From a virus, in IMG/VR virus record IMGVR_UViG_3300030107_004068, positions 1-57,712 of that record: DNA of 57,712 nt. One strand, given 5' to 3'. The notes beneath the pieces were generated by a model, which was not told the DNA's origin, did not search any database, and saw only the letters and a list, made by a program, of their open reading frames with translations. A program made the position numbers and the translations under genes. Shown one piece after another: positions 1 through 57,712 of this stretch; positions within the stretch are counted from its first letter, which is position 1, and every line of letters begins with the position of its first letter.

Positions 1-1401
1 TGGGTTGGCCCCCTCCCTTTTGCTGAGGTTGACGGAAGGCCTCTGCCTCATCTTGTCCCGCTGATTTTCAATCATGAGCCTGAGTTTCCTCTTCGAGGCT
101 TGGCTCACTCGGCTCGAGTCCTTCCTCAAATTCAAGAGTTGAACGCTTATCGGTCATTTATGGCGATGGCGACCCGAAAGGACACAAGGCAGTTCATCAC
201 CCGTAAAGGAACATTTGGCTCTGACGAGTTGACTGATCTGACTGAAGGCCATGACGGCCTAATTCTTCAGCTTGATCAGGACTTTGATCGACCACTTTCA
301 GATGCGATTGTTGGTCTCCCAAACTCTCCTATTAGCGCAAATGTAGATCAATACATGGCGATTGTTCAGGATGATCTTGAGCGAAACATCGGCATGTCTC
401 CATCAGCGCGAGGGATCGTAACTAAAGCTACTGCCTTCGAGGTTCAAGCCGTACAGCAGTACACTGAGTCTGATTTCGGGATGCATGCATCAATCAAAGA
501 TGAGTGGCTCGCTCACCTTTGTAAGGTTGTTATTCGCGCTCTGATTGCTTCAATGCAAGACCTTGGAGACTCTGCTGGAGCATTTGAAAACCAAGATGTT
601 GCGCTTGGTGAGGTTGGCGCCGTTTCTCTGGAAGAAGAGGGCGGTGAGGATTCGCCAGGAATTGATGGTGAAGGCCAGATCGAGGCTGCTGAAGAACAGC
701 AAGAGGATGCGGAGCAAGAGCCTTACATCAACGAAGATCAGATTGACGAGTTTACTGAAGACCTTCAAGAGCCAGAGAAGATTGAGCCTGAAATTCTGAA
801 GCTTCGTGATCGTAGGGAATTCGTTGATATTTCAGTTGAAGACTTGGATGCAGAGTTCGACATTACGTTTATTGAGGGCGGTGGGGCTCCAATGGATGAG
901 GCCACCAAGCAGCAAAACCTTCTTGGTCTCCTCGAGTCTTATTCTGCGCTTTGGGCTGCGGTTCAAGAGGGTGGTCCTCAATCGGTAATGGCTCGTGCAT
1001 ATATGAAGGCAATCGCTGAAAAGTTCCATCTTCCAAAGGATTTGCACCCAGATGAGATTGAGGCAAGAATCGCAGAGGAACAGGAAGAGATGGAAGCAGA
1101 GGGACAGGATCAGGAGGCCATGGTTGCGGCGACTGAGGCTCCAGAAGGCCAAATCCCTGGCGCACCTGAGGCCCCGATGGAGCCACTTCCGCCACCAGAT
1201 GTAAATCAAATACCACAACAACTTCAAGGTTTGTTAGACTTACCTCCAGATCAGGCCATACTCGCGCTTCGCGATATGTTTGCTGATGATCCAGAAATGC
1301 AGCAGGTACTAACAGAGATGGAAGCCTTGCCCCCAGAACAACAAGCTGAGATGATTGCATCACTTCTTCAGCCCCCAGGAGAGCCTGTTGCCCCTGTATA
1401 A
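1..1401 (+). CDS. Portal protein, C-terminal part (5' end outside window)
   Basis: The frame is open from base 1 and ends in TAA at 1399-1401, so the true start lies upstream. The translated part begins with a segment running through PLIFNHEPEFPLRG and continues through a helical region that fits a portal wing/stem. The last 200 residues are very acidic and Pro/Glu/Gln-rich, typical of a portal C-terminal tail inside the capsid. Gene order (this gene, a small zinc ribbon, an acidic protein, scaffold, major capsid) is the usual portal position. A TTG at 100 is a possible start only if the frame is ignored. The portal forms the dodecameric DNA channel at one capsid vertex. The identity comes from residue pattern and position; another head-tail connector is less likely. 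Confidence 0.6.
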   Translation, partial: WVGPLPFAEVDGRPLPHLVPLIFNHEPEFPLRGLAHSARVLPQIQELNAYRSFMAMATRKDTRQFITRKGTFGSDELTDLTEGHDGLILQLDQDFDRPLSDAIVGLPNSPISANVDQYMAIVQDDLERNIGMSPSARGIVTKATAFEVQAVQQYTESDFGMHASIKDEWLAHLCKVVIRALIASMQDLGDSAGAFENQDVALGEVGAVSLEEEGGEDSPGIDGEGQIEAAEEQQEDAEQEPYINEDQIDEFTEDLQEPEKIEPEILKLRDRREFVDISVEDLDAEFDITFIEGGGAPMDEATKQQNLLGLLESYSALWAAVQEGGPQSVMARAYMKAIAEKFHLPKDLHPDEIEARIAEEQEEMEAEGQDQEAMVAATEAPEGQIPGAPEAPMEPLPPPDVNQIPQQLQGLLDLPPDQAILALRDMFADDPEMQQVLTEMEALPPEQQAEMIASLLQPPGEPVAPV

Positions 1402-1984
1402 TTATATATGTGATTCGTGTGACTGGACGAAAGATAAGATCTTTAGGGCGTCTTCTCGTCCAAATGAAATCAATTGTGAATCGTGCCAGGGGACCGCTAA
1501 GTATAAGTTCAGCGTATCTAAGCATCAAAACTCTGATGCTAAATTTATAACTCCAGAATATTCAAGCGAAAAGCGTGGCTTGTCTATGCATCAATTTAAA
1601 TGCAATGAGTGCGATCACGTTTTTGATGAAATTATTGACCACAGCAAAGGCCAATCTGTTGATGATGCTTTTGAGTGCCCCGAATGTAAGGCTATGGATT
1701 GCTCGTGGAAGCCGTCTGTTCAAATAGACAGATGGAGCGAGCGTTTTCCTTACTATGATCGAGGACTTGGTGTTATGCTTCAAAGCAAAGCGCACCGTAG
1801 GAAAATATGCAAGGAACGTGGGTTGACACCAGTAGATGGTGATTTTGATGAAGAAAAGCTTTTCTCTGACCAAACAAATAGAAGAGAACGTGAAGAAAAA
1901 GAATACAACGATTATGTTGATAGATTAGATAATGCACCAGAGTTTAAAGAATATCGACGTGCGCAAGATCAAGGTAGATTTTAA
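1388..1984 (+). CDS. FmdB-type zinc-ribbon protein with two zinc ribbons
   Basis: The protein has 198 residues. I chose the TTG at 1388 because it gives the classic FmdB-like start MPLYNYICDSC and has an AGGAG six bases upstream; it overlaps the portal stop by 14 bp. Cys8, Cys11, Cys30 and Cys33 form the first zinc ribbon. A second CxxC...CxxC set follows (FKCNEC and FECPEC, about residues 66-105). The C-terminal third is charged and helical with many Arg/Glu. FmdB-like ribbons are putative nucleic-acid or protein adaptors of unknown function and are common in phage head operons. A role in head assembly is inferred from position only. Confidence 0.75.
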   Translation: MPLYNYICDSCDWTKDKIFRASSRPNEINCESCQGTAKYKFSVSKHQNSDAKFITPEYSSEKRGLSMHQFKCNECDHVFDEIIDHSKGQSVDDAFECPECKAMDCSWKPSVQIDRWSERFPYYDRGLGVMLQSKAHRRKICKERGLTPVDGDFDEEKLFSDQTNRREREEKEYNDYVDRLDNAPEFKEYRRAQDQGRF

Positions 1985-2004
1985 TCTACTAAAAGGAGTC
2001 TTAA

Positions 2005-2667
2005 ATGCCTACTGATCCAAGAACAGGAAAGTCTCTCCCATACCCCGGCGAACCCGGATACGATGAGGCGATGGCCGCAAATCCAGACGCTTATGCTGAC
2101 GAGGGCATGATGGCTGAAGACCCAGGGGCAATGCCCATGGATGAAGCTGGGGCCCCAACGCCAGACGACATTGCAGCGCTAGAGCAAGAAGAGGCGGCCC
2201 TTCAGCAAGATATTACAAGCGAAATGGCTCCAATGCCAGAGAAACCATTCTCTGTAAAGGCAATTGGAACGCTTATCGATGAGTTCAATAGCACCATCGA
2301 CGCGTTTGCTGGAGAGGATATTCCCGACCTTGTGTGGGAAGACCCGGAAGGTGGAAAGAATTGGGACCAGCCTCTTCCTTCAGATATTTATGTACCACTT
2401 GTTGCCCTAGACGAGTCCTTGAAGATGGTCGGTGGCGGAGAGTTTTACGATAAATATGGGATGGATCTTCAGGGCCTTACCTCTGATCCAGAACTTCGAA
2501 AAGCCACAGCAAACCTGAAGAAAATGGGCAAGGACAAAAAACTTATTGAGGCAATGCAGGAGCCTCTTGCTGGCGCAGAAATGGACATGGAAAACCAAGG
2601 CGCCATGCCTCCTGAGCCGGGAATGTTCGATGAAGACGAGCAGGCCCTTGCAGCAAATATGGCATAA
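2005..2667 (+). CDS. Acidic head-operon protein, function unknown
   Basis: A 220-residue protein with a good AAGGAG Shine-Dalgarno about 8 bases before its ATG. The first 85 residues are low-complexity, rich in Pro, Met, Asp, Glu and Ala, and probably disordered. The remainder (from about residue 80, KPFSVKAIGTLIDEF) looks folded and helical, with an acidic, Met-rich tail. It lies between the zinc-ribbon and scaffold genes. I do not recognise a family; a minor head protein or assembly cofactor is an inference from position. Confidence 0.6.
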   Translation: MPTDPRTGKSLPYPGEPGYDEAMAANPDAYADEGMMAEDPGAMPMDEAGAPTPDDIAALEQEEAALQQDITSEMAPMPEKPFSVKAIGTLIDEFNSTIDAFAGEDIPDLVWEDPEGGKNWDQPLPSDIYVPLVALDESLKMVGGGEFYDKYGMDLQGLTSDPELRKATANLKKMGKDKKLIEAMQEPLAGAEMDMENQGAMPPEPGMFDEDEQALAANMA

Positions 2668-2669
2668 TG

Positions 2670-2699
2670 TTGCACGCAGTTATTGTAGAGTGGTAATAT
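2670..2699 (+). promoter_or_regulatory. Possible sigma70 promoter before scaffold/capsid genes
   Basis: TTGCAC at 2670-2675 and TAATAT at 2694-2699 are separated by 18 bp in the only sizeable gap of the head operon. It would drive scaffold and major capsid. Both hexamers are imperfect, so this is a candidate only. Confidence 0.4.
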
Positions 2700-2726
2700 A
2701 AATATTAACGATGGTTGGAGATCATT

Positions 2727-3716
2727 GTGGATGAAATAAATCAAAATAATGAGGATGCTGAGGCTCCGTTGGGGGCTACTCAGGCGTTTGCTGAAAACCA
2801 AGGTGATCTGGACCAAGCTCCAGAGGTTCACGCCTCTGCTGCGGTTGATGATTCTCAGCCATCCTTTGATGACGCGCCATCTGGTGGTGCTGAGCCCTCG
2901 TTTAAGTCTGATGAGTCAGAACCGCATTCAAGCTTTAGTGCTCTTGATTTGGCGCTTAATGATATTGAAGAGCTTGAGCATGACGGCTTTTACGACAAGA
3001 TCGATGAAAGCCATCTGAAAGACTTGCCTCCGGTGGCTCGACGCATTCTGCACAACTTCCGTGTTGACCGTAAGCTTCAAGAGAAGAAGCACGGCACTGA
3101 GATGCAGAACCTTATGGCTAAGATCGAGGCCCGTGAGCGTCGTCTTGCCGAGTCAGAGCGTGATTTTGCAAAGCAGCAGGCTGAGTTCGCTTCTCTTGTA
3201 GAGAACCCTGAAGTTCAGGCGATTCTTCAAGAGCCACAAGGTGAAATGCCTGACGTTTATACCCAAGAGGGCATCGAGGCCCGAATTCAGCAGGGTATTG
3301 CAAAGGGTATGCAGACAATCCTTCAACCAATGAAGGCTGCTGCTGATATCAAGTCTAGAGAAAATGCATATCTTGATTTTCTTTCTGCACATCCAGAGAT
3401 GAAAGATCCTGGGTTCAAGAAGGAAGTTGCGGGGCTTGTCCGTAGTCGCGCTGATGCCGGAACTCCGGTAACTACTCAAGATGCATATCAATTGGTGAAG
3501 GCACAACGCATTCAGGCACAGCAGCAAGCTCGAGTCCTGAAGGAGCAACGTGCTCGCCAACAGTCTGCACGGCGTGTTGGTCGTGCTGTTTCGGGTGGTA
3601 ATCCCTCCAATGGAGAGATTCCTCCCGATGTCAAGAAGCAGGGTGCGTTTGCAATCGCGAACTGGCTAAAGGCAAACCCCGAAGCAGCCCGAAAACTCTC
3701 CCAATCACTCCGTTAA
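2727..3716 (+). CDS. Capsid assembly scaffolding protein
   Basis: I chose GTG at 2727 (329 residues) because GGAG lies 7 bases upstream; a TTG at 2715 is the alternative. The N-terminal 100 residues are acidic and disordered. Residues about 110-170 are a charged coiled coil (KLQEKKHGTEMQNLMAKIE region). The C-terminal third is basic (ARVLKEQRARQQSARRVGR region). An acidic N-terminus, a coiled coil and a basic C-terminus placed directly before the major capsid gene is the standard scaffold design; the basic helix normally binds the capsid interior. No protease domain is visible. The assignment rests on architecture and position. Confidence 0.7.
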   Translation: MDEINQNNEDAEAPLGATQAFAENQGDLDQAPEVHASAAVDDSQPSFDDAPSGGAEPSFKSDESEPHSSFSALDLALNDIEELEHDGFYDKIDESHLKDLPPVARRILHNFRVDRKLQEKKHGTEMQNLMAKIEARERRLAESERDFAKQQAEFASLVENPEVQAILQEPQGEMPDVYTQEGIEARIQQGIAKGMQTILQPMKAAADIKSRENAYLDFLSAHPEMKDPGFKKEVAGLVRSRADAGTPVTTQDAYQLVKAQRIQAQQQARVLKEQRARQQSARRVGRAVSGGNPSNGEIPPDVKKQGAFAIANWLKANPEAARKLSQSLR

Positions 3717-3744
3717 ACACTCTCCATTGGAGCAATAGAAAAAC

Positions 3745-4821
3745 ATGGCTACTACCGATCTTACCATTGGTAACGAACTACTCTCGACCACGATGCACAT
3801 CGTGATGAAGGAGTGGCGCGATAACGTCCACGAAAGCACTGCATTTTTGGATGCAGCAACCCGCGTACACGGTCAGGGCAACCCGACACAAGCTGGAGGA
3901 ACGAAGATCGTTGTCCCGCTTGGTTTCGGTGAGCACTCTAAGACTACTCGTATGCAAACAGGTTACGAGCGCATCGACCTTAGTGTCGAAGACGTGTTCT
4001 TGCCTGCTCAATACGACTGGGCACACGTTGTTCGTCCTGTTGCGATTTCTTCTGAAGAAGAGCTTGTCAACCAAGGCGATGCAGCAATCCTCTCTATCCT
4101 CGAAAGCCGCGTCAAGATGACTGCAAACGCTCTCAAGCGTGAGTACGTCAAGCAAATGGTTCAAGGTAACCAGGCTGGATGGGAAGACTGGAACCACCTC
4201 AACGGCATCGACTTCGATAGTGGAACCCCTACAGATGGTTTCGCTGGTGGATTCCTTGAGGCTTCTGCGCCCATCACTGGTTCACAGAACAACACCCCTG
4301 GTGGTGTTGCGAAGAACACCTATGCAGCCAAGACTGGTTGGAACAACCAGTACTTTGATGGCTCTGACTCGTTCAACTCGAACGGTCTTGCTGGCTTGTA
4401 CGACCTTATGGTCGAGATCAACGCTGTGTCGCCTTCTGGCCCGCCCAACGTGATTCTTGCTTCCCGCAGTGGATTCAAGAACCTGAAGCGTGCCCTGTCG
4501 GCTTCTGAGCGCTACATCGATACTGCCAAGCTTGATGGTGGTCGCGTGTCTCAAACTTGGGACGGTGTGCCAATCGATGTCGAGTACAACATGCCCAACA
4601 TCACTGGAAAGACTTCTGCTACAACTGAAGCTTCTTTCTACATGCTGAACATGGACGACATCTACACCCTGTGGGATCCGAAGGGCTACTTCGATCTGGG
4701 TGACTTCGAGACTGTGTCTGGTGAGTACGATGTTCGTGCTGCCAAGATGCGCGTCCGTGGTCAGTTGATCGCGAAGCACCTCGGTTCTTCAGGTCTTGCA
4801 GTTAACCTGGACACGTTCTAG
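3745..4821 (+). CDS. Major capsid protein
   Basis: A 358-residue protein beginning MATTDLTIGNELL. It has a helical N-arm, a segment rich in Gly and hydrophobics (KIVVPLGFGEHSKTTRM) and a C-terminal half with DGVPIDVEYNMP and MLNMDDIYTLWDPKGYFDL, which resembles the A-domain of HK97-fold capsids. It follows scaffold and precedes a cement-like protein. The GGAG upstream (3728) is 13 bases from ATG, longer than usual. Codon use is regular, as expected for the most abundant virion protein. The fold is inferred, not proven. Confidence 0.85.
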   Translation: MATTDLTIGNELLSTTMHIVMKEWRDNVHESTAFLDAATRVHGQGNPTQAGGTKIVVPLGFGEHSKTTRMQTGYERIDLSVEDVFLPAQYDWAHVVRPVAISSEEELVNQGDAAILSILESRVKMTANALKREYVKQMVQGNQAGWEDWNHLNGIDFDSGTPTDGFAGGFLEASAPITGSQNNTPGGVAKNTYAAKTGWNNQYFDGSDSFNSNGLAGLYDLMVEINAVSPSGPPNVILASRSGFKNLKRALSASERYIDTAKLDGGRVSQTWDGVPIDVEYNMPNITGKTSATTEASFYMLNMDDIYTLWDPKGYFDLGDFETVSGEYDVRAAKMRVRGQLIAKHLGSSGLAVNLDTF

Positions 4822-4831
4822 GATTTCATTT

Positions 4832-4858
4832 GGGTGGGGGTCGTTGTGATCTCCACCC
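4832..4858 (+). terminator. Hairpin after the major capsid gene
   Basis: An 11-bp stem (4832-4842 with 4848-4858, two G-U pairs) closes a 5-base loop. No T tract follows, so it is more likely an attenuator or mRNA 3'-end stabiliser than a full terminator. It would raise capsid mRNA over downstream genes. Confidence 0.4.
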
Positions 4859-4895
4859 TACTTAACAGCCAATGTCTCGAGAGTAGGAGGACAAA

Positions 4896-5366
4896 ATGGC
4901 AGTACATAAGATTGATGGCGTTAATGGCGTCGTAAATTACCCCAAGAAGTTTGTGACCCTTTGGGCGGATGGTGCAATCACTAAGGGTGACGTTGTTTGC
5001 TTTTCTTCGTCAACAACGTATGGGATCGGTCTAAGCGTTACCATCACTGATGGTTCAGTTGCAATCGCTGACGATTCACAGCGCGCAGTTGGCATTGCAG
5101 TAGAGACTGTCACTACTGGTAAGCCTGTAAAGGTTCAGGTCGCTGGATACAACAATATGTCCACGGCTGCTGCAAATATCGACATCTGGGATCCGGTCGG
5201 GCACGACACTGGTGTCGATGGTCGCATTCAGACGATCGGCGGTACTGCTGATGGTACAGTTGCTTTTACCACAAAAGTAAAGCCGATTGGTATTTGTATT
5301 GACGCCTTTACTTCTGGTAACGCTGACGGCGCGATCATGATCTATGATCACGGCATGTTCGGTTGA
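4896..5366 (+). CDS. Capsid cement/decoration-like protein
   Basis: A 156-residue beta-rich protein with a strong AGGAGG Shine-Dalgarno. It shows the pattern ADGAITKGDVVCFSS, then a 'history' segment with QRAVGIAVETVTTGKPVKVQ, resembling DUF2190-type capsid cement proteins of many phages. Such proteins trimerise on the capsid surface and strengthen it after expansion. Its place directly after the major capsid gene supports this. It is separated from the tail genes by a strong terminator. Confidence 0.65.
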   Translation: MAVHKIDGVNGVVNYPKKFVTLWADGAITKGDVVCFSSSTTYGIGLSVTITDGSVAIADDSQRAVGIAVETVTTGKPVKVQVAGYNNMSTAAANIDIWDPVGHDTGVDGRIQTIGGTADGTVAFTTKVKPIGICIDAFTSGNADGAIMIYDHGMFG

Positions 5367-5399
5367 TATAAGAATCGCTACCGGACCTCGGTCCATTCT

Positions 5400-5441
5400 C
5401 GGCTGCTGGGGTATACTACTTCAGCAGCCGTTTTCTTTTTT
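5400..5441 (+). terminator. Rho-independent terminator after head genes
   Basis: A 9-bp GC-rich stem, CGGCTGCTG (5400-5408) with CAGCAGCCG (5422-5430), has a 13-base loop and is followed by TTTTCTTTTTT. This is a classic intrinsic terminator and separates the head operon from the tail operon. Confidence 0.9.
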
Positions 5442-5452
5442 AGGGGTCAACA

Positions 5453-7354
5453 ATGAATCTCAAAGAGATTGTACAAGAGATCAACTCAGCGCTCGATTAC
5501 AACCCCGATATCAAGGCCTATACGGACCAAGTCGTTCGGGTCGTTAATCGCCATTACCTGCAGGTTTCAGGTCAGTATCCCTGGAAGTTCATGCAGAAGA
5601 CTGAAGATATCATTCTTCGCCCCGATATTTCTGGGTCTGCAGATAACAGACTTCAAGTTTTTGTTGGTAGTCGTGGTGAAACAGACATTCCAAGTGTTTC
5701 ACGAAGGTTAAAATTTAAAGGTGATTCACAAGCTGTTGTGACCACAGAAATGGAAGGCCAGCACTTGGTATTAGATCTTCAAACTCGTGAAAACGCTGCT
5801 GCATCTACGCCATCAGCTAGTTCCTATAAAACAACCCCTCAGGGTGCTGGAGGATTTGGGCAAGACTTTCTTATTACTAGAGCGGTAATTGGAAGGTGGG
5901 ATCCAAGCGGGCCGAGTGGATCTATTCCTGGCCTAGAGACAGCCAAGAACTATGTATCCTCCGGTACGGATGACGGAGGAACACCATTGGGCATTGGAGG
6001 AACTGGCAGTGAACACGAGCACATGAGTGTTGCTACCGTTACTTCCGGTAAGACAAATCCTTCGCCATATTATATTGATACAACAAACTCGTATATCGTT
6101 ATTGAATCAGAGATGTCTGAAGACTTGTTTGCTGCAGTCAATGATGCAGATGTCGCCGCTGGAACGAGATCTGTAGACGATAAAACCATCACGACAGATT
6201 GGAAAATAGAGTTCAGGCGTTTTCCGCTACCGAAAGACTGTGCAGAAGTTCTATCTTTTATGGATCGAGGCGCGAGCGTGCCCGCTCACAGCGTTGTTGG
6301 TGGTACTTCAACCACAACCAAGAAAACATCTCCAGACAAAGGTCGCTTAGTCTTTATAGACTCAAAGAAAGAAGAGTATCTATTTTTAGATAGAGATTCT
6401 TCTGGAGACCCAATGGTGGCAGTTGAAGATGAATGGATGCATCTTGAGGCCCCCTCTGTTGCCCCACTACTGCAGATAGACGACAGTATCAAAGGAATGT
6501 TTAGCACAGGGCAAACATATCAATACTGCTATACGTTCTTGTATGCTGGAGGAGAGTCTCCACCGTCGCCAGTTGCAGAGATAGCTGGGCAGTCTGGATA
6601 CGCAATCAGGGTCTATGGTTTAGAAGACACATCATCTTCGTATGGTAAAGATGGTGAAACTGGCAGAATAAAGAGGCTTTATAGAAGGCTGGCTCCAGAC
6701 CCAAAAAAGAAAAACGGAGCAAATGTAAACACAGGCTCTGGCCCCTGGTTGCACGTTGTGGACCTAACTGAGGTTGGCGGAACTAGTCGTGTAGAGAGTC
6801 AGGAATATGGTGTAGATAGTAAGAGCGCTAAAGTTAAAAACGACGACAAAGAACACAACTTTTGGGACCAGGGAAGCACAAAGGGAGACTTTGGATCTTT
6901 TAGCGACTCTCCATTTTTCGCTGCTGCGCTTACTGGTGCTCCAGACAGCCAAGACATTGTTTCTAAATTCACTTACCACGGTGGTGATAAGTACAAGCTA
7001 ATTCGGCTCGATGAACACGGCCCAAGGCAATGGATTCGAGTATATCGTCCACCTTCTGATGATATGAAAATTCAGGTTCGATACCTCGCGAAGCCAAGGC
7101 GCATGGTTAGCGATAACGATTACCCCAACTGGCCTCCACAGTACCATCACTTGCTGGTTTACTTGTCTCTTTCAGACATCTGTATGCAGCATGGAATGAC
7201 AACACAGTCACAACTGTATGAGCGCAAAGCCCAGCAACTCCTTGATCGAATGAGGCAAAAATACCTGTCATCCCCCGCAAGGCAGTACATTCGTCGTGGA
7301 TTTGATGCTCGCTTTTCTTCTGGTGAGCGCTGGGGAACACCAACTAAGATTTAA
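5453..7354 (+). CDS. Tail adaptor / head-tail connector-like protein
   Basis: A 633-residue protein with an AGGGG Shine-Dalgarno. The N-terminus (MNLKEIVQEINSALDYN, then VVRVVNRHYLQVSGQYPWKF) and the C-terminus (NWPPQYHHLLVYLSLSDICM...QLYERKAQQLLDRM) are helical. They resemble gatekeeper/tail-tubular-A-like adaptors that contact the portal. The middle (about 70-500) is a large beta-rich insertion, including AGGESPPSPVAEI, which looks fibronectin-like. It precedes the nozzle-like gene, matching the adaptor-nozzle order of podoviruses. The large insertion could be an added appendage-binding domain. The exact family is not certain. Confidence 0.5.
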   Translation: MNLKEIVQEINSALDYNPDIKAYTDQVVRVVNRHYLQVSGQYPWKFMQKTEDIILRPDISGSADNRLQVFVGSRGETDIPSVSRRLKFKGDSQAVVTTEMEGQHLVLDLQTRENAAASTPSASSYKTTPQGAGGFGQDFLITRAVIGRWDPSGPSGSIPGLETAKNYVSSGTDDGGTPLGIGGTGSEHEHMSVATVTSGKTNPSPYYIDTTNSYIVIESEMSEDLFAAVNDADVAAGTRSVDDKTITTDWKIEFRRFPLPKDCAEVLSFMDRGASVPAHSVVGGTSTTTKKTSPDKGRLVFIDSKKEEYLFLDRDSSGDPMVAVEDEWMHLEAPSVAPLLQIDDSIKGMFSTGQTYQYCYTFLYAGGESPPSPVAEIAGQSGYAIRVYGLEDTSSSYGKDGETGRIKRLYRRLAPDPKKKNGANVNTGSGPWLHVVDLTEVGGTSRVESQEYGVDSKSAKVKNDDKEHNFWDQGSTKGDFGSFSDSPFFAAALTGAPDSQDIVSKFTYHGGDKYKLIRLDEHGPRQWIRVYRPPSDDMKIQVRYLAKPRRMVSDNDYPNWPPQYHHLLVYLSLSDICMQHGMTTQSQLYERKAQQLLDRMRQKYLSSPARQYIRRGFDARFSSGERWGTPTKI

Positions 7355-7362
7355 GGCTTGTC

Positions 7363-9975
7363 ATGAACAGTCAAACTTTCAATGTATTTAGACTTCGTGG
7401 AATGGATGAGCGATGGATTGCTGAAGTAAACAGCGCATCGTTGATCGTAGACATGACCTGGAGCGGGAAAGACTCTTGGAAAGATTCTGGAGGATACGAT
7501 CAGGTTTGGGCCCCAAAGCATGAGTATGAAGTAGACGAAGAGTACACCCCCCCAACTGATTCTGATGATTATGGTGAAGACGATAAACCAGATGAAAACG
7601 ACACCAATGGAGGCGGCGATCCAAGGTGGGAAGGAGTAGATGAGCCAAAAGAAGACGGTGACGAAGAGATAAAAGAAGACGGTGACGAAGAGATAAAAGA
7701 AGATGATGATTCATACGAAGACCCCAACCCTGAACCTCCTCATGAGACTGACGATAGAGGAACAATTGAAGAATATTATCATCATTATCCAATTCATTCT
7801 TTGCATTGGTTTTCACAACACAACGGTGCTCGACAATGGACAATTTGGGAATCTCAAACAACTCGTGGAGCGATCAGAAGTGATTCTAGATTAAAGTTAA
7901 AGTGTTTCGATGGAACGCTGGTAAACAGCACAGATTACAGTGAACACACAGGCAAGGCTCCGTGGAGAACGCTTAAAACATATGCACCTGAGAAATACCC
8001 GGTTGGAAGTACACATGTTCCATTCAAAAGTGTAGATGATAGAATTCCTGTCGAAGTTGGAATCACAACTCAATCCGAAACTTGGGGCGGAAGGTTATAC
8101 CTTGTAAATGGGTATAATTCTCCGATTGTTTTCAATGGTGAATATGTAGAAATTGCAGGCTTTACTACTCCGCCTCCGCCTCCAACAGCAAGCGCTGCAC
8201 CTTGGGACGCCGGTAACACTCGGGTCAAGGGACATGGTTACCCTCAAAAAGACGGCGCAAGGTCTAAGTATGGAAGATGGAGAGAGCTTACCTACTCTGG
8301 TATGGGGCCTCGCGGGTACTCTGAGTATGCCGCAGGATCATACAGAGCGTACGGGGGTGATCCTGGTTCTGAGACTCCTGGTATTTACGGTGAAGGTCGG
8401 CCTGAGGGAGACTCCAGAAAGATGTGGTCTGACCTTCGAAACAAGGAACAACATGATAACAGAAAAGTGGGATGGCAATACCGCGTTACTTATGTGAACG
8501 ACCGTGGTCAGGAATCTATGCCTTCTGACCCAAGCAACACGGTTGTTACCCATAATGGTAGTGGAAACAAATCTTCTGGTCTGCACGGCAAGTGCATGGT
8601 TTCTGTCGATATTCCGATTGGTCCACCAGAGTGCGTAGCCAGAAAGATATATAGAACTCGGCAGTTGTTTAATTCAGATGGTGACGCAATAGAAAGGGGC
8701 GCATCAGCCGTCTATTACTTCTTGCATGAAGTTCAAGACAACATGACTTCAACGTTTATTGATCATCACCCAGATAGCTCCTTGGGATCAATATTGAATG
8801 AAAATGAGCTTGGCAACTATCCAATTGGAACAAAGTTTCTTGCTACATTTAAGAACACAATGTTTGCTGCAGGATCTTCGGCAAACACTATTCATTATTC
8901 TGCTGCACTTTTTCCAGAGGTTTTCCCATCAAGGAATGAGATTCATGTCGGAGATGAAGATGGTGGCGAAATTACGGGCATTAGAGCGACTAAAAATGCT
9001 TTGATTGTGTTCAAAACAAGAGGTATTTATTTAATTAAAGGCGATCCGTCTGGCGGCTTTTTTGCTCATACTTTGAACAAAGATGTTGGTTGCGTTGCCC
9101 CAGCATCTCTGAAAGAAATACCTGGGCTTGGCATGGCATTTCTTTCTGAAAAAGGAGTAATGCTTCTTGAAGGCGCTCTAGAAAACTCTGGAACCGTTAC
9201 CGCAGTAGTTGATATATCTACAACTATTCCAAACCAAATTGAGAGAATCACGAAGGCAACGGCCATCAATGCTGTTGGTGTCGTGTATTTAAAAGACAAA
9301 GAATATTGGCTTGCTGTCCCAATAGATGGCTCCAGAGAAAACACTAGAGTTTTGGTTTATCATTACGAAATTGGCGCTTGGAGCATTAGAGATAATTTTC
9401 CGATTAAGTGCGCCATAACAACAAGGGATCACAGGGGATATTTGTATTTCGGCTCTAACATAAATGCAGATAGTGATGTGCCTAGTTCAGAATTCAAAAC
9501 AGGCCTATGTGTTTACTCAAGAGGTTTTAGTAAAAAAGGAAGAACAGCAATTACTCCTACATATTCAACTAATCATATTCCTTTTGGTAATTATTTTGCC
9601 ACTGTTCAGCCGTGTCATGTAATGGCCTACTGTGTTGGCATGGGTGACAATGATATTCAGATTAACTATGAAGTAAATAGATCGCACAACCCAATTAGAA
9701 GCATATCACAGGGAGCCGACCAGCAAGACCCTAATGAGCGTTTTCCAGTATATGGTAGCGCAATATGGGGTGAAGACGAATGGGCTACACATAGACCAAC
9801 GGTTGTACGGTTTGACGTTAGCACTGCTTCTCGCGGTCCATGTAGAGAGTTTAAGGTGACATTTACTTCGGAAAGAAGGCGGATGGAACTTATCGGTTAT
9901 GATTTAGAAACAAAGATTGGAGAGCAGCGCAACATCAAGGCGCTTAATGAGGCTCTTTCGCCGGATCGGAGATAA
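7363..9975 (+). CDS. Tail nozzle-like (tail tubular B-like) protein
   Basis: An 870-residue beta-rich protein. The start MNSQTFNVFRLRGMDERW and the segment SLIVDMTWSGKDSWKDSGGYD resemble podoviral nozzle proteins. The phrase ATKNALIVFKTRGIYLIKG is a blade motif I associate with tail tubular B beta-propellers. Residues about 60-130 are very acidic and contain a tandem DGDEEIKE duplication. It lies between the adaptor-like gene and putative appendage genes. The likely role is the distal tube through which DNA leaves. Its start is 8 bp after the previous stop. Confidence 0.55.
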   Translation: MNSQTFNVFRLRGMDERWIAEVNSASLIVDMTWSGKDSWKDSGGYDQVWAPKHEYEVDEEYTPPTDSDDYGEDDKPDENDTNGGGDPRWEGVDEPKEDGDEEIKEDGDEEIKEDDDSYEDPNPEPPHETDDRGTIEEYYHHYPIHSLHWFSQHNGARQWTIWESQTTRGAIRSDSRLKLKCFDGTLVNSTDYSEHTGKAPWRTLKTYAPEKYPVGSTHVPFKSVDDRIPVEVGITTQSETWGGRLYLVNGYNSPIVFNGEYVEIAGFTTPPPPPTASAAPWDAGNTRVKGHGYPQKDGARSKYGRWRELTYSGMGPRGYSEYAAGSYRAYGGDPGSETPGIYGEGRPEGDSRKMWSDLRNKEQHDNRKVGWQYRVTYVNDRGQESMPSDPSNTVVTHNGSGNKSSGLHGKCMVSVDIPIGPPECVARKIYRTRQLFNSDGDAIERGASAVYYFLHEVQDNMTSTFIDHHPDSSLGSILNENELGNYPIGTKFLATFKNTMFAAGSSANTIHYSAALFPEVFPSRNEIHVGDEDGGEITGIRATKNALIVFKTRGIYLIKGDPSGGFFAHTLNKDVGCVAPASLKEIPGLGMAFLSEKGVMLLEGALENSGTVTAVVDISTTIPNQIERITKATAINAVGVVYLKDKEYWLAVPIDGSRENTRVLVYHYEIGAWSIRDNFPIKCAITTRDHRGYLYFGSNINADSDVPSSEFKTGLCVYSRGFSKKGRTAITPTYSTNHIPFGNYFATVQPCHVMAYCVGMGDNDIQINYEVNRSHNPIRSISQGADQQDPNERFPVYGSAIWGEDEWATHRPTVVRFDVSTASRGPCREFKVTFTSERRRMELIGYDLETKIGEQRNIKALNEALSPDRR
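7651..7698 (+). repeat. 24-bp tandem duplication within the nozzle gene
   Basis: Two identical 24-base units (7651-7674 and 7675-7698) encode two EDGDEEIK octapeptides in an acidic linker. This is an in-frame slippage-type repeat and a likely site of length variation. Confidence 0.9.
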
Positions 9976-9976
9976 A

Positions 9977-10846
9977 ATGGCTTGGAAATACCCTCAAGAA
10001 TGGTTTGAAACTGGGGACATTATTGAGCCATCTGATTTTAGATTGAATCAGCAAGAATATCTTGGTGAGATTAATGGCAACTTAGATAATGACAATTTGT
10101 ATCAAAAGATGTTTGGGCAAGACAGTTTTTCTCAATATTCTTTCAACAGAGTTTATCACTCTGATGGAATAAATAACTATAAGGCTACTGACTTCGGTAA
10201 TCCCGATTCGGACTACTACGGCGGCGGGGTGCCGGGCAGTAAATTTGGAAATAAACATTCGGGTTTTGAATTTGATATGTCAACGGGTGGTTGGATATCT
10301 GAATGTGATGGTGAAAGAGATCGTGATGGAGATAACTACCCTTACCCGCAGTATAGGCCAAATCATTTACCAATAGTCGTTTTCGATGCTGAAGAAGACG
10401 GGATGATTATGGTTGACCTTAGTGCTAACCATACCTGGAAACCGCCTTATCATTCTGAATATGTAAGAGGCTCAGTCGATTATCAAGTTGATTATGGATA
10501 CTATCGACCAAAAGGAGCCAGATTCCAATTTTGGAACGCCTATGTTCACTGCATACAATATCGAGTAGTTTGTAATGGTTTTACAGTTTGTCAGACTGGC
10601 CCGATAGGAAATGAGTATCAACAACAACCCGTTTATTTGTGCGGAGCCCTGCCGATTAGCTCCGGTCGAAACGTGGTCAAACTCGAGGTTCGTTTTGTTT
10701 GGTACTCTCCAGGCACTGATAAAATGATTGATGCGGCCGCTAGGGATCCGGAGGCCACAACCACAGAGATTGGAAATCAAAATATTTTTCTAAAAAGAAA
10801 CTGTAGCATTACCAGCAGACTTATTGTTACTCACAGGAAGAGATAA
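9977..10846 (+). CDS. Putative tail appendage protein 1
   Basis: A 289-residue protein. ATG at 9977 has GGAG five bases upstream and follows the preceding stop by one base; an in-frame upstream extension lacks this signal. The N-terminus WFETGDIIEPSDFRLNQQEY...INGNLDNDN is followed by a Gly/Asp/Tyr-rich region and a beta-rich C-terminal half. The pattern SD...E...GNLD..N recurs in the next gene, suggesting a shared virion-attachment domain. The position directly after the nozzle gene suggests a tail appendage or fibre adaptor. I do not recognise a named family. Confidence 0.55.
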   Translation: MAWKYPQEWFETGDIIEPSDFRLNQQEYLGEINGNLDNDNLYQKMFGQDSFSQYSFNRVYHSDGINNYKATDFGNPDSDYYGGGVPGSKFGNKHSGFEFDMSTGGWISECDGERDRDGDNYPYPQYRPNHLPIVVFDAEEDGMIMVDLSANHTWKPPYHSEYVRGSVDYQVDYGYYRPKGARFQFWNAYVHCIQYRVVCNGFTVCQTGPIGNEYQQQPVYLCGALPISSGRNVVKLEVRFVWYSPGTDKMIDAAARDPEATTTEIGNQNIFLKRNCSITSRLIVTHRKR

Positions 10847-10847
10847 A

Positions 10848-11882
10848 GTGCCTATTATTAGTCCTAAAATTTTTGTAGAGGGAGACAAAACCAACACCTC
10901 AGACATAGAAAAAATTGATGCAGAATGGACCAAAGTAGATGGTAATTTAGATGCATCGAATATTAGAGAGGAGGGGTTAGATAGAAGAGTAATCAAAAGC
11001 TCTACTTGGGCAGACCCTGGAAAAAAACCAGGACAATCATATTTCTATAGTTCCGGCTTCGCTGAACAGAAATTTCCCCACAATGGGGCAATTGATGTTC
11101 ACAATTCTTTTATTAGTAGTGGAGTCGTAGTCCCTCTTTTTTCAAAAGCAAGGGGGGGAATGGACGACGGGACTGCGAGAATCAGTGCGACATGGGAGCT
11201 AAATAAAACTGCCGCAATGATCGTTAGGTGTAGTTTTCGTGTTGAGTGGAATGCATCATATATGGGTGCTGATGAAAATAGCCCTCATGGGGGCTACCCA
11301 GATGGCTGGGCAGAATATTATGGCCACGAAGAAGACCCCCCGCTTCCTTACCCTATTCGAGAGCTTGCTCGGTCTCCAATGTTTTTTTACTTATACCGAC
11401 ACGAACGAACTATAAATGTAGACGATGGATCGGTTGGCACTGCTCCAGAAGGTATATCTAAAAAACTTAGCCAGTGGTCTGACGTGAACCCATACGCAAA
11501 CAATAAATATGTTGATAGAGCAAGTGTTGCATTGAGTAGGCTTTTTGCTAGTCATGGAGGAAGAAAAGGCTACTACGACGCGGTGACTGGATATGATGGA
11601 GACTTAAGATCGAATGTAAGTGTTCCTGTCACTTTGATTGATGTCGTTACTCCAGAGATGATTTGGAACAACGATGAGTCTTCTTTTGTTCGTAAACATT
11701 TTGAGGATGGCAACAACGCTACGTTTAACTTTGATTGGTATCTTTATTTCAATCACATGTTTAGCAATTATTCTAGATCAGACCTTGCTACGCTTATAGA
11801 AGACAAGCCGCATATATTTGAAGTTTTACCCGGTGTTGAAATTCATGATATTAATTTTTATGTGCAAAAGATAAATAGGTAG
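10848..11882 (+). CDS. Putative tail appendage protein 2
   Basis: A 344-residue protein starting at GTG 10848, one base after the previous stop, with GGAAG about 7 bases upstream. The N-terminal segment GDKTNTSDIEKIDAEWTKV followed by DGNLDASN matches the N-terminal pattern of the preceding protein. The rest is beta-rich with many aromatics. It is probably a virion surface or tail appendage component. Function is inferred from neighbours only. Confidence 0.55.
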   Translation: MPIISPKIFVEGDKTNTSDIEKIDAEWTKVDGNLDASNIREEGLDRRVIKSSTWADPGKKPGQSYFYSSGFAEQKFPHNGAIDVHNSFISSGVVVPLFSKARGGMDDGTARISATWELNKTAAMIVRCSFRVEWNASYMGADENSPHGGYPDGWAEYYGHEEDPPLPYPIRELARSPMFFYLYRHERTINVDDGSVGTAPEGISKKLSQWSDVNPYANNKYVDRASVALSRLFASHGGRKGYYDAVTGYDGDLRSNVSVPVTLIDVVTPEMIWNNDESSFVRKHFEDGNNATFNFDWYLYFNHMFSNYSRSDLATLIEDKPHIFEVLPGVEIHDINFYVQKINR

Positions 11883-11886
11883 TTTT

Positions 11887-12864
11887 ATGATCACTTGGCC
11901 ACATATACCGTCTGGATCAGAAATATCGGCTACAGTGTTGAAGCAAAGATTGTCGTTAGTTCAACGTTTTCTTAATTACGATATTGATAGTATCCATGAT
12001 TTTAACTTCGATGAAGGTAAAGCATTAGAAACGAAAAACATATATAAGCCAGACTTGTTTGGTTCACCGTCACCACGAATGGAGGCAGTAAGTAGTCAGG
12101 TTCACTTTAGAAGAACAGAAAATGATTATTCTCAAGGTGTTTATTTTTCTACCGCGACAGTTGGTCGAAGATATGTTGCTATCCCTGGCTTGTGTACAAG
12201 GATCAAGGTTGCAAAACCTGGATTCGTGCATTTTAGGTGTTCCTTTTATGCGTTTGAAACCGGAGGGGCAGCGAGAGCTAAAGCAGAGTATAAATGGATT
12301 GCAAAATCAGAGACCCCAGCGCCCAAACACCCTACTGATAAAACTAAATATGGGCTTGAATATACAACTGCTGCAATCACAAAATTATTTGTAAACAACA
12401 AAGCAATTGGCAGCACGGCCAGATACATAAAGGCGGGCCAAGTTAGGTCCATTGATCAGACAGGACAAAACTGTTTTGGTGGTCATATCCTTCAAACTAT
12501 GCTCTCAAGGCATCAATACAGCGTTGTTTACAGGCAATATCTGGATGAGGGAGTACATGACATTGGGATATGTATAAAGCCCAATAAACACTACACTGCT
12601 TTTATGATGGGTAACGCTTATGAACATTCTGGAAGCAGTAAGGCCAGAGTTTACCAGCAAAAGCATATATATGTTTTAGCCCGGTCAATGGTTGCTGATT
12701 TCGTATATAATGACGGCGACTATGACATTACAATTGAATCTTCTGAAGATGAAGAATACAACACTATCGAGGAGGATATTGGCGGAGACGAAAGGATTTA
12801 TGAAAGTGATGAAACTGCTCCAATCGACACTGTTCCATCAACTATCGATGACGTTAGTTATTAA
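11887..12864 (+). CDS. Putative tail appendage protein 3
   Basis: A 325-residue protein beginning MITWPHIPSGSEISATVLKQ. The middle is beta-rich and the C-terminal 50 residues are strongly acidic (EDEEYNTIEEDIGGDE region). It follows the two preceding appendage-like genes with 4 bp spacing, and its length class is similar, so the three may form one substructure. The sequence match to the other two is weak. I do not recognise a family. Confidence 0.5.
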   Translation: MITWPHIPSGSEISATVLKQRLSLVQRFLNYDIDSIHDFNFDEGKALETKNIYKPDLFGSPSPRMEAVSSQVHFRRTENDYSQGVYFSTATVGRRYVAIPGLCTRIKVAKPGFVHFRCSFYAFETGGAARAKAEYKWIAKSETPAPKHPTDKTKYGLEYTTAAITKLFVNNKAIGSTARYIKAGQVRSIDQTGQNCFGGHILQTMLSRHQYSVVYRQYLDEGVHDIGICIKPNKHYTAFMMGNAYEHSGSSKARVYQQKHIYVLARSMVADFVYNDGDYDITIESSEDEEYNTIEEDIGGDERIYESDETAPIDTVPSTIDDVSY

Positions 12865-12942
12865 ATTTGATCGAGACTAGCATGCTGTGTCGAGTGTTTT
12901 CTGGTATGTTACGTAGTGTACTGATTAAAGGAATTGTTGCTT

Positions 12943-13365
12943 ATGGGATACGGCCAGCAAGTAGATAGCTATGAGTCTGCTGGAGCCTCTGCGGGAGCCT
13001 CACAGGGATTGACTCAGGGCGCCGGGCTTGGCGCTCTAGCTGGATCAGTCCTTGGTGGGCCAGTTGGCGGGGTTGTTGGCGCTGTTGCTGGTGGCGCTAT
13101 CGGATTTTTTACCGGCAAAAGCAAGGGCGCTAAGGCTGGAAGAGCCGAAGGCCGACGGCGGGCGGCAGCACATTACAGGAAAAAAGTACTCAGAACAAAA
13201 TCCGCAGAAGACAAAGCCCAGGCGACTGCTTTGGCAAAGGCTAAGGGTATGAAGCTAGGCGGTTCTGATGATTTAATTTTGTCAGGAAGCATGGGCCCCG
13301 TACAGAACGTAGGGTCTGGCGGAAGGCATGACGCATGGCATGATAGAACATTTGGAACAGTTTGA
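12943..13365 (+). CDS. Glycine-zipper internal virion protein
   Basis: A 140-residue protein. ATG at 12943 is preferred (AAAGGA about 10 bases upstream); two TTG codons lie just before. Residues 15-65 are an uninterrupted small-residue zipper (GAGLGALAGSVLGG, GGVVGAVAGGAIGFF) that could insert into a membrane. The rest is basic and helical with an AKGMKLGGSDD segment. Small glycine-zipper proteins at this place in podovirus genomes are typically ejected into the envelope with the DNA. That role is inferred. Confidence 0.6.
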   Translation: MGYGQQVDSYESAGASAGASQGLTQGAGLGALAGSVLGGPVGGVVGAVAGGAIGFFTGKSKGAKAGRAEGRRRAAAHYRKKVLRTKSAEDKAQATALAKAKGMKLGGSDDLILSGSMGPVQNVGSGGRHDAWHDRTFGTV

Positions 13366-13372
13366 GGTAACG

Positions 13373-14494
13373 ATGGGAATTTACGACGATCCACTTATTG
13401 ATGCTCAAACAGCAAACACTATTCTCGGTGAAAGTCGTGAGTATGAGACACTGAAGCCAGGTCAGCTTCAAACCGCAGCAGGACAACCCGCTTCAGGGTA
13501 TAAGCTCGCCTATGTTCCTTCAGACTATACGGAAGACCCGAACCTGAAAGCCATGCAAATGCAGGGTCAAAGAAATCAGGCGATCTTCGGTGGACTGTTC
13601 TCTCTTGGCGCTGAAGGTGTCCAGTACGCTCTTGGAAGGGCGTCGGCTGCTAAGATGGAGGCAGAGGCCAAAAGTAGACTGGCTGCAGGCCCAAGGCTGC
13701 CCAGTGATGCTGATATGGAAGCCATTGAGGCAGGAATCGTTGCGCCAGCAAAACAAGCTGCTGCAGAGTCCGCTCTTCGGGCCCAAAAAGCCATTGCCTC
13801 GAGTCAAGGCAGAATAAGCTCTAGAGATCTGCTCGAATCTGAAAAGGCGGCTGTAGACGTAGTTCCTCAAGCAGCAGCAGTTGCTCAACTCAAAAAGGCT
13901 GATCTTGTTGAGAAAGCAGTTGATGAATTCGAAGATGATGAAGCTGCGCTGTTGCACTTTATCTCTGAATCCGAGAAGAAGACGCACTACGAGCCTTTTG
14001 CTAAGTTTACTGGCAACTTGGCCGAAGTCATGGGCCAGATCATGAAGTACGCGCCCGCCAAGGACTACATGAACGAAGTGGACTACTTGCGCTCTAAGAA
14101 CGTACCAGACCACATTATTGCTCAGGCCCTCGAATCAACTAAAGGCTTGAACAAAAAGCAAAAGGCTGCAGCGCTAGCTAAGGTCATTGACATACATGGC
14201 CGCGAAAGGACTGCGCAACTCGCGCGGGAAAGAGCACCAGCAAAGGCTCCTCCTCCGGTTACAATAACTAAGGTTGAGCCTAAGGTTGAGTGGAAGCCTG
14301 CTGAAGAATACTGGACCGGGAAATCGAAGGCTGAGGGTAATAGTTTTAGGGCTTGGGCTCTAAAGTCTTATCCAGACCTTGGAAAGGGTACACCAAACGA
14401 TAGGCTCGACCCAGCCGGGAACACAACCAGTTCTGCTTTCAAGAACGCTTGGAACAAGTACGGTAAAGAGTACCTAAATCAAACAACAAAGTAG
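13373..14494 (+). CDS. Internal virion / ejection-type protein
   Basis: A 373-residue protein. ATG 13373 with GAGG five bases upstream is preferred to an earlier in-frame ATG at 13328. The N-terminus (GIYDDPLIDAQTANTILGES) is followed by a long Ala/Lys/Glu-rich helical region (about 75-300) and a small C-terminal motif containing SFRAWALKSYPDLGKG. Long helical Ala-rich proteins before the giant gene resemble ejection proteins that line the DNA channel. No enzymatic motif is visible. Confidence 0.5.
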   Translation: MGIYDDPLIDAQTANTILGESREYETLKPGQLQTAAGQPASGYKLAYVPSDYTEDPNLKAMQMQGQRNQAIFGGLFSLGAEGVQYALGRASAAKMEAEAKSRLAAGPRLPSDADMEAIEAGIVAPAKQAAAESALRAQKAIASSQGRISSRDLLESEKAAVDVVPQAAAVAQLKKADLVEKAVDEFEDDEAALLHFISESEKKTHYEPFAKFTGNLAEVMGQIMKYAPAKDYMNEVDYLRSKNVPDHIIAQALESTKGLNKKQKAAALAKVIDIHGRERTAQLARERAPAKAPPPVTITKVEPKVEWKPAEEYWTGKSKAEGNSFRAWALKSYPDLGKGTPNDRLDPAGNTTSSAFKNAWNKYGKEYLNQTTK

Positions 14495-14503
14495 GTAAAT
14501 CAA

Positions 14504-15007
14504 ATGGCGGATTTTAGAAGGCTATTTGATGACCCGATGTTTCTCAATTTGATGAGAAATGCTTTCCGTAGCTTTAGGCTGCCGCCCGACTCTGTCGGCA
14601 GGTCACAGATAAAGTCAAAATCAATCGAAGCAAATCATTGCAATCTTAACGGTAATTGGAATTTTACCGGCAACGTGCAAATACCTAAATCTGCTATTGG
14701 GTCATTGAATCCATTTTTGGTTCAAGTGAGACGTGTGTTCGATAATCACGTTTTGAATTCAAGCCCGATAATCATTGCAAGCGCTGCAAAGAAAAACATC
14801 TGTATTAATCTTCCAGAAGCTATATCTAAGAAAAACTACATTTACATTGTGAAAAGATCAGACAGTAATGAGCAATTTACTTGTGAGCTTATGGCTTCCG
14901 CTAATGATACGATAGATGATGTTACGTCAGTATCTATTCCTGCTCGCGGATGCTTGGTCTGCGTTTCTTCTGGATTTGGTTGGCATATTCTCGCTAACTA
15001 CTCGTAA
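14504..15007 (+). CDS. Small virion protein, function unknown
   Basis: A 167-residue protein: a helical N-terminus (MADFRRLFDDPMFLNLMRNA), a short Ser/Lys linker with asparagines (NLNGNWNFTGNV), then a beta-rich domain ending in CVSSGFGWHILANYS. The C-terminal domain resembles small beta-sandwich domains at the ends of fibre-like virion proteins. It lies among internal virion genes. Family not recognised. Confidence 0.5.
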   Translation: MADFRRLFDDPMFLNLMRNAFRSFRLPPDSVGRSQIKSKSIEANHCNLNGNWNFTGNVQIPKSAIGSLNPFLVQVRRVFDNHVLNSSPIIIASAAKKNICINLPEAISKKNYIYIVKRSDSNEQFTCELMASANDTIDDVTSVSIPARGCLVCVSSGFGWHILANYS

Positions 15008-15022
15008 TAAAAGGGGTTTTTG

Positions 15023-16894
15023 ATGGGCTATAGAGTAAAAACAGCAGTAATGTTCGACCCATCTTTTGATTCTGGTCAGTCCGCATTTAAGGCATACTGG
15101 GCCGGTCACCTTGGTCGCGCTGAGATGAACATGGCGATCTGGAAGGCCAGGTTGAAAATGGCTTCACCTGAGACGCGCAGGGCGGTCGAGAAAGACCTAA
15201 ATGATCGTATCTATAAGCTGACCAAGCTGAAGACAGACATGATCAAGGCGAAGCAAGAGGGCAATCAAGAACTTCTTATGAAGACGATGGAGTTGATTCA
15301 AAAAGACATCGACTCTAGGAATGATTTGGCCAAGACCAAAATTACTGCTTCTGCTGGCATTAAAAAACAACAAGCGGATCGGTTGATTGAATTCGAAAAT
15401 GCTGGACCAGTAGGTGACGCTAGAGCAGTAATTACTTCTATGCCAGACAGGATTGCGCCTAACATTGGTAAGGTTCCGCCTAACATCAGCGGCAACGCTC
15501 TTCTGACGCACCCAGCAACCAAGTCAGCGTTTACTCAGCTTGATATGGTTTTTAACGACGCTGCTAATCAGGCAAACACCCAGACCGAGGTTGATAGAGT
15601 TGCCGCAGACATGCTCGGCCAAATTATGAAGATGAATACGGGTGAAGGTGATCGCGGTCGCCTTATGAAAAACGCTTTGATTCATCGTCTGGCGAGAACT
15701 GTTTCTCTTAATACCAACGTGAACTATGGCAGTGGCTCAGACATGGTCAACTCTTTGACTATGAAGTACAGCGACAAAGCCCTTGGTCTTACCCAAGATC
15801 AGTTGGCTGCAGTCGTTGGATACGGTGGCGGAAGGTTTGACCCTGGATCGATTATTAAATCAATGGGCGGCCCCGGCGCTCTTGGCGGGTCTACAGTCTC
15901 TGACATTAGAACTACGGCTGAGACTATCGATAATGAGATTGCTCGCCTCAGAGGTGAGTTGGAGCTTGCAAAGCAAGAAACGGCTGCATCCAGAAAAGAG
16001 TTCGATTGGCTGATGAGGGGAGGGATGGGCAACATGGCCCTACGTCCTGTTGGCTCGAAGCTTACCCCAAGCCCGGTGGCCGAATATGTCCGTGGAATCG
16101 GGGATTTGTACCAAGCAGACCCAGAGTATGCGAAGAGGTTTCTGGATACTGGCGATGTAGGCAGGGCTGGCCCACCAACTCCATTCCAAGAGCAGCTTGA
16201 TGATCCCACTAAGAAGTACATGAGTGGAGTAGACTACCTTCAAAACTCGGTAAATGAGCTTAAGGAAATGTTCGGCCCAACGACGCCTTATGCGCCAGAA
16301 ACAGCAAAGCAGATGGCCCGCCAAAAGCTTATCGAAATGGCTAACGCTATTAAGCCTGTTGAGGTTGGTGGATCAGGGATTCTAGACCCATCGAATTTGA
16401 CTGAAAAGATTACGATGAGCCACAAGGGCCGAAGCCAAGAAGTTTCTCTCAAATCAGCACTTGAGAAAGCAGAGTCAGTGTTGACGGACCCAAATAAAAC
16501 AGAAGAACAAAAAGACGCTGTTACAAACTCAATTTTGCAGGGCCTAACTTTCGATTACACACGAAGAGAAATTCCATTGGTTCCTCCAGAGAGAGAGCAA
16601 ACCATGATTGGAACGGATCTTGGAGACAGGCTTAAGTCTGCGATTGACTCTAAAGACGCTGGCGATTCGGGTTCATACTATGGCCAAGTTACTCAGCTAT
16701 ATAACGACGTTGTGCAGAGGCCTGAAAGCACTTGGGGCGGCCTTGAGCGGTCTCTTGTTGAATCTGTACAACAAAATCTAATCAATCCACAGACAAGAAA
16801 TTCTGATGTGTTTGATTTCAAGCTTAGAGAACTCGTTAAGCCTGAGATGCTCGAACCTGACTACGGGCAAGGCCCATTGATTGAGGAGCAATAA
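15023..16894 (+). CDS. Large helical internal virion protein
   Basis: A 623-residue protein. ATG at 15023 follows a TTG and has AAGGGG about 8 bases upstream. Residues 40-110 are strongly coiled-coil (KLTKLKTDMIKAKQEG...KDIDSRNDLAK). The rest is mixed helical with Gly/Pro-rich turns and no signal peptide or catalytic motif that I can see. It overlaps none of its neighbours and belongs to the run of internal proteins before the giant gene. A role in DNA ejection or the internal core is inferred. Confidence 0.5.
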   Translation: MGYRVKTAVMFDPSFDSGQSAFKAYWAGHLGRAEMNMAIWKARLKMASPETRRAVEKDLNDRIYKLTKLKTDMIKAKQEGNQELLMKTMELIQKDIDSRNDLAKTKITASAGIKKQQADRLIEFENAGPVGDARAVITSMPDRIAPNIGKVPPNISGNALLTHPATKSAFTQLDMVFNDAANQANTQTEVDRVAADMLGQIMKMNTGEGDRGRLMKNALIHRLARTVSLNTNVNYGSGSDMVNSLTMKYSDKALGLTQDQLAAVVGYGGGRFDPGSIIKSMGGPGALGGSTVSDIRTTAETIDNEIARLRGELELAKQETAASRKEFDWLMRGGMGNMALRPVGSKLTPSPVAEYVRGIGDLYQADPEYAKRFLDTGDVGRAGPPTPFQEQLDDPTKKYMSGVDYLQNSVNELKEMFGPTTPYAPETAKQMARQKLIEMANAIKPVEVGGSGILDPSNLTEKITMSHKGRSQEVSLKSALEKAESVLTDPNKTEEQKDAVTNSILQGLTFDYTRREIPLVPPEREQTMIGTDLGDRLKSAIDSKDAGDSGSYYGQVTQLYNDVVQRPESTWGGLERSLVESVQQNLINPQTRNSDVFDFKLRELVKPEMLEPDYGQGPLIEEQ

Positions 16895-16895
16895 A

Positions 16896-17792
16896 ATGGC
16901 AACGACTGGGGCAACTGAGGCTGAGGAAAGGGCAGCGCTTGACGATTTGTTCGGTGATCCCGTAGACCCTAAAACCCAAGCTGAACTACAATCAGCAGAG
17001 GACGACCGCATTGTTCAACAGGGGCTTGCTGGCGGCGGCGGCGGTGGTGGCGGCGGAAGCGATCTAGGTGTTGCCTCTGCTGGATCTAATCAGGTTCGAG
17101 ATGATCTTGGGATTGAGTACTCGGCTGATCTTGGTGATGCAGGGCCGTTTCAAATTAATGACCCAAGATGGGAAGGGGCTTCGCTGTACTCCTCACAAAA
17201 GGAGCCTACTGCCACCCAAGCACCAAAGAGACAACTTCCAGAGAATATCAGTTTGAGCCTAATTACCAATGAGGATTTGAGATCACTTGCTGACTCTGAA
17301 ACTCTTCCTAAGTTTTTGGAAGGTACGGTCTATGAAAGTCAATTCTCTAAAGCAAAAGACTCATTTGAAAGGGAAGATATTTTAAGGAAGGCGACCAGAG
17401 CGCAAAGGGGTAGTGCCGCTTTTGCTGAAAAGCGCGATGCGTTTTTGCAGCATGAAAAGACTGCAGAGATTGGTGTTCCAATTGCCGCTGGTGGTGCTTT
17501 TGTAGGTGCTGCCGCCGCTGCGGGCGCACCAATTCTTAGTTCAATAGCGCAAGGTATCGGGCCATTTTCCTCCTATGTGGCCGGATCTTTCCCCTACCTT
17601 GTGAAGGGTGGCGGCCTATACTACGTTGCTAAAAGCGCTTACGATGACATCATGGCCGATCCTCAAATAACTGAAGAAAAAGCACAGAGGATGGTTGAAG
17701 AGGAAGTTCAGAACTATATGAGAGCGCAAAAAGACACTGGAACTCCACCCGTTTCTGATGCTACAAAAGACACTGGAAAGACGGCGCAATAG
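16896..17792 (+). CDS. Internal virion protein with poly-Gly tract and hydrophobic hairpin
   Basis: A 298-residue protein. ATG 16896 with GAGGAG seven bases upstream is clearly the start. A run of nine glycines lies near residues 45-55. Two small-residue hydrophobic stretches (VPIAAGGAFVGAAAAAGAP and LSSIAQGIGPFSSYVAGSFPY, about 185-240) could span or perturb a membrane. The C-terminus is charged. Placement directly before the 2530-aa gene fits a membrane-interacting ejection protein. The inference is from composition and location. Confidence 0.5.
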   Translation: MATTGATEAEERAALDDLFGDPVDPKTQAELQSAEDDRIVQQGLAGGGGGGGGGSDLGVASAGSNQVRDDLGIEYSADLGDAGPFQINDPRWEGASLYSSQKEPTATQAPKRQLPENISLSLITNEDLRSLADSETLPKFLEGTVYESQFSKAKDSFEREDILRKATRAQRGSAAFAEKRDAFLQHEKTAEIGVPIAAGGAFVGAAAAAGAPILSSIAQGIGPFSSYVAGSFPYLVKGGGLYYVAKSAYDDIMADPQITEEKAQRMVEEEVQNYMRAQKDTGTPPVSDATKDTGKTAQ

Positions 17793-17821
17793 GGTTGTTA
17801 TATAGATTTTGAGGGGCTCTC

Positions 17822-20800
17822 ATGGCTGAACCAGAAAACATGGAAGACGACGCTGTACTTCTTGAGTCATTCAAAAACTTCGATTTTGATGAGTTTGACT
17901 TTTCTGACAAAGAAGAACTGTTTTCACCAGAAAGCGAAAACCTCTTCAGTGACATAACAAAAGAGCAGGCCGCCTCTATCGAAGAGCCTATGTCTGGCGA
18001 GATGAGGTCAGCCGGAACAACGTACACATCTTATGATGTTCACTCTGCTCTTGTGGATATCAGCGAGCAGGTACGAGAAGCACTTAAGTTTCAACATCCT
18101 GGCGCAAGCGATGATGAGCTAACCAAGATGCTCGATGAAAAACTTTGGGCAGTGGACCAGTTTCCTCGTCACAGATCACTTCCAATGCCAGATGCTCCGT
18201 CTATAGATCGATTTCGGGAATTTATATCCGATGAGCCTACATGGCTTGCTGAATCTCCAAGCAAGTACATGAGAGGCATTTCTGAGGCCATCGAGGCGGG
18301 CAAGAGCGATGACGAAATAGAGTCATTGATTGAAAAAGCGCCCAAGTCCCATATGCCTGATGAGTTGTTTAAGGTTCAGGGCATTGCAGGAGCGTTTAGG
18401 TCTGCTCTTGGGCCGCGACTAATTAAGGCATCTGCTGGCTCTAAAACTCTTAAAACGCCTGAAATGCGGTGGTCCCAGCGTAGGCAGTCTGCTCGAGATT
18501 TCGATAAAATCATAAAAGAGCAGGGCAAGCTAGAGGCCATGAAAATGGCATGGGAAAGTAATCTTGCTATGCCAGAAGAAGAGGCCAAAGAGATTGGTCT
18601 TATTTCTGACAAGATGCTCGGTGAGGAGCGAGAGTCTTTTTGGGGTCGCGCTGTTGAAGACAGGGACGATGAGGGCTTTTTTATTCCCGCTGGCTTGAAA
18701 GATATTCCTGGGTTGGTCAAAAGAGGATTTACCAAGCTTGGTGTTCAAGATGTATTCGCTCCATTGTTTTTGGATGAGGAAGATTATGAGCAGTACAAAA
18801 AAGAAGCCAAAATGCTCACTCCCACTGAAGGCTGGGAAACGGTTGTCAGAACAGTATGGAACGAGAAGGATAAAGGTAAGAGCGCAGAAGAGATCAAATC
18901 TGACGTGCAAGAGCAACTGTATGCAACATTCTTGATGAACTCGTACAGCGACCTTCCATCATCTGTTCGCCTTGACCCTCCGTCTGCAGATATTTTAATC
19001 AAATACGCCGCTAAAAACCCCCAAGTAGCTAACGATAAAACAAGGCCTGGTCTTGCTCGGCTTGTCAGAGCAGCAAATGCTGGTGGCGCAACAAAGGCAG
19101 ATTTACAAAAAGCGCTTATGTCCGTTCCTTTTGGACAACTTCCTATCGAAATTTGGAGAGGAAACGTAAAAAGCCTAAGCGGTATTGTTGATAAAATTTA
19201 CGAAGGCGCTGATAAGTCTATTGAGGCTATTTCAGAAAGTGGTGGACTCGAGGCTAGAGAGCTTGAAAAAGACTTCACAGATCTCATGCTTACGACAGAA
19301 GAGCGCGACGGTGAGATCTATGTTGTAGAGTCTGGGATTGGACAGCTTTTGCGCATGGTCGGAATGGCAACAGAGACGGTTGCTGAGGCAGATATTTCTA
19401 TTCCTGGCTTGGAGTGGGCAGCGATTACGCCAGCAAGCAGAGACTTTTACTACGCTTGGGGAATCCGAGACGCCAACACCTCGTACTTGGCGCGTATTTT
19501 GGCAAACACAAGCTTGGGTGAAGTTGGATTTAGTCGTCACCTGACAGATGAGGCTTTGGCTCGAGGATATGATCAGGCCGATCCTATTTATCGTATGTAT
19601 GCGTACTTAGGTCTTGGTTTGGATTTCCTTGTCCCGTGGGAAAAATACCATGTAAGCGCAGCTATACGCCCCGTTCGTGCCGTTCATCGTGGGTACAAAG
19701 CCAATAAGCTTGTAGGGATGCCAGGTTTTAGGGCTCAAGCGTTTCTTGCTGGCATGTCTCCTACAGTGTATTCGTACATAAATAAGAGCAGTGAAAGGGT
19801 TTCGAAGTCATCCTATTCTTTGCAACAAAGGCTTGGAAAGTCTCCCGACATCTCAGACATAAAAGAGGCCTTAGCGAAAACTGGTGATGATATTCTCACC
19901 TACAATGAGCGATGGCTTGCGAGTAAGCTTGTTGAAAAAATGGAAGGTAAGAAGCCACTTTCTTACGATAAGGCTATCGATGAAATAGCCGTTAGCGCCA
20001 AGACCGATGTATTCGAAACGGTAGGAGATGTTGCTGAAAATATTGTCAGACACATCATGGACAGCCCTGATGGTGGATCTTTGCTTCGAAACCTTCCATG
20101 GCAGTTCAGAAGGGAGATCGACGATATTATTCTCGCTAGTGGCGCTGACCCAAGTTTGGTTAGAGAGGCCGTAAAGGCCTACATGGGTGTTTCTCGCAGA
20201 ACGCATCTTGCTGCTCTTGAAGTTCTTATGCGTAAGGGCGACCCAGACACTCAGCTTTTACGGGCCAGTGATGAATACCAGGCGGTTTTGAAGCAAGTAA
20301 ACGACTTGCTTGATGAGGGCGACATCACTGCTGATCAGGTTCCTGTACTGATGGCTCTGCTTGAGAACCGTGCATATACGCTTGCTGCAGATGAGGCGGT
20401 AACGAGCATTGCTGAGCCTGTTGATTTCTTCAAAAAAGTAAAGATTAGAAGAACCAAGAAGGCTGTTGATGATGCGCAGCCATCGAAAACGTCTGATCTT
20501 TTGGACATAGAGAAGAGATTCAAGTCTACACAAAAAGACGTTTCTGATTTCGAAGTTGCTGTTGAAGACTTTCAAAAGGTTGTTTCTGGAAAAGATGATC
20601 TGGATAAACAGCTTAGGTCTGTAAATAATAAAATAGACAAGCTTACTAAGAAGATTCTTGGTGATGATTACGTTGAATTAGAAAAAGGACTAACACTAGA
20701 CCTCGATGATATTGAAGCGGACAACGCTCAACGTCTTAGGGCTTCACAGGTTGGAACAGAAAAACAGAAAAAAGACCTTTCCGCGTTGCTTGAGAAGCAA

Positions 20801-23800
20801 AGTGAACTTTCCTCTAAGTCTATGGAAGAGTTTCAAGTTTCGACCAAGCTGGAAGGTTTTGGAATAGATACTTTTCTTGCCGATGAAGATGTCGGAACTC
20901 AAATTATAAAGAAAAGAAAGGCGCTTAAGGCTCGAGTCTACCGGGCAAAGAAAAAGCTGAACGAAGCTCGAGTTCAAGCGAGCAAGACAGCCAAAAAAGA
21001 CAAGCCAGAAACAGGCGAGCGCTGGACTTTAGAAGTCAGAAAGTCGAAGAAGAAAGACTATTTTGTTTTTGTAAACTCAAGCGACATGGCTCCGCTTTCG
21101 AGCATCTTTAGAAACAAAAATCTCTCTCAACTTCTTGATGAAAATGGTCTGTTTCTCAGTCGAATCATGGGCCCTAAGTGGACAAACAAGTTCTTTAGAA
21201 GTGTTTCGAACCAAGGAGATATGCCTGATGCATACGTGAAGCCTGGTGCGGCCCGAATAGCGATAGATTCTGACGGAGCTAATGCTATCGAATTGCTGAT
21301 GCGTAAGTTCTTTTTCGAAAAGGGCGGACAAATCGGTGCAATGCGTCCTCAGTTGCAAGAGTTGGGCGCACAGCTTTCTGGAATTTGGATGAGAATGAGG
21401 GGGTCTGCCGATCTTGTTGTTCCAGATATGGCTGTACGAGAGTTTTGGGACAAGACATTTAGCCCAGCAAAAATCCTTGCGAATGAAGCCATAGGAACCA
21501 CAAACAGAATCAACGGTTTGGTTCGAGTAGTTCGTATTTCTGGCGACATGGAGCAGGCAATTAAGGAAGAGCTACCTGCAAGGGCAGGTCGTAAACGTGA
21601 GTTTATTGGCGTTGAGAAAAACCCTGCAGTTGTTCGTCAAGCGCTTGGCCTGACTGACGACGTTAGAGAGGTCAACGCTGTAGAGCTTTACGCTCGTTCC
21701 GTTGGATACGCCGTTGGCGAGCATTTCAAGCGTCACGTCGGAGGCATGGAGTTTTCTAAGCTTACTGATTGGACGTTTGCTACAGCGTCTAGGGCCAGGT
21801 CTATTACTGAATCAGTAAACAAGACAATGGCATCGATTTTGGGTGTTCCGGTACTCAACAACAAAACCATTAAGGGTATTTTCGACGATAAAGAAAACGT
21901 CTTGAAGTTGAGTGACGCACAGGCATCGAGCCTTAGGGTGCATCTGAGACAGTTGGCGAATGAGCCTATTTCTGTTCGACGCCTTCCCGATGAGATTATT
22001 GATCCAAGTGCTGATCTTACGCAGATAACAAACGTTCAACTGAATAAAATCATCGAGATTATGAAGGATGTTGAGGGTGGGGCGTTTTCTAAGAGGACAC
22101 ATTACTCGGAAGCCATCTCAAGATCTCTTGGATACAGCGTTTTGAACGCGCTGAAGGCCGCGTCGAGGGACACCTTCGAAGCATCAGACTCTGGAAAGGC
22201 TCTGATGGAAAAATTCGACACATGGTTTAGCCTTGAAGACCCTTATTTGGACACCTTGGGGCCAATGCAGCGGTCTCTTCTTGATAAATGGCTAAAGAAA
22301 GTACAGGGCGTACAGAAAGATGTTCTTGAAATGATGCGAGTTGCCATCGCTGAAGATCCAGACATCGCCATTGATGCAGTTTTCGATAAGATTAGGCGAC
22401 AGTTGTTTCCTGATGTTGATCCATCTAAGGCCAAGAGGATCTTAGGATCGACTCCTCAGACGCTTATTCCAGGGAGGCGCAAGGCTTCTGATGCGAAGCA
22501 GGGCTGGTTCCAGTTCTTGTCGGAGTTTACTGCTGCAGAAGCAAAGAGAAACGCTGACGAATACGCAGCAGCAAAGCAAGACCTTGATTTGCCAGAATCA
22601 CCAGCAGTGCTTCGTGGCGAAGAAAAGATGTTTCCATCTGAGTATGAGTTTTTCGACATTAGTGGGATGTCCACAGAAGAAATTACTCAAATGATGGAAC
22701 AGGGCGGGGTATCCAAGCTCGAGTTTCTGTTGAAAAGAACATCTCTTGATGAGTTGGAAGATTTAATCAGTGACCAATCTAGGGGCGTTAACGGTCTCAC
22801 TGAAAGAGAGCGTCAAGCGTTCTCTGTATTGGGCACATACGCAAACAAAACACCAGACGAGTTGGCAAAGCTGGACAAGCTTGAGCGAGTAGAGCTTGCA
22901 GACGCCATAGAGAACGTTCGATTGAGCTTGTATGACCGTGCTCGATACATCGAGATGCGCGGTAAGAAAATTTTCTTGTCGTTGATGGGCGGTGCTGGAG
23001 AAACTCTAATTGGCAACATGGATTCAGCCCAGTTTGGTTGGTTTTACACCAAGTTCTACGAGGGCGGTAACGGCTGGATTGAAATGCTCGACTGGCTGGT
23101 CAACAAGGCTGCTAGAGAAGGCGGACTATGGGCCGAAAGAATACCTAAATACAGCCCAGCGCAAGCATTCCTAGAAATGATAGTGCGGATGCGGTCGTAT
23201 GAAATCATGGATGGCATGGCTGACGATATGATGCGTCATGGCGTGCCCGTTAAGATGCAAGATTTTGTACAGCCACGTCCACGCATTGGCCCGAAAGGCG
23301 ATGTTATTTCTATCGAGGCTGGAAACAAGTTTAATGAGCGCGTAAAGCACTACATTACCGAGATTCTTGAGTTTGGTGACATCGTTGTGCAGCGAATGCA
23401 CAAAGTCTATGACGAAGACGGAAACGTGGTTCTTGCAGACAACGGAAAGCCGCTTCTGGAGCCGGGTGGATATGAAGGATTCAGGGCACCAAAGCCAGAA
23501 TCGTGGGCACCAGGCGAATATAAAATCGGGATCAAGAGCGGTGAGAACTCACACGTACATGATCTTCAAGCATACGGTGTAGCCACAGAAATACTGGCCA
23601 GATTCGGGCATCGATTCAAGTCTAAGGACTGGGTTGAGATGACATTCCCAGATGGCAGCGTAGGATTTGTTCCAGCGCCGATGAAAAAGCACATTGAGAA
23701 GACTATTGATCGTCTTTCAAGCGTTGGCTGGGCTCGAGGCACGTTTTCAGCGCGAAGATTGACCCCCGCAAGGGTTAGGGCTCCGATGGGGATAGAGCCC

Positions 23801-25414
23801 GACTATTCAAGAGAAGTTCGCGCCAAAATGACAACGGCAAAAGCCATCGATACGATGGTGAACCTGTTTCCTGCGACATTTGCCAACATCAAGATGGGTG
23901 TCACGACTGGTATTGGTTTGCCAAACCCAGCATATTTTGTTGGCAACTTCATTGGTGGCGCGTTTCAGCTATTTACTGGCGTTGGCCCAATCGGTGTCGC
24001 TAAGACTGTGATGGATCCACGAAAGTGGAAGATGACCGCCGCTGTAATGTCCAGAATGTGGAAAGAAGGGCACTTCAAGCCTGGTAATCCCATCATTGTT
24101 GCAGCAGACGGATCAATCTACACTGCAGATCAGATTGCAGAGCTTGCCCATATTTATGGATTGAAGTCGAGCTTTATTTCTGCTGAAACACAACGGGCGA
24201 TGGCTGAAGATGTAGAAATCATGCTTAGAAAGCGTGATGCATCCTTGGTTGGCTTTTACAATCGTGGTGCTGATGGTGCTCGATGGTGGCAAAACAATCT
24301 TACAGAAACAGCCACAGCTATTGATAATTTTTATCGTGTTTCTGTTTTTGTTGAGGAGCTTGAAAAGGGTGCAAGCGCTCGCTCTGCAGCGTCTCTTGCC
24401 CGCAAGGTTGCGTTTGACTACGCAGAGTTGAGTGAGTTTGAAAAGGTTGTACTCCGTAATGTGATTCTGTTCTACAGCTACATGCGTAAGAACATGGATC
24501 TAACTATTGATACGCTTCTCACTGAGCCGTCTCGACTTCTTGGTCAACTTCGACTGATGAACGGGATGCAGCAAATAAACGTTCAAGACGACACAGAATT
24601 GGTCTTGAAGGACTACATTAAAGAGCGCCTTATTGGTGGGTTTAAAAGCTCAACAATAAATCAGCATGCAACAGAAGGTTGGATGCGAATAACGCCCCCG
24701 ATGCCAATCATGGATGCGATTAACTTGCCCATGAATATGGTTGGATGGGTTCAAGATGACCCAGAGGCGCAAAGGTATATGGTTACCAGGCTGGCTGCGC
24801 CCTGGATTCAGTATCCGTTTGTTGCGACATTGAAGGTCGATCCGTTCTATGCGAAGGGTATCGACATGTACAACCGCGTGCCGCCATGGCTTGTAGAGCT
24901 TGATAGGGTGCTTTTAGGCGGTATTTTGCACGACTTCCTTGATATTCAGAATAAGCCTAACTTTGACCCGTCAAGACGTTCGGTTGAGGGCGACTACTAC
25001 GAAGGCTGGTATCACGCGAATAATGGTGTGAACTGGTGGGTATATCGCAATTTGCTCCAAATTCCTGGGGCTGGCCGATCTATTGATACGATCACTTACA
25101 TGGATCGCGCAAACCTTCAGGCTATTGAAGGCGGACTGGCGCTGGCTAGGCTGCTCAGGAAGGGCGCAGAAACCGTTGGTCTCGCTGAAGAGCTTGAAGA
25201 TCCTTACGTGGGCATGGCAAAAGACACCATGGGTCCACGACCAGGGCTAACAGCGCAAGACGAATTTGCTGGATGGCTTGGCTTCAAACCGACCGAATTG
25301 CCCACAGAAGAGGCTGCAGTTAATAAAATAATTAAAGAATGGGTTAAAGAGGCGAAGCGCCAACCCGGAATTATGCGTCAATCTGACTGGCGTAGACCTA
25401 TTAAACGCCGATAA
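17822..25414 (+). CDS. Giant internal virion (ejection) protein, 2530 aa
   Basis: The largest gene of the window, with GAGG 7 bases before ATG. The N-terminus is acidic; residues 880-1080 are strongly coiled-coil; the rest is mostly helical. Hydrophobic parts include NPAYFVGNFIGGAFQLFTGV (about residue 2040). A C-terminal signature (DNFYRVSVFVEELEKGASA..., FDYAELSEFEKVVLRNVILF) is one I know from large polyvalent phage proteins injected with DNA. I looked for lysozyme/transglycosylase motifs and for T7-type polymerase motifs and saw none that convince. Its most likely role is an ejected multidomain protein. It ends the internal-protein cluster. Confidence 0.6.
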   Translation: MAEPENMEDDAVLLESFKNFDFDEFDFSDKEELFSPESENLFSDITKEQAASIEEPMSGEMRSAGTTYTSYDVHSALVDISEQVREALKFQHPGASDDELTKMLDEKLWAVDQFPRHRSLPMPDAPSIDRFREFISDEPTWLAESPSKYMRGISEAIEAGKSDDEIESLIEKAPKSHMPDELFKVQGIAGAFRSALGPRLIKASAGSKTLKTPEMRWSQRRQSARDFDKIIKEQGKLEAMKMAWESNLAMPEEEAKEIGLISDKMLGEERESFWGRAVEDRDDEGFFIPAGLKDIPGLVKRGFTKLGVQDVFAPLFLDEEDYEQYKKEAKMLTPTEGWETVVRTVWNEKDKGKSAEEIKSDVQEQLYATFLMNSYSDLPSSVRLDPPSADILIKYAAKNPQVANDKTRPGLARLVRAANAGGATKADLQKALMSVPFGQLPIEIWRGNVKSLSGIVDKIYEGADKSIEAISESGGLEARELEKDFTDLMLTTEERDGEIYVVESGIGQLLRMVGMATETVAEADISIPGLEWAAITPASRDFYYAWGIRDANTSYLARILANTSLGEVGFSRHLTDEALARGYDQADPIYRMYAYLGLGLDFLVPWEKYHVSAAIRPVRAVHRGYKANKLVGMPGFRAQAFLAGMSPTVYSYINKSSERVSKSSYSLQQRLGKSPDISDIKEALAKTGDDILTYNERWLASKLVEKMEGKKPLSYDKAIDEIAVSAKTDVFETVGDVAENIVRHIMDSPDGGSLLRNLPWQFRREIDDIILASGADPSLVREAVKAYMGVSRRTHLAALEVLMRKGDPDTQLLRASDEYQAVLKQVNDLLDEGDITADQVPVLMALLENRAYTLAADEAVTSIAEPVDFFKKVKIRRTKKAVDDAQPSKTSDLLDIEKRFKSTQKDVSDFEVAVEDFQKVVSGKDDLDKQLRSVNNKIDKLTKKILGDDYVELEKGLTLDLDDIEADNAQRLRASQVGTEKQKKDLSALLEKQSELSSKSMEEFQVSTKLEGFGIDTFLADEDVGTQIIKKRKALKARVYRAKKKLNEARVQASKTAKKDKPETGERWTLEVRKSKKKDYFVFVNSSDMAPLSSIFRNKNLSQLLDENGLFLSRIMGPKWTNKFFRSVSNQGDMPDAYVKPGAARIAIDSDGANAIELLMRKFFFEKGGQIGAMRPQLQELGAQLSGIWMRMRGSADLVVPDMAVREFWDKTFSPAKILANEAIGTTNRINGLVRVVRISGDMEQAIKEELPARAGRKREFIGVEKNPAVVRQALGLTDDVREVNAVELYARSVGYAVGEHFKRHVGGMEFSKLTDWTFATASRARSITESVNKTMASILGVPVLNNKTIKGIFDDKENVLKLSDAQASSLRVHLRQLANEPISVRRLPDEIIDPSADLTQITNVQLNKIIEIMKDVEGGAFSKRTHYSEAISRSLGYSVLNALKAASRDTFEASDSGKALMEKFDTWFSLEDPYLDTLGPMQRSLLDKWLKKVQGVQKDVLEMMRVAIAEDPDIAIDAVFDKIRRQLFPDVDPSKAKRILGSTPQTLIPGRRKASDAKQGWFQFLSEFTAAEAKRNADEYAAAKQDLDLPESPAVLRGEEKMFPSEYEFFDISGMSTEEITQMMEQGGVSKLEFLLKRTSLDELEDLISDQSRGVNGLTERERQAFSVLGTYANKTPDELAKLDKLERVELADAIENVRLSLYDRARYIEMRGKKIFLSLMGGAGETLIGNMDSAQFGWFYTKFYEGGNGWIEMLDWLVNKAAREGGLWAERIPKYSPAQAFLEMIVRMRSYEIMDGMADDMMRHGVPVKMQDFVQPRPRIGPKGDVISIEAGNKFNERVKHYITEILEFGDIVVQRMHKVYDEDGNVVLADNGKPLLEPGGYEGFRAPKPESWAPGEYKIGIKSGENSHVHDLQAYGVATEILARFGHRFKSKDWVEMTFPDGSVGFVPAPMKKHIEKTIDRLSSVGWARGTFSARRLTPARVRAPMGIEPDYSREVRAKMTTAKAIDTMVNLFPATFANIKMGVTTGIGLPNPAYFVGNFIGGAFQLFTGVGPIGVAKTVMDPRKWKMTAAVMSRMWKEGHFKPGNPIIVAADGSIYTADQIAELAHIYGLKSSFISAETQRAMAEDVEIMLRKRDASLVGFYNRGADGARWWQNNLTETATAIDNFYRVSVFVEELEKGASARSAASLARKVAFDYAELSEFEKVVLRNVILFYSYMRKNMDLTIDTLLTEPSRLLGQLRLMNGMQQINVQDDTELVLKDYIKERLIGGFKSSTINQHATEGWMRITPPMPIMDAINLPMNMVGWVQDDPEAQRYMVTRLAAPWIQYPFVATLKVDPFYAKGIDMYNRVPPWLVELDRVLLGGILHDFLDIQNKPNFDPSRRSVEGDYYEGWYHANNGVNWWVYRNLLQIPGAGRSIDTITYMDRANLQAIEGGLALARLLRKGAETVGLAEELEDPYVGMAKDTMGPRPGLTAQDEFAGWLGFKPTELPTEEAAVNKIIKEWVKEAKRQPGIMRQSDWRRPIKRR

Positions 25415-25450
25415 GGTGTGCTAAATATATTCTATCTCTCTCCCAAAACG

Positions 25451-25459
25451 TGCTATTCT
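25451..25459 (+). promoter_or_regulatory. Possible extended -10 promoter
   Basis: TGCTATTCT (25451-25459) is an extended -10 motif in the 82-bp gap before the small virion genes. No matching -35 is visible. It would allow separate expression of the fibre block. Confidence 0.25.
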
Positions 25460-25496
25460 TTAGCCGCAACCTCTCCCCTCCCAAATGGAGTAAATA

Positions 25497-25874
25497 ATGT
25501 CTCAAATTGTCGAACTTATGGGCGGTCGCCGCCTAGAGCATGGAATGATCACCGAAGGCCGTATCCGTGATGCTACAAGCACTGGATACAACGTCGAAGC
25601 AATCGCTAGCGGAAAAACGCTTACAACCTCTGACGCCAAGTATCAAAAGCTTGATCCTGCTGGTGGTGGCCGCACTGTTGTTCTTCCTGCTGAAGCAGAC
25701 AGCAAGGGCCTTGAGTTCTACATTATGAACGATGCGGACGCTTCAGAAGCTATCACTGTAAATAATGATGCTGCTGGCACAATCGTAACGATTCCTCAGA
25801 ATGAGGCTGCGCTTGTTGTGTGCAACGGAACGACCTGGATTCACCTTGGTATCCTTACGATTCAACGCTCATAA
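25497..25874 (+). CDS. Small beta-rich virion protein
   Basis: A 125-residue protein with GGAG 8 bases before ATG. After an N-terminal helix-like segment (MSQIVELMGGRRLEHGMITEG), residues 45-125 form a compact beta domain: KYQKLDPAGGGRTVVLPAE, then EFYIMNDADASEAITV and CNGTTWIHLG. This domain type occurs in phage head-fibre and baseplate-adjacent proteins. Family not named; a structural role is likely. Confidence 0.55.
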   Translation: MSQIVELMGGRRLEHGMITEGRIRDATSTGYNVEAIASGKTLTTSDAKYQKLDPAGGGRTVVLPAEADSKGLEFYIMNDADASEAITVNNDAAGTIVTIPQNEAALVVCNGTTWIHLGILTIQRS

Positions 25875-25890
25875 TCCTGAACCCCTGACT

Positions 25891-25910
25891 CGGGGGGCAA
25901 ACGTCCCCCG
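25891..25910 (+). terminator. GC hairpin between small virion genes
   Basis: CGGGGG (25891-25896) pairs with CCCCCG (25905-25910) around an 8-base loop and is followed only by a weak pyrimidine tract. Possibly a partial terminator or attenuator. Confidence 0.35.
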
Positions 25911-25934
25911 GATCACTTCTCTCTGGAGGCTCCC

Positions 25935-26366
25935 ATGCAGGGGTTTATCGTAAATGATGCAACTGTGACTGGCATTAATGACGGTTACGTTGTTGGAAAA
26001 AAGATTCTGCTCCACGAAGATAGCACTGCCGATGCGAAGTCAAAGGCTTTACCCTCTGCGTGCTACCTTTCTCACCTTGATCTCCAATTGGGTGATGCGG
26101 CTGGAACCAGTACGGTTTCGGCATACTTGACATGGGATTCGGACGGCAATGATCCAATGACTGGTGAGTCTCAAGGAAACCCAGTTTGGACTGGTTTAAC
26201 TGGTTCTGACAACCTTAGGTGTACGTCAATCGCACTTGATGTATGGGTTACAGCCCCGTCTGGTCAGACGACTGCTGGCAAGTGCTATTTGTTCTTGAAA
26301 ACGGATACTGGCACCGTGGAATGCACAAAAGCAAGACTTCACTGGGCGACCCGTAAAACCATTTAA
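25935..26366 (+). CDS. Beta-rich virion protein, function unknown
   Basis: A 143-residue protein with GGAGG 6 bases before ATG. It is almost entirely beta-strand-like (LSHLDLQLGDAAGTSTVSAY, then GKCYLFLKTDTGTVECTKARLHW) with three cysteines. It sits immediately before the fibre gene, suggesting a fibre-associated or capsid-surface protein. I do not recognise a family. Confidence 0.5.
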   Translation: MQGFIVNDATVTGINDGYVVGKKILLHEDSTADAKSKALPSACYLSHLDLQLGDAAGTSTVSAYLTWDSDGNDPMTGESQGNPVWTGLTGSDNLRCTSIALDVWVTAPSGQTTAGKCYLFLKTDTGTVECTKARLHWATRKTI

Positions 26367-26384
26367 GAATATTCAGGAGACATC

Positions 26385-28277
26385 ATGGGTGACTTTTATA
26401 ATCGTGATGGCGGCGCCCTAACGACAACAACCATTACAGCCACAACAATTACCGCTGATGATCTTGAGGTTGATAGCGGGACGCTGTCTATTGATGAAAC
26501 CAACAACCGTGTTGGCATGGGCACGACCGCCCCAGGAACACAGCTTCAAGTTGAAAGCAATACTCCGTATGTCACACTGAAGAACGACACTTCGGAAAAT
26601 ACTGCTGGTGGCTGTGAGTCAAAGATAATCTTTGAGGACCATGCGAACGTTTCTCTTGGCCAAATTGAAGTAAGCCACAGCGGTTCATCGGATGACACCA
26701 AAGGCAAGATGATCTTGTCTACCCACACTGGTTCGTCGCTGACTGCCGCAATCACCATTAATGACGCTCAAAAGGTGACGGCTGCTGGTGACGTACAAGT
26801 CACTGGTGACATCATTCTTGATGATGGTGGCTCGCTAAAAGAGGCTGGCGGCACTGCGGCAATTACTTTTGATGGTTCTGGCCACGTTACTAAGATAGGC
26901 CAAGACACACATACCTCTGGTCAGTTCTTGAAGTGGGACGGCTCTAAGGCTGTTTGGGACGCCGTCGCTACTGGATCAAGTGCTGCTGACGATATTACCG
27001 CTGGCGATGCCGCAGTTACTATCGCAACCACCACCGGAAACATCACACTTGACGCTCAAGCGGGCGATGCTGACATCATCTTCAAGGGTACAGACGACAC
27101 CAGTGATATTACCGCACTGACTCTTGACATGTCAGAAGCTGGTGCAGCATCTTTCAACGCTGCCGTCACTGTAGGTACAGACCTTACAGTTACTGGTGGT
27201 GACGTATCATACGGGAACGGACAAGACGCAACCCTCGCTGTAGCCGAAACGAGTTCAGGTACAGACGGTCGTGATCTTACGATTTCTGCTGGCTCTGCTC
27301 CTGCGGGAGCAACCAACCAGAACGGTGGTGACCTTCTCCTAAAATCGGGTGGTGGCGACGGAACTGGAACGTCTATGATTGCGTTCCACACGAAGGTCAA
27401 TGGAACAGACGCCGCCGCAGAGCGTATGCGGATTCATACAGACGGTAACGTTGGTATCGGGACCAACGCGCCAAGCCAGATTCTTCAAGTAGCGTCCGCT
27501 GCTCCAATCCTTGTGGTTCAAAACACAACGAATGAGCACACTGACGGAGGCGCTGAATCTAAGGTTCTCTTTGGCGACCACGCCGGAAACGCATTGAGTC
27601 AGGTTGAAGGGTCTCACTCAGGTTCTTCAGACGACGCTAAGGGTCAGTTCCGAGTCTCGACTAACAATGGGTCGGGTATGCAACTGGCGATGAGTATTGA
27701 CGATAGTCAAAACGCAGTATTTGCTGGTGACCTCACAATCGATGGCGGTGACGCCACATTGGGTACCGCTGGGAACACAACAGCTACAACGATTCAAGTA
27801 GTTACGAACACCAGCACAAATGTTGGTAAGTCTCTGACCATTGCAGCGGGATCTACCACTACCGGCGCGAACAATCTAAACGGTGGAGACTTAATCCTCA
27901 AGTCTGGTGGTGGTGACGGTACAGGTACTTCAGCAATGCAGTTCCACACTAAGATTAGTGGTGCAGACACTGCTGCTGAGCGCATGCGTATCAACACAAA
28001 CGGTAATGTCGTCATCAATGGATCAACGGCACACGCTGCATCGCTTGCTCTCGATGGTGCGGCTGCTGCGGTGGCACTGAAAGAAATGGCTAATGCTCCA
28101 GCAGACACGGCGGCATTTGGGCAACTTTGGGTAAAGACTGCAACTCCAAATGAGTTGTACTTCACAACAGATGCTGGCGACGACATTCAGATTACGTCAG
28201 GCACGGCTACTGCTGGCGGTGGATCCGTTACTAACGATGACGCTAACCTTATCTTAGCCATTCAATCATTCTTATAG
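26385..28277 (+). CDS. Fibre-like protein with duplicated modules
   Basis: A 630-residue protein with AGGAGA before ATG. It is rich in Gly, Thr, Ser, Ala and Asp with repeating beta strands. Two modules occur twice. One runs from the VGMGTTAPGTQLQVES and GIGTNAPSQILQVASA phrases through SHSGSSDD and Asp-Asp/Ser-Gln segments. The other contains NGGDLLLKSGGGDGTGTS or NGGDLILKSGGGDGTGTS followed by AAERMRI. This is the pattern of trimeric tail or head fibres (compare 'GIGTTSPS' fibre repeats). No chaperone domain is visible at the C-terminus (ITSGTATAGGGSVTNDD). It probably binds the host surface, but receptor binding is an inference. Confidence 0.7.
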   Translation: MGDFYNRDGGALTTTTITATTITADDLEVDSGTLSIDETNNRVGMGTTAPGTQLQVESNTPYVTLKNDTSENTAGGCESKIIFEDHANVSLGQIEVSHSGSSDDTKGKMILSTHTGSSLTAAITINDAQKVTAAGDVQVTGDIILDDGGSLKEAGGTAAITFDGSGHVTKIGQDTHTSGQFLKWDGSKAVWDAVATGSSAADDITAGDAAVTIATTTGNITLDAQAGDADIIFKGTDDTSDITALTLDMSEAGAASFNAAVTVGTDLTVTGGDVSYGNGQDATLAVAETSSGTDGRDLTISAGSAPAGATNQNGGDLLLKSGGGDGTGTSMIAFHTKVNGTDAAAERMRIHTDGNVGIGTNAPSQILQVASAAPILVVQNTTNEHTDGGAESKVLFGDHAGNALSQVEGSHSGSSDDAKGQFRVSTNNGSGMQLAMSIDDSQNAVFAGDLTIDGGDATLGTAGNTTATTIQVVTNTSTNVGKSLTIAAGSTTTGANNLNGGDLILKSGGGDGTGTSAMQFHTKISGADTAAERMRINTNGNVVINGSTAHAASLALDGAAAAVALKEMANAPADTAAFGQLWVKTATPNELYFTTDAGDDIQITSGTATAGGGSVTNDDANLILAIQSFL

Positions 28278-28286
28278 GAATCAACC

Positions 28287-28643
28287 ATGGCACAAACATT
28301 CTCAAAAGCACTTCTTAGCGGTTCTACGCAAGGTAAACCCATTTCGGTAACCGGCGCAAACTCAGGCGCTGCTGTTACGGTTCACACGGCTGTTGCAGGA
28401 ACGACCCACTTCGACGAAGTCTACGTGTACGCGACTAATGTTCACACAGCAGCAGTTACACTTACTATTGAGTTTGGTGGAACAGACGAAGACCAACATA
28501 TCATGGCAAACATTAATCCAGATGAAACCGTGCTGGTCGTTCCAGGGTTGCCGATACACAACGGGCTTGTGGTGAAAGCTTTTGCTTCGACGGCAGACAA
28601 GATTAATGTCGCTGGGTACGTCAACAAGATCACAGTGTCATAG
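28287..28643 (+). CDS. Small beta-sandwich virion protein
   Basis: A 118-residue protein starting 10 bp after the fibre gene, with AGGA before ATG. The segment HFDEVYVYATNVHTAAVTLT followed by PDETVLVVPGLPIHNGLVVK is typical of small phage virion proteins with a jelly-roll-like domain. It resembles in length and strand pattern the small paired proteins further right. A structural role is likely; exact placement in the virion is unknown. Confidence 0.55.
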   Translation: MAQTFSKALLSGSTQGKPISVTGANSGAAVTVHTAVAGTTHFDEVYVYATNVHTAAVTLTIEFGGTDEDQHIMANINPDETVLVVPGLPIHNGLVVKAFASTADKINVAGYVNKITVS

Positions 28644-28651
28644 GTAACTAA

Positions 28652-29536
28652 GTGTCTAAAGGTCTTCGACGAATACCAGGAAACATTTCCGGCGCTACAG
28701 TTGGTAAGGATAGGTATGCCGAGAAAGGTTGGAGACAGTTCTTCCTTTCAGACCCTCGTTGTGTTGTGGAGTCCGAAGGCGGTGATTGCGTAGCGTCTGT
28801 GGTTGAGACTACTGGGAATACAGTCATCACTTTTCAGACTGGGCATAGTGGAGGCACAGCTTTTCCGATTGAAGGTTATGTAGCGGGCATGCCACTTCGT
28901 ACTGACGAAGGTGACATCATCACATTCGGAACACCCTTCGTACTGAAGACAATGATTGAAGTGGTATCCATGACTGGTGACCATTCAGATCAGAGTGGCG
29001 AACACATGACGCAGCCCACGATCTCAATGGGGATTTGCATGAACGCCAGCGACTTTGATGCTGATGACAACCGACATATGGGTTCAGGATACAGGTTCAT
29101 GTCTCGATCATCTGCCAGTGAAGCAGCCGAAGAAGACATCAAATGGACCGTTAATAGTCTTCAGACTGATGGGTCAGGAAAGTTTACATCTGCTGGGAAT
29201 GCGTACAGTGGGTCGAACAACACCAAATTGCACATCGCAGAGTTTCATGTTGGCCCAGACATGGCCACAGCAGCCAATAATGCAATCCTGATGCACAATG
29301 AGTTTCAGGCTTCAGGCAACAACTTCCTCATACCAAACGCAGCCATTGATTGTGATGGCTTTAATGCGAATCAAGGTTTCAATGACGCAGCCACAACAGT
29401 CACTTTGTACGCTGCCATTCAAGATATGGAAACAGATAGCTTTAGCGGTAATACGGCCTGTGTGTTGACTGTACGTTTTTGGTACATGGTCGAAGCCGAT
29501 TGCCATGGTTTGTGGGGCGGGAGTGGGTCAGCATGA
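28652..29536 (+). CDS. Virion surface protein, tandem paralogue copy 1
   Basis: A 294-residue protein starting at GTG 28652 with AGG just upstream. It opens MSKGLRRIPGNISGATVG and continues with EKGWRQFFLSDPRCVV; it has a central TGDHSDQSGEHMTQPTISMG segment and ends HGLWGGSGSA. The next gene repeats this plan (PGNIKG, MGWRNF, TGDHGD, WGGTGT), so the two arose by duplication. It is beta-rich without an enzymatic motif. Position after a fibre suggests a fibre-tip or receptor-binding role, which is unproven. Confidence 0.55.
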   Translation: MSKGLRRIPGNISGATVGKDRYAEKGWRQFFLSDPRCVVESEGGDCVASVVETTGNTVITFQTGHSGGTAFPIEGYVAGMPLRTDEGDIITFGTPFVLKTMIEVVSMTGDHSDQSGEHMTQPTISMGICMNASDFDADDNRHMGSGYRFMSRSSASEAAEEDIKWTVNSLQTDGSGKFTSAGNAYSGSNNTKLHIAEFHVGPDMATAANNAILMHNEFQASGNNFLIPNAAIDCDGFNANQGFNDAATTVTLYAAIQDMETDSFSGNTACVLTVRFWYMVEADCHGLWGGSGSA

Positions 29537-30381
29537 GTAAGTTACCTGGAAACATTAAAGGTAAAAACACTGGCATTCGTAGGCGTAAGCATATGGGTTG
29601 GCGTAACTTTGACCCATTGGCACCTGATGTTGTAGCAGAAGATCCCAACTCAATGCTTGCAAGTATCGCCAACACTGGCGGCAACATTGTTGCAACCTTT
29701 GCCACTGCCTGCAGTACAGATTCTGAACACCCAACAGACTATGCAGTGTACGCAATACCACTGACCAACAACTATGGTGAGCCAGTCAACTTTGCAGAAC
29801 CGTTTTCTTTATTGACTCAGATCGAGTTTATTAGCGCCACGGGTGATCATGGCGACAGCAATGAGCCAGAGCTTGCATGGGGTTTGGGAATCTGTGAAAA
29901 CGCGACTGACATCGACAATCAATCAACGAACAAGTGGATCTGTCACGGGCTAAGTCAGGGGAACCCGAACAGCGGGGGGCAGCACAGCATGCTCCAAAGT
30001 AAGAGCTACAGCAGCACAAGCAGTCAGCGAAGCTACACGTCGAACATGGGAGCCAACACCGGCTTGTGCCATGCGCGATACTACATTGGTCCCGCTGTAG
30101 GGACTAATCAGGACTCTGAGAGCATTGCAGTAGTCGGGACGGCAGGGGATTACTCAGGTAGCAGCTACGCTAAAGACACAAGCGTTGCATTTGATTACTA
30201 CGACATCGCACAAGACAACTCAGTTTTTGATGAGGATGGCCAAGTCTACTTATTTGCGTGGATCGGTAGCTACGGCAACACTTGGGATTTTAGCAGCAGT
30301 GGTACGGCACCTGTTTTGACTTGCCGTCTGCGTTACTTGGTACAGCATGACCCCGCAGGTTGGGGAGGGACAGGCACATGA
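29533..30381 (+). CDS. Virion surface protein, tandem paralogue copy 2
   Basis: A 282-residue protein. ATG at 29533 overlaps the previous stop (ATGA), which I prefer to an earlier in-frame start at 29479. Shared landmarks with copy 1 are MSK.PGNI.G near the start, GWR.F, TGDH.D, a GIC.NA.D segment and a WGG.G end. The middle differs strongly (Ser-rich SYSSTSSQRSY), as expected if the exposed surface diversified. Probably co-assembled with copy 1. Confidence 0.55.
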   Translation: MSKLPGNIKGKNTGIRRRKHMGWRNFDPLAPDVVAEDPNSMLASIANTGGNIVATFATACSTDSEHPTDYAVYAIPLTNNYGEPVNFAEPFSLLTQIEFISATGDHGDSNEPELAWGLGICENATDIDNQSTNKWICHGLSQGNPNSGGQHSMLQSKSYSSTSSQRSYTSNMGANTGLCHARYYIGPAVGTNQDSESIAVVGTAGDYSGSSYAKDTSVAFDYYDIAQDNSVFDEDGQVYLFAWIGSYGNTWDFSSSGTAPVLTCRLRYLVQHDPAGWGGTGT

Positions 30382-30584
30382 CCGAACACGATTTGAATAC
30401 TGGAAAAAGCATAGCAAATGTGTATGACACAGATGTTGCTATCTCAACGAATGGTGTCACTGACCAGTGGGACGTTGTAAATGTCCGTGCAGACATTGTA
30501 AGTACTCAGTGGGATGCAGCCCTCGCATCCGCAGATGACGCTCTTGTCCTTATTCAGTGGCTTGAATCTAAACGAACCTCTTAG
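30378..30584 (+). CDS. Small protein translationally coupled to paralogue copy 2
   Basis: A 68-residue protein. ATG 30378 overlaps the preceding stop (ATGA). It is mixed-charge and helical (DALVLIQWLESKRTS end) with two Trp-containing turns (TDQWDVV, STQWDAAL). No family recognised. The coupling suggests a fixed ratio with the upstream protein. Confidence 0.5.
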   Translation: MTEHDLNTGKSIANVYDTDVAISTNGVTDQWDVVNVRADIVSTQWDAALASADDALVLIQWLESKRTS

Positions 30585-30592
30585 GAAAAATC

Positions 30593-30970
30593 ATGGCACT
30601 TTCATCAGCGACATTCGATAGCACAGTACTATCGTACAAAATTGTTAAGCAGACGATTACTAACAATACTGCAAATATTGATGTCACTGCTGGGGCTGGC
30701 AAGCTGTATGAAATCATCTTGGCAAATGGATCTTCATCTAATGCCTACTTTAAAGCAGTGATTTCAGAAAATGAAGTCACTGTTGGAAATACAATTCCGC
30801 AACTAATGATTCGAGTAAATGCAGCAGAGACGAAGCGTTGGACCATCCCTGGCGGGCTAACGTTTACTAAGTTGAGCTTTTGGGCGGTTACTGGTCCTGC
30901 TGACAACAACACTACTTCGCCAACGCTAAACAGCGGAAACGGGCTAGTGACAACTATTGTCGCCACATAA
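30593..30970 (+). CDS. Type A small virion protein (pair 1)
   Basis: A 125-residue beta-rich protein. It shares with the genes at 32127 and 42690 the plan MA...F....LSYKI or VSYKI, then GKLYEI/GKLYSI, N.AYFK/AYLK, IPGGL.FT.LSF and a C-terminal T-rich strand. I call this family type A. In each case a type B gene follows within 12 bp. Function unknown; small homotrimeric head- or tail-surface proteins have this size and strand pattern. Confidence 0.6.
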   Translation: MALSSATFDSTVLSYKIVKQTITNNTANIDVTAGAGKLYEIILANGSSSNAYFKAVISENEVTVGNTIPQLMIRVNAAETKRWTIPGGLTFTKLSFWAVTGPADNNTTSPTLNSGNGLVTTIVAT

Positions 30971-30981
30971 GGAGGTTTATC

Positions 30982-31350
30982 ATGGCTGTAACTTTGGGTA
31001 CTATTCCAGCCGCTCTGGCAACAGGGTTGGCGTCTGATAACAATGTTACTGATGCAGGTGGAACACAGGTTGCGTCTGGCTCCTCAACCCTGTTCTGCGT
31101 CAAAGGCGACGGAAGTGCAGCAACAGCAGAATCGTACATTAAGATTTGGGATGACACTTCTGGCGCACCAGACAGCAACAACCCAGACTATGTGTTCCCG
31201 ATTCTTACTGGTGAAACAATCGAGTATGTCTCCGCTGAAGGAAACGCATTGGCCGGTGGATTGCGTTATTTTGGAACATCAACAAGAGCAAACGCATCTA
31301 CTCAAGCTGCAGTTACTGGTACACTAGAAGCGAAATTTCTTTTCTCATAG
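30982..31350 (+). CDS. Type B small virion protein (pair 1)
   Basis: A 122-residue protein with a strong AAGGAGG signal. Its pattern SYIKIWDD...GAPD...YVFPILTGETIEYV...GLRYFG aligns by eye with the genes at 32495 and 43090 (AVYLKFRD.../AVYVHMMN..., HFMFYAPSGKSITYV / HQFYCAPNTSCYYYF). I call this family type B. It follows a type A gene, as do the other two copies. Structural role inferred. Confidence 0.6.
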   Translation: MAVTLGTIPAALATGLASDNNVTDAGGTQVASGSSTLFCVKGDGSAATAESYIKIWDDTSGAPDSNNPDYVFPILTGETIEYVSAEGNALAGGLRYFGTSTRANASTQAAVTGTLEAKFLFS

Positions 31351-31358
31351 GAACGGTC

Positions 31359-31556
31359 ATGAAAGATTTTATCAACTCTCTTTTTTGCTCTCAGAAGCGT
31401 GTCTCTTGGCGTCGGCTTGCTGTTTTGGTGCTTGGTACTGGCCTACTTGCCGCTGGTCTACTTGCTTCAGACCAATGGCTGTACGTAGCCCTGGCCTACA
31501 TTGCTGGAGACTCTGCAGAGAAGGCAATGGCAGCCATCAACATCTCTAAGAAGTAG
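31359..31556 (+). CDS. Small membrane protein, holin candidate
   Basis: A 65-residue protein. After a basic N-terminus (CSQKRVSWRR), residues 21-37 form one hydrophobic helix (LAVLVLGTGLLAAGLLA), a second weaker one follows (WLYVALAYIAG), and the C-terminus is charged. The size and two-helix plan fit a small holin or a minor membrane protein. The AGGA of its Shine-Dalgarno overlaps the previous stop. It begins a run of membrane genes ending with the lysis cluster. Confidence 0.45.
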   Translation: MKDFINSLFCSQKRVSWRRLAVLVLGTGLLAAGLLASDQWLYVALAYIAGDSAEKAMAAINISKK

Positions 31557-31565
31557 GAGTATGAC

Positions 31566-32126
31566 ATGGCTGATCCTACCGCAGCATACCCAACTTCAGA
31601 CCCTGGGGGAACAGCTTCACAGCAGGAGGCCTACCCGACCTCCCAACAGGAGTTGACCGAAGATCAGAAGTTAGCAGAACTCCGTCGAAGAGCAATTGAG
31701 GAAATGCGAAATAATCCGACTGCTGTCGCAGAGCGGTTGCGTGCTCGTGGTGCAACCGAGGACCAGATTGCGGGGTTATTTTCGAATGTTGGTGTCACAT
31801 ACCCCCGAGTAGACATTGGTCAAATTCAGTATGGACAGCAACCAGCAGGCGAAAGAACCGTTTTGCCTACTGTTAATATCAGCCCAGCATCTGCTCAGTA
31901 TGGACCCGGAGCAACAACCCTGCCAAGCGGTCAAGTTGCTCTTCCGGCCACACAAATCCAGCCAGCTTCTGTAGTTGCTGGACCCGGAGCACAAACGCTT
32001 CCCAGCGGACAGATAGCAATGCCAACCGTACCAATCCAAGCTGGTGCGCCAATGACAGACGAAGACATCCTAAGGGGAGGAATGTACGTTCAGCCTCAAC
32101 AGGGCGTTGTGGCGGGGAAGCAGTAG
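31566..32126 (+). CDS. Pro/Gln-rich repeat protein
   Basis: A 186-residue protein. Residues 30-75 are charged and helical (LAELRRRAIEEMRNNPTAVA). Residues 90-165 hold three degenerate units of about 26 residues, best seen in YGPGATTLPSGQVALPATQI and AGPGAQTLPSGQIAMPTVPI. The Pro/Gly/Gln composition suggests an extended linker or fibre-neck protein. It lies between type A/B pairs 1 and 2. Family not recognised. Confidence 0.5.
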   Translation: MADPTAAYPTSDPGGTASQQEAYPTSQQELTEDQKLAELRRRAIEEMRNNPTAVAERLRARGATEDQIAGLFSNVGVTYPRVDIGQIQYGQQPAGERTVLPTVNISPASAQYGPGATTLPSGQVALPATQIQPASVVAGPGAQTLPSGQIAMPTVPIQAGAPMTDEDILRGGMYVQPQQGVVAGKQ

Positions 32127-32486
32127 ATGGCGTTTAAGGCTACCGGGTTTCATGACGCAGTCTCGTACAAAATTGTACATGAGTCTGGTGTCGTTAATGC
32201 TATGCATCAAAACGTCACTACGTCTAGCGGTAAGCTTTATTCTATTCTGGCTGTAAACTCAGGTAAGAATATCGCTTATTTGAAGATATTCGATACACCT
32301 AGCGCAACAATCGCTTCTTCACAGCCAATCATTATTTTGAGGATTGCTGCACAATCTACTGAAATTTATGAGATCCCAGGCGGTTTAGATTTTACAAATT
32401 TAAGCTTTTGCGCTACCCAAAATCAAAACCCTTTAGACAATACATCTGCAGTGACAACTTTAGACGTAAAGTTAGTTTGTAGTTGA
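32127..32486 (+). CDS. Type A small virion protein (pair 2)
   Basis: A 119-residue protein whose ATG directly follows the previous TAG. It matches type A copy 1 in VSYKIVHES, SGKLYSILAVNSG, YLKIF and IPGGLDFTNLSF. The high conservation of these phrases against variable strand ends suggests a common fold with different surfaces. A type B gene follows after 8 bp. Confidence 0.6.
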   Translation: MAFKATGFHDAVSYKIVHESGVVNAMHQNVTTSSGKLYSILAVNSGKNIAYLKIFDTPSATIASSQPIIILRIAAQSTEIYEIPGGLDFTNLSFCATQNQNPLDNTSAVTTLDVKLVCS

Positions 32487-32494
32487 GGTGAAAA

Positions 32495-32884
32495 ATGGCA
32501 ACCACAACTATATCTACATTCACCGCAGTTGCTGGAAAGCTAATCAACGATACTGCTATTCAACTAACTGCAAACGCTAGCGGCGTTTCCAGTGGCAGGG
32601 TCTATATGGTCGAAATCGACAATACCCTCAACTCTTCTGCAGTGTATTTGAAATTCAGGGATAGCCAAAGCCTAACCGGAGCGAATATTACGGTTACAAC
32701 CGCTAACGGTGTTGGAACACCACATTTTATGTTTTATGCTCCGTCAGGAAAGTCAATTACCTACGTTATACCTAATGGCCATGCGTATACCTCAGGATTG
32801 TCTGTTTGGTGTGTTACCGGCGCTGAGGTTGGAAGCGCGACTTACCCATCAAGAGACGTACAGATCAACATTCTTTGTTCGTGA
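32495..32884 (+). CDS. Type B small virion protein (pair 2)
   Basis: A 129-residue beta-rich protein. It shares with the other B copies a VYMVEID or VYAVEIV strand, SAVYLKFRD / QAVYVHMMN, FYAPSGKSITYVIPNG and a C-terminal V.I.I.C strand. Its Shine-Dalgarno context (TTGAGGTGAAAAATGG) resembles that of the distant copy at 43090, supporting duplication of the gene pair together with its translation signal. Confidence 0.6.
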   Translation: MATTTISTFTAVAGKLINDTAIQLTANASGVSSGRVYMVEIDNTLNSSAVYLKFRDSQSLTGANITVTTANGVGTPHFMFYAPSGKSITYVIPNGHAYTSGLSVWCVTGAEVGSATYPSRDVQINILCS

Positions 32885-32891
32885 GAATCAT

Positions 32892-33134
32892 ATGACTGAC
32901 ATTATTGGCATGGTTGCAACGCTGGTTTTTGGACTGTTTGCTTTTTTTGTTGGTAAAAAGGTGTCTAAGAAGGGTAAAAAGCAGGCAAGTCCGCCAGAAA
33001 ACAAGGCCGCAAATGTTGCTATAGACAACGTTCAAGAAAAACTCAAAGAAGAACTAGATCGAATCAAATCAGCCACTACAGGTGATTCTCCTGCTGATGA
33101 TCTTGCTGATCTTGGTAACTCGAGACGACGATGA
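32892..33134 (+). CDS. Small membrane protein with charged tail
   Basis: An 80-residue protein starting at ATG 32892, 8 bp after the previous stop. Residues 3-24 form a transmembrane helix (IIGMVATLVFGLFAFFVGKK), then a very basic patch and a charged helical tail. The N-in/C-out or reverse topology is not clear. Single-pass proteins like this beside a peptidoglycan enzyme are often spanin or holin-related. Confidence 0.5.
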   Translation: MTDIIGMVATLVFGLFAFFVGKKVSKKGKKQASPPENKAANVAIDNVQEKLKEELDRIKSATTGDSPADDLADLGNSRRR

Positions 33135-33577
33135 TGACGGGGCTCCTCCTTTTCCTTGGTTTGGCCCATGCATCAGACCCTATTGAGCGACCGGAGGCGC
33201 CGGATCCTGTAGAGAACGAGTGCTTAAAGGTTATGCCTATTACGTACCATAAGACTTTACCTGCGATGTTGGCAGATGAGTCTGGAGTTGCCAGATGCTC
33301 TTCTGTAGCCGTACCGTTGTCGCAGTTCTCGGATTTGTTGCAAACTGAGAGGTGGGGCCTTGCAGTCGAGTCACAGTACAAAATTCAGACTTCGAAGCTG
33401 GAAATGGAACGAGATTGGTACAAGCAACAGTTAGATGAGGCGTTAAAGCCTAAACCGTGGCTTGAAAGGCCTGGAACTCAGCGTTGGCTTGGTAGAATAG
33501 AAACGATAGTTATCGTTGGCATTGTCACTGCCGGGTTAGGGGCTACATATCACTACACATCGGGAGCAGGAAAATGA
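33131..33577 (+). CDS. Secreted/anchored lysis-cluster protein
   Basis: A 148-residue protein. ATGATG at 33131 overlaps the previous TGA. Residues 1-15 look like a signal peptide (MMTGLLLFLGLAHA, cleavage after AHA). Two cysteines lie in the periplasmic part, then a charged helix (KLEMERDWYKQQLDEALK) and a C-terminal membrane helix (IVIVGIVTAGLGATYHY). A protein tethered at its C-terminus with a coiled segment is reminiscent of spanins, but the order is unusual. Membership of the lysis cluster is inferred. Confidence 0.45.
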   Translation: MMTGLLLFLGLAHASDPIERPEAPDPVENECLKVMPITYHKTLPAMLADESGVARCSSVAVPLSQFSDLLQTERWGLAVESQYKIQTSKLEMERDWYKQQLDEALKPKPWLERPGTQRWLGRIETIVIVGIVTAGLGATYHYTSGAGK

Positions 33578-33861
33578 ATATTAAAGATATAGCCATTCCC
33601 TGCAGTACTATTTTGTTTGCTGCTGGCGCTGCCTTTGCTTCATTTGAGTCTGCTGCACAAGAAACAGAAGAGCTTGCAAGAAGGGTTACAGTTATTGAAT
33701 CTAAAGAAGGCAAGCAGGAAGTTGTTGACCTTAAGATTGAAGGCGTAGAAAAACGCCTCGATAAGATGGAAGAACTCATGGGCAAAATGCTCGAGGTTCA
33801 ACAACAGCAAGCAATTAACCAAGCCAAGATTTGCGCGGCTACTAACGCGAGTTGTAACTAA
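33574..33861 (+). CDS. N-anchored coiled-coil protein, spanin-like
   Basis: A 95-residue protein overlapping the previous stop (ATGA). An N-terminal hydrophobic segment (IAIPCSTILFAAGAAFASF) is followed by a coiled coil (ETEELARRVTVIES... VEKRLDKMEELMGKMLEVQQ). Two cysteines end the protein (KICAATNASCN). This plan matches an i-spanin or a small membrane-tethered coiled-coil protein. It directly precedes the putative endolysin with a one-base overlap. Confidence 0.45.
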   Translation: MNIKDIAIPCSTILFAAGAAFASFESAAQETEELARRVTVIESKEGKQEVVDLKIEGVEKRLDKMEELMGKMLEVQQQQAINQAKICAATNASCN

Positions 33862-34436
33862 TGAGACCACTTATTCTTGATTATGTTGATTCGCTCGGTC
33901 ACGCTGTATTTGAGAGCGGTGAGTACAACCTAAACATCATTGGTATCCGTAGTAAGGATCACCAGGCAAATAGTTTTGATGATCGTATCTGCGTAGTGTT
34001 TAGGGATGAGAGTGGATGGATAGTCCGCACCTGGGAATGCACTACAGAGCCCGGTCGATACTGGCTCGAAAATCCCAGCAATGTCAATGGAACTGCTATT
34101 CTTGTACCTGGGCAGTATCGGTCTGTTTGGAAGATCGACAAGCACCAAGGACGATACGATGCGCTCTGTCAGAGGAACGGTACGGTCAAAGTTTATCGGG
34201 ACGACAATAAAGACGACGTTATTGATCTTGATGTGGACTCAATTACTGAAGGGATGTATGGCATCAACATTCACAAGGCGGGGTCAGCATCGACGCAAGT
34301 AAACAAGTGGTCTGCCGGGTGTCAGGTGTTTAGCCATAGCGCTGACTTTGAAGAGTTCATGAGCATCTGCTACGCAGCAAAGGAGAAGTGGGGTAACAGC
34401 TTTACGTATACGCTGATCGACGAACCGGAGTTCTAA
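33861..34436 (+). CDS. YkuD-like cysteine peptidoglycan enzyme, probable endolysin
   Basis: A 191-residue protein without a signal peptide. The motif GINIHKAG (His138) ... VNKWSAGCQVF (Cys154) resembles the His/Cys centre of L,D-transpeptidase-fold (YkuD-like) proteins, where the classical form is H...[ST]HGC. Similar short proteins with the WSAGCQVF signature occur in phages, often near holin-like genes. It would act on peptidoglycan cross-links at lysis. The neighbours are small membrane proteins, supporting a lysis role. The change from HGC to AGC makes the chemistry uncertain. Confidence 0.55.
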   Translation: MRPLILDYVDSLGHAVFESGEYNLNIIGIRSKDHQANSFDDRICVVFRDESGWIVRTWECTTEPGRYWLENPSNVNGTAILVPGQYRSVWKIDKHQGRYDALCQRNGTVKVYRDDNKDDVIDLDVDSITEGMYGINIHKAGSASTQVNKWSAGCQVFSHSADFEEFMSICYAAKEKWGNSFTYTLIDEPEF

Positions 34437-34744
34437 TGGAAGCGTTGCTGGAGTCCCTTCTTGCTGATGGTCACCTTGGCGTCTTCGCGGCGTTTCTGAT
34501 TTATCAGTTTGTTACTATGCAGAAGCGTCTGGATGCTCTTGTAGAGGGTTTTCAGAAGCAACTCAAAGAGATCAACGACGAGTACGATGACCGCATTGAG
34601 AAAATGCGTGAGCGTTATGACATCGTAATCAAAGAAGCTCGGGCTGAGACTGCTGCTCAGGCTAAAGACTTTCTACAGGTTCGCAATAAAATTCAAGAAC
34701 AGATCGTGTCTAAACTCGATATTTTGACCGCACGAGGAAAGTAA
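34436..34744 (+). CDS. N-anchored coiled-coil protein, spanin- or holin-like
   Basis: A 102-residue protein overlapping the endolysin stop by one base (TAATG). Residues 12-28 are hydrophobic (HLGVFAAFLIYQFVTM); the rest is a long charged coiled coil. It resembles i-spanin/BhlA-like designs and the genes at 33574 and 45626. Being directly coupled to the endolysin makes it the best spanin or holin candidate here. Confidence 0.5.
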   Translation: MEALLESLLADGHLGVFAAFLIYQFVTMQKRLDALVEGFQKQLKEINDEYDDRIEKMRERYDIVIKEARAETAAQAKDFLQVRNKIQEQIVSKLDILTARGK

Positions 34745-34748
34745 AATC

Positions 34749-35261
34749 ATGTCATCACCAGTAGAAACGCCTGCGCCAGCCTCAACTCAAAGCCCTGATC
34801 CGGTCGATATCAAAGGCTTTGATCCAGGTCCTGAACCGCCACAACTTTCTGAAACTGTTGGTGTAGCTCCAGACATTACAGCAGCGGCCAATGCCGCTAA
34901 GTCGTTGGGCGGAGAACACGCGCCTATGGTGGCAATCGCTTTGGCGGGCATGGCCGTAGCCGGTGGTTCAAAAGCGTTCAAGCTATATCGTGATTGGGCT
35001 GAGCAGAAGCATGAGCGAGAGATGAAGAAGCTGGAGATTGAGTCCCAGAATCAGGGTCTTGAGGGACAGCAGCCCCCTCCTTGTGCAGCCAAGTGTGCGG
35101 CTATGCAAGTAGAGATCGACGGCCTTAAGTCAAAGATCGCAGGCATCGAGAAGAAAACGGCTACCATTTCTGCCGACTTCGATGGAGATGATGTTGAACG
35201 TAAGGTCAAGCGCATGAAGAAGCGCATTGATGAGTTGTTCGAGATTGTTGAGAAAAGCTAA
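34749..35261 (+). CDS. Membrane protein with Pro-rich start and coiled-coil tail
   Basis: A 170-residue protein. Residues 1-45 are Pro-rich and disordered; residues 58-78 form a membrane helix (APMVAIALAGMAVAGGSKAF); then comes a charged coiled coil with a PPPCAAKCAAM Cys pair, and a second coiled coil at the C-terminus. It is the last forward gene of the left arm. Its TAA interlocks with the stop of a reverse gene in four bases. A lysis or virion role is possible. Confidence 0.5.
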   Translation: MSSPVETPAPASTQSPDPVDIKGFDPGPEPPQLSETVGVAPDITAAANAAKSLGGEHAPMVAIALAGMAVAGGSKAFKLYRDWAEQKHEREMKKLEIESQNQGLEGQQPPPCAAKCAAMQVEIDGLKSKIAGIEKKTATISADFDGDDVERKVKRMKKRIDELFEIVEKS

Positions 35262-35551
35262 ATTAGTTTACTTATCAGCGTCACGATGGATACGACCAAT
35301 GCCGCACAAGAAAAGATCATCGCTCGTCTATTGGCACGCCAACTGCGCTCAACACCATGTCGCTTCAATTCAAAGTCGAAGTGATCCTCAGGGGTCCAAT
35401 CAGGAATCTTCTGAAGATACTCTGAACAAGTCCGATGCTCCCACAAAGCGTCCTCAGGAACGTCGAGCCCTCGATACATCAAACAGACGCCTGCCTGTTT
35501 GCTAGCTCCGTTGTAGGGCTTGTAAAACCCGCATCGTCCACATCTTGCCAT
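35258..35551 (-). CDS. Zinc-ribbon protein with C-terminal membrane anchor
   Basis: A 97-residue protein starting at ATG 35551; a longer form from TTG 35587 would begin inside a hairpin. Cys4/Cys7 and further cysteines (MARCGRCGFY, AGVCLMY, HRTCSEY) form a probable zinc site. Residues 76-95 are a membrane helix (RAMIFSCAALVVSIVTLIS). No good Shine-Dalgarno is visible; the bases before ATG are a T-rich stretch that also looks like the T tract of a reverse-strand terminator. It may be expressed by read-through. No function known. Confidence 0.5.
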   Translation of the reverse strand: MARCGRCGFYKPYNGASKQAGVCLMYRGLDVPEDALWEHRTCSEYLQKIPDWTPEDHFDFELKRHGVERSWRANRRAMIFSCAALVVSIVTLISKLI

Positions 35552-35563
35552 GACAAAAGAATA

Positions 35564-35593
35564 CCCCACTTGAGTCGTGACTCTCAAGTGGGG
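35564..35593 (-). terminator. Perfect 11-bp hairpin, reverse-strand terminator candidate
   Basis: CCCCACTTGAG (35564-35574) and CTCAAGTGGGG (35583-35593) are perfect inverted copies around 8 bases. Read on the reverse strand the hairpin is followed by TATTCTTTT, so it would stop the reverse operon that starts near 38345. The start codon of the next reverse gene lies immediately beyond it. Confidence 0.65.
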
Positions 35594-35598
35594 CCAGG

Positions 35599-35670
35599 TT
35601 TAATCCACGGGATTAAAATGATCTCAGCCTATCCGAGATCAAAATGTTAAACCACCACCAAGTGTGTGGA
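35599..35670. repeat. Cluster of short inverted repeats
   Basis: TTTAATC...GATTAAA and GATCTC...GAGATC are two adjacent small dyads; GGATTAAA recurs near 35665. The cluster is AT-rich and lies in the strand-switch zone. Replication-origin or processing structures are possible; neither is shown by sequence alone. Confidence 0.5.
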
Positions 35671-35701
35671 TTAAATCTAAAACGCCCTATCACGACTAAG
35701 G

Positions 35702-35789
35702 CCCCTGCACCCCTCTGACGGTGGGAACCAATTCAACTATTTTTGCTCTTCGTACAAGAGTTGAACTAGCGTGTCAGAGGGGACAGGGG
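35702..35789. repeat. Long nested inverted repeat in the strand-switch zone
   Basis: Left arm CCCCTG (35702-35707) plus CCCCTCTGAC (35710-35719) pairs with GTCAGAGGGG (35773-35782) plus CAGGGG (35784-35789). Inside it TTCAACT pairs with AGTTGAA and CTCTT with AAGAG. The result is a long stem with internal loops. It could be a bidirectional terminator between convergent arms or an origin structure. No T tract follows on either side. Confidence 0.7.
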
Positions 35790-35794
35790 GGACA

Positions 35795-36469
35795 TTAGCC
35801 ATCGAAGGTTTCAGCAATATCTTCGATGTCGTTTTTCGGCTTAGCCTTGGCAGTGACCTTTTTGGGCGTGTCTTCGTTGGCGCCTTCAATAGCTTTTCCT
35901 GCCATTGCGGCGATAAACTGCTTCATCAAGTCTTTAAGCTCATCATCGTTAGATGAGTTCTGCTTGTTTGTAAGAGCTTCAATCAGTTCCTTGTTACTGT
36001 TTGACACGTCAACGTGAACGTCTACTGCTGGCACACCGTTAGTGTAGCGAAGATCTTTCTCGTTGCGGGCATCGACCCACTGACATGCTGCAACAATAGA
36101 CTCTACGCCGTACTCTGATCGAATATCAACCTCGTAGTCGTAGAGCTTCCACTCACCGTTAGGCTGCGAGTTGTTGATGTTTTTAACCATTGCAGCAAGT
36201 GTCGCATGCATCATGGTGTTCCAAAGGTCTTCATCAACAGCGTTCAGTGTTCCAGCCAGTGTCCAGCGTTGAGTTTTTAGCTTTTTTCGATAATCGGACC
36301 ATTCCTTCTTTGTCTTCTTATCAACCATTTCGTCATCAAAAACTGACCTCATAATCGACAATAGATGACTTGATTGAATGATCTTTTTTGGCCCATCGCT
36401 CGTTCCTGCAGTTTCGTGGAACATTTTGCTCCGTGAACGCTGTGATGCTGCTTGATCGATAAGTGACAT
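35795..36469 (-). CDS. RecT-operon protein, function unknown
   Basis: A 224-residue protein with GGAG 5 bases before ATG. It is helical at the N-terminus, has a mixed centre (GEWKLYDYEVDIRSEYGVES), and ends in a Lys/Ala segment followed by an acidic tip (NDIEDIAETFDG), a layout reminiscent of ssDNA-binding proteins. It is the last gene of the recombination operon, 8 bp after RecT. No OB-fold motif is obvious, so a ssDNA-binding or recombination-accessory role is only an inference. Confidence 0.5.
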   Translation of the reverse strand: MSLIDQAASQRSRSKMFHETAGTSDGPKKIIQSSHLLSIMRSVFDDEMVDKKTKKEWSDYRKKLKTQRWTLAGTLNAVDEDLWNTMMHATLAAMVKNINNSQPNGEWKLYDYEVDIRSEYGVESIVAACQWVDARNEKDLRYTNGVPAVDVHVDVSNSNKELIEALTNKQNSSNDDELKDLMKQFIAAMAGKAIEGANEDTPKKVTAKAKPKNDIEDIAETFDG

Positions 36470-36477
36470 GAAATCTC

Positions 36478-37368
36478 CTACTCAGTGAAGTCTTGTTCTG
36501 GTTCTGGAAGTCCGTTGTCTTTAGTTTTTTCAACTAAATCTTTTACGCTGGACTTCTTTCGTCTTTTTGGTTTTGGTTTTTCAGTAACATCAATGACGCT
36601 ATCGTCATCAATAATAGCTTCGTTGCTCATTGAATGTATGTCATTGCCTACTGTGTTGTCAATGACGCCAACATCTTCAAAGTCAGATTTTATGTCATGA
36701 TCAAGAACCGCTGTTGTTTGGGGTGTAAGCGGCAAATACTTACAGATTCGCCTGATTACGGTTTTTCGCCACATTTCCTCTGTGTGCTGTGACCAAGGGC
36801 CAGAATCTGGGCTTCGCGAGTTAGATCGAATCTTGTCGATTTGATCCTTACGCATGACCTCTACTTGGCGTTGCCCATCTTTGTAGTAGCAAACAGCATA
36901 GGCAAGCTTGAGTCCACCAGGGTCGTCATAGTTGACTTTGTGCTTTAATACTTCACCATCATCAAGATCAAAGTAATGCTCGAACTCATCGTTTTCATGA
37001 ACAACACGAGCAACAAAATGAGCAACCTCTCCAGACCGCTTCACCAAGTCCATAAGTCCCGTATATTCGATCCAAAGTTCAGCATCGTATGACTTGGCGC
37101 GCTTGTTCCACATGGGCACAAGAGATGCTCGATGCAGGACGCCGCCAGCTACGAGATTAAGCTCACATGCTTTGGCTAAGGCAAGGTAAACGGAACCAGG
37201 AGTGCATTGGGCAAGACGCTCATTCTTAGCAGCCTCGAACATTGCCACCCGGATAATTCGATCTACATCAGTTCCCTTTGGTGCGATCTTTACAAGGCTG
37301 TCTCGCTTGGCGCCTAAAAACTCATTTAGAGATGTAAGTTGGTCGCGTCTACTAATTGCTGTCGTCAT
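36478..37368 (-). CDS. recT: RecT-family single-strand annealing protein
   Basis: A 296-residue protein. ATG 37368 with GGAG 7 bases upstream overlaps the exonuclease end by 17 bp; a longer in-frame ORF upstream is a shadow of that gene. The RecT signatures are present: residues 35-70 (VDRIIRVAMFEAAKNERLAQ, CTPGSVYLALAKACELNLV), WIEYTGLMDLVKRSG, and VEVMRKDQIDKIRSNS with MWRKTVIRRICKYLP. RecT anneals complementary ssDNA produced by the partner exonuclease during recombination-dependent replication. The C-terminal 70 residues are a charged linker. Confidence is high from motifs and gene pair. Confidence 0.92.
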   Translation of the reverse strand: MTTAISRRDQLTSLNEFLGAKRDSLVKIAPKGTDVDRIIRVAMFEAAKNERLAQCTPGSVYLALAKACELNLVAGGVLHRASLVPMWNKRAKSYDAELWIEYTGLMDLVKRSGEVAHFVARVVHENDEFEHYFDLDDGEVLKHKVNYDDPGGLKLAYAVCYYKDGQRQVEVMRKDQIDKIRSNSRSPDSGPWSQHTEEMWRKTVIRRICKYLPLTPQTTAVLDHDIKSDFEDVGVIDNTVGNDIHSMSNEAIIDDDSVIDVTEKPKPKRRKKSSVKDLVEKTKDNGLPEPEQDFTE

Positions 37369-38323
37369 CTTTAGGCTCCATGATGCGAAGAATTCTGTTG
37401 GAAGATCCCTCACTAACGTATTGTTGGTAAAGTTCTGGATGCTCGGCTGAAAATCTTTTCTTATCGAACAGTTGCCGTGGCCTAGTTGGCTTCCATGTGG
37501 CAATACCGGAAATGCCAATAGACTCACCAATGCAGTTTCTCAATTGATTTTCAAGCTCGTTTTTCTTTTCTGTGAGCGCCTTGTGTTCATCCCTAATTTT
37601 GAGAATTTTCTCGTATATCTCTCTCTCAGCGACACTGGCTGGGCGCAATGTTTCTTCTTTTACTCGAGGGTTTAGTTTCCCAAGGGCCTCACGGCATAGG
37701 TCTGTTCCATCAACTGGCGGTGGAGTTTCAGTTTTTACGTAGGAGTCCCACCATTGCTCGGCCACTGTAAGTATTTGCTCGCCAAGCTCTTTGTCTCTTT
37801 CGATTCGATAAACTCGAAAATCGTCCAAACCAAACAACGTTGCAATATCCCAAAATGGAGCATCAAATATCTCCATGTAGACTCGCATCTGTACCTCTAC
37901 GTCTAAAGGCACATCTGTTGTTCCAGTCTTACCCCAGCCTTTCCTCATCCTTCTGGTCTTCGCGTCCATCCCAAATGAAACGCCGTTGTGTTCAACCATA
38001 GCGTCTGGCGTGCCAAAGATGCGTGGTCGAGTCGGATGCCAAGTCAATCCCCTCTCCCAAAGGCGACATCCCTCTCCCAAATGGAGTTCATATAGCTCAA
38101 ATACGTACTTCTCCATAACTCGACCACGCATCAAAATTGCATTGTCTTGATCTTCAGATTTGAACAGGCCAGTTTTTTCCGACCAGAGCTTGAAAAGGCT
38201 GTTTTCGAAACATCCAACTCTGTCTTCAATGCTTGCTGATGCGAGCATGATTGATGCGACATCTGTTCCGCCAAGGCCTTTTCTACGTTCAGCTAGCCAA
38301 GCCTCGCGCTCTTCTTGATTCAT
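37352..38323 (-). CDS. YqaJ-family (lambda exonuclease-like) recombination nuclease
   Basis: A 323-residue protein starting at ATG 38323 with AAAGGAG 9 bases upstream. The N-terminal GLGGTDVASIM motif, the RGRVMEKYVFELYE segment and the catalytic RIFGTPDAMVEHNGVSFGMDAKT region (Asp, Glu and Lys of the PD-(D/E)xK site) identify the YqaJ/lambda-exo fold. It degrades 5' strands to give ssDNA for RecT, whose gene follows with a 17-bp overlap. It is the first gene of the operon behind a strong divergent promoter. Confidence 0.88.
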   Translation of the reverse strand: MNQEEREAWLAERRKGLGGTDVASIMLASASIEDRVGCFENSLFKLWSEKTGLFKSEDQDNAILMRGRVMEKYVFELYELHLGEGCRLWERGLTWHPTRPRIFGTPDAMVEHNGVSFGMDAKTRRMRKGWGKTGTTDVPLDVEVQMRVYMEIFDAPFWDIATLFGLDDFRVYRIERDKELGEQILTVAEQWWDSYVKTETPPPVDGTDLCREALGKLNPRVKEETLRPASVAEREIYEKILKIRDEHKALTEKKNELENQLRNCIGESIGISGIATWKPTRPRQLFDKKRFSAEHPELYQQYVSEGSSNRILRIMEPKDDDSN

Positions 38324-38344
38324 TGGTTGTTTTCTCCTTTTGGT

Positions 38345-38373
38345 AGAATACTTTCTTGAGCGATGTGTGTCAA
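38345..38373 (-). promoter_or_regulatory. Sigma70 promoter for the recombination operon
   Basis: On the reverse strand TTGACA (38373-38368), a 17-bp spacer and TATTCT (38350-38345) form a near-consensus promoter, followed by the leader and the AAAGGAG of the exonuclease gene. It is one of several TTGACA promoters for reverse genes. Confidence 0.75.
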
Positions 38374-38390
38374 GGAGCCACACCCCTTTG

Positions 38391-38419
38391 TGGACAAAAG
38401 TTGTCCGGTGCGCTATTTT
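38391..38419 (+). promoter_or_regulatory. Forward promoter of the HTH regulator gene with overlapping dyad operator
   Basis: TGGACA (38391-38396), 17 bp, TATTTT (38414-38419). A perfect dyad GGACAAaagTTGTCC (38392-38406) covers the -35. The predicted start lies about 20 bases before the regulator's ATG. The dyad is a likely operator for autoregulation. Confidence 0.65.
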
Positions 38420-38439
38420 TGTTTGACAAGGTGTGTCTA

Positions 38440-38679
38440 ATGGTCATCGAAGACTATCGAAAAAGCTTGCCTGGGAAGAGCACTCGAGCTTCATTTGTTG
38501 ATTGGCTCAACAATGAACTGAACCAGTTCGATTTGAGCCTGAGTCTTGGATATCTTAGGGATCTTGAGTATGGAAGGAAAACGCCATCCTTGCCTTTAGC
38601 TATAGGTATCGAAAAAGCTACAGGTGGTGTAGTATCTGTAAGAGATTGGCCTGGTTTAAAGTCAGGCCTTCGTTCATAA
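38440..38679 (+). CDS. Cro/YdaS-like HTH regulator
   Basis: A 79-residue protein. ATG 38440 has AAGG 8 bases upstream; the longer in-frame extension would run through the promoter. The sequence LSLGYLRDLEYGRKTPSLPLAIGIEKATGGVVSV matches the Cro/YdaS HTH plan, with a recognition helix near SLGYLRDLEYG and a 'GRKTPSLPLAI' turn. It is divergent from the recombination operon and shares the intergenic region with its promoter. It probably represses one or both divergent promoters through the dyad at 38392-38406. Confidence 0.75.
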   Translation: MVIEDYRKSLPGKSTRASFVDWLNNELNQFDLSLSLGYLRDLEYGRKTPSLPLAIGIEKATGGVVSVRDWPGLKSGLRS

Positions 38680-38692
38680 ATGGAGTAGGACA

Positions 38693-38932
38693 ATGAGTCT
38701 TAAGGAAAAAGTTGAAGCAATGAAGGTTGTCACCCGCCAGCGTGGGTCAGGGCATGGGTACAATTCACAGCAGGTATACGGCACGCTGTATGCCTACATT
38801 GCAGAACTCGAAGCAAAGCTTGCTGCTGCAGACAAGCCAGCGCCCGCTAAAAAGGAGCCTGCTAAAAAGGCCCCGACAAAAAAGCCTGCCGCTAAAAAGG
38901 CTCCAGCGAAGAAAACGCTGAAAAAGAAGTAA
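38693..38932 (+). CDS. Small protein with Lys/Ala/Pro-rich, histone H1-like tail
   Basis: A 79-residue protein. The first 45 residues are a compact charged domain (VYGTLYAYIAELEAKLAAAD is helical). The last 35 are repeats of AKKAP/KKPA/KKEP type with over 40% Lys, like histone H1 or bacterial Lys-rich DNA-binding tails. It probably binds DNA or RNA non-specifically. It is co-directional with and 13 bp behind the HTH gene, so it shares that promoter. Confidence 0.6.
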   Translation: MSLKEKVEAMKVVTRQRGSGHGYNSQQVYGTLYAYIAELEAKLAAADKPAPAKKEPAKKAPTKKPAAKKAPAKKTLKKK

Positions 38933-39160
38933 TTAAGCTTCAATAGGCTCTTTAAGGGTTGCTTCAATAATCTTGAAAGCAGCCCAGCTTTGCTGTGTCT
39001 CGATGTGTTCATTTATCTTTTCAATGATGTTGATTTGAGTCATCGCTGTGATCACATGGTCCCGTTCTGAGTCGAACACTTCCATGTTGTCTCCGACTAT
39101 CTCTACAATCCAGTTATCTGGAACTGTCCAGCAGTCTCGTATTCGTTCTATGTCATTCAT
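38933..39160 (-). CDS. Small acidic protein, function unknown
   Basis: A 75-residue protein. ATG 39160 overlaps the upstream stop by one base and directly abuts the end of the Lys-rich forward gene (38932). It is mixed and helical (VITAMTQINIIEKINEHIET). No motif recognised. Translational coupling to the gene at 39160-39774 suggests common expression. Confidence 0.5.
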   Translation of the reverse strand: MNDIERIRDCWTVPDNWIVEIVGDNMEVFDSERDHVITAMTQINIIEKINEHIETQQSWAAFKIIEATLKEPIEA

Positions 39161-39774
39161 CAAAACTCCATCGGCTTTATGATGTTCGCATAGCCACAGC
39201 CGCGATGTAAAATAGAAACATTGTCAAGCCATCGATCAATCTGTGTGTTTATCAACGCTTTGCCTTTGTCGTAGCATTCATTTTTAAAGGCAGCGCTTCC
39301 TGTGACGGTACACATCCAAAGATAATCAACAGTTCTATGTAGATGATCTCTGGCGCATTGGGACATCATCATCGCTTGATACGGTGAAATTAACAGCCAT
39401 GCGTATATTCTATCCAACAAGTCCGTATCGATATTGCCGGTGTCTTGATACCACTCGTACAAGTACTCGCTAGCAAAATCAACCAGATGGTCTATTGAAT
39501 CAAGGTTGTTTACGTTGGCTGAAAATGTGCTGGATTCTTTGAGAATCATGTAGTCAATACCGTATGCCATAAACTGCAAATAGTGACCGTTCTCAACAAA
39601 CTCTTTGACCCTGTTGGCTGTTGAATACAAAACAAAATTGTTTCCGCCATGTATTCCTCGAGCCTTATTGGACTGTACTTTTTTGAAGACCATGCATTTG
39701 TCGTCTTCTGTTAAATACTGATCGATAAGGCTTTGCATATTAGCATCAGTTGGTTTCATTGTATCAACCAGCAT
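39160..39774 (-). CDS. Helical protein, function unknown, in the VapE operon
   Basis: A 204-residue protein starting at ATG 39774, overlapping the stop of the VapE-type gene. Helical with many Met/Tyr/Asp and several Cys; no transmembrane segment. Segments such as DHLVDFASEYLYEWYQDTGN and DRIYAWLLISPYQAMMMSQC may form a helical bundle. It shares an operon with the helicase-like ATPase and primase, so a replication accessory role is possible. I do not recognise it. Confidence 0.5.
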   Translation of the reverse strand: MLVDTMKPTDANMQSLIDQYLTEDDKCMVFKKVQSNKARGIHGGNNFVLYSTANRVKEFVENGHYLQFMAYGIDYMILKESSTFSANVNNLDSIDHLVDFASEYLYEWYQDTGNIDTDLLDRIYAWLLISPYQAMMMSQCARDHLHRTVDYLWMCTVTGSAAFKNECYDKGKALINTQIDRWLDNVSILHRGCGYANIIKPMEF

Positions 39775-41111
39775 CAATCACCACTCCCATCTACATCTTT
39801 TACCAGCCCTGGCTTTGATATTTCAATCACATTGTCTGGGTCTTGTTTGCGCCAAACATATGTTCTTTGTCCACCTATGCGCCTTCTTGAGCGTTCGAAG
39901 CCAAGTTGTCTCATAATGTCTCCAACACGCATCTCGTTGTTACGTGTCATTTGATATTTTTCGAGACTAAGGGCTTGAGTCATAATTTCGCTTGTAGACA
40001 AAGTGCCACGGTTGACCCTCATGAAGTCTTCGATCACCTCGTGCCATGGGTCGTATTGACGGAAATCAGATGATTGCTCTTCAAGTTGTTGCTCTGCTTC
40101 GTTCTCGAGATACCACTTCTCGCCATTCTTGAAGGCAACCACGGCCTCTGCCCACAGTTGGGCTCGATTTTGCGTGGTCCAGTCTGTATCAATCTTGCCG
40201 ATCTGCACAGGCCAGTAGCGCCTAGATCCAGTCATGTCCGTAATGAACGCAGCCTTGTTTGTTGTTCCACAAAAGACGGTGTGCCTCTTCAGCGTGATTG
40301 CTTTCCGACCATAGGGTGGCCGAAACGTATCTTCCTGCGCCGACAAGAAAGCTTTAGTAGATGAGTTGTGTGCTCTTCGGATAGAGTCCAATTCTGCCAC
40401 CTCGTAGATCCACGCTCGATGAATTTGCATGTATGCATTGCTCGACCCGATATCCATTGGCGTGTCACAGAAGTATTCATCTGACGCGAGGAGTCTAAAC
40501 GTCGTACTCTTTCTGGCGCCTTGTGGGCCCACCAGGATCAAGACGCAGTCTGCCTTGATACCAGGATTGAAGGCTCTCGCTATGCACTGTACCAGCCACC
40601 TTCTGCCCATCTCTTTGTTCAGTTTTGTGTCCTCCGCTCCGACTGCACGTATAAGCCATTCATCCATGCGTGGAGTTCCGTCCCATGTGACTGTTTTCAA
40701 CCAGTCAACCAATGGGTTCTTACCGTTCTCTTCTGCAACGTAGGTGACTGATTCAACAATCACATCTGTGCTAAATCCAACGTCATAATGCTTTTTCATC
40801 CACAACTTTATGCGAGTGTCGTCTGTGTCTTTGTAGTCCCGATCATCGAGCATGGTGACTGCTCGAAACTCGTCTTGCCACACCCTTCCTCTCCATCGCC
40901 TATCTTTCGAGAGGACTGTGATCAGGTTCGATACAGTTGGCTTTATCTTTTCGGTTCCATCTCTCGTGGTTGCCGTTTCCAATCGCCCTATCACGCTTGC
41001 CTGTGGGCCCTCTTGTTGCCCCCTCTCATGCTGCTCCTCTGCCATCTTAAGCAGGTCTGACAGCTTTACTCCGTCGTCTTCTCCAGACAGTATTTCATCA
41101 AGGTCTACCAC
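39774..41111 (-). CDS. VapE/VirE-family ATPase (replication helicase-like)
   Basis: A 445-residue protein starting at GTG 41111 with GAGGGG just upstream. Walker A is GPQGARKST (195-203), the acidic Walker B-type region is IYEVAELDSI (about 235-244), then STKAFLSAQEDTFRPPYGRK and CGTTNKAAFITDMTGSRRYWPV, all hallmarks of the VapE/VirE family (SF3-like ring ATPase). The C-terminal 70 residues (TSEIMTQALS... IMRQLGFERSRRRIGGQRTYVW) look like a winged-helix add-on that recurs in the 438-aa protein at 48765. It overlaps the primase gene and probably acts with it at the origin. Confidence 0.88.
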   Translation of the reverse strand: MVDLDEILSGEDDGVKLSDLLKMAEEQHERGQQEGPQASVIGRLETATTRDGTEKIKPTVSNLITVLSKDRRWRGRVWQDEFRAVTMLDDRDYKDTDDTRIKLWMKKHYDVGFSTDVIVESVTYVAEENGKNPLVDWLKTVTWDGTPRMDEWLIRAVGAEDTKLNKEMGRRWLVQCIARAFNPGIKADCVLILVGPQGARKSTTFRLLASDEYFCDTPMDIGSSNAYMQIHRAWIYEVAELDSIRRAHNSSTKAFLSAQEDTFRPPYGRKAITLKRHTVFCGTTNKAAFITDMTGSRRYWPVQIGKIDTDWTTQNRAQLWAEAVVAFKNGEKWYLENEAEQQLEEQSSDFRQYDPWHEVIEDFMRVNRGTLSTSEIMTQALSLEKYQMTRNNEMRVGDIMRQLGFERSRRRIGGQRTYVWRKQDPDNVIEISKPGLVKDVDGSGD

Positions 41112-42120
41112 CTGTTGCCCCCTCTAAGCTTCGAAGTGGGAGCCGGTATGCGACACGCGAACCAAGCTGGGTTTGTATTGTCGTAGCGTAAGAATCACCT
41201 TTGGCGTCTGGGTCGGTTCCGATGTATACCTTGACCTCGCTTGGAATAGAAAGCTTGCTCACCGAAGAAAACGATCCCGACGTTCCTCCGAGCACTGCAA
41301 GCTTGAGCCCTTCCCGGTGAGCTTCTGTTGATACTTTTATAAAATCAGTGATCCCTTCTACAAAGATCACGCCATCGATGTCTTGGTCTTCCTTTCGCAT
41401 CATCTTTACGGCAAACCGATTCGGCATAAAGAGCCCAGAGGCCTGAAATCCGCTTGGCCACAATGTCTTTGGCGCGTTGTTTGTCTCACCGATTGCTCGG
41501 GCATGAATGCTTCTGAACTGGCCTTTCGAGTCAAAAGCAGGAACAATCAGTCTCCACTTCATTGAGCGTCCTCCAGGCCACCACTTTGGCCATCGGTATT
41601 GGTTTCTATCAGGAGTAACGCGGACCACCCCAGCCTGGGACAGAGAAGCAAGATGCACCTTTCTCAACTTTAAAAATTCGAATACTTCATGATTTTCTTC
41701 AAGCCTGTTGAGAGTGTGAGAAGACTTCCACAGACCCATCACTTCTTCTCTTGGAGGGAAGTCTCCATCAAGCTTTACGGTCGGCTTAGGCATAGGGTTG
41801 CTTAGTACATCTTTACGAACATCCGATCCTTGGAACCAAGCGTTGACTTTGTCTTTGGTCTGAGAGTCAGCGTCTTTGAACTTGAGCCCACACAGCCTTG
41901 CTGCAACAAGGTCTATGCCAGAGCCGACCATGCCGCATTGGTGGCACTTCCAGCCCTTCTGATCTCTCCTGATACCTATTGGTCCTCGCTTATCCGTAGA
42001 GCCTCGAACAACAGATCCGCAGCACGGGCATGGCCCGAACGATCCGCTTTTTCCAGGGGTTAAACCTAGTTTTTGAGCTACTGCTTGTACTGGTACTTTT
42101 TCTGCTTCATTCATCCACAC
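41098..42120 (-). CDS. Toprim DNA primase with CHC2-type zinc finger
   Basis: A 340-residue protein starting at GTG 42120 with GGAG 8 bases upstream. The N-terminal zinc finger reads GPCPCCGSVV ... KGWKCHQCGMVGSGIDLVA. The Toprim domain shows the Glu motif DGVIFVEGITDFIKVS, then VLGGTSGS, then the Asp-x-Asp motif VYIGTDPDAKGDSYA. This is a typical primase core without an attached helicase; the partner ATPase (VapE type) is the next gene and overlaps by 14 bp. It synthesises RNA primers at the replication fork. Confidence 0.9.
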   Translation of the reverse strand: MWMNEAEKVPVQAVAQKLGLTPGKSGSFGPCPCCGSVVRGSTDKRGPIGIRRDQKGWKCHQCGMVGSGIDLVAARLCGLKFKDADSQTKDKVNAWFQGSDVRKDVLSNPMPKPTVKLDGDFPPREEVMGLWKSSHTLNRLEENHEVFEFLKLRKVHLASLSQAGVVRVTPDRNQYRWPKWWPGGRSMKWRLIVPAFDSKGQFRSIHARAIGETNNAPKTLWPSGFQASGLFMPNRFAVKMMRKEDQDIDGVIFVEGITDFIKVSTEAHREGLKLAVLGGTSGSFSSVSKLSIPSEVKVYIGTDPDAKGDSYATTIQTQLGSRVAYRLPLRSLEGATGGRP

Positions 42121-42155
42121 TGTTGTTTCTCCTTAATACAGACACAAGTTCACAA

Positions 42156-42200
42156 GCCTACCGTGGTGGGTAGGCAAATAGACAAAGAGTTCAAAACTCT
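42156..42200 (-). promoter_or_regulatory. Two hairpins in the primase leader
   Basis: GCCTACC (42156-42162) pairs with GGTAGGC (42169-42175), and AGAGTT (42186-42191) with AACTCT (42195-42200). They lie between the HTH gene stop and the primase start. No U tract follows, so attenuation or RNA protection is more likely than full termination. Confidence 0.4.
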
Positions 42201-42228
42201 ACCGCCTCACCGGCTGTAGGTCAACGAA

Positions 42229-42513
42229 CTATGTTCTTTTGATCTGCCACTTCAGGGTTTTGTCTGGAGTGATCAGAAATGACATCTCAACACCAACTTC
42301 TTCCCTGGCGTTTGACGCCCATCGAACGAGGGTATCTAGCGTAGGCCTTCTTCCTTTGCGGTTGATAGCCTTACATAGTGGGCTGTGCCCTGTTCCAAAT
42401 ACTCTGGCGCATTCTCGATATGTGTCTCCAACCTCACCCATAAGGGCCTTAAGTGCTGGGACAGTATCAACCATATGTTCAAACGGTTTATTGCCGTCTT
42501 TTAGCTCGCTCAT
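42229..42513 (-). CDS. HTH regulator (XRE-like) heading the primase operon
   Basis: A 94-residue protein with AAGGAG 6 bases before ATG. Residues 25-75 form an HTH-like unit (YRECARVFGTGHSPLCKAIN then RRPTLDTLVRWASNA). The C-terminal part (GVEMSFLITPDKTLKWQIK) is beta-rich and may mediate dimer contacts. It is transcribed with the primase from the TTGACA promoter at 42565, whose dyad may be its operator. The target is inferred. Confidence 0.65.
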   Translation of the reverse strand: MSELKDGNKPFEHMVDTVPALKALMGEVGDTYRECARVFGTGHSPLCKAINRKGRRPTLDTLVRWASNAREEVGVEMSFLITPDKTLKWQIKRT

Positions 42514-42536
42514 GTTGTCTCCTTCTTGGTGGTAAC

Positions 42537-42584
42537 AGAATAGGCTACACCTCTTGCCTTGTCAAATCTTGTTTTGCACAAGAT
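42537..42584 (-). promoter_or_regulatory. Sigma70 promoter and dyad for the HTH/primase operon
   Basis: TTGACA (42565-42560), 17 bp, TATTCT (42542-42537) on the reverse strand. Upstream of the -35, ATCTTGT (42566-42572) and ACAAGAT (42578-42584) form a dyad. GGCTACA half-sites lie at the -10 edge and about 50 bp away. Confidence 0.75.
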
Positions 42585-42625
42585 GTTGTATGGGCTACAT
42601 TGTGTTGCACTTACATATTTAGTCA

Positions 42626-42654
42626 TTGTTGTGTTTTGTCTAATGGACTATGAT
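42626..42654 (+). promoter_or_regulatory. Forward promoter of the third A/B virion-like pair
   Basis: TTGTTG (42626-42631), 17 bp, TATGAT (42649-42654). It reads into the type A gene at 42690 and is divergent from the HTH promoter; the -35 is weak. Confidence 0.5.
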
Positions 42655-42689
42655 TTGATAGAATAGGTTTCATACCGCTGGAGACTTAG

Positions 42690-43082
42690 ATGGCGCTTAC
42701 TGTTACTGGTTTTTCGAATGCAAGCTTGAACTACAAGTTGGCTCAAGAAACTAACGCTGGCGTTACCCCGAGCGTTGATATTTTTGGTGGCGGAGGGACG
42801 CTGCATTCGATTCATTTTGCCAACCTAGACACGACCAATGCTGCATATTTGAAAATTAAACTGACTACTGGGACCGTAGCTGTAGGAACAACAAAGCCTG
42901 ACTTGATGTTTAAGCTCGCCGCAGTGGCTAGCAGTAGCTACGCAGATCGATCGGTCACACAGATAAACTTCCCAGCAGGAATCTCTTTTAGCCAGCTTAG
43001 TTTTTGGGTAACAGACCAGCCAGCATGGGATGACACTAGTGGCGATCCTGGCACTGTTACTCTTAGTTTTCTAGCCTCTTGA
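42690..43082 (+). CDS. Type A small virion protein (pair 3, in the early region)
   Basis: A 130-residue protein with GGAG 6 bases before ATG. It shares with the copies at 30593 and 32127 the start MALTVTGFSNASLNYKL, the strand AAYLKIKL, LMFKLA and the phrase FPAGISFSQLSFWV. It is one of two such genes placed among reverse-strand replication genes, with its own promoter. The protein looks structural, not regulatory. Its expression may therefore be early or independently timed. Confidence 0.6.
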   Translation: MALTVTGFSNASLNYKLAQETNAGVTPSVDIFGGGGTLHSIHFANLDTTNAAYLKIKLTTGTVAVGTTKPDLMFKLAAVASSSYADRSVTQINFPAGISFSQLSFWVTDQPAWDDTSGDPGTVTLSFLAS

Positions 43083-43089
43083 GGTAATC

Positions 43090-43458
43090 ATGGCCGTAAC
43101 GACTAAAACCGCAGTAAACCCCCTTGTCACCGATATTATTACGGATGCTGCTGCAGACCTAACTGTAGAAACCGCTGCCACATCAAATCAGAATGTGTAT
43201 GCAGTTGAGATTGTTAACTCGAACGATCAAGCAGTTTATGTCCATATGATGAACGCGGCAAGCGGTAGTACAGCCGCGACCCAACATGACCATCAGTTTT
43301 ACTGTGCTCCAAACACATCTTGTTACTACTACTTCCCACTTGGCTATAAAACAGAAGCTGGTATCCAATTCTTTTGTTCTATAACTGCAGCAGGTGGGCA
43401 AATTGCTAAAGCTCCGACGAATTCTGTCACTATAAGAATAGGATGCACTGACCGTTAA
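43090..43458 (+). CDS. Type B small virion protein (pair 3, in the early region)
   Basis: A 122-residue protein starting 8 bp after the type A gene with the signal TTGAGG. Strands VYAVEIVNS, QAVYVHMMN, HQFYCAPNTSCYYYFPLG and CSITAAGG correspond to the other B copies. The pair is preserved as a unit (A then B, 7-12 bp apart) at all three loci. The stop interlocks with the stop of a reverse gene in the sequence TTAA. Confidence 0.6.
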   Translation: MAVTTKTAVNPLVTDIITDAAADLTVETAATSNQNVYAVEIVNSNDQAVYVHMMNAASGSTAATQHDHQFYCAPNTSCYYYFPLGYKTEAGIQFFCSITAAGGQIAKAPTNSVTIRIGCTDR

Positions 43459-43727
43459 TGATTAAGCACTTTCGCCGCGTCATCTGTTGGCCACAGCTTT
43501 TGATTGGATTTATTGGGTCCATCCCCTAGCTTAATCAAACCTCTCTGCCTAAGGCTATCAACAGCCATATACACTATTCGATAAAGCTTATCTCTTGGCT
43601 TGTCTTCGGTGTTTAGGTCGTCTGTGATTGTTTGAACCGTCTCTACTCCAGGCTCAGAAATAACGTAAGACAATACTACACCGCGCATTGAGCTTGGGTT
43701 TACTTTGGTTGTCGGTTGGTTTTTCAT
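43455..43727 (-). CDS. Small winged-helix-like protein
   Basis: A 90-residue protein starting at ATG 43727, overlapping the upstream stop by one base (TAATG). Residues 18-75 (VLSYVISEPGVETVQTITDD... VDSLRQRGLIKLG) resemble a winged-helix fold with an N-terminal disordered region. It may be a DNA-binding regulator. It ends in four bases shared with the forward virion-like pair. No specific family recognised. Confidence 0.5.
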   Translation of the reverse strand: MKNQPTTKVNPSSMRGVVLSYVISEPGVETVQTITDDLNTEDKPRDKLYRIVYMAVDSLRQRGLIKLGDGPNKSNQKLWPTDDAAKVLNH

Positions 43728-44038
43728 TAGTACCTCAGTTTCAAGTCTTGGTATGTCAGGGGCCTTGGCCGAACGCATGTCTTCAGCATGCACCTTTGCC
43801 TGTTTCCATCTTTGACGTAAAAAACCATGATGGGGTCATACCAGACTGCACGACCCGTGATGATTACATCACTGTCTTTGAAGCCCTCACACGATGTTTC
43901 AGCCGTGCAGAAGTAATCACCATCGTCACCCTTGATGAGCCACTCCTTGTCTGAAGCAAACTCATCCGTAACGTAGTAGTACTTTAGGTCTAATGCTTGA
44001 GCATAAACCGATAAAATGAATATTAATATTAAGTACAA
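43727..44038 (-). CDS. Secreted small protein with four cysteines
   Basis: A 103-residue protein starting at TTG 44038 with GGAG 7 bases upstream. The N-terminus (MYLILIFILSVYAQA) is a signal peptide with predicted cleavage after AQA. The mature part has YFCTAETSC and RCMLKTC cysteine pairs, suggesting two disulphides in the periplasm. A phage protein exported early could alter the cell surface, for example in superinfection exclusion. That function is speculation. Confidence 0.55.
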   Translation of the reverse strand: MYLILIFILSVYAQALDLKYYYVTDEFASDKEWLIKGDDGDYFCTAETSCEGFKDSDVIITGRAVWYDPIMVFYVKDGNRQRCMLKTCVRPRPLTYQDLKLRY

Positions 44039-44067
44039 GCTGTTTCTCCTTTTGTGGTGTTAGAAGC

Positions 44068-44673
44068 TTACTTCTTAGGTGGTGCCACTCCCTGGGTTGG
44101 CGCGATTGCATCATTAAGCATGTCCAGAACCTTCATGAGGCCTTCTGGGGGGCCGTCGTCGCGTGCGACTACCTTCACGTCGTACTTGGCGCTGTTGTCG
44201 CTCTTACGGCTATTCTCGCTGTGGTTAGCCACAGAGCCGTGTACGGTGACCTCGCAAGAGAAGAGACCAGCGTTGTACTTAGCCTTGGCTGTAAGGTCAG
44301 CCTTGCTGTCTGATGTAGTCTTGCTCGATGTCGATGACTTCACTTCCATAGTGAATCGAACTTCGGCTTCCTTAACTGACAAAGAAGGAGTGTTGATAAT
44401 GGCGAGCAAGGGAACCTGGAGGTCCACCTTCTCCATCTTGGTCGTTCCGTCTGCATCTTGAACTGGCTTATTAAAGCTGAAGTCCACGGTGCGAGCAGAC
44501 ATCACCTTACCAGTCGCATCGGTATCGAGGCCAACATCCTTGATGAAGTCTGATGATGCCTTAGCAAGCAGCGTCTGAGCGCTACAGGCGGCCTTGAGGG
44601 GCCCGCCGATAAGCTGGTCCATGGGAAGACCACCGAACTGGTCTGACATCTTTACAAGGCCTGAATCAGCCAT
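44068..44673 (-). CDS. DUF2589-family protein (copy 1)
   Basis: A 201-residue protein with GGAG 6 bases before ATG. The N-terminal motif FGGLPMDQLIGGPLKAACSA and the DFIKDVG segment are what I recognise as DUF2589, a bacterial and phage family of unknown function. A beta-rich domain follows (KMEKVDLQVPLLAIINTPSL, EVRFTMEVKSS) and a Ser/Thr/Lys-rich loop; the C-terminus ends PTQGVAPPKK. It is co-transcribed with a shorter relative (44683-45177). The paired arrangement suggests hetero-oligomer formation. Confidence 0.75.
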   Translation of the reverse strand: MADSGLVKMSDQFGGLPMDQLIGGPLKAACSAQTLLAKASSDFIKDVGLDTDATGKVMSARTVDFSFNKPVQDADGTTKMEKVDLQVPLLAIINTPSLSVKEAEVRFTMEVKSSTSSKTTSDSKADLTAKAKYNAGLFSCEVTVHGSVANHSENSRKSDNSAKYDVKVVARDDGPPEGLMKVLDMLNDAIAPTQGVAPPKK

Positions 44674-44682
44674 AACGAACTC

Positions 44683-45177
44683 CTAAGGTAGTAACTTGAC
44701 CAGTTGGTCATCGATTCTTGCATAACCTTCTGGGGGCTCACTGCCCTTGAAGATCAGCTTGAGTTTAGCAGCATTGCTCTCTTTTTTAAACCACGATGGC
44801 ACATTAGAGCATGGGCGGACCATTAGCTTGCCTTGCTTTTTATCCGCAGTGAGGCCCGATATCTCAACAGACATTTCAACTTCGAGCGTATCGACCCTAA
44901 GGCTTTGACCAGTCGTGAGGGATTGGAGCGGGACTGGAACTCTCTTGTGTACCAGTACTCCATCTTCCCATGTTGGGATTTCCATGACGACCATACGAGG
45001 TACATATATGGGCCTTCCATGTTCATCATTAAGTGGCTCCCCGGAATCATCAGTCTTCAACTCCCAGAACTCTTGATTCGTAATCGAGTCAAGCTCATGC
45101 CTCTCGGCAATGTCGGTGGCAGCTATAACAGCAGACTGAATAGAGTGGACAATGTCATCTAAAGAATGATCAGGCAT
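44683..45177 (-). CDS. DUF2589-like protein (copy 2)
   Basis: A 164-residue protein with GGAG 5 bases before ATG. The segment HKRVPVPLQSLTTGQSLRVD, TLEVEMSVEISGL and the C-terminal KLKLIFKGSEPPEGYARIDD align by eye with the corresponding parts of the downstream DUF2589 gene (VDLQVPLLAIINTPSLSV, EVRFTMEV, DDGPPEGLMKVLD). The N-terminal signature LIGGPLKAA is missing, replaced by a helix (LDDIVHSIQSAVIAATDIAE). It is therefore a diverged partner. Promoter: probably TTGACC (45214-45209) with TAACTT (45192-45187). Confidence 0.65.
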   Translation of the reverse strand: MPDHSLDDIVHSIQSAVIAATDIAERHELDSITNQEFWELKTDDSGEPLNDEHGRPIYVPRMVVMEIPTWEDGVLVHKRVPVPLQSLTTGQSLRVDTLEVEMSVEISGLTADKKQGKLMVRPCSNVPSWFKKESNAAKLKLIFKGSEPPEGYARIDDQLVKLLP

Positions 45178-45186
45178 GGTCTCTCC

Positions 45187-45214
45187 AAGTTATTATTGAG
45201 TAACGGTGGGTCAA
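45187..45214 (-). promoter_or_regulatory. Putative promoter of the DUF2589 pair
   Basis: Reverse strand: TTGACC (45214-45209), 16 bp, TAACTT (45192-45187). The -35 overlaps the first codon of the divergent membrane gene, so the two directions may interfere. Confidence 0.4.
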
Positions 45215-45633
45215 TGCGTCGGTTCTTCAAATCGTACAAGGACATCTTGGTCTACCATGACTACGGGCCCCTGCTGTTGTTCTGGAACATCGCAGACCTG
45301 GCCAACAATCGCGTGCTTTGGATGAGCTACGGCGAGGCTTTGGACAACGGGATGGAGTGGGCCTACCTTCAGTACGCTCTTTACTTCGTAGTGGCCTTGG
45401 GTATGCTGTTCAGCTTGCCGAACATCCGATCTTGCTCCAGGTTTGTCGGCGCGTATTTGCTGTTGTACATCTTCTCGACTACTAAGTTTGTTGTCAACGT
45501 GTTGAGCGATCCCGAGTTTGCAGTTGGCGAAGTTGGGCGAGCGCTCGTTGTGACGGGCGTCTACTTTACCTTGTGGGTTTGGATATACGTTAAAATGCGT
45601 GTGGAAGTAATGCATAAGGATCTTCGTGGATAA
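45214..45633 (+). CDS. Multi-pass membrane protein
   Basis: A 139-residue protein. ATG 45214 is preferred because the upstream extension would overlap the divergent DUF2589 gene; the Shine-Dalgarno (GGTGGG) is weak. Three to four hydrophobic helices are visible (GPLLLFWNIADLA, YALYFVVALGMLFSL, RFVGAYLLLYIFSTTKFVV, ALVVTGVYFTLWVWIYVKM). Its neighbour (45626) is a membrane-anchored coiled-coil protein. Lysis, superinfection exclusion or partnership with the DUF2589 pair are all possible. Confidence 0.55.
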   Translation: MRRFFKSYKDILVYHDYGPLLLFWNIADLANNRVLWMSYGEALDNGMEWAYLQYALYFVVALGMLFSLPNIRSCSRFVGAYLLLYIFSTTKFVVNVLSDPEFAVGEVGRALVVTGVYFTLWVWIYVKMRVEVMHKDLRG

Positions 45634-45934
45634 GCCGACCACCACCGCTGCAATCGTTGCTGCCGTTACAGGTGTGTTCAGTGCTGGTGCGTTTAAGTTC
45701 TATGAGTTTATGTTGAAGCAGAAGAGAGAAGTTCAGCAGGAAGAAAAGGCTGAACAAACTTTGTATAGGGATGACCTAATCAAACGGGTTGAAAAGCTTG
45801 AAGAAGAGCGAGATGAGCACCTAAGTCAAATCATGAAGCTGATGACTGAGGTCACAGCGCTCAAAGTTGAAGTGGACTACGTGAAGAGAGAGAACGAACT
45901 ACTCAAGATGAAGCTTGATTCGATGAGGATGTGA
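45626..45934 (+). CDS. Membrane-anchored coiled-coil protein
   Basis: A 102-residue protein starting at GTG 45626 with AAGGA 5 bases upstream and an 8-bp overlap with the previous gene. Residues 7-30 are hydrophobic (TAAIVAAVTGVFSAGAFKFY); residues 32-100 are a long coiled coil (DDLIKRVEKLEEERDEHLSQ). It resembles the genes at 33574 and 34436 in layout, so a spanin-like or scaffold role at the membrane is plausible. Its 3' end overlaps the convergent HExxH gene by 32 bp. Confidence 0.55.
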   Translation: MDKPTTTAAIVAAVTGVFSAGAFKFYEFMLKQKREVQQEEKAEQTLYRDDLIKRVEKLEEERDEHLSQIMKLMTEVTALKVEVDYVKRENELLKMKLDSMRM

Positions 45935-46295
45935 CATACTTGGCCCAAGCATACGGCTTACGTGTCGCCAGGTAGCCTCGATCTTTCTCGTGTCCGTAAG
46001 CCTCCCTCTCAAACGGTATCTCCCGATAAGCCTTATCTCCGTCCCTGTACCGGATAAGGTTGATGAGCCAGAACGTTGGATACAGCAACAGGAATCCAAT
46101 GAAGCCAAGCTCACGCCACTGCAGGTAGTGAATCGTCTCATGTCGCTTGGTTGTCTTAGTCATCTTAAATCGAGCAAAGACAAACAGCCCAAGGCTAATG
46201 GCTCCGATCTCGATAGGCGACACCCTGCTCAAGATCACTGGCACTCGACTGTTTTCTTTAAACACAGGAAAACATCTTCGATTTCTTCGTTTCAT
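45903..46295 (-). CDS. Membrane protein with an HExxH zincin-like motif
   Basis: A 130-residue protein with AGGA before ATG. One hydrophobic helix lies at 27-41, then RHETIHYLQWREL with the motif HETIH (52-56), then a second membrane helix (FIGFLLLYPTFWLINLI) and FEREAYGHEKD, whose Glu residues could complete a metal site. Similar short HExxH proteins occur in bacteria and phages without a known role. The motif directly precedes the second helix, so the site sits at the membrane surface. Protease activity is a guess. Confidence 0.6.
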   Translation of the reverse strand: MKRRNRRCFPVFKENSRVPVILSRVSPIEIGAISLGLFVFARFKMTKTTKRHETIHYLQWRELGFIGFLLLYPTFWLINLIRYRDGDKAYREIPFEREAYGHEKDRGYLATRKPYAWAKYVTSSSNQASS

Positions 46296-46498
46296 TTCTT
46301 ATCCTTCAATCCATAGTTATCTTTGGCCCATCCTCCGCCTTTGAGGCTAAAGCTTGTAAGCGCCATCTGTTTTTTCATGACAACAGATGTCCCATGATCC
46401 AATGCACATGCTCCACATTGAGGAGCTACCGCATCAAATGGCTGCAGGACTTCAACCTTGTTCTGGCAGTTTTCGCATTTATAAACATACAGTGGCAC
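46292..46498 (-). CDS. FmdB-type zinc ribbon (single)
   Basis: A 68-residue protein starting at GTG 46498 with GGAG 5 bases upstream. MPLYVYKCENC and QCGACALDHG form one zinc ribbon in the usual FmdB plan; the rest is short and basic. It is a second FmdB-like gene besides the one at 1388. It lies directly after tRNA-Asn in the reverse operon and overlaps the HExxH gene by 4 bp. Confidence 0.75.
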   Translation of the reverse strand: MPLYVYKCENCQNKVEVLQPFDAVAPQCGACALDHGTSVVMKKQMALTSFSLKGGGWAKDNYGLKDKK

Positions 46499-46515
46499 TG
46501 TGTCTCCAAAAGAAA

Positions 46516-46588
46516 CTGGGGCGGCTGGACTTGAACCAACAACCTCCTGGGTAACAACCAGGCGTTCTGCCAGTTGAACTACACCCCA
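46516..46588 (-). tRNA. tRNA-Asn (GTT)
   Basis: 73 bases on the reverse strand fold as a cloverleaf: acceptor TGGGGTG with CGCCCCA, D stem GTTC/GAAC, anticodon stem CCTGG/CCAGG with loop TTGTTAC (anticodon GTT), 5-base variable loop and T stem GTTGG/CCAGC with loop TTCAAGT. The discriminator is G and CCA is not encoded. It lies between the SSB and FmdB genes and would be cut from the same transcript. Confidence 0.93.
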
Positions 46589-46596
46589 TCGGTTTC

Positions 46597-47256
46597 TTAG
46601 AAAGGGATCTCTTCGTCTGGAATACGGGCGGTCTGCTGACTTGATGCTTGAGGTCGAGACACACCATTCTCTGGCTTAGTCAAGAACTCTACCCGGTCAG
46701 AGATGATCTCTGTACTCTTTCGAGTGTTTCCGTCTTTGTCTTCATACGTGCTGGTCCTAAGCTTGCCTTCGACTGCAACCTTAGAGCCCTTGTCGAGAAA
46801 CCGCTCACAGCTTTCGGCTTGCTTGCCGAAGACAGTTACACGATGCCATTCGGTATGATCGACCCACTCGTCTCCCTTCTTCACTCGTTCATTTGTGGCA
46901 ACGCTGAAGTTGCAGATCGGAAGACCGCTCGCTGACTTTCGTAGCTCTGGCTTCTGACCCAAGTTGCCTGTAATGATTACTTTATTCACTTCACTTCTCC
47001 ATTCTGGTTTGATTAAGTCGAACGGCGATTTGCCTGCTGATGCTTTCCACATCATTTCGACGAGGTCTTCAGAGCTAATCTCAGCACTGAAAAATGTGTT
47101 GCCGCACGATAAACATTTTCTGCGTCGTACAGCAAAATATGATGTATGCCAGTCTATTTTTGGACCAACTTTTGATACCTCCCACCCATTACCTGGTGAG
47201 TGAGGGTGCCTTGTAGTTAAAACTTTTGTTCCTTTCCCGCATTTTGTACAGTTCAT
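46597..47256 (-). CDS. ssb: NrdR-like zinc ribbon in frame with single-stranded DNA-binding protein
   Basis: A 219-residue frame from ATG 47256, which overlaps the helicase stop (ATGA). Residues 1-90 hold an NrdR-like zinc ribbon (MNCTKCGKGTKVLTTR, then FAVRRRKCLSCGNTFFSAEI; Cys3, 6, 48, 51). From about residue 90 a complete SSB follows: VNKVIITGNLGQKPELRKSA, WHRVTVFGKQAE, GSKVAVEGKLRTSTYEDKDG, and the acidic tip DEEIPF. A GTG at 46989 with GGAG 7 bases upstream could start a normal 130-aa SSB, so either a fusion or two in-frame products are made. SSB protects ssDNA in replication and recombination. Confidence 0.88.
   Translation of the reverse strand: MNCTKCGKGTKVLTTRHPHSPGNGWEVSKVGPKIDWHTSYFAVRRRKCLSCGNTFFSAEISSEDLVEMMWKASAGKSPFDLIKPEWRSEVNKVIITGNLGQKPELRKSASGLPICNFSVATNERVKKGDEWVDHTEWHRVTVFGKQAESCERFLDKGSKVAVEGKLRTSTYEDKDGNTRKSTEIISDRVEFLTKPENGVSRPQASSQQTARIPDEEIPF
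46987..47000 (-). promoter_or_regulatory. Internal Shine-Dalgarno and GTG start of SSB
   Basis: GGAG (47000-46997), a 7-base spacer and GTG (46989-46987) sit exactly at the first residue of the SSB domain inside the longer frame. This is a good ribosome-binding site for a separate SSB. Confidence 0.6.
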
Positions 47257-48668
47257 CCTGGTATCTCGTTCACAGTGCATCCAAGTTTTCTGTAGAACCG
47301 CGCTCGCTTCTTGTGCTTGTAGAACAAGCCCCTGCTGTAATCGACCAAGTCCACGACTATTGGTTGCTTCTTGTTTTCTGCTGTTCGCATGATTCGACCA
47401 ATACGTTGCTGCACTCGACCCATAGCGTTCGTTGGCGTGGTCAAGATGAGAGTATCGAGCCCTGGTAGGTCTAAGCCCTCGTCTGCGATTGTGGTGGCAA
47501 AGATCACCTTCACCTCTCGAGACTCGGCAGCAGCCATAGTTTCTGCTCGCTGCTTCTTACTCATCTTTCCAACAAGAGCAGCAGAGCTAGCTCCTCGGTC
47601 TGCAACCTTCTCTGCCATATCTATGCAGTGCTGCACTCGATCTGACAAAACCAGGATCTGTCGATCGTCTTCCAGAAACCCATCGATAAGGTCGAGGATC
47701 TGATTGTTTCGGCCTTCGTCTGCACACATCTTGTTCACCAGCTTTGGCCAATCCATGTCGCCTTCTGGATACCATGATGTGATTTGAAACCTCACTTCTG
47801 GTGCGAGCACTCGACCTTCTTCGATCAGTTGCCTCGTTGTGATCCGAACCAACTCATTGCCGAAGTGCCAGTACAGTATCTTGCTGAGCCCGTCAGGCCT
47901 GTCTGGTGTTGCGGTCAGCCCCATCCGCACAGTCGCTGGCATTGCCATCATCACATGGCTGAAGCTGTTTGCTGGAATGTGGTGAGCCTCATCAACGATG
48001 CATACTCCAAACTGCTTTCCCCAGTCATGCAACTCATCCCATCGTTCTTTGGCAAGGGATTGAATCATTGCGATTACGATCTGCCCTGAGTCGTCTTTCT
48101 TTCCTCCGCCCCAGATAGTGACGTGTGGAGCTTCACCGTCCTTTGTTGTCAACTGAGCCTTGATACGATCTTCCCACTGCTTGGCAAGGTCATTGGTGTG
48201 TACCAATACGATTGTTCGTGTAGCGAACTTCGTCATGGCTCCAAGCCCTATCATTGTCTTTCCTGCGCCACATGGTGCGATTACCAACCCCTCCTGCGCC
48301 TTCACCAGTTCTTCCACGGCCTCTTGCTGGTATGGCCTGAGCTTTACCCCTTCCGCCATCTTTAGTCGGCTGTGGCTGCTATCGGTAAGCTCTGGGTACG
48401 ATGTCTTCCATGTGTACTGTAGGCTTTCTGAAAGTGTGACACCCCTGGGTATCATCAACCCGCCGCCCCACTTATGCCACAGTGGAATCGTCTTGCACGC
48501 ATACACATGTTGGTCTGGAATCTGCACCCACTTGCCCTTGTTTCTGAGAGCCATCGCTTGGTGGTACTCAGGGTTGGGGCATCGAAACTTGCTTTTAATC
48601 TTATCGATGTGTGGTGAGGCTGGAGGCAAGAACTTCGCTCCGCCAACCGCGCAGATTGACTCAATCAT
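47253..48668 (-). CDS. SF2 DNA/RNA helicase (XPB/UvsW-like)
   Basis: A 471-residue protein with AGGAG before ATG. Motifs: Q-motif region VKLRPYQQEAVEELV, Walker A APCGAGKT (131-138), Ia HTNDLAKQWEDR, DEAH (226-229), TATP (252-255), V IFATTIADEGLDLPGLDTLI and VI QQRIGRIMR. The N-terminal 100 residues (IPRGVTLSESLQYTW region) are an added domain. Such phage helicases remodel forks and recombination intermediates. It heads an operon with the SSB gene and is preceded by a TTGACA promoter. Confidence 0.9.
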   Translation of the reverse strand: MIESICAVGGAKFLPPASPHIDKIKSKFRCPNPEYHQAMALRNKGKWVQIPDQHVYACKTIPLWHKWGGGLMIPRGVTLSESLQYTWKTSYPELTDSSHSRLKMAEGVKLRPYQQEAVEELVKAQEGLVIAPCGAGKTMIGLGAMTKFATRTIVLVHTNDLAKQWEDRIKAQLTTKDGEAPHVTIWGGGKKDDSGQIVIAMIQSLAKERWDELHDWGKQFGVCIVDEAHHIPANSFSHVMMAMPATVRMGLTATPDRPDGLSKILYWHFGNELVRITTRQLIEEGRVLAPEVRFQITSWYPEGDMDWPKLVNKMCADEGRNNQILDLIDGFLEDDRQILVLSDRVQHCIDMAEKVADRGASSAALVGKMSKKQRAETMAAAESREVKVIFATTIADEGLDLPGLDTLILTTPTNAMGRVQQRIGRIMRTAENKKQPIVVDLVDYSRGLFYKHKKRARFYRKLGCTVNEIPG

Positions 48669-48687
48669 GGTGTTTCTCCTAACACTA

Positions 48688-48716
48688 AATGTAGTGCAAA
48701 ATCATTGTGGTGTCAA
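48688..48716 (-). promoter_or_regulatory. Sigma70 promoter for the helicase operon
   Basis: Reverse strand TTGACA (48716-48711), 17 bp, TACATT (48693-48688), then AGGAG and the helicase ATG. Confidence 0.75.
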
Positions 48717-48722
48717 TGTGGT

Positions 48723-48745
48723 GAGGCATCTGTACGCCATGCCTC
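48723..48745 (-). terminator. Hairpin between the 438-aa gene and the helicase promoter
   Basis: GAGGCAT (48723-48729) and ATGCCTC (48739-48745) are perfect inverted copies with a 9-base loop. It follows the stop at 48765 and has no T tract, so it may be a weak terminator separating the two transcription units. Confidence 0.4.
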
Positions 48746-48764
48746 CCTGCGCGGACGGACTAGT

Positions 48765-50081
48765 CTACTCTTCATTCAGAGAAACGTTGCAAAACCAAAT
48801 CTCTTCTTCAGCATCCCACTGAAGCATACTGTGCCCAGGCTCCCCGTCTGTTGGGACAAGGTAGACACCAGCGTTCTTCATTAGGATTGTTCGCTCAGCT
48901 ACGGTTTCTGTTCCATCATCATTGATAAGCTTGACGTAGACTACATCTTGTGTTTCTTCGTCACCTTCATCACCAGCATCACCCTCGTCTGCATACGACC
49001 ATGGGATATCATCGTCGATATCTGGCTCTGGCTGCTTGAGTCGGGGCAGGCCATCTGCGATGCTCGGCTCGTCTTCAGAGTCTTCGACTACTTCCTCGGC
49101 GTGGTTTACCTTTCGTCGAATCACCGTCTCTACCTTGTCGTTCTCGACAATCTCGACGGGCACGTCTTGATACCAGCCAGACACTGGGATGCCATCGATG
49201 CGCTTAGTCTTCTTCTTCCATCCAAGCGCCTTCATGGTTGCGCCAATCGATAGCTTGACCTTGTGAGACATGTCCTGCTCTGTTTCAGGAATCTCGATGT
49301 CATTTGCAATGAAGTCATAGCATTTGATAGCAAGCTCGAATGATGTGATTCCATTGTGAAGGTCTACATCATTAACGATACGAGCAGACAGTTCTTCGTC
49401 TGGCTTGACTCCGCTTCCCTTTCGCTTCTTCCTTGGGCTCTTTACAACCTCTGGCTCCTCAGACGTGAACTGCTCCATGTCATCGAACACATCATCAAAG
49501 TCGTTGGACTCTTCTTCAGCCTGTGATTCAACAGGAGGCTCTGCAGTAGTATTGAACGACCAATCCTTTGGTGGATACCAGCGATAGGCTCGAACACCAT
49601 TAGTCATCTGGCGACGACGCTCCCATCCCAGATTGCGTAGAGCTACACCGACAGCCTGTTCGAGTGTGCGATACCCAACGGTTGCATTCTTGTGAAGCAT
49701 GAAGCGATCGATCAGATTGGAGATCTCCATCCCAATAGATCCCTCGTCCAGCAAAGTATCAAGAAGCTCGGAATACTCACTGCCAAGGTTGTCCAGATCA
49801 GGACCAGACTTCTTTGTGGTAGCAGACTCTGTGTCTTCTGAACCGTTGTTGGCAGCAACAATCAGTCCCATCTCAACTTCCTCAAAGGTGAGAGTCTTCC
49901 CATAGGCTGCAGCCATGTAGACCAGAACATCAGCAATCGAGTGTTTGGTTGCTTTGTTTCCTCTGTCCATCAATCCTTTGCCGTTCTGGGTAAACCGACC
50001 GGTAAGGATGTTGTCGTTCATAGCTGCCAGATAGACGCTGTATGCGCCAACTGCCTTCTTAATCTTGTCAGCAGTTTCCAT
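48765..50081 (-). CDS. Acidic protein with two VapE-tail-like domains
   Basis: A 438-residue protein starting at ATG 50081 with GGAGG 7 bases upstream (a GTG two codons earlier is the alternative). Two copies of a roughly 60-residue module are visible: one ends VGVALRNLGWERRRQMTNGV RAYRWYPP, the other ends LSIGATMKALGWKKKTKRID GIPVSGWYQ. The VapE-type protein at 39774 has a third such module at its C-terminus (VGDIMRQLGFERSRRR, then RTYVWR). The linkers and the C-terminus are very acidic. It may bind DNA or the same partner as VapE. Family not recognised. Confidence 0.6.
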   Translation of the reverse strand: METADKIKKAVGAYSVYLAAMNDNILTGRFTQNGKGLMDRGNKATKHSIADVLVYMAAAYGKTLTFEEVEMGLIVAANNGSEDTESATTKKSGPDLDNLGSEYSELLDTLLDEGSIGMEISNLIDRFMLHKNATVGYRTLEQAVGVALRNLGWERRRQMTNGVRAYRWYPPKDWSFNTTAEPPVESQAEEESNDFDDVFDDMEQFTSEEPEVVKSPRKKRKGSGVKPDEELSARIVNDVDLHNGITSFELAIKCYDFIANDIEIPETEQDMSHKVKLSIGATMKALGWKKKTKRIDGIPVSGWYQDVPVEIVENDKVETVIRRKVNHAEEVVEDSEDEPSIADGLPRLKQPEPDIDDDIPWSYADEGDAGDEGDEETQDVVYVKLINDDGTETVAERTILMKNAGVYLVPTDGEPGHSMLQWDAEEEIWFCNVSLNEE

Positions 50082-50106
50082 TGTCACACCTCCAGTGTGT
50101 TCTTTT

Positions 50107-50514
50107 TTATTCCTCTACCATTACGGTAGTGGGTACAAGTTCTCTCATTAGTTTGGCAAGCGATTGCTTGTCTTCCTCTGTCGGGAGGCCTCGTGCAATG
50201 CGCTCAACAAAACCAAACAGCGGCTGTTCTCCACCGTCTATCAATCCATAGACCCAGTGCGTTGCTGCAGTGAATCCAAGAGGATGATCCAGGTCAATGA
50301 CCAAAGCATCCATTTGGCAGGGAATGCTCGTTCCCTTGTCATCGATGATCATGCAATGACTCTCGTGCTCATCACCCCATGGTCTTACAGTCAGACACAT
50401 GTTGTCTCGGACTGGGAATCCTTCTGGTGCTTTGTCATCCAGTAGCTTCACAGGAGTTCCGATCACAACATCCATCTGCTGCAAGGTTGGGATGTCTTCT
50501 ACCCATTCACTCAT
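50107..50514 (-). CDS. Conserved-looking small protein, function unknown
   Basis: A 135-residue protein with a GGAG-like signal before ATG 50514. It is mixed alpha/beta, with VVIGTPVKLLDDKAPEGFPV and QMDALVIDLDHPLGFTAATH as its most distinct parts, and is acidic. The operon comprises small genes between 50107 and 50810. No motif recognised. Confidence 0.5.
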   Translation of the reverse strand: MSEWVEDIPTLQQMDVVIGTPVKLLDDKAPEGFPVRDNMCLTVRPWGDEHESHCMIIDDKGTSIPCQMDALVIDLDHPLGFTAATHWVYGLIDGGEQPLFGFVERIARGLPTEEDKQSLAKLMRELVPTTVMVEE

Positions 50515-50810
50515 TATCGCTCCTTCCTTCGAGCTTCATAGCTTTCGTACTCAGCATCTTCCTTCAACTCTCGAAGGTGTTTGTGAAGGTTGTTGTATAC
50601 ATATTCTTCTTCGCATGGGGTAAGTTCGACCCTGTTGCCATCATCATCAATACAGTCGCCAATACTAATCTCTCCAGGGCTACCGGGCGAGTCCCATGTC
50701 TGTCTTTGTTCTTCAAGAAAGACGACATTGATGTGAACCTCAACCTCGTTGATGAGTTCACCAGAGTCGTCATAGACTTCTCTAAGCATTGTCATTGTTG
50801 TGTCTGCCAT
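50514..50810 (-). CDS. Small acidic protein, function unknown
   Basis: A 98-residue protein with AAGGAGGAAC before ATG 50810. It starts with a beta-like segment (TTMTMLREVYDDSGELINEV) and ends with a helical acidic/basic tail (ELKEDAEYESYEARRKER). It overlaps the next gene by one base. It lies directly behind a promoter with a GTAGCC/GGCTAC palindrome. Confidence 0.5.
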   Translation of the reverse strand: MADTTMTMLREVYDDSGELINEVEVHINVVFLEEQRQTWDSPGSPGEISIGDCIDDDGNRVELTPCEEEYVYNNLHKHLRELKEDAEYESYEARRKER

Positions 50811-50832
50811 TGTTCCTCCTTGTGGTGTTGGC

Positions 50833-50863
50833 GTAGCCTAACACGGCTACATCTAATAGTCAA
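50833..50863 (-). promoter_or_regulatory. Promoter with GTAGCC-N6-GGCTAC palindrome
   Basis: Reverse strand TTGACT (50863-50858), 17 bp, TAGGCT (50840-50835). The palindrome GTAGCC taacac GGCTAC (50833-50850) covers the -10 and spacer; an identical palindrome with a different centre lies at 52708-52725. Confidence 0.55.
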
Positions 50864-51066
50864 TGAATGTCTGCGTCCATGTTCGCAGATTGCAGGGCCA
50901 GCCTTGCGAACTCCCAGGCGCCCAGGTCCATCTCTGGATTGCGGTATTGGTTAACGTCTACAGCAAACTCCAACTGCTCTACGGCGTGGGTGATTGCGAA
51001 CAGAGCTTGCCACAACTGGTCAGCGTTTTCTGGGTTGATCTTAGGTGTGTTTTTCTTCTTAGTCAT
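50860..51066 (-). CDS. Small helical protein, function unknown
   Basis: A 68-residue protein starting at ATG 51066. A Lys-rich start (MTKKKNTPKINP) is followed by two helices (ADQLWQALFAITHAVEQLEF and LGAWEFARLALQSANMDADI). It overlaps the next upstream gene by four bases. Role unknown. Confidence 0.5.
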   Translation of the reverse strand: MTKKKNTPKINPENADQLWQALFAITHAVEQLEFAVDVNQYRNPEMDLGAWEFARLALQSANMDADIH

Positions 51067-51248
51067 TGTTGATTCCTTTCTTTGTTTTTGATTCGATGTT
51101 CTGCGCTTCTTGCGAGCTTGTGTAGTCCTTGTCGTTGTGCTTCTAAGAGCACCTCCTTTGGGTCATATCCATCCATCACAAGTGAAGTCCATGGGACTGT
51201 TCTCCTGTGTAGTCTTTCGTCAGTAAGATCCATTGCCTTTGTCTTCAT
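51063..51248 (-). CDS. Small basic protein, function unknown
   Basis: A 61-residue protein from ATG 51248 with AAGG 8 bases upstream. An alternative ATG at 51296 has a stronger GGAGG but would overlap the methyltransferase-like gene by 38 bp, so the start is unresolved. The protein is basic and helical (DPKEVLLEAQRQGLHKLARS). No motif recognised. Confidence 0.5.
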   Translation of the reverse strand: MKTKAMDLTDERLHRRTVPWTSLVMDGYDPKEVLLEAQRQGLHKLARSAEHRIKNKERNQQ

Positions 51249-51258
51249 TTCATTTGCC

Positions 51259-52680
51259 TTAGTAGATTGGTGTGACAATTGAAAAGCCGTGCTCATGTGG
51301 GTTTACCTCCCACTCGCTCAATGGTGACCTTCCGTTCGCGGACATGATTGCTCGGTTGGCTCTGTAGACATCTCTGAGGTTGAGCGCGTCAGGCTCTGGC
51401 CCAAAGTCTAAGCCCCAGTGTTCACACCCTGAAAGCAGCTTCTTTCTTGCCTCTTCGTACTTAAGGCCCTCTCTTGGTGCGAGCGTCAGGTGCAGGCCCT
51501 CAAGTTGCTTAAGGGCGTCATCGTATGTGCCCATCTTAAGGTGTGCCACCCATGCGGCCATTGTGCCCCTGGGAATATCAAAGACTTTGGCTGCAACCTT
51601 TGTCCCTACAAGCTGTGCATATCTTGCGGCGTATGGCCTGAGCGCCAGTTCTCCTTGCGATGCGGTGATGGCCCGGTAGTAGCCATAGGTTTTTGCGCCA
51701 TACTCAAAGTAAGAACATCCTTTGTACTCAGGCTGCTCTCTGCACAGCAGGTCAAGAACAATCCCGTGGGCAACAACGAATGTCATTGTGACGAACGGTG
51801 TGCCGTGCTGGTTTCCGTTTCTGCTGTGGTATCCAAGGAGCCCGCCTTGAAGTATTCCCATCGCAGCGTCAAGGTCTTGAACGGTTCCCCCAACCCTAAT
51901 CCTTCCACAGTTGAGGGCTTCAACCGCTTCCTCTTGAATCATTCTTGACATTAAGCATTCGCGCAGAACCTCCAACCTCGACACGCATGTTCCGAGATAG
52001 CTAATCTTTCCGCCTTTCGTTACCGCGTTACGCAAAGCCATGTCAGAAACTGTGCGATGTTTCCCGTTGCGCCTTGCTTCATGCCACTCTCTTAGAAGAG
52101 ACTGCTCTCCAATGTCGATGAGCTTGCGGGGCTCGAATGGTCCGTTCATCATCATGCGTGCAGCAATCTCATTTCCAGTAGACCTGAACTGTTTTGCGTA
52201 CATCTTTCGCAGGTTGCGAGGCAGCTTGGACACCACCTTACCGTTGGCCCGCTTATACTCTCGGCCCTTCAGCATTGTGACTGAGAGAATCAATGGCTGG
52301 CTCTTGTCTGCGTTGTTGATGACATTGACCAGCGTGTTGATATTTGGCATGGTCAAGCCGCCGCAGAAGTCTACGTGTGCCATGTTGTAATGCACGTTTG
52401 GGTTCTTTACTACCGACCCAAGTTGTCCATGCATCACCTTCATGCCTGGAAACCTCTGCCTACACTTGTCAACGCTGTCTTTCGACATGTCCACTGCGGT
52501 GATTTTATCGTGGTCGATACCCCAACCATCGAGAGCAGATAGGTCGCCACCGTCACCGGCAAGGACAAGGATGCCATCGTTGCTCATGTTGAGCCAGTTT
52601 GCGAAGTAGAACATCTGGTGCCACATCCTGCACCTGGTGATTTTCTTTCCAGGGCTGTCGCCCTTGTATGTACTGCTCAT
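51259..52680 (-). CDS. Putative SAM-dependent methyltransferase-like protein
   Basis: A 473-residue protein with AAAGGAG before ATG 52680. Residues 35-110 look like a class I methyltransferase: ILVLAGDGGDLSALDGWG (motif I), KITAVDMSKDSVDKC (motif II Asp) and MAHVDFCGGLTMPNI in the place of a motif IV. The remaining 350 residues are a large unfamiliar part with DIPRGTMAAWVAHLKMGTYD. The first residues are basic (YKGDSPGKKITRCRMWHQMF). It could modify DNA, RNA or protein. The usual DPPY/NPPY motif is not visible. Confidence 0.55.
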   Translation of the reverse strand: MSSTYKGDSPGKKITRCRMWHQMFYFANWLNMSNDGILVLAGDGGDLSALDGWGIDHDKITAVDMSKDSVDKCRQRFPGMKVMHGQLGSVVKNPNVHYNMAHVDFCGGLTMPNINTLVNVINNADKSQPLILSVTMLKGREYKRANGKVVSKLPRNLRKMYAKQFRSTGNEIAARMMMNGPFEPRKLIDIGEQSLLREWHEARRNGKHRTVSDMALRNAVTKGGKISYLGTCVSRLEVLRECLMSRMIQEEAVEALNCGRIRVGGTVQDLDAAMGILQGGLLGYHSRNGNQHGTPFVTMTFVVAHGIVLDLLCREQPEYKGCSYFEYGAKTYGYYRAITASQGELALRPYAARYAQLVGTKVAAKVFDIPRGTMAAWVAHLKMGTYDDALKQLEGLHLTLAPREGLKYEEARKKLLSGCEHWGLDFGPEPDALNLRDVYRANRAIMSANGRSPLSEWEVNPHEHGFSIVTPIY

Positions 52681-52704
52681 GATGTTTCTCCTTTGTGGTG
52701 TAAT

Positions 52705-52733
52705 ATTGTAGCCTGCCTTGGCTACGGTGGTCG
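52705..52733 (-). promoter_or_regulatory. Weaker promoter with second GTAGCC/GGCTAC palindrome
   Basis: A TACAAT-like -10 on the reverse strand (52710-52705) has only a poor -35 (CGACCA, 52733-52728). The palindrome GTAGCC tgcctt GGCTAC (52708-52725) sits between them, in the same place relative to the -10 as at 50833-50850. Confidence 0.45.
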
Positions 52734-52734
52734 G

Positions 52735-52923
52735 TCAGATTCTGTCCGTGTTCCTTGTGGCAATGTTCTGAGCCCTTACGATCTTCGATGAAGTGCTCTC
52801 GTTAGGTGGTGGTCGGCACTCCTGTTGCTCGACCATCGTTGGGTTTGGTTTGTGACATGCTCTGCAAACGTGCAGGTCATCCCAGTAGGTATCGTATGCA
52901 TTACAGCATTCAGTCCGCAGCAT
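52735..52923 (-). CDS. Small zinc-ribbon protein
   Basis: A 62-residue protein starting at ATG 52923 with GAGGAGG 6 bases upstream, overlapping the previous gene by 14 bp. ECCNAYDTYWDDLHVCRACH holds a CC/CxxC zinc ribbon; the rest is Ser/Thr/Asn-rich and disordered. A nucleic-acid or protein-binding adaptor is likely. No family name recognised. Confidence 0.55.
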   Translation of the reverse strand: MLRTECCNAYDTYWDDLHVCRACHKPNPTMVEQQECRPPPNESTSSKIVRAQNIATRNTDRI

Positions 52924-53500
52924 CGATTGCCTCCTCGTCCTCTTCGTCGCACTTGTCTCGGAAGGCTTGGAACTCAGCATGAGTTGCAGAGGTAGGGGTG
53001 AACCCAGCCCTCAGCATCTGTTCTGACGAGAGCTTACAGAAGGACTCTTCGGACCCAGTGGTAGGCCAACGCTCCGCCTCATCGTACACTTCTTTGGCGT
53101 GGCGAAGGATCTCACGGTCACGGTCGAAGCCAGCAACTATAGTGCCTGGACGGTCAACGAACCGCTCGAAGTTCTCAATCATATCGCCCAGCGCGAGCAA
53201 CACCTTGTCCTCTTTGGCCTCTTTCTTTTTGTGAAAGGTCCGTGCTCCACACGCTTCCCCATAGATAGATGCGAGTTCGTGTACGCCGATGTCCCAGGCT
53301 TTGAGGTTCTCATCGTCCAGTTGACACAGGTGATTCCAAAGGTGGTACACAGCGTCAGCCAGATTCTCCAGGTACTCACGAGAGTCGTGTGTCCGGCATG
53401 GTAGACCAGCGTTGGTAAGCAGCGAAATAATATAGAGCGCACGAGAGTCCAGGTTTTCGTGGTCAGCAAGATCTTGAAGTGCGTGTTGTTTTTCAGACAT
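52910..53500 (-). CDS. Helical acidic protein, function unknown
   Basis: A 196-residue protein. ATG 53500 has GGAG about 10 bases upstream. Long helices with mixed charge (DDENLKAWDIGVHELASIYG), a HKKKEAKEDK patch and an acidic C-terminal tail (CDEEDEEAIDAAD). Belongs to the operon starting at 54433. No motif recognised. Confidence 0.5.
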   Translation of the reverse strand: MSEKQHALQDLADHENLDSRALYIISLLTNAGLPCRTHDSREYLENLADAVYHLWNHLCQLDDENLKAWDIGVHELASIYGEACGARTFHKKKEAKEDKVLLALGDMIENFERFVDRPGTIVAGFDRDREILRHAKEVYDEAERWPTTGSEESFCKLSSEQMLRAGFTPTSATHAEFQAFRDKCDEEDEEAIDAAD

Positions 53501-53514
53501 GTTGTTGTTTCTCC

Positions 53515-53877
53515 TCATCCGTAGATGACGCTGCCGAAGCAGGCTTGTTGGGTGATAGCGTCTGCGATGTCAGAACCGACATCAGCGCAGCAATGGTTGT
53601 GTACAAGGTTGTCGATTGCGGACATGTAGTAGCTGTTGAGCGTGCGCTCGGTGAACAGTTGAACCACCGCACGCTCGGTTGCGGCGCGGGTGATTGTCTT
53701 CTTGATGTGGACTCGCTCACCAGTTTCGAGCTTGGTCTTCATGCTATCAACGATGGTGTAGCCCCGGCGTGCCGGTTCCATAGAGCGGGCCCAATAGCTG
53801 ATGCCGTAGTCAGCCATGTCCATGATGGCTTCGAAGTCCTCATCGGTGAGGTTGAACTTGAGTTTGATTGTGGCCAT
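53515..53877 (-). CDS. Small mixed alpha/beta protein, function unknown
   Basis: A 120-residue protein. ATG 53877 shares its A with the stop of the upstream gene. The N-terminus reads MATIKLKFNLTDEDFEAIMD; the middle RAATERAVVQLFTERTLNSY is helical; the C-terminus has CCADVGSDIADAITQQACFG. Family not recognised. Translational coupling links it to the two genes upstream. Confidence 0.5.
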   Translation of the reverse strand: MATIKLKFNLTDEDFEAIMDMADYGISYWARSMEPARRGYTIVDSMKTKLETGERVHIKKTITRAATERAVVQLFTERTLNSYYMSAIDNLVHNHCCADVGSDIADAITQQACFGSVIYG

Positions 53878-54266
53878 CACTTGGCTCCTACTGGGTTCAT
53901 GGACTCACTCAGTTGGTCCATCTTGTCGTTGGTCTGTTGGTACAGTTCATACCGCTCTGCATCCCACTCGAACTGGAGGCCATCGAACCATGCGAACTTG
54001 TTGTCCAGCGCCTCTTGCAGCAGACGTGCATGCATCTTGAGTCGAGCCTGCGTTGAGCCCAGGTTTGAAGTCCCGGCAAAGTTAGGCAGGTTGCGGATGT
54101 CGAACTCGTGTCCCAAGTATTCGTCAAGGTCTATGGTGTACCACCATGTCAGCCTTAGCTCGATGTTCTCGTCTTTGTAGACGTGGTACACAGGGCGCAC
54201 CTCACCGCTCTCACGGTCAGTGCAAATCATAAAGGCTTCCTCTGGTTTTACGTATGCGAGTGGCAT
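53877..54266 (-). CDS. Small protein, function unknown
   Basis: A 129-residue protein starting at ATG 54266 with GGAGG 6 bases upstream. Beta-rich N-terminal half (VYHVYKDENIELRLTWWYTI), helical C-terminal half with LKMHARLLQEALDNKFAWFD. It overlaps its neighbours by one base on both sides. No motif recognised. Confidence 0.5.
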   Translation of the reverse strand: MPLAYVKPEEAFMICTDRESGEVRPVYHVYKDENIELRLTWWYTIDLDEYLGHEFDIRNLPNFAGTSNLGSTQARLKMHARLLQEALDNKFAWFDGLQFEWDAERYELYQQTNDKMDQLSESMNPVGAK

Positions 54267-54433
54267 CACTCACCTCCTTCGCTGTTGATAGATTGCAGGA
54301 GAACATCAAAGGTTTCCTGGCTGCCGACGATGCCACGCTCGTCCTCAGTCAAGTGATGGAAGTTTCCCTCTACAGCCTCAAGCAGGTAGCAGAGGAGCGC
54401 GTTCTTTATCTGGTCAAGCTCTTGAGTAGTCAT
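54266..54433 (-). CDS. Small helical protein, function unknown
   Basis: A 55-residue protein. ATG 54433 agrees with the promoter, whose -10 lies at 54474-54469; a longer in-frame form from 54466 would begin at the transcription start. Helical (TTQELDQIKNALLCYLLEAV). First gene of the operon transcribed leftwards from the 54497 promoter. Confidence 0.5.
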   Translation of the reverse strand: MTTQELDQIKNALLCYLLEAVEGNFHHLTEDERGIVGSQETFDVLLQSINSEGGE

Positions 54434-54465
54434 GGGTTGTTTCTCTCTAAGTGTTGTGGTGAACA

Positions 54466-54639
54466 CTAAATATAGTCTTTGTTGTCGAGGGTGTCAACAG
54501 GTTTTATTAAATAGTTTGACCTTACATTAATAATCTTTGACCCGACATGTGATTGCTGGACATGGTTAGCGTGGGCATTGCGGACCATATAAGGGTAGCT
54601 GAGTGGGGGGATAATGTCAATAACTTTCTGCTTGGTCAT
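54466..54639 (-). CDS. Possible 57-aa protein overlapping the promoter
   Basis: A reverse frame from ATG 54639 to TAG at 54468-54466 encodes MTKQKVIDIIPPLSYPYMVR ... with a reasonable composition. A GGA lies 7 bases before ATG but the signal is weak. Its end covers the TTGACA promoter and -10. It may be a real small gene or chance; I see no independent promoter. Confidence 0.3.
   Translation of the reverse strand: MTKQKVIDIIPPLSYPYMVRNAHANHVQQSHVGSKIINVRSNYLIKPVDTLDNKDYI
54469..54497 (-). promoter_or_regulatory. Strong sigma70 promoter for the 52.7-54.4 kb operon
   Basis: Reverse strand TTGACA (54497-54492), 17 bp, TATATT (54474-54469), a near-perfect match. It drives the genes from 54433 leftwards. 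Confidence 0.85.
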
Positions 54640-54657
54640 GGTTTTGTCCAGGGTAGT

Positions 54658-54850
54658 GGGACAGTTGGCCCTACAGGGGGACAGGCTAAAATGTAGGTTC
54701 TACCTGCTTTACTTTACTGTCCTTACTTGTCCCTACCTTAGTAGTCTAATAGGTAAATAAGTATGGGGTTATTATAATAATGTGTGTAATAATAGGTACG
54801 CAAAGTACTTTATAGGGGGGAGGGGGGGACAGGGGGACAGGTAGGGACAG
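54658..54850. other. Gene-free block with GGGACAG repeats around an AT-rich core: origin candidate
   Basis: Within the 421-bp stretch 54434-54854 the only other elements are the promoter and the weak 57-aa frame. GGGACAG occurs at 54658-54664, 54678-54684, 54826-54832, 54834-54840 and 54844-54850, with the inverted TTGTCCC at 54727-54733. Between them, about 54735-54815 is AT-rich with many TAATA steps. This looks like iterons around a melting region. No DnaA box is seen. Function is inferred. Confidence 0.45.
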
Positions 54851-54854
54851 AGCC

Positions 54855-55295
54855 CTATTCGTCGTCTATGTCCACTATAGGCTCTATGACTCCAGTAGGA
54901 TGACATAGAAGGTACAGACGAATGCCCTCAGACTCCCAATGCTTGCTCAGTATCGTTGACCAACCATGCAGCAAGTCTAAGGCATACCTCTTGATACCCG
55001 CTGTGCCCTTCATCCAGTTAAACACCCAACGCTCTTTGCTGCCTACTAATGATGCGAAACTACCTAAATCGCCCTCCCGGCCCAGACTCTCCTCAATCTC
55101 GCGATACAATAGGTACAGACGTACACCGCATGCCTGAACCTCGGACTTCAATAATGAACCATCAAGATGAACCGATACATCCTCAAAGAACTGCTCCCGC
55201 TCCTGGGGACTCGCAACACCAGTCGTCCGCTGAACCAACCGAAGAGCACGCAACCAAGGCCTGCCGCCTGAAAAATGTCCGTCGCCTCGCCTCAT
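54855..55295 (-). CDS. Helical protein with HTH-like part
   Basis: A 146-residue protein. ATG 55295 has GAGGAGG 7 bases upstream, better than the longer form from 55349. The centre (LGSFASLVGSKERWVFNWMK, then GIKRYALDLLHGW) looks like an HTH fold. The C-terminus is acidic (VIEPIVDIDDE). It is placed beside the repeat-flanked block, so an origin-binding role is conceivable. Family not recognised. Confidence 0.5.
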   Translation of the reverse strand: MRRGDGHFSGGRPWLRALRLVQRTTGVASPQEREQFFEDVSVHLDGSLLKSEVQACGVRLYLLYREIEESLGREGDLGSFASLVGSKERWVFNWMKGTAGIKRYALDLLHGWSTILSKHWESEGIRLYLLCHPTGVIEPIVDIDDE

Positions 55296-55743
55296 TAAAT
55301 GGCCTCCTCGGTTTGACACATAACGTATTGTCCCAAAACCAAATGCCATGGATTAATCGTTATTCTGCCTGCGGTGGAAAATGGGTTCGTGCGGCCTTCG
55401 CAAATGTCCGTCCATCCGTTTGGGACAACGCATTTCTGCAACACGCCCATAGTATAGGTTTAACCCGCAATATCGACAGGCACGTTCGGCTCCAGTCCCT
55501 CGTCAACCCGAAAACTGCGGAGAGTGAGGGTGCGTCAGCCTCCCGGCGAGTGCGCAAAATCCTGCGTCGTGGTCGCCGCCGACAACAGGGCTGAGCCCCC
55601 AGAGCGAGCGCCTGCCTGGAGTGGGTGATGCCGAGCTGGTTCCACTGCGTCACCATACCCGGAGAGCGCGCGCGCGTGCGTTGAATGATAGGGCGCGGGG
55701 TTGAGGCGACGGGGGAAGGACAAGAACCCCCGCCGCCAGGTTG
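55296..55743. other. Gene-poor GC-rich stretch
   Basis: About 450 bases without a gene I can support. It holds the inverted pair TTGTCCCAAA (about 55329) and TTTGGGACAA (about 55421) and the first copy of the (GC)n element at 55666-55696. A forward frame reaching 55594 exists but overlaps the reverse gene and has no ribosome-binding site, so I do not annotate it. Confidence 0.45.
55666..55696 (-). repeat. (GC)n element, copy 1 (divergent)
   Basis: An alternating GC run followed by a TGATAGGGC box, as in copies 2 and 3. The rest of the element, including the UNCG hairpin, is absent here. Confidence 0.5.
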
Positions 55744-55848
55744 CTACGACATCAGCCGTAGCGCAACCCCCAGCATTATATAGACCATGGCGATGTACGC
55801 CAGTGTACAAACGATATTCAATAGCAGTTCGGAAGCTCGGGCCATCAT
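55744..55848 (-). CDS. 34-aa single-pass membrane peptide
   Basis: A 34-residue frame, MMARASELLLNIV continuing CTLAYIAMVYIMLG, starting at ATG 55848 with GGAG 6 bases upstream. The start overlaps the preceding stop (ATGA), so translation is coupled. Nearly the whole peptide is one membrane helix. It may be a small membrane regulator or accessory of the upstream gene. The coupling and the Shine-Dalgarno make it more than chance. Confidence 0.55.
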   Translation of the reverse strand: MMARASELLLNIVCTLAYIAMVYIMLGVALRLMS

Positions 55849-56525
55849 CGCTTGCTCCCTGGGCTGTGGTCAATGAAGCCAACAACCGGGCCAGCCTTGG
55901 AGCCGTCGCATATGCGGCAACTATTGCAGGTTACAATCTCGGGCTGCAGTTGCGCAGGACATACCACGCCAGTGTGACCGTCCGGTGTGGTGAACGTGCG
56001 CCCGGTGTGGTCTTTAGGAAGTACAACCGTAGCCCGCCAGCCGTCCGCTATCGCCTTGTCTACCTCAGCAAGCGTTCCGCACGATGCCATGATGTGACCT
56101 TTCCATCGGCTTGACATGTCAAGTGCCCAGCCGTGGGTATAGCCGATAAGGGCGAGACCCTCGCGCTTGACCGCTTGGCGGATATAGGCGCCATCGATGG
56201 GGGATAGTGCCGCAGGGTCACCGAGTGCGCCCAGCCGTACCATCTTGGCCGCGCGTGATGCATGGGCGAGCGCTCCGCGTAGGCTGTAGTTCTTGCCGCG
56301 CTTGTTAGCCTTGACCATTGCAGCATGAGAGAATGAGGGCGTGCCGTGCTGGGCATAGCATAGCGGCTTGCCGTTGCCGCCCTCGCCGCCGTGCTTTTCG
56401 TGTAGCAGTGGACAGCCGACATCCCGGCAGGATTGCAGCGATTCCTCGCGCGTCTCGCCTATCCATATGGTGGGGACGTTGCCTGTCTTCTTGTTTGTGC
56501 TCGTAGCGGTGCAAAGATATTTCAT
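55845..56525 (-). CDS. Conserved phage protein with C-terminal cysteine cluster
   Basis: A 226-residue protein starting at ATG 56525 after the conserved leader. It has a segment KTGNVPTIWIGETREESLQS, GCPLLH, a FSHAAMVKANKRGKNYSLRG part, LGALGDPAALSP, GLALIGYTHGWALD and a C-terminal CPAQLQPEIVTCNSCRICDG cluster with four cysteines. I know this as a widespread phage protein family without an assigned function. The Cys cluster probably binds metal. It has a strong promoter (56562-56591) and is followed by the coupled 34-aa membrane peptide. Confidence 0.65.
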   Translation of the reverse strand: MKYLCTATSTNKKTGNVPTIWIGETREESLQSCRDVGCPLLHEKHGGEGGNGKPLCYAQHGTPSFSHAAMVKANKRGKNYSLRGALAHASRAAKMVRLGALGDPAALSPIDGAYIRQAVKREGLALIGYTHGWALDMSSRWKGHIMASCGTLAEVDKAIADGWRATVVLPKDHTGRTFTTPDGHTGVVCPAQLQPEIVTCNSCRICDGSKAGPVVGFIDHSPGSKR

Positions 56526-56552
56526 TGTGTTGTGTCCTTTTTTGTGTGGTGT
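56523..56552 (-). repeat. 30-bp leader repeat, copy 1
   Basis: A 30-base sequence identical to 56949-56978; read on the reverse strand it spans the leader, the AAAAAAGGA Shine-Dalgarno and the start codon. A shared translation leader for the right-end genes. Confidence 0.85.
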
Positions 56553-56561
56553 TGAGTGGTC

Positions 56562-56591
56562 ATTGTAGCCGGAAGCGTCACCGACTGTCAA
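56562..56591 (-). promoter_or_regulatory. Sigma70 promoter of the Cys-cluster gene
   Basis: Reverse strand TTGACA (56591-56586), 18 bp, TACAAT (56567-56562), with a GTAGCC half-site at the -10. Confidence 0.8.
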
Positions 56592-56624
56592 GGGGTTTTA
56601 TTCTTTTATTTCGTGCCGCCCAGG

Positions 56625-56680
56625 GGGCGCGCGCGCGCGACCCGGTCCAGTATGATAGGGCCCGAAGGCCCCGAAGGGCC
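56625..56680 (-). repeat. (GC)n/UNCG element, copy 2
   Basis: A 56-base element: GGGCGCGCGCGCGCGA run, then a TGATAGGGC box and a terminal GGCCC-TTCG-GGGCC hairpin on the reverse strand. A second overlapping UUCG hairpin is possible. It lies 14 bp outside the stop of the next gene and about 35 bp before the promoter at 56591. Copy 3 is 990 bp away in the same register. Confidence 0.7.
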
Positions 56681-56684
56681 AGGG

Positions 56685-56951
56685 TTAGACGTTCCTCATG
56701 TCATAGGATGGCAGGTCTCGGATAAAGATATTTTCACTGTATCGGCTGACAAGCTCAGGCCTTGCCCCGTGCTTCTCTTCAAATGCTCGAATGAATAGCC
56801 CAGCATCGCAATCCTCTTCGAGGTATGCCGTTGTTCCGCTGATATATGAATAGCTGGATATCTTAGAATCTATGCCGAGAGCCTCAAGTATCTGGGTGTC
56901 TACTTGAATCCAGCCATGGCCGGGGTCTTGATAATAAACGAAAGATTGCAT
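56685..56951 (-). CDS. Small protein of a 'DPGHGW' type, function unknown
   Basis: An 88-residue protein starting at ATG 56951 behind the 30-bp leader. It opens MQSFVYYQDPGHGWIQVDTQ, followed by LGIDSKISSYSYISGTTAYL and an acidic/charged end. I have seen similar small proteins in phages and bacteria, but know no function. The gene is bounded by the UNCG element downstream and the leader upstream, consistent with a modular cassette. Confidence 0.6.
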   Translation of the reverse strand: MQSFVYYQDPGHGWIQVDTQILEALGIDSKISSYSYISGTTAYLEEDCDAGLFIRAFEEKHGARPELVSRYSENIFIRDLPSYDMRNV

Positions 56952-56978
56952 TGTGTTGTGTCCTTTTTTGTGTGGTGT
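56949..56978 (-). repeat. 30-bp leader repeat, copy 2
   Basis: Identical to 56523-56552. It carries the Shine-Dalgarno and start of the 88-aa gene. Confidence 0.85.
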
Positions 56979-57021
56979 CTGTTTAGGGTGAGGGCCACCA
57001 TGACCCCCACCCAAGGACAGA

Positions 57022-57243
57022 CTAATCAGATTCCGAAAGCTCGAAGAGCTTTTTATCCACTATATTTTGAAGCCATTTAATATCGTCAAGATCACACTGG
57101 TCGAAGCTATCCTCCGTTAGTGTGACTTCCGCCTCACCGCTTGCGTCTTTGTAGACGGTGATGCTATCGCATTCTACTTCTACCTCAATCTCAGCGTCTG
57201 AGATTTCGGCTTCTACGTTATAAAGTGTAATTGATTTTCGCAT
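57022..57243 (-). CDS. Small acidic protein, function unknown
   Basis: A 73-residue protein beginning MRKSITLYNVEAEISDAEIE. It is very acidic, beta-rich in the first half and helical in the second (IKWLQNIVDKKLFELSESD). No motif recognised. It is co-transcribed with the gene at 57253-57495 from the promoter at 57568. Confidence 0.5.
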   Translation of the reverse strand: MRKSITLYNVEAEISDAEIEVEVECDSITVYKDASGEAEVTLTEDSFDQCDLDDIKWLQNIVDKKLFELSESD

Positions 57244-57252
57244 TGTATTTCC

Positions 57253-57495
57253 TTATACGATGTTGAGAGCGAGGAGCCAGGAAGGGCATCCGTCATAAGT
57301 CCAGCCGTCGGGCTCGATGCCTGAGCCGTCGAGGGTCTCGACCACTGATGCCCAAGTCCATGACTGGAGAGTTTCAAGTCGTGGGGTATCGTAGACTTCC
57401 CCGTTCCATTCGACATAGGACGGGAGTCCGTCCGATAGGCGAGCAGGTCCGTGGGTTATCTCCCCGATGGCTTCATTGATTGTGAATGAGTGCAT
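57253..57495 (-). CDS. Small protein, function unknown
   Basis: An 80-residue protein starting at ATG 57495 with AAGGA about 11 bases upstream. It contains EITHGPARLSDGLPSYVEWN and SWTWASVVETLDGSGIEPDG and may be a compact beta fold with several Trp. First gene of the rightmost reverse operon. Family not recognised. Confidence 0.5.
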   Translation of the reverse strand: MHSFTINEAIGEITHGPARLSDGLPSYVEWNGEVYDTPRLETLQSWTWASVVETLDGSGIEPDGWTYDGCPSWLLALNIV

Positions 57496-57539
57496 GGTGT
57501 TGTCCTTCTTTTTTTTGTGTATCTTCATGATACGAGAGT

Positions 57540-57568
57540 ATTGTACTGTGTGGTGTCGATACTGTCAA
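57540..57568 (-). promoter_or_regulatory. Strong sigma70 promoter of the rightmost operon
   Basis: Reverse strand TTGACA (57568-57563), 17 bp, TACAAT (57545-57540), close to consensus. Confidence 0.85.
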
Positions 57569-57614
57569 CAACTATTTAAAGGTTTTTTGTGGTGTCCTCT
57601 TCACCGCCCACCGT

Positions 57615-57670
57615 GGGCGCGCGCGCGCGACCCCGTAGAATGTGATAGGGCAGGGCGGCCCCGTAGGGCC
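57615..57670 (-). repeat. (GC)n/UNCG element, copy 3
   Basis: GGGCGCGCGCGCGCGA run, a TGATAGGGC box and a GGCCC-TACG-GGGCC hairpin on the reverse strand, in the same register as copy 2. The loop differs (UACG for UUCG) but keeps the UNCG class. The window ends 42 bases later with no further gene visible. Confidence 0.7.
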
Positions 57671-57712
57671 TATGCACCTCCCTTGTCGCGAAGGACGAGA
57701 CGCTGGCCCATG

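What the first reader, a model, noticed from the sequence alone, without database searches (positions are those of the whole stretch)
44068..45934. DUF2589 pair back-to-back with a membrane/coiled-coil pair
Two co-transcribed DUF2589-type proteins (one lacking the LIGGPLKAA start) are divergent, by 36 bp, from a multi-pass membrane protein and an anchored coiled-coil protein; an HExxH membrane protein follows. DUF2589 has no assigned function. The four genes look like one unit with a membrane-facing and a soluble half, and could be a counter-defence, exclusion or membrane-remodelling system.
Basis: partly seen in the sequence, partly recalled or inferred. Interest (0 to 1): 0.7.

Follow-up and report, generated by a model that had tools for sequence, protein, structure and literature searches.

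The report
Paired DUF2589 genes in marine phages
A group of uncultured viruses of bacteria carries a tightly conserved pair of genes of unknown function (DUF2589) that bacteria also keep as a pair, often beside cell-wall-cutting enzymes, so the pair probably works on or at the cell envelope, although nobody has tested this.

Summary
D1 (44068-44673, -) and D2 (44683-45177, -) both match Pfam DUF2589. D2 lies 36 bp from the divergent membrane/coiled-coil pair M3-C4, and a membrane HETIH protein follows. "One four-gene unit" is only partly right. D2-D1 is one unit: 78 of 80 relative contigs, and pairs in all 12 bacterial genomes examined. M3-C4 is a second unit: C4 follows M3 in all 47 assessable contigs. 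The two stand back to back in 31 of 46 contigs with room, but M3 is missing from 10 of 19 long D1+ viral records. D1, D2 and M3 are about 90% identical between phages whose replication genes are 30-67% identical (dN/dS 0.05-0.07). In bacteria, D2-D1 is joined by a 91-aa protein and, in 18 of 43 dereplicated loci, by a signal-less peptidoglycan hydrolase from one of five unrelated families. One of these is homologous to this phage's own endolysin. Best reading: D1-D2 is a soluble two-subunit complex acting at the cell envelope with phage-type lysins; M3-C4 are optional membrane partners. Association is shown, mechanism inferred. Counter-defence or exclusion has no support. The endolysin often occurs without D1-D2, which weakens a strictly lytic role.

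The parts
44068..44673 (-). D1: DUF2589 subunit with the LPMDQLIGGPLKAA N-terminal helix, 201 aa
   Evidence: PF11655 E 1.1e-44; 179 viral contigs encode a relative; median 91% identity in 109 loci; about 50% identical to bacterial D1; dN/dS 0.048
44683..45177 (-). D2: second DUF2589 subunit, without the LIGGPL motif, 164 aa
   Evidence: PF11655 E 4.5e-15; upstream of D1 in 78 of 80 viral loci; AF2 model pLDDT 80.5: helix, beta strands, helix
45214..45633 (+). M3: small multi-pass membrane protein, 139 aa
   Evidence: 3-4 hydrophobic segments; 53 viral loci at 84-96% identity for full-length matches; no Pfam or PHROG family
45626..45934 (+). C4: N-terminally anchored coiled-coil protein, 102 aa (GTG start)
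   Evidence: one hydrophobic segment, residues 7-25; directly follows M3 in 47 of 47 loci where it could be seen; phrog_6664 E 3.3e-5, unknown function
45178..45213 (.). 36-bp divergent gap between D2 and M3
   Evidence: sequence; no sigma-70-like promoter match in the gap, and promoter-like sites in the region are no more frequent than in shuffles
45903..46295 (-). HETIH membrane protein, 130 aa; neighbour, probably not part of the module
   Evidence: phrog_15610 'protease' E 2.2e-25; in only 11 of the viral loci; relatives in 107 phage records, mostly Bacteroidota phages
33861..34436 (+). Phage endolysin (L,D-transpeptidase-like H...WSAGC motif), homologous to the lysin in bacterial DUF2589 operons
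   Evidence: phrog_3000 9e-39 and phrog_33083 endolysin 1.7e-17; phmmer 1.8e-51 to 1.8e-59 to L136, L146, L166; invariant H138, S151, G153, C154
33131..35261 (+). Rest of the lysis-type cassette: small TM/coiled-coil proteins around the endolysin (33131-33577, 33574-33861, 34436-34744, 34749-35261)
   Evidence: in most relatives this cassette lies 0.8-2.5 kb from D1 and converges on it

Best explanation
D1 and D2 are the two subunits of one soluble complex (a long N-terminal amphipathic helix, beta strands, a short C-terminal helix). Phages of this group probably took the gene pair from bacteria, where it forms a chromosomal operon D2-D1-S91, often with a phage-type peptidoglycan hydrolase that lacks a signal peptide. 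The complex most likely binds the inner face of the membrane and/or the lysin and governs how a cytosolic lysin reaches or acts on the cell wall. In the phage it would adjust the envelope or lysis step together with the phage's own endolysin; M3 (multi-pass) and C4 (anchored coiled coil) would be optional membrane partners. Shown: genes, pairing, conservation, neighbourhoods, homology of the phage endolysin to lysins in bacterial DUF2589 operons. Inferred: physical complex, membrane contact, control of a lysin, role of M3-C4.
For: Pairing: D2 next to D1 in 78 of 80 viral loci and a D2 in 76 of 80 bacterial loci; 12 of 12 whole bacterial genomes have DUF2589 only as neighbours (2, 3 or 4 copies). 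Bacterial operon: S91 in 74 of 80 loci. The commonest Pfam families among 120 nearby ORFs were GH108 and PG_binding_3, with GH19, N-acetylmuramidase, pesticin-type lysozyme and Amidase_2 also present; none of these matched two or more of 117 far ORFs. Direct test: 18 of 43 dereplicated loci have such an enzyme within 2.8 kb of D1, one beyond 4 kb (after removing one overlap artefact). The GH108, GH19, pesticin-type, muramidase and phage-type lysins have no hydrophobic N-terminus. This phage's endolysin is homologous to the lysin lying 24-37 bp from D1 in two Bacteroidota loci and 1 kb away in a third. In most relatives D2-D1 abuts the lysis cassette; the endolysin is present in 18 of 19 records chosen for D1. 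Strong purifying selection.
Against: The endolysin also occurs in phages with no D1 found: 12 of 15 long records checked lack it, so D1-D2 is not needed for lysis. 25 of 43 bacterial loci show none of the searched lysins within 2.8 kb. D2-D1 runs with replication genes, not with late genes. Archaeoglobus fulgidus, an archaeon without murein, has DUF2589-related genes AF0414-AF0417 (PMC3949148). No structural relative was found that tells function. Synteny with the lysis cassette may simply be shared descent of related phages. D1/D2 have no TM segment, and membrane contact rests on amphipathic helices only.
Confidence: 0.4

Rival explanations
1. Decoy or mimic: the phage pair is a captured host gene pair without the third bacterial component S91, and works by joining, jamming or re-targeting the host's own DUF2589 machine.
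For: Phage D1 forms one clade (89/99) beside marine Gammaproteobacteria (80/91); S91 is absent from all viral loci searched.
Against: DUF2589 is patchy in bacteria, 3 of 369 genomes in one class and 28 of 395 in one phylum, so few hosts would have the target; the very strong conservation of both subunits and of M3-C4 suggests a working machine rather than a poison.
Confidence: 0.15
2. Superinfection exclusion or counter-defence cassette: M3-C4 alter the membrane and D1-D2 assist.
For: Membrane plus soluble proteins, accessory gene insertions between D2 and D1 in 14 of 78 contigs, M3-C4 not universal.
Against: No PADLOC match for D1, D2 or M3. Genes in an arms race usually vary quickly; these are the most conserved genes in the region.
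Confidence: 0.12
3. Virion or assembly proteins: D1-D2 form a scaffold, coat or cargo-loading complex of the particle.
For: Two linked beta-rich proteins under strong purifying selection; small unrelated genes are inserted between D2 and D1, as if a cargo changed.
Against: The genes run with the replication genes, match no PHROGs structural family, and have chromosomal bacterial relatives with no phage structural genes among the common neighbours.
Confidence: 0.1
4. General cytosolic chaperone, or lipid- or stress-related complex with no special link to the cell wall; the lysin neighbours reflect prophage-derived gene traffic.
For: Found in bacteria of many phyla and in an archaeon; many loci have no recognised lysin; divergent Bacteroidota loci have other partners.
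Against: Five unrelated lysin families beside the same pair, almost always on the same strand, are hard to explain by random traffic.
Confidence: 0.2

Closest known systems
DUF2589 family (PF11655)
   Same: Both D1 and D2 score over the Pfam cut-off
   Different: The family has no assigned function. One paper in the held library mentions it, and only as genes up-regulated in A. fulgidus. Its two-subunit make-up and lysin neighbours are not described there
Type 10 secretion / holin-endolysin export (such as TtsA, a typhoid toxin secretion muramidase without a signal peptide; PMC9527704)
   Same: Bacterial DUF2589 operons carry phage-type lysins without a signal peptide, and a few carry effector-like genes (colicin-type DNase, Peptidase_C58)
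   Different: No enrichment of holin-like small TM proteins (11 of 141 near ORFs, 22 of 244 far); D1, D2 and S91 are not known parts of such systems
Classical phage lysis cassette (holin, endolysin, spanins)
   Same: The phage has an endolysin with small TM and coiled-coil proteins at 33131-35261; C4 looks like such a protein in layout
   Different: In this window D1-D2-M3-C4 lie about 9-11 kb away in the replication half; profile comparison of C4 with the cassette proteins is weak (hhalign probability 22% at best)
Zincin-type 'protease' of crAss-like and other Bacteroidota phages (phrog_15610)
   Same: HETIH membrane protein 45903-46295 matches it
   Different: Not linked to DUF2589 in most relatives

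Membership tests
DUF2589 (PF11655) | Score above Pfam's curated cut-off over the whole domain | tested here: met
   D1 152.9 bits and D2 56.8 bits against 23
DUF2589 (PF11655) | LPM..LIGGPL.AA N-terminal motif | tested here: inconclusive
   Present in D1 and nearly invariant in D1-type proteins; absent from D2 and D2-type proteins, which still score as DUF2589. It marks the D1 subunit rather than the family
Type 10 secretion / holin-endolysin export | Cytosolic lysin without signal peptide | tested here: met
   GH108, GH19, pesticin-type, muramidase, GH24 and phage-type lysins in bacterial DUF2589 loci have no hydrophobic N-terminus; GH19_L100 showed 1.7 only because of an upstream start; the MltF-type protein on a Vibrio plasmid does have one
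Type 10 secretion / holin-endolysin export | Linked holin | tested here: inconclusive
   No enrichment of small 1-3 TM ORFs; crude hydropathy test, so divergent holins cannot be excluded
Type 10 secretion / holin-endolysin export | Export of a defined cargo | not testable with these tools
   Needs secretion assays
Phage lysis cassette (for M3-C4) | Adjacent to the endolysin and on the late strand | tested here: inconclusive
   Late-strand orientation; within a few kb of the cassette in many relatives, but far from it in the window and in others
Known anti-phage defence systems (PADLOC) | Match to a defence protein model | tested here: inconclusive
   D1, D2, M3 and the HETIH protein match nothing; C4 has two weak coiled-coil-type matches. 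Counter-defence proteins are not covered by this library
L,D-transpeptidase-like lysin (endolysin 33861-34436) | Conserved His and S/T-x-G-C motif | tested here: met
   H138 and WSAGC invariant in 11 sequences; but no Pfam YkuD hit and no PDB relative, so fold membership is inferred

The most novel reading that the evidence does not exclude
D1-D2 (with S91 in bacteria) is a previously undescribed, holin-independent apparatus that holds and delivers phage-type lysins, and some toxins, that lack signal peptides to the cell wall; a large group of uncultured phages has taken it over, with M3-C4 as its membrane docking part.
Probability: 0.17. Interest if true: 0.85.

Novelty: new variant of a known kind. 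Interest (0 to 1): 0.58.

Why it matters
DUF2589 is found from Archaea to Bacteroidota with no function. Showing that it is a two-subunit module, kept by phages as their most conserved genes in this region and placed beside unrelated cell-wall enzymes in bacteria, turns it into a testable question: does it handle lysins at the envelope? If so, it would be a new way of moving or controlling cell-wall enzymes, relevant to lysis timing, toxin release and bacterial competition.

Tried and rejected
Fold look-up: Foldseek and VIA-align against PDB gave nothing usable for D1 (pLDDT 60) or D2 (pLDDT 80.5); one unnamed viral prediction, A0A516L4Y6, resembles D2 (E 2e-7, TM 0.55). Sequence search of PDB with D1 and with both profiles: nothing. 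C4 as a relative of the lysis-cassette coiled-coil proteins: hhalign probability 3-22%, not accepted. S91 in phages, and M3/C4 in bacterial loci: none. A shared C-terminal tail (DxTLMENMR) on unrelated genes inserted between D2 and D1 looked like an export tag, but the DNA is almost identical up to the D1 ribosome-binding site in four of them, so a recombination junction is the simpler reading. Promoters in the 36-bp gap: none found. The GH19b matches overlapping D1 are overlap artefacts and were discarded. For the tally, three GH108 genes were put in by hand in place of longer shadow ORFs, so the independent count is; that call in turn searched only for families first seen near D1. D1 in catalogued phages: one hit in 50,697 records, a 4-kb uncultured scaffold.

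Full report
WHAT IS THERE. The window is a 57,712-base viral record with structural genes on the + strand up to about 35 kb and replication genes mainly on the - strand after that. The finding's genes are real and correctly placed: D1 44068-44673 (-) and D2 44683-45177 (-) are both DUF2589 by Pfam (1.1e-44 and 4.5e-15, cut-off 23 bits), 9 bp apart. M3 45214-45633 (+) starts 36 bp from D2. C4 45626-45934 (+) overlaps the end of M3. The HETIH protein 45903-46295 (-) converges on C4. D1 and D2 have no hydrophobic segment; M3 has 3-4, C4 one, the HETIH protein two.

HOW CONSERVED. D1 has relatives in at least 179 viral contigs of the searched collection, and D2 is beside it in 78 of the best 80. 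Median identity to the window is 91% for D1, 88% for D2, 88% for M3, 82% for C4 and 85% for the endolysin, against 49% for the helicase, 30% for RecT and 67% for the primase-type protein in the same loci. Synonymous sites are close to saturation (median pS 0.68, 0.62, 0.54 for D1, D2, M3) while dN/dS is 0.048, 0.057 and 0.073. This is strong purifying selection; the slightly lower pS than in neighbouring genes also allows some exchange between phages. Catalogued phages lack the pair: one hit for D1 in 50,697 phage records, a short uncultured scaffold, and none for D2 or M3.

ONE UNIT OR TWO. C4 follows M3 in 47 of 47 loci where it could be seen. D2 is divergent and within 0.5 kb of M3 in 31 of 46 loci with room; in the other 15, M3-C4 sits elsewhere, mostly between the primase and helicase genes. 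Of 19 long D1-positive records, 9 have M3 and 18 have the endolysin. In 14 of 78 contigs one unrelated small gene is inserted exactly between D2 and D1. So there are two conserved gene pairs that are often neighbours. The HETIH gene is a visitor: few relatives have it here, and its family is common in Bacteroidota phages.

POSITION IN RELATED PHAGES. In most relatives D2-D1 closes the replication operon and faces the lysis cassette (endolysin plus small TM/coiled-coil proteins), 0.8-2.5 kb away, with M3-C4 on the late strand. In the window the same cassette lies at 33131-35261, about 9 kb from D1. The endolysin has an invariant His and a WSAGC motif, like L,D-transpeptidase-type enzymes; PHROGs calls a relative an endolysin, Pfam does not recognise it. 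The link is not strict: of 15 long endolysin-bearing records checked because no D1 was seen in the flanks, 12 have no D1 anywhere in the record.

BACTERIAL RELATIVES. D1 is about 50% identical to bacterial DUF2589 proteins of many phyla. Twelve whole genomes hold 2 to 4 DUF2589 genes each, always as neighbours, one strong D1-type and one weaker D2-type in each pair, with a third copy in the actinomycete. An HMM search in genomes drawn evenly gave 3 of 369 (all with two copies) in one class and 28 of 395 in one phylum, where divergent partner genes that fail the Pfam model often stand beside the single hit. In the 80 best loci the order is usually D2-D1-S91, with S91 a 91-aa protein without family (74 of 80). 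Around it lie lysins of unrelated families: GH108, GH19, N-acetylmuramidase, pesticin-type lysozyme, and in Flavobacteria a homologue of this phage's endolysin 24-37 bp upstream of D1 in two loci. After dereplication 18 of 43 loci have one of these within 2.8 kb and one has one beyond 4 kb (the script printed 19, of which L160 is an overlap artefact). In 117 far ORFs no such family reached two members (only the 25 commonest families are listed). These lysins lack hydrophobic N-termini. A few loci also carry effector-like genes: a colicin-type DNase (L090) and a Peptidase_C58 plus a jacalin lectin (L146); on Vibrio plasmids the pair lies near large toxin-type genes. No holin-like enrichment was seen.

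ORIGIN. In a maximum-likelihood tree the phage D1 proteins are one clade (89/99) beside D1 of Vibrio, Agarivorans, Saccharospirillaceae and Shewanella (80/91), which fits one capture from marine Gammaproteobacteria; the program's long-branch warning applies. The endolysin and the HETIH protein instead point mostly to Bacteroidota phages, so the host stays open. 'Marine' for the phages is an inference from these relatives, not from sample records.

STRUCTURE. D2 (mean pLDDT 80.5) is a long helix, beta strands and a short C-terminal helix; D1 has the same order of elements at low confidence (60.4), its conserved RKSDNSAKY region being poorly resolved. No PDB relative. A low-confidence single-chain model would be expected of an obligate partner, but that is inference.

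MECHANISM. Most likely D1 and D2 form a soluble complex that acts at the membrane or envelope with a phage-type lysin; S91 is the third part in bacteria and M3-C4 are optional membrane parts in the phage. Shown: pairing, selection, neighbourhoods, lysin homology. Inferred: complex, membrane contact, effect on lysin. Main counter-evidence: D1-D2 is dispensable in endolysin-bearing phages, more than half of the bacterial loci show no known lysin, the genes travel with replication genes, and the archaeon A. fulgidus, which has no murein (general knowledge), has DUF2589-related genes (PMC3949148).

COMPARISON. It resembles type 10 secretion (lysin without signal peptide, genetic link to cargo; PMC9527704) in one feature, but a holin was not found, so it is not filed there. 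It belongs to DUF2589 by the Pfam test. No paper in the held library describes the pair or its lysin link; subscription journals are not covered.

VERDICT. A real, strongly conserved and, as far as the held literature shows, undescribed module; function open.

Noticed in passing
L012, L043, L046, L025, L036, L067 (between D2 and D1) and L257:12549-13085: Unrelated small genes inserted between D2 and D1 share a C-terminal DxTLMENMR-like tail; in four of them the DNA is almost identical up to the D1 ribosome-binding site, suggesting a recombination junction.
   Followed up: partly
window 17822-25414: Single ORF of 2530 aa with no Pfam match, in the structural half of the genome.
   Followed up: no
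window 30593-30970, 32127-32486, 42690-43082, 43090-43458: A family of small (119-130 aa) proteins that seem to be paralogues: in relatives several of them match the same places. No family assigned.
   Followed up: no
window 46597-47280: ORF with an N-terminal zinc-ribbon-like stretch (CTKC...CLSC) in frame with a single-stranded-DNA-binding-like protein; looks like a fusion (by eye).
   Followed up: no
window 46516-46588: tRNA-Asn (GTT) gene on the - strand inside the replication region.
   Followed up: no
L084, L085 (Vibrio plasmids): D2-D1-S91 lies near genes annotated as large toxin-type proteins, an M91-type peptidase and transglycosylase-like proteins.
   Followed up: partly
window 33861-34436 and 45903-46295: The endolysin and the HETIH protein both have relatives in crAss-like and other Bacteroidota phages, while D1 sides with marine Gammaproteobacteria; mixed ancestry or uncertain host.
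   Followed up: partly
L110:10399-11397, L136:10720-11631 and 14 other bacterial loci: A conserved membrane protein (c13, about 300 aa) without Pfam family near the DUF2589 pair in Xanthomonas, Methylotenera and Flavobacteria.
   Followed up: partly
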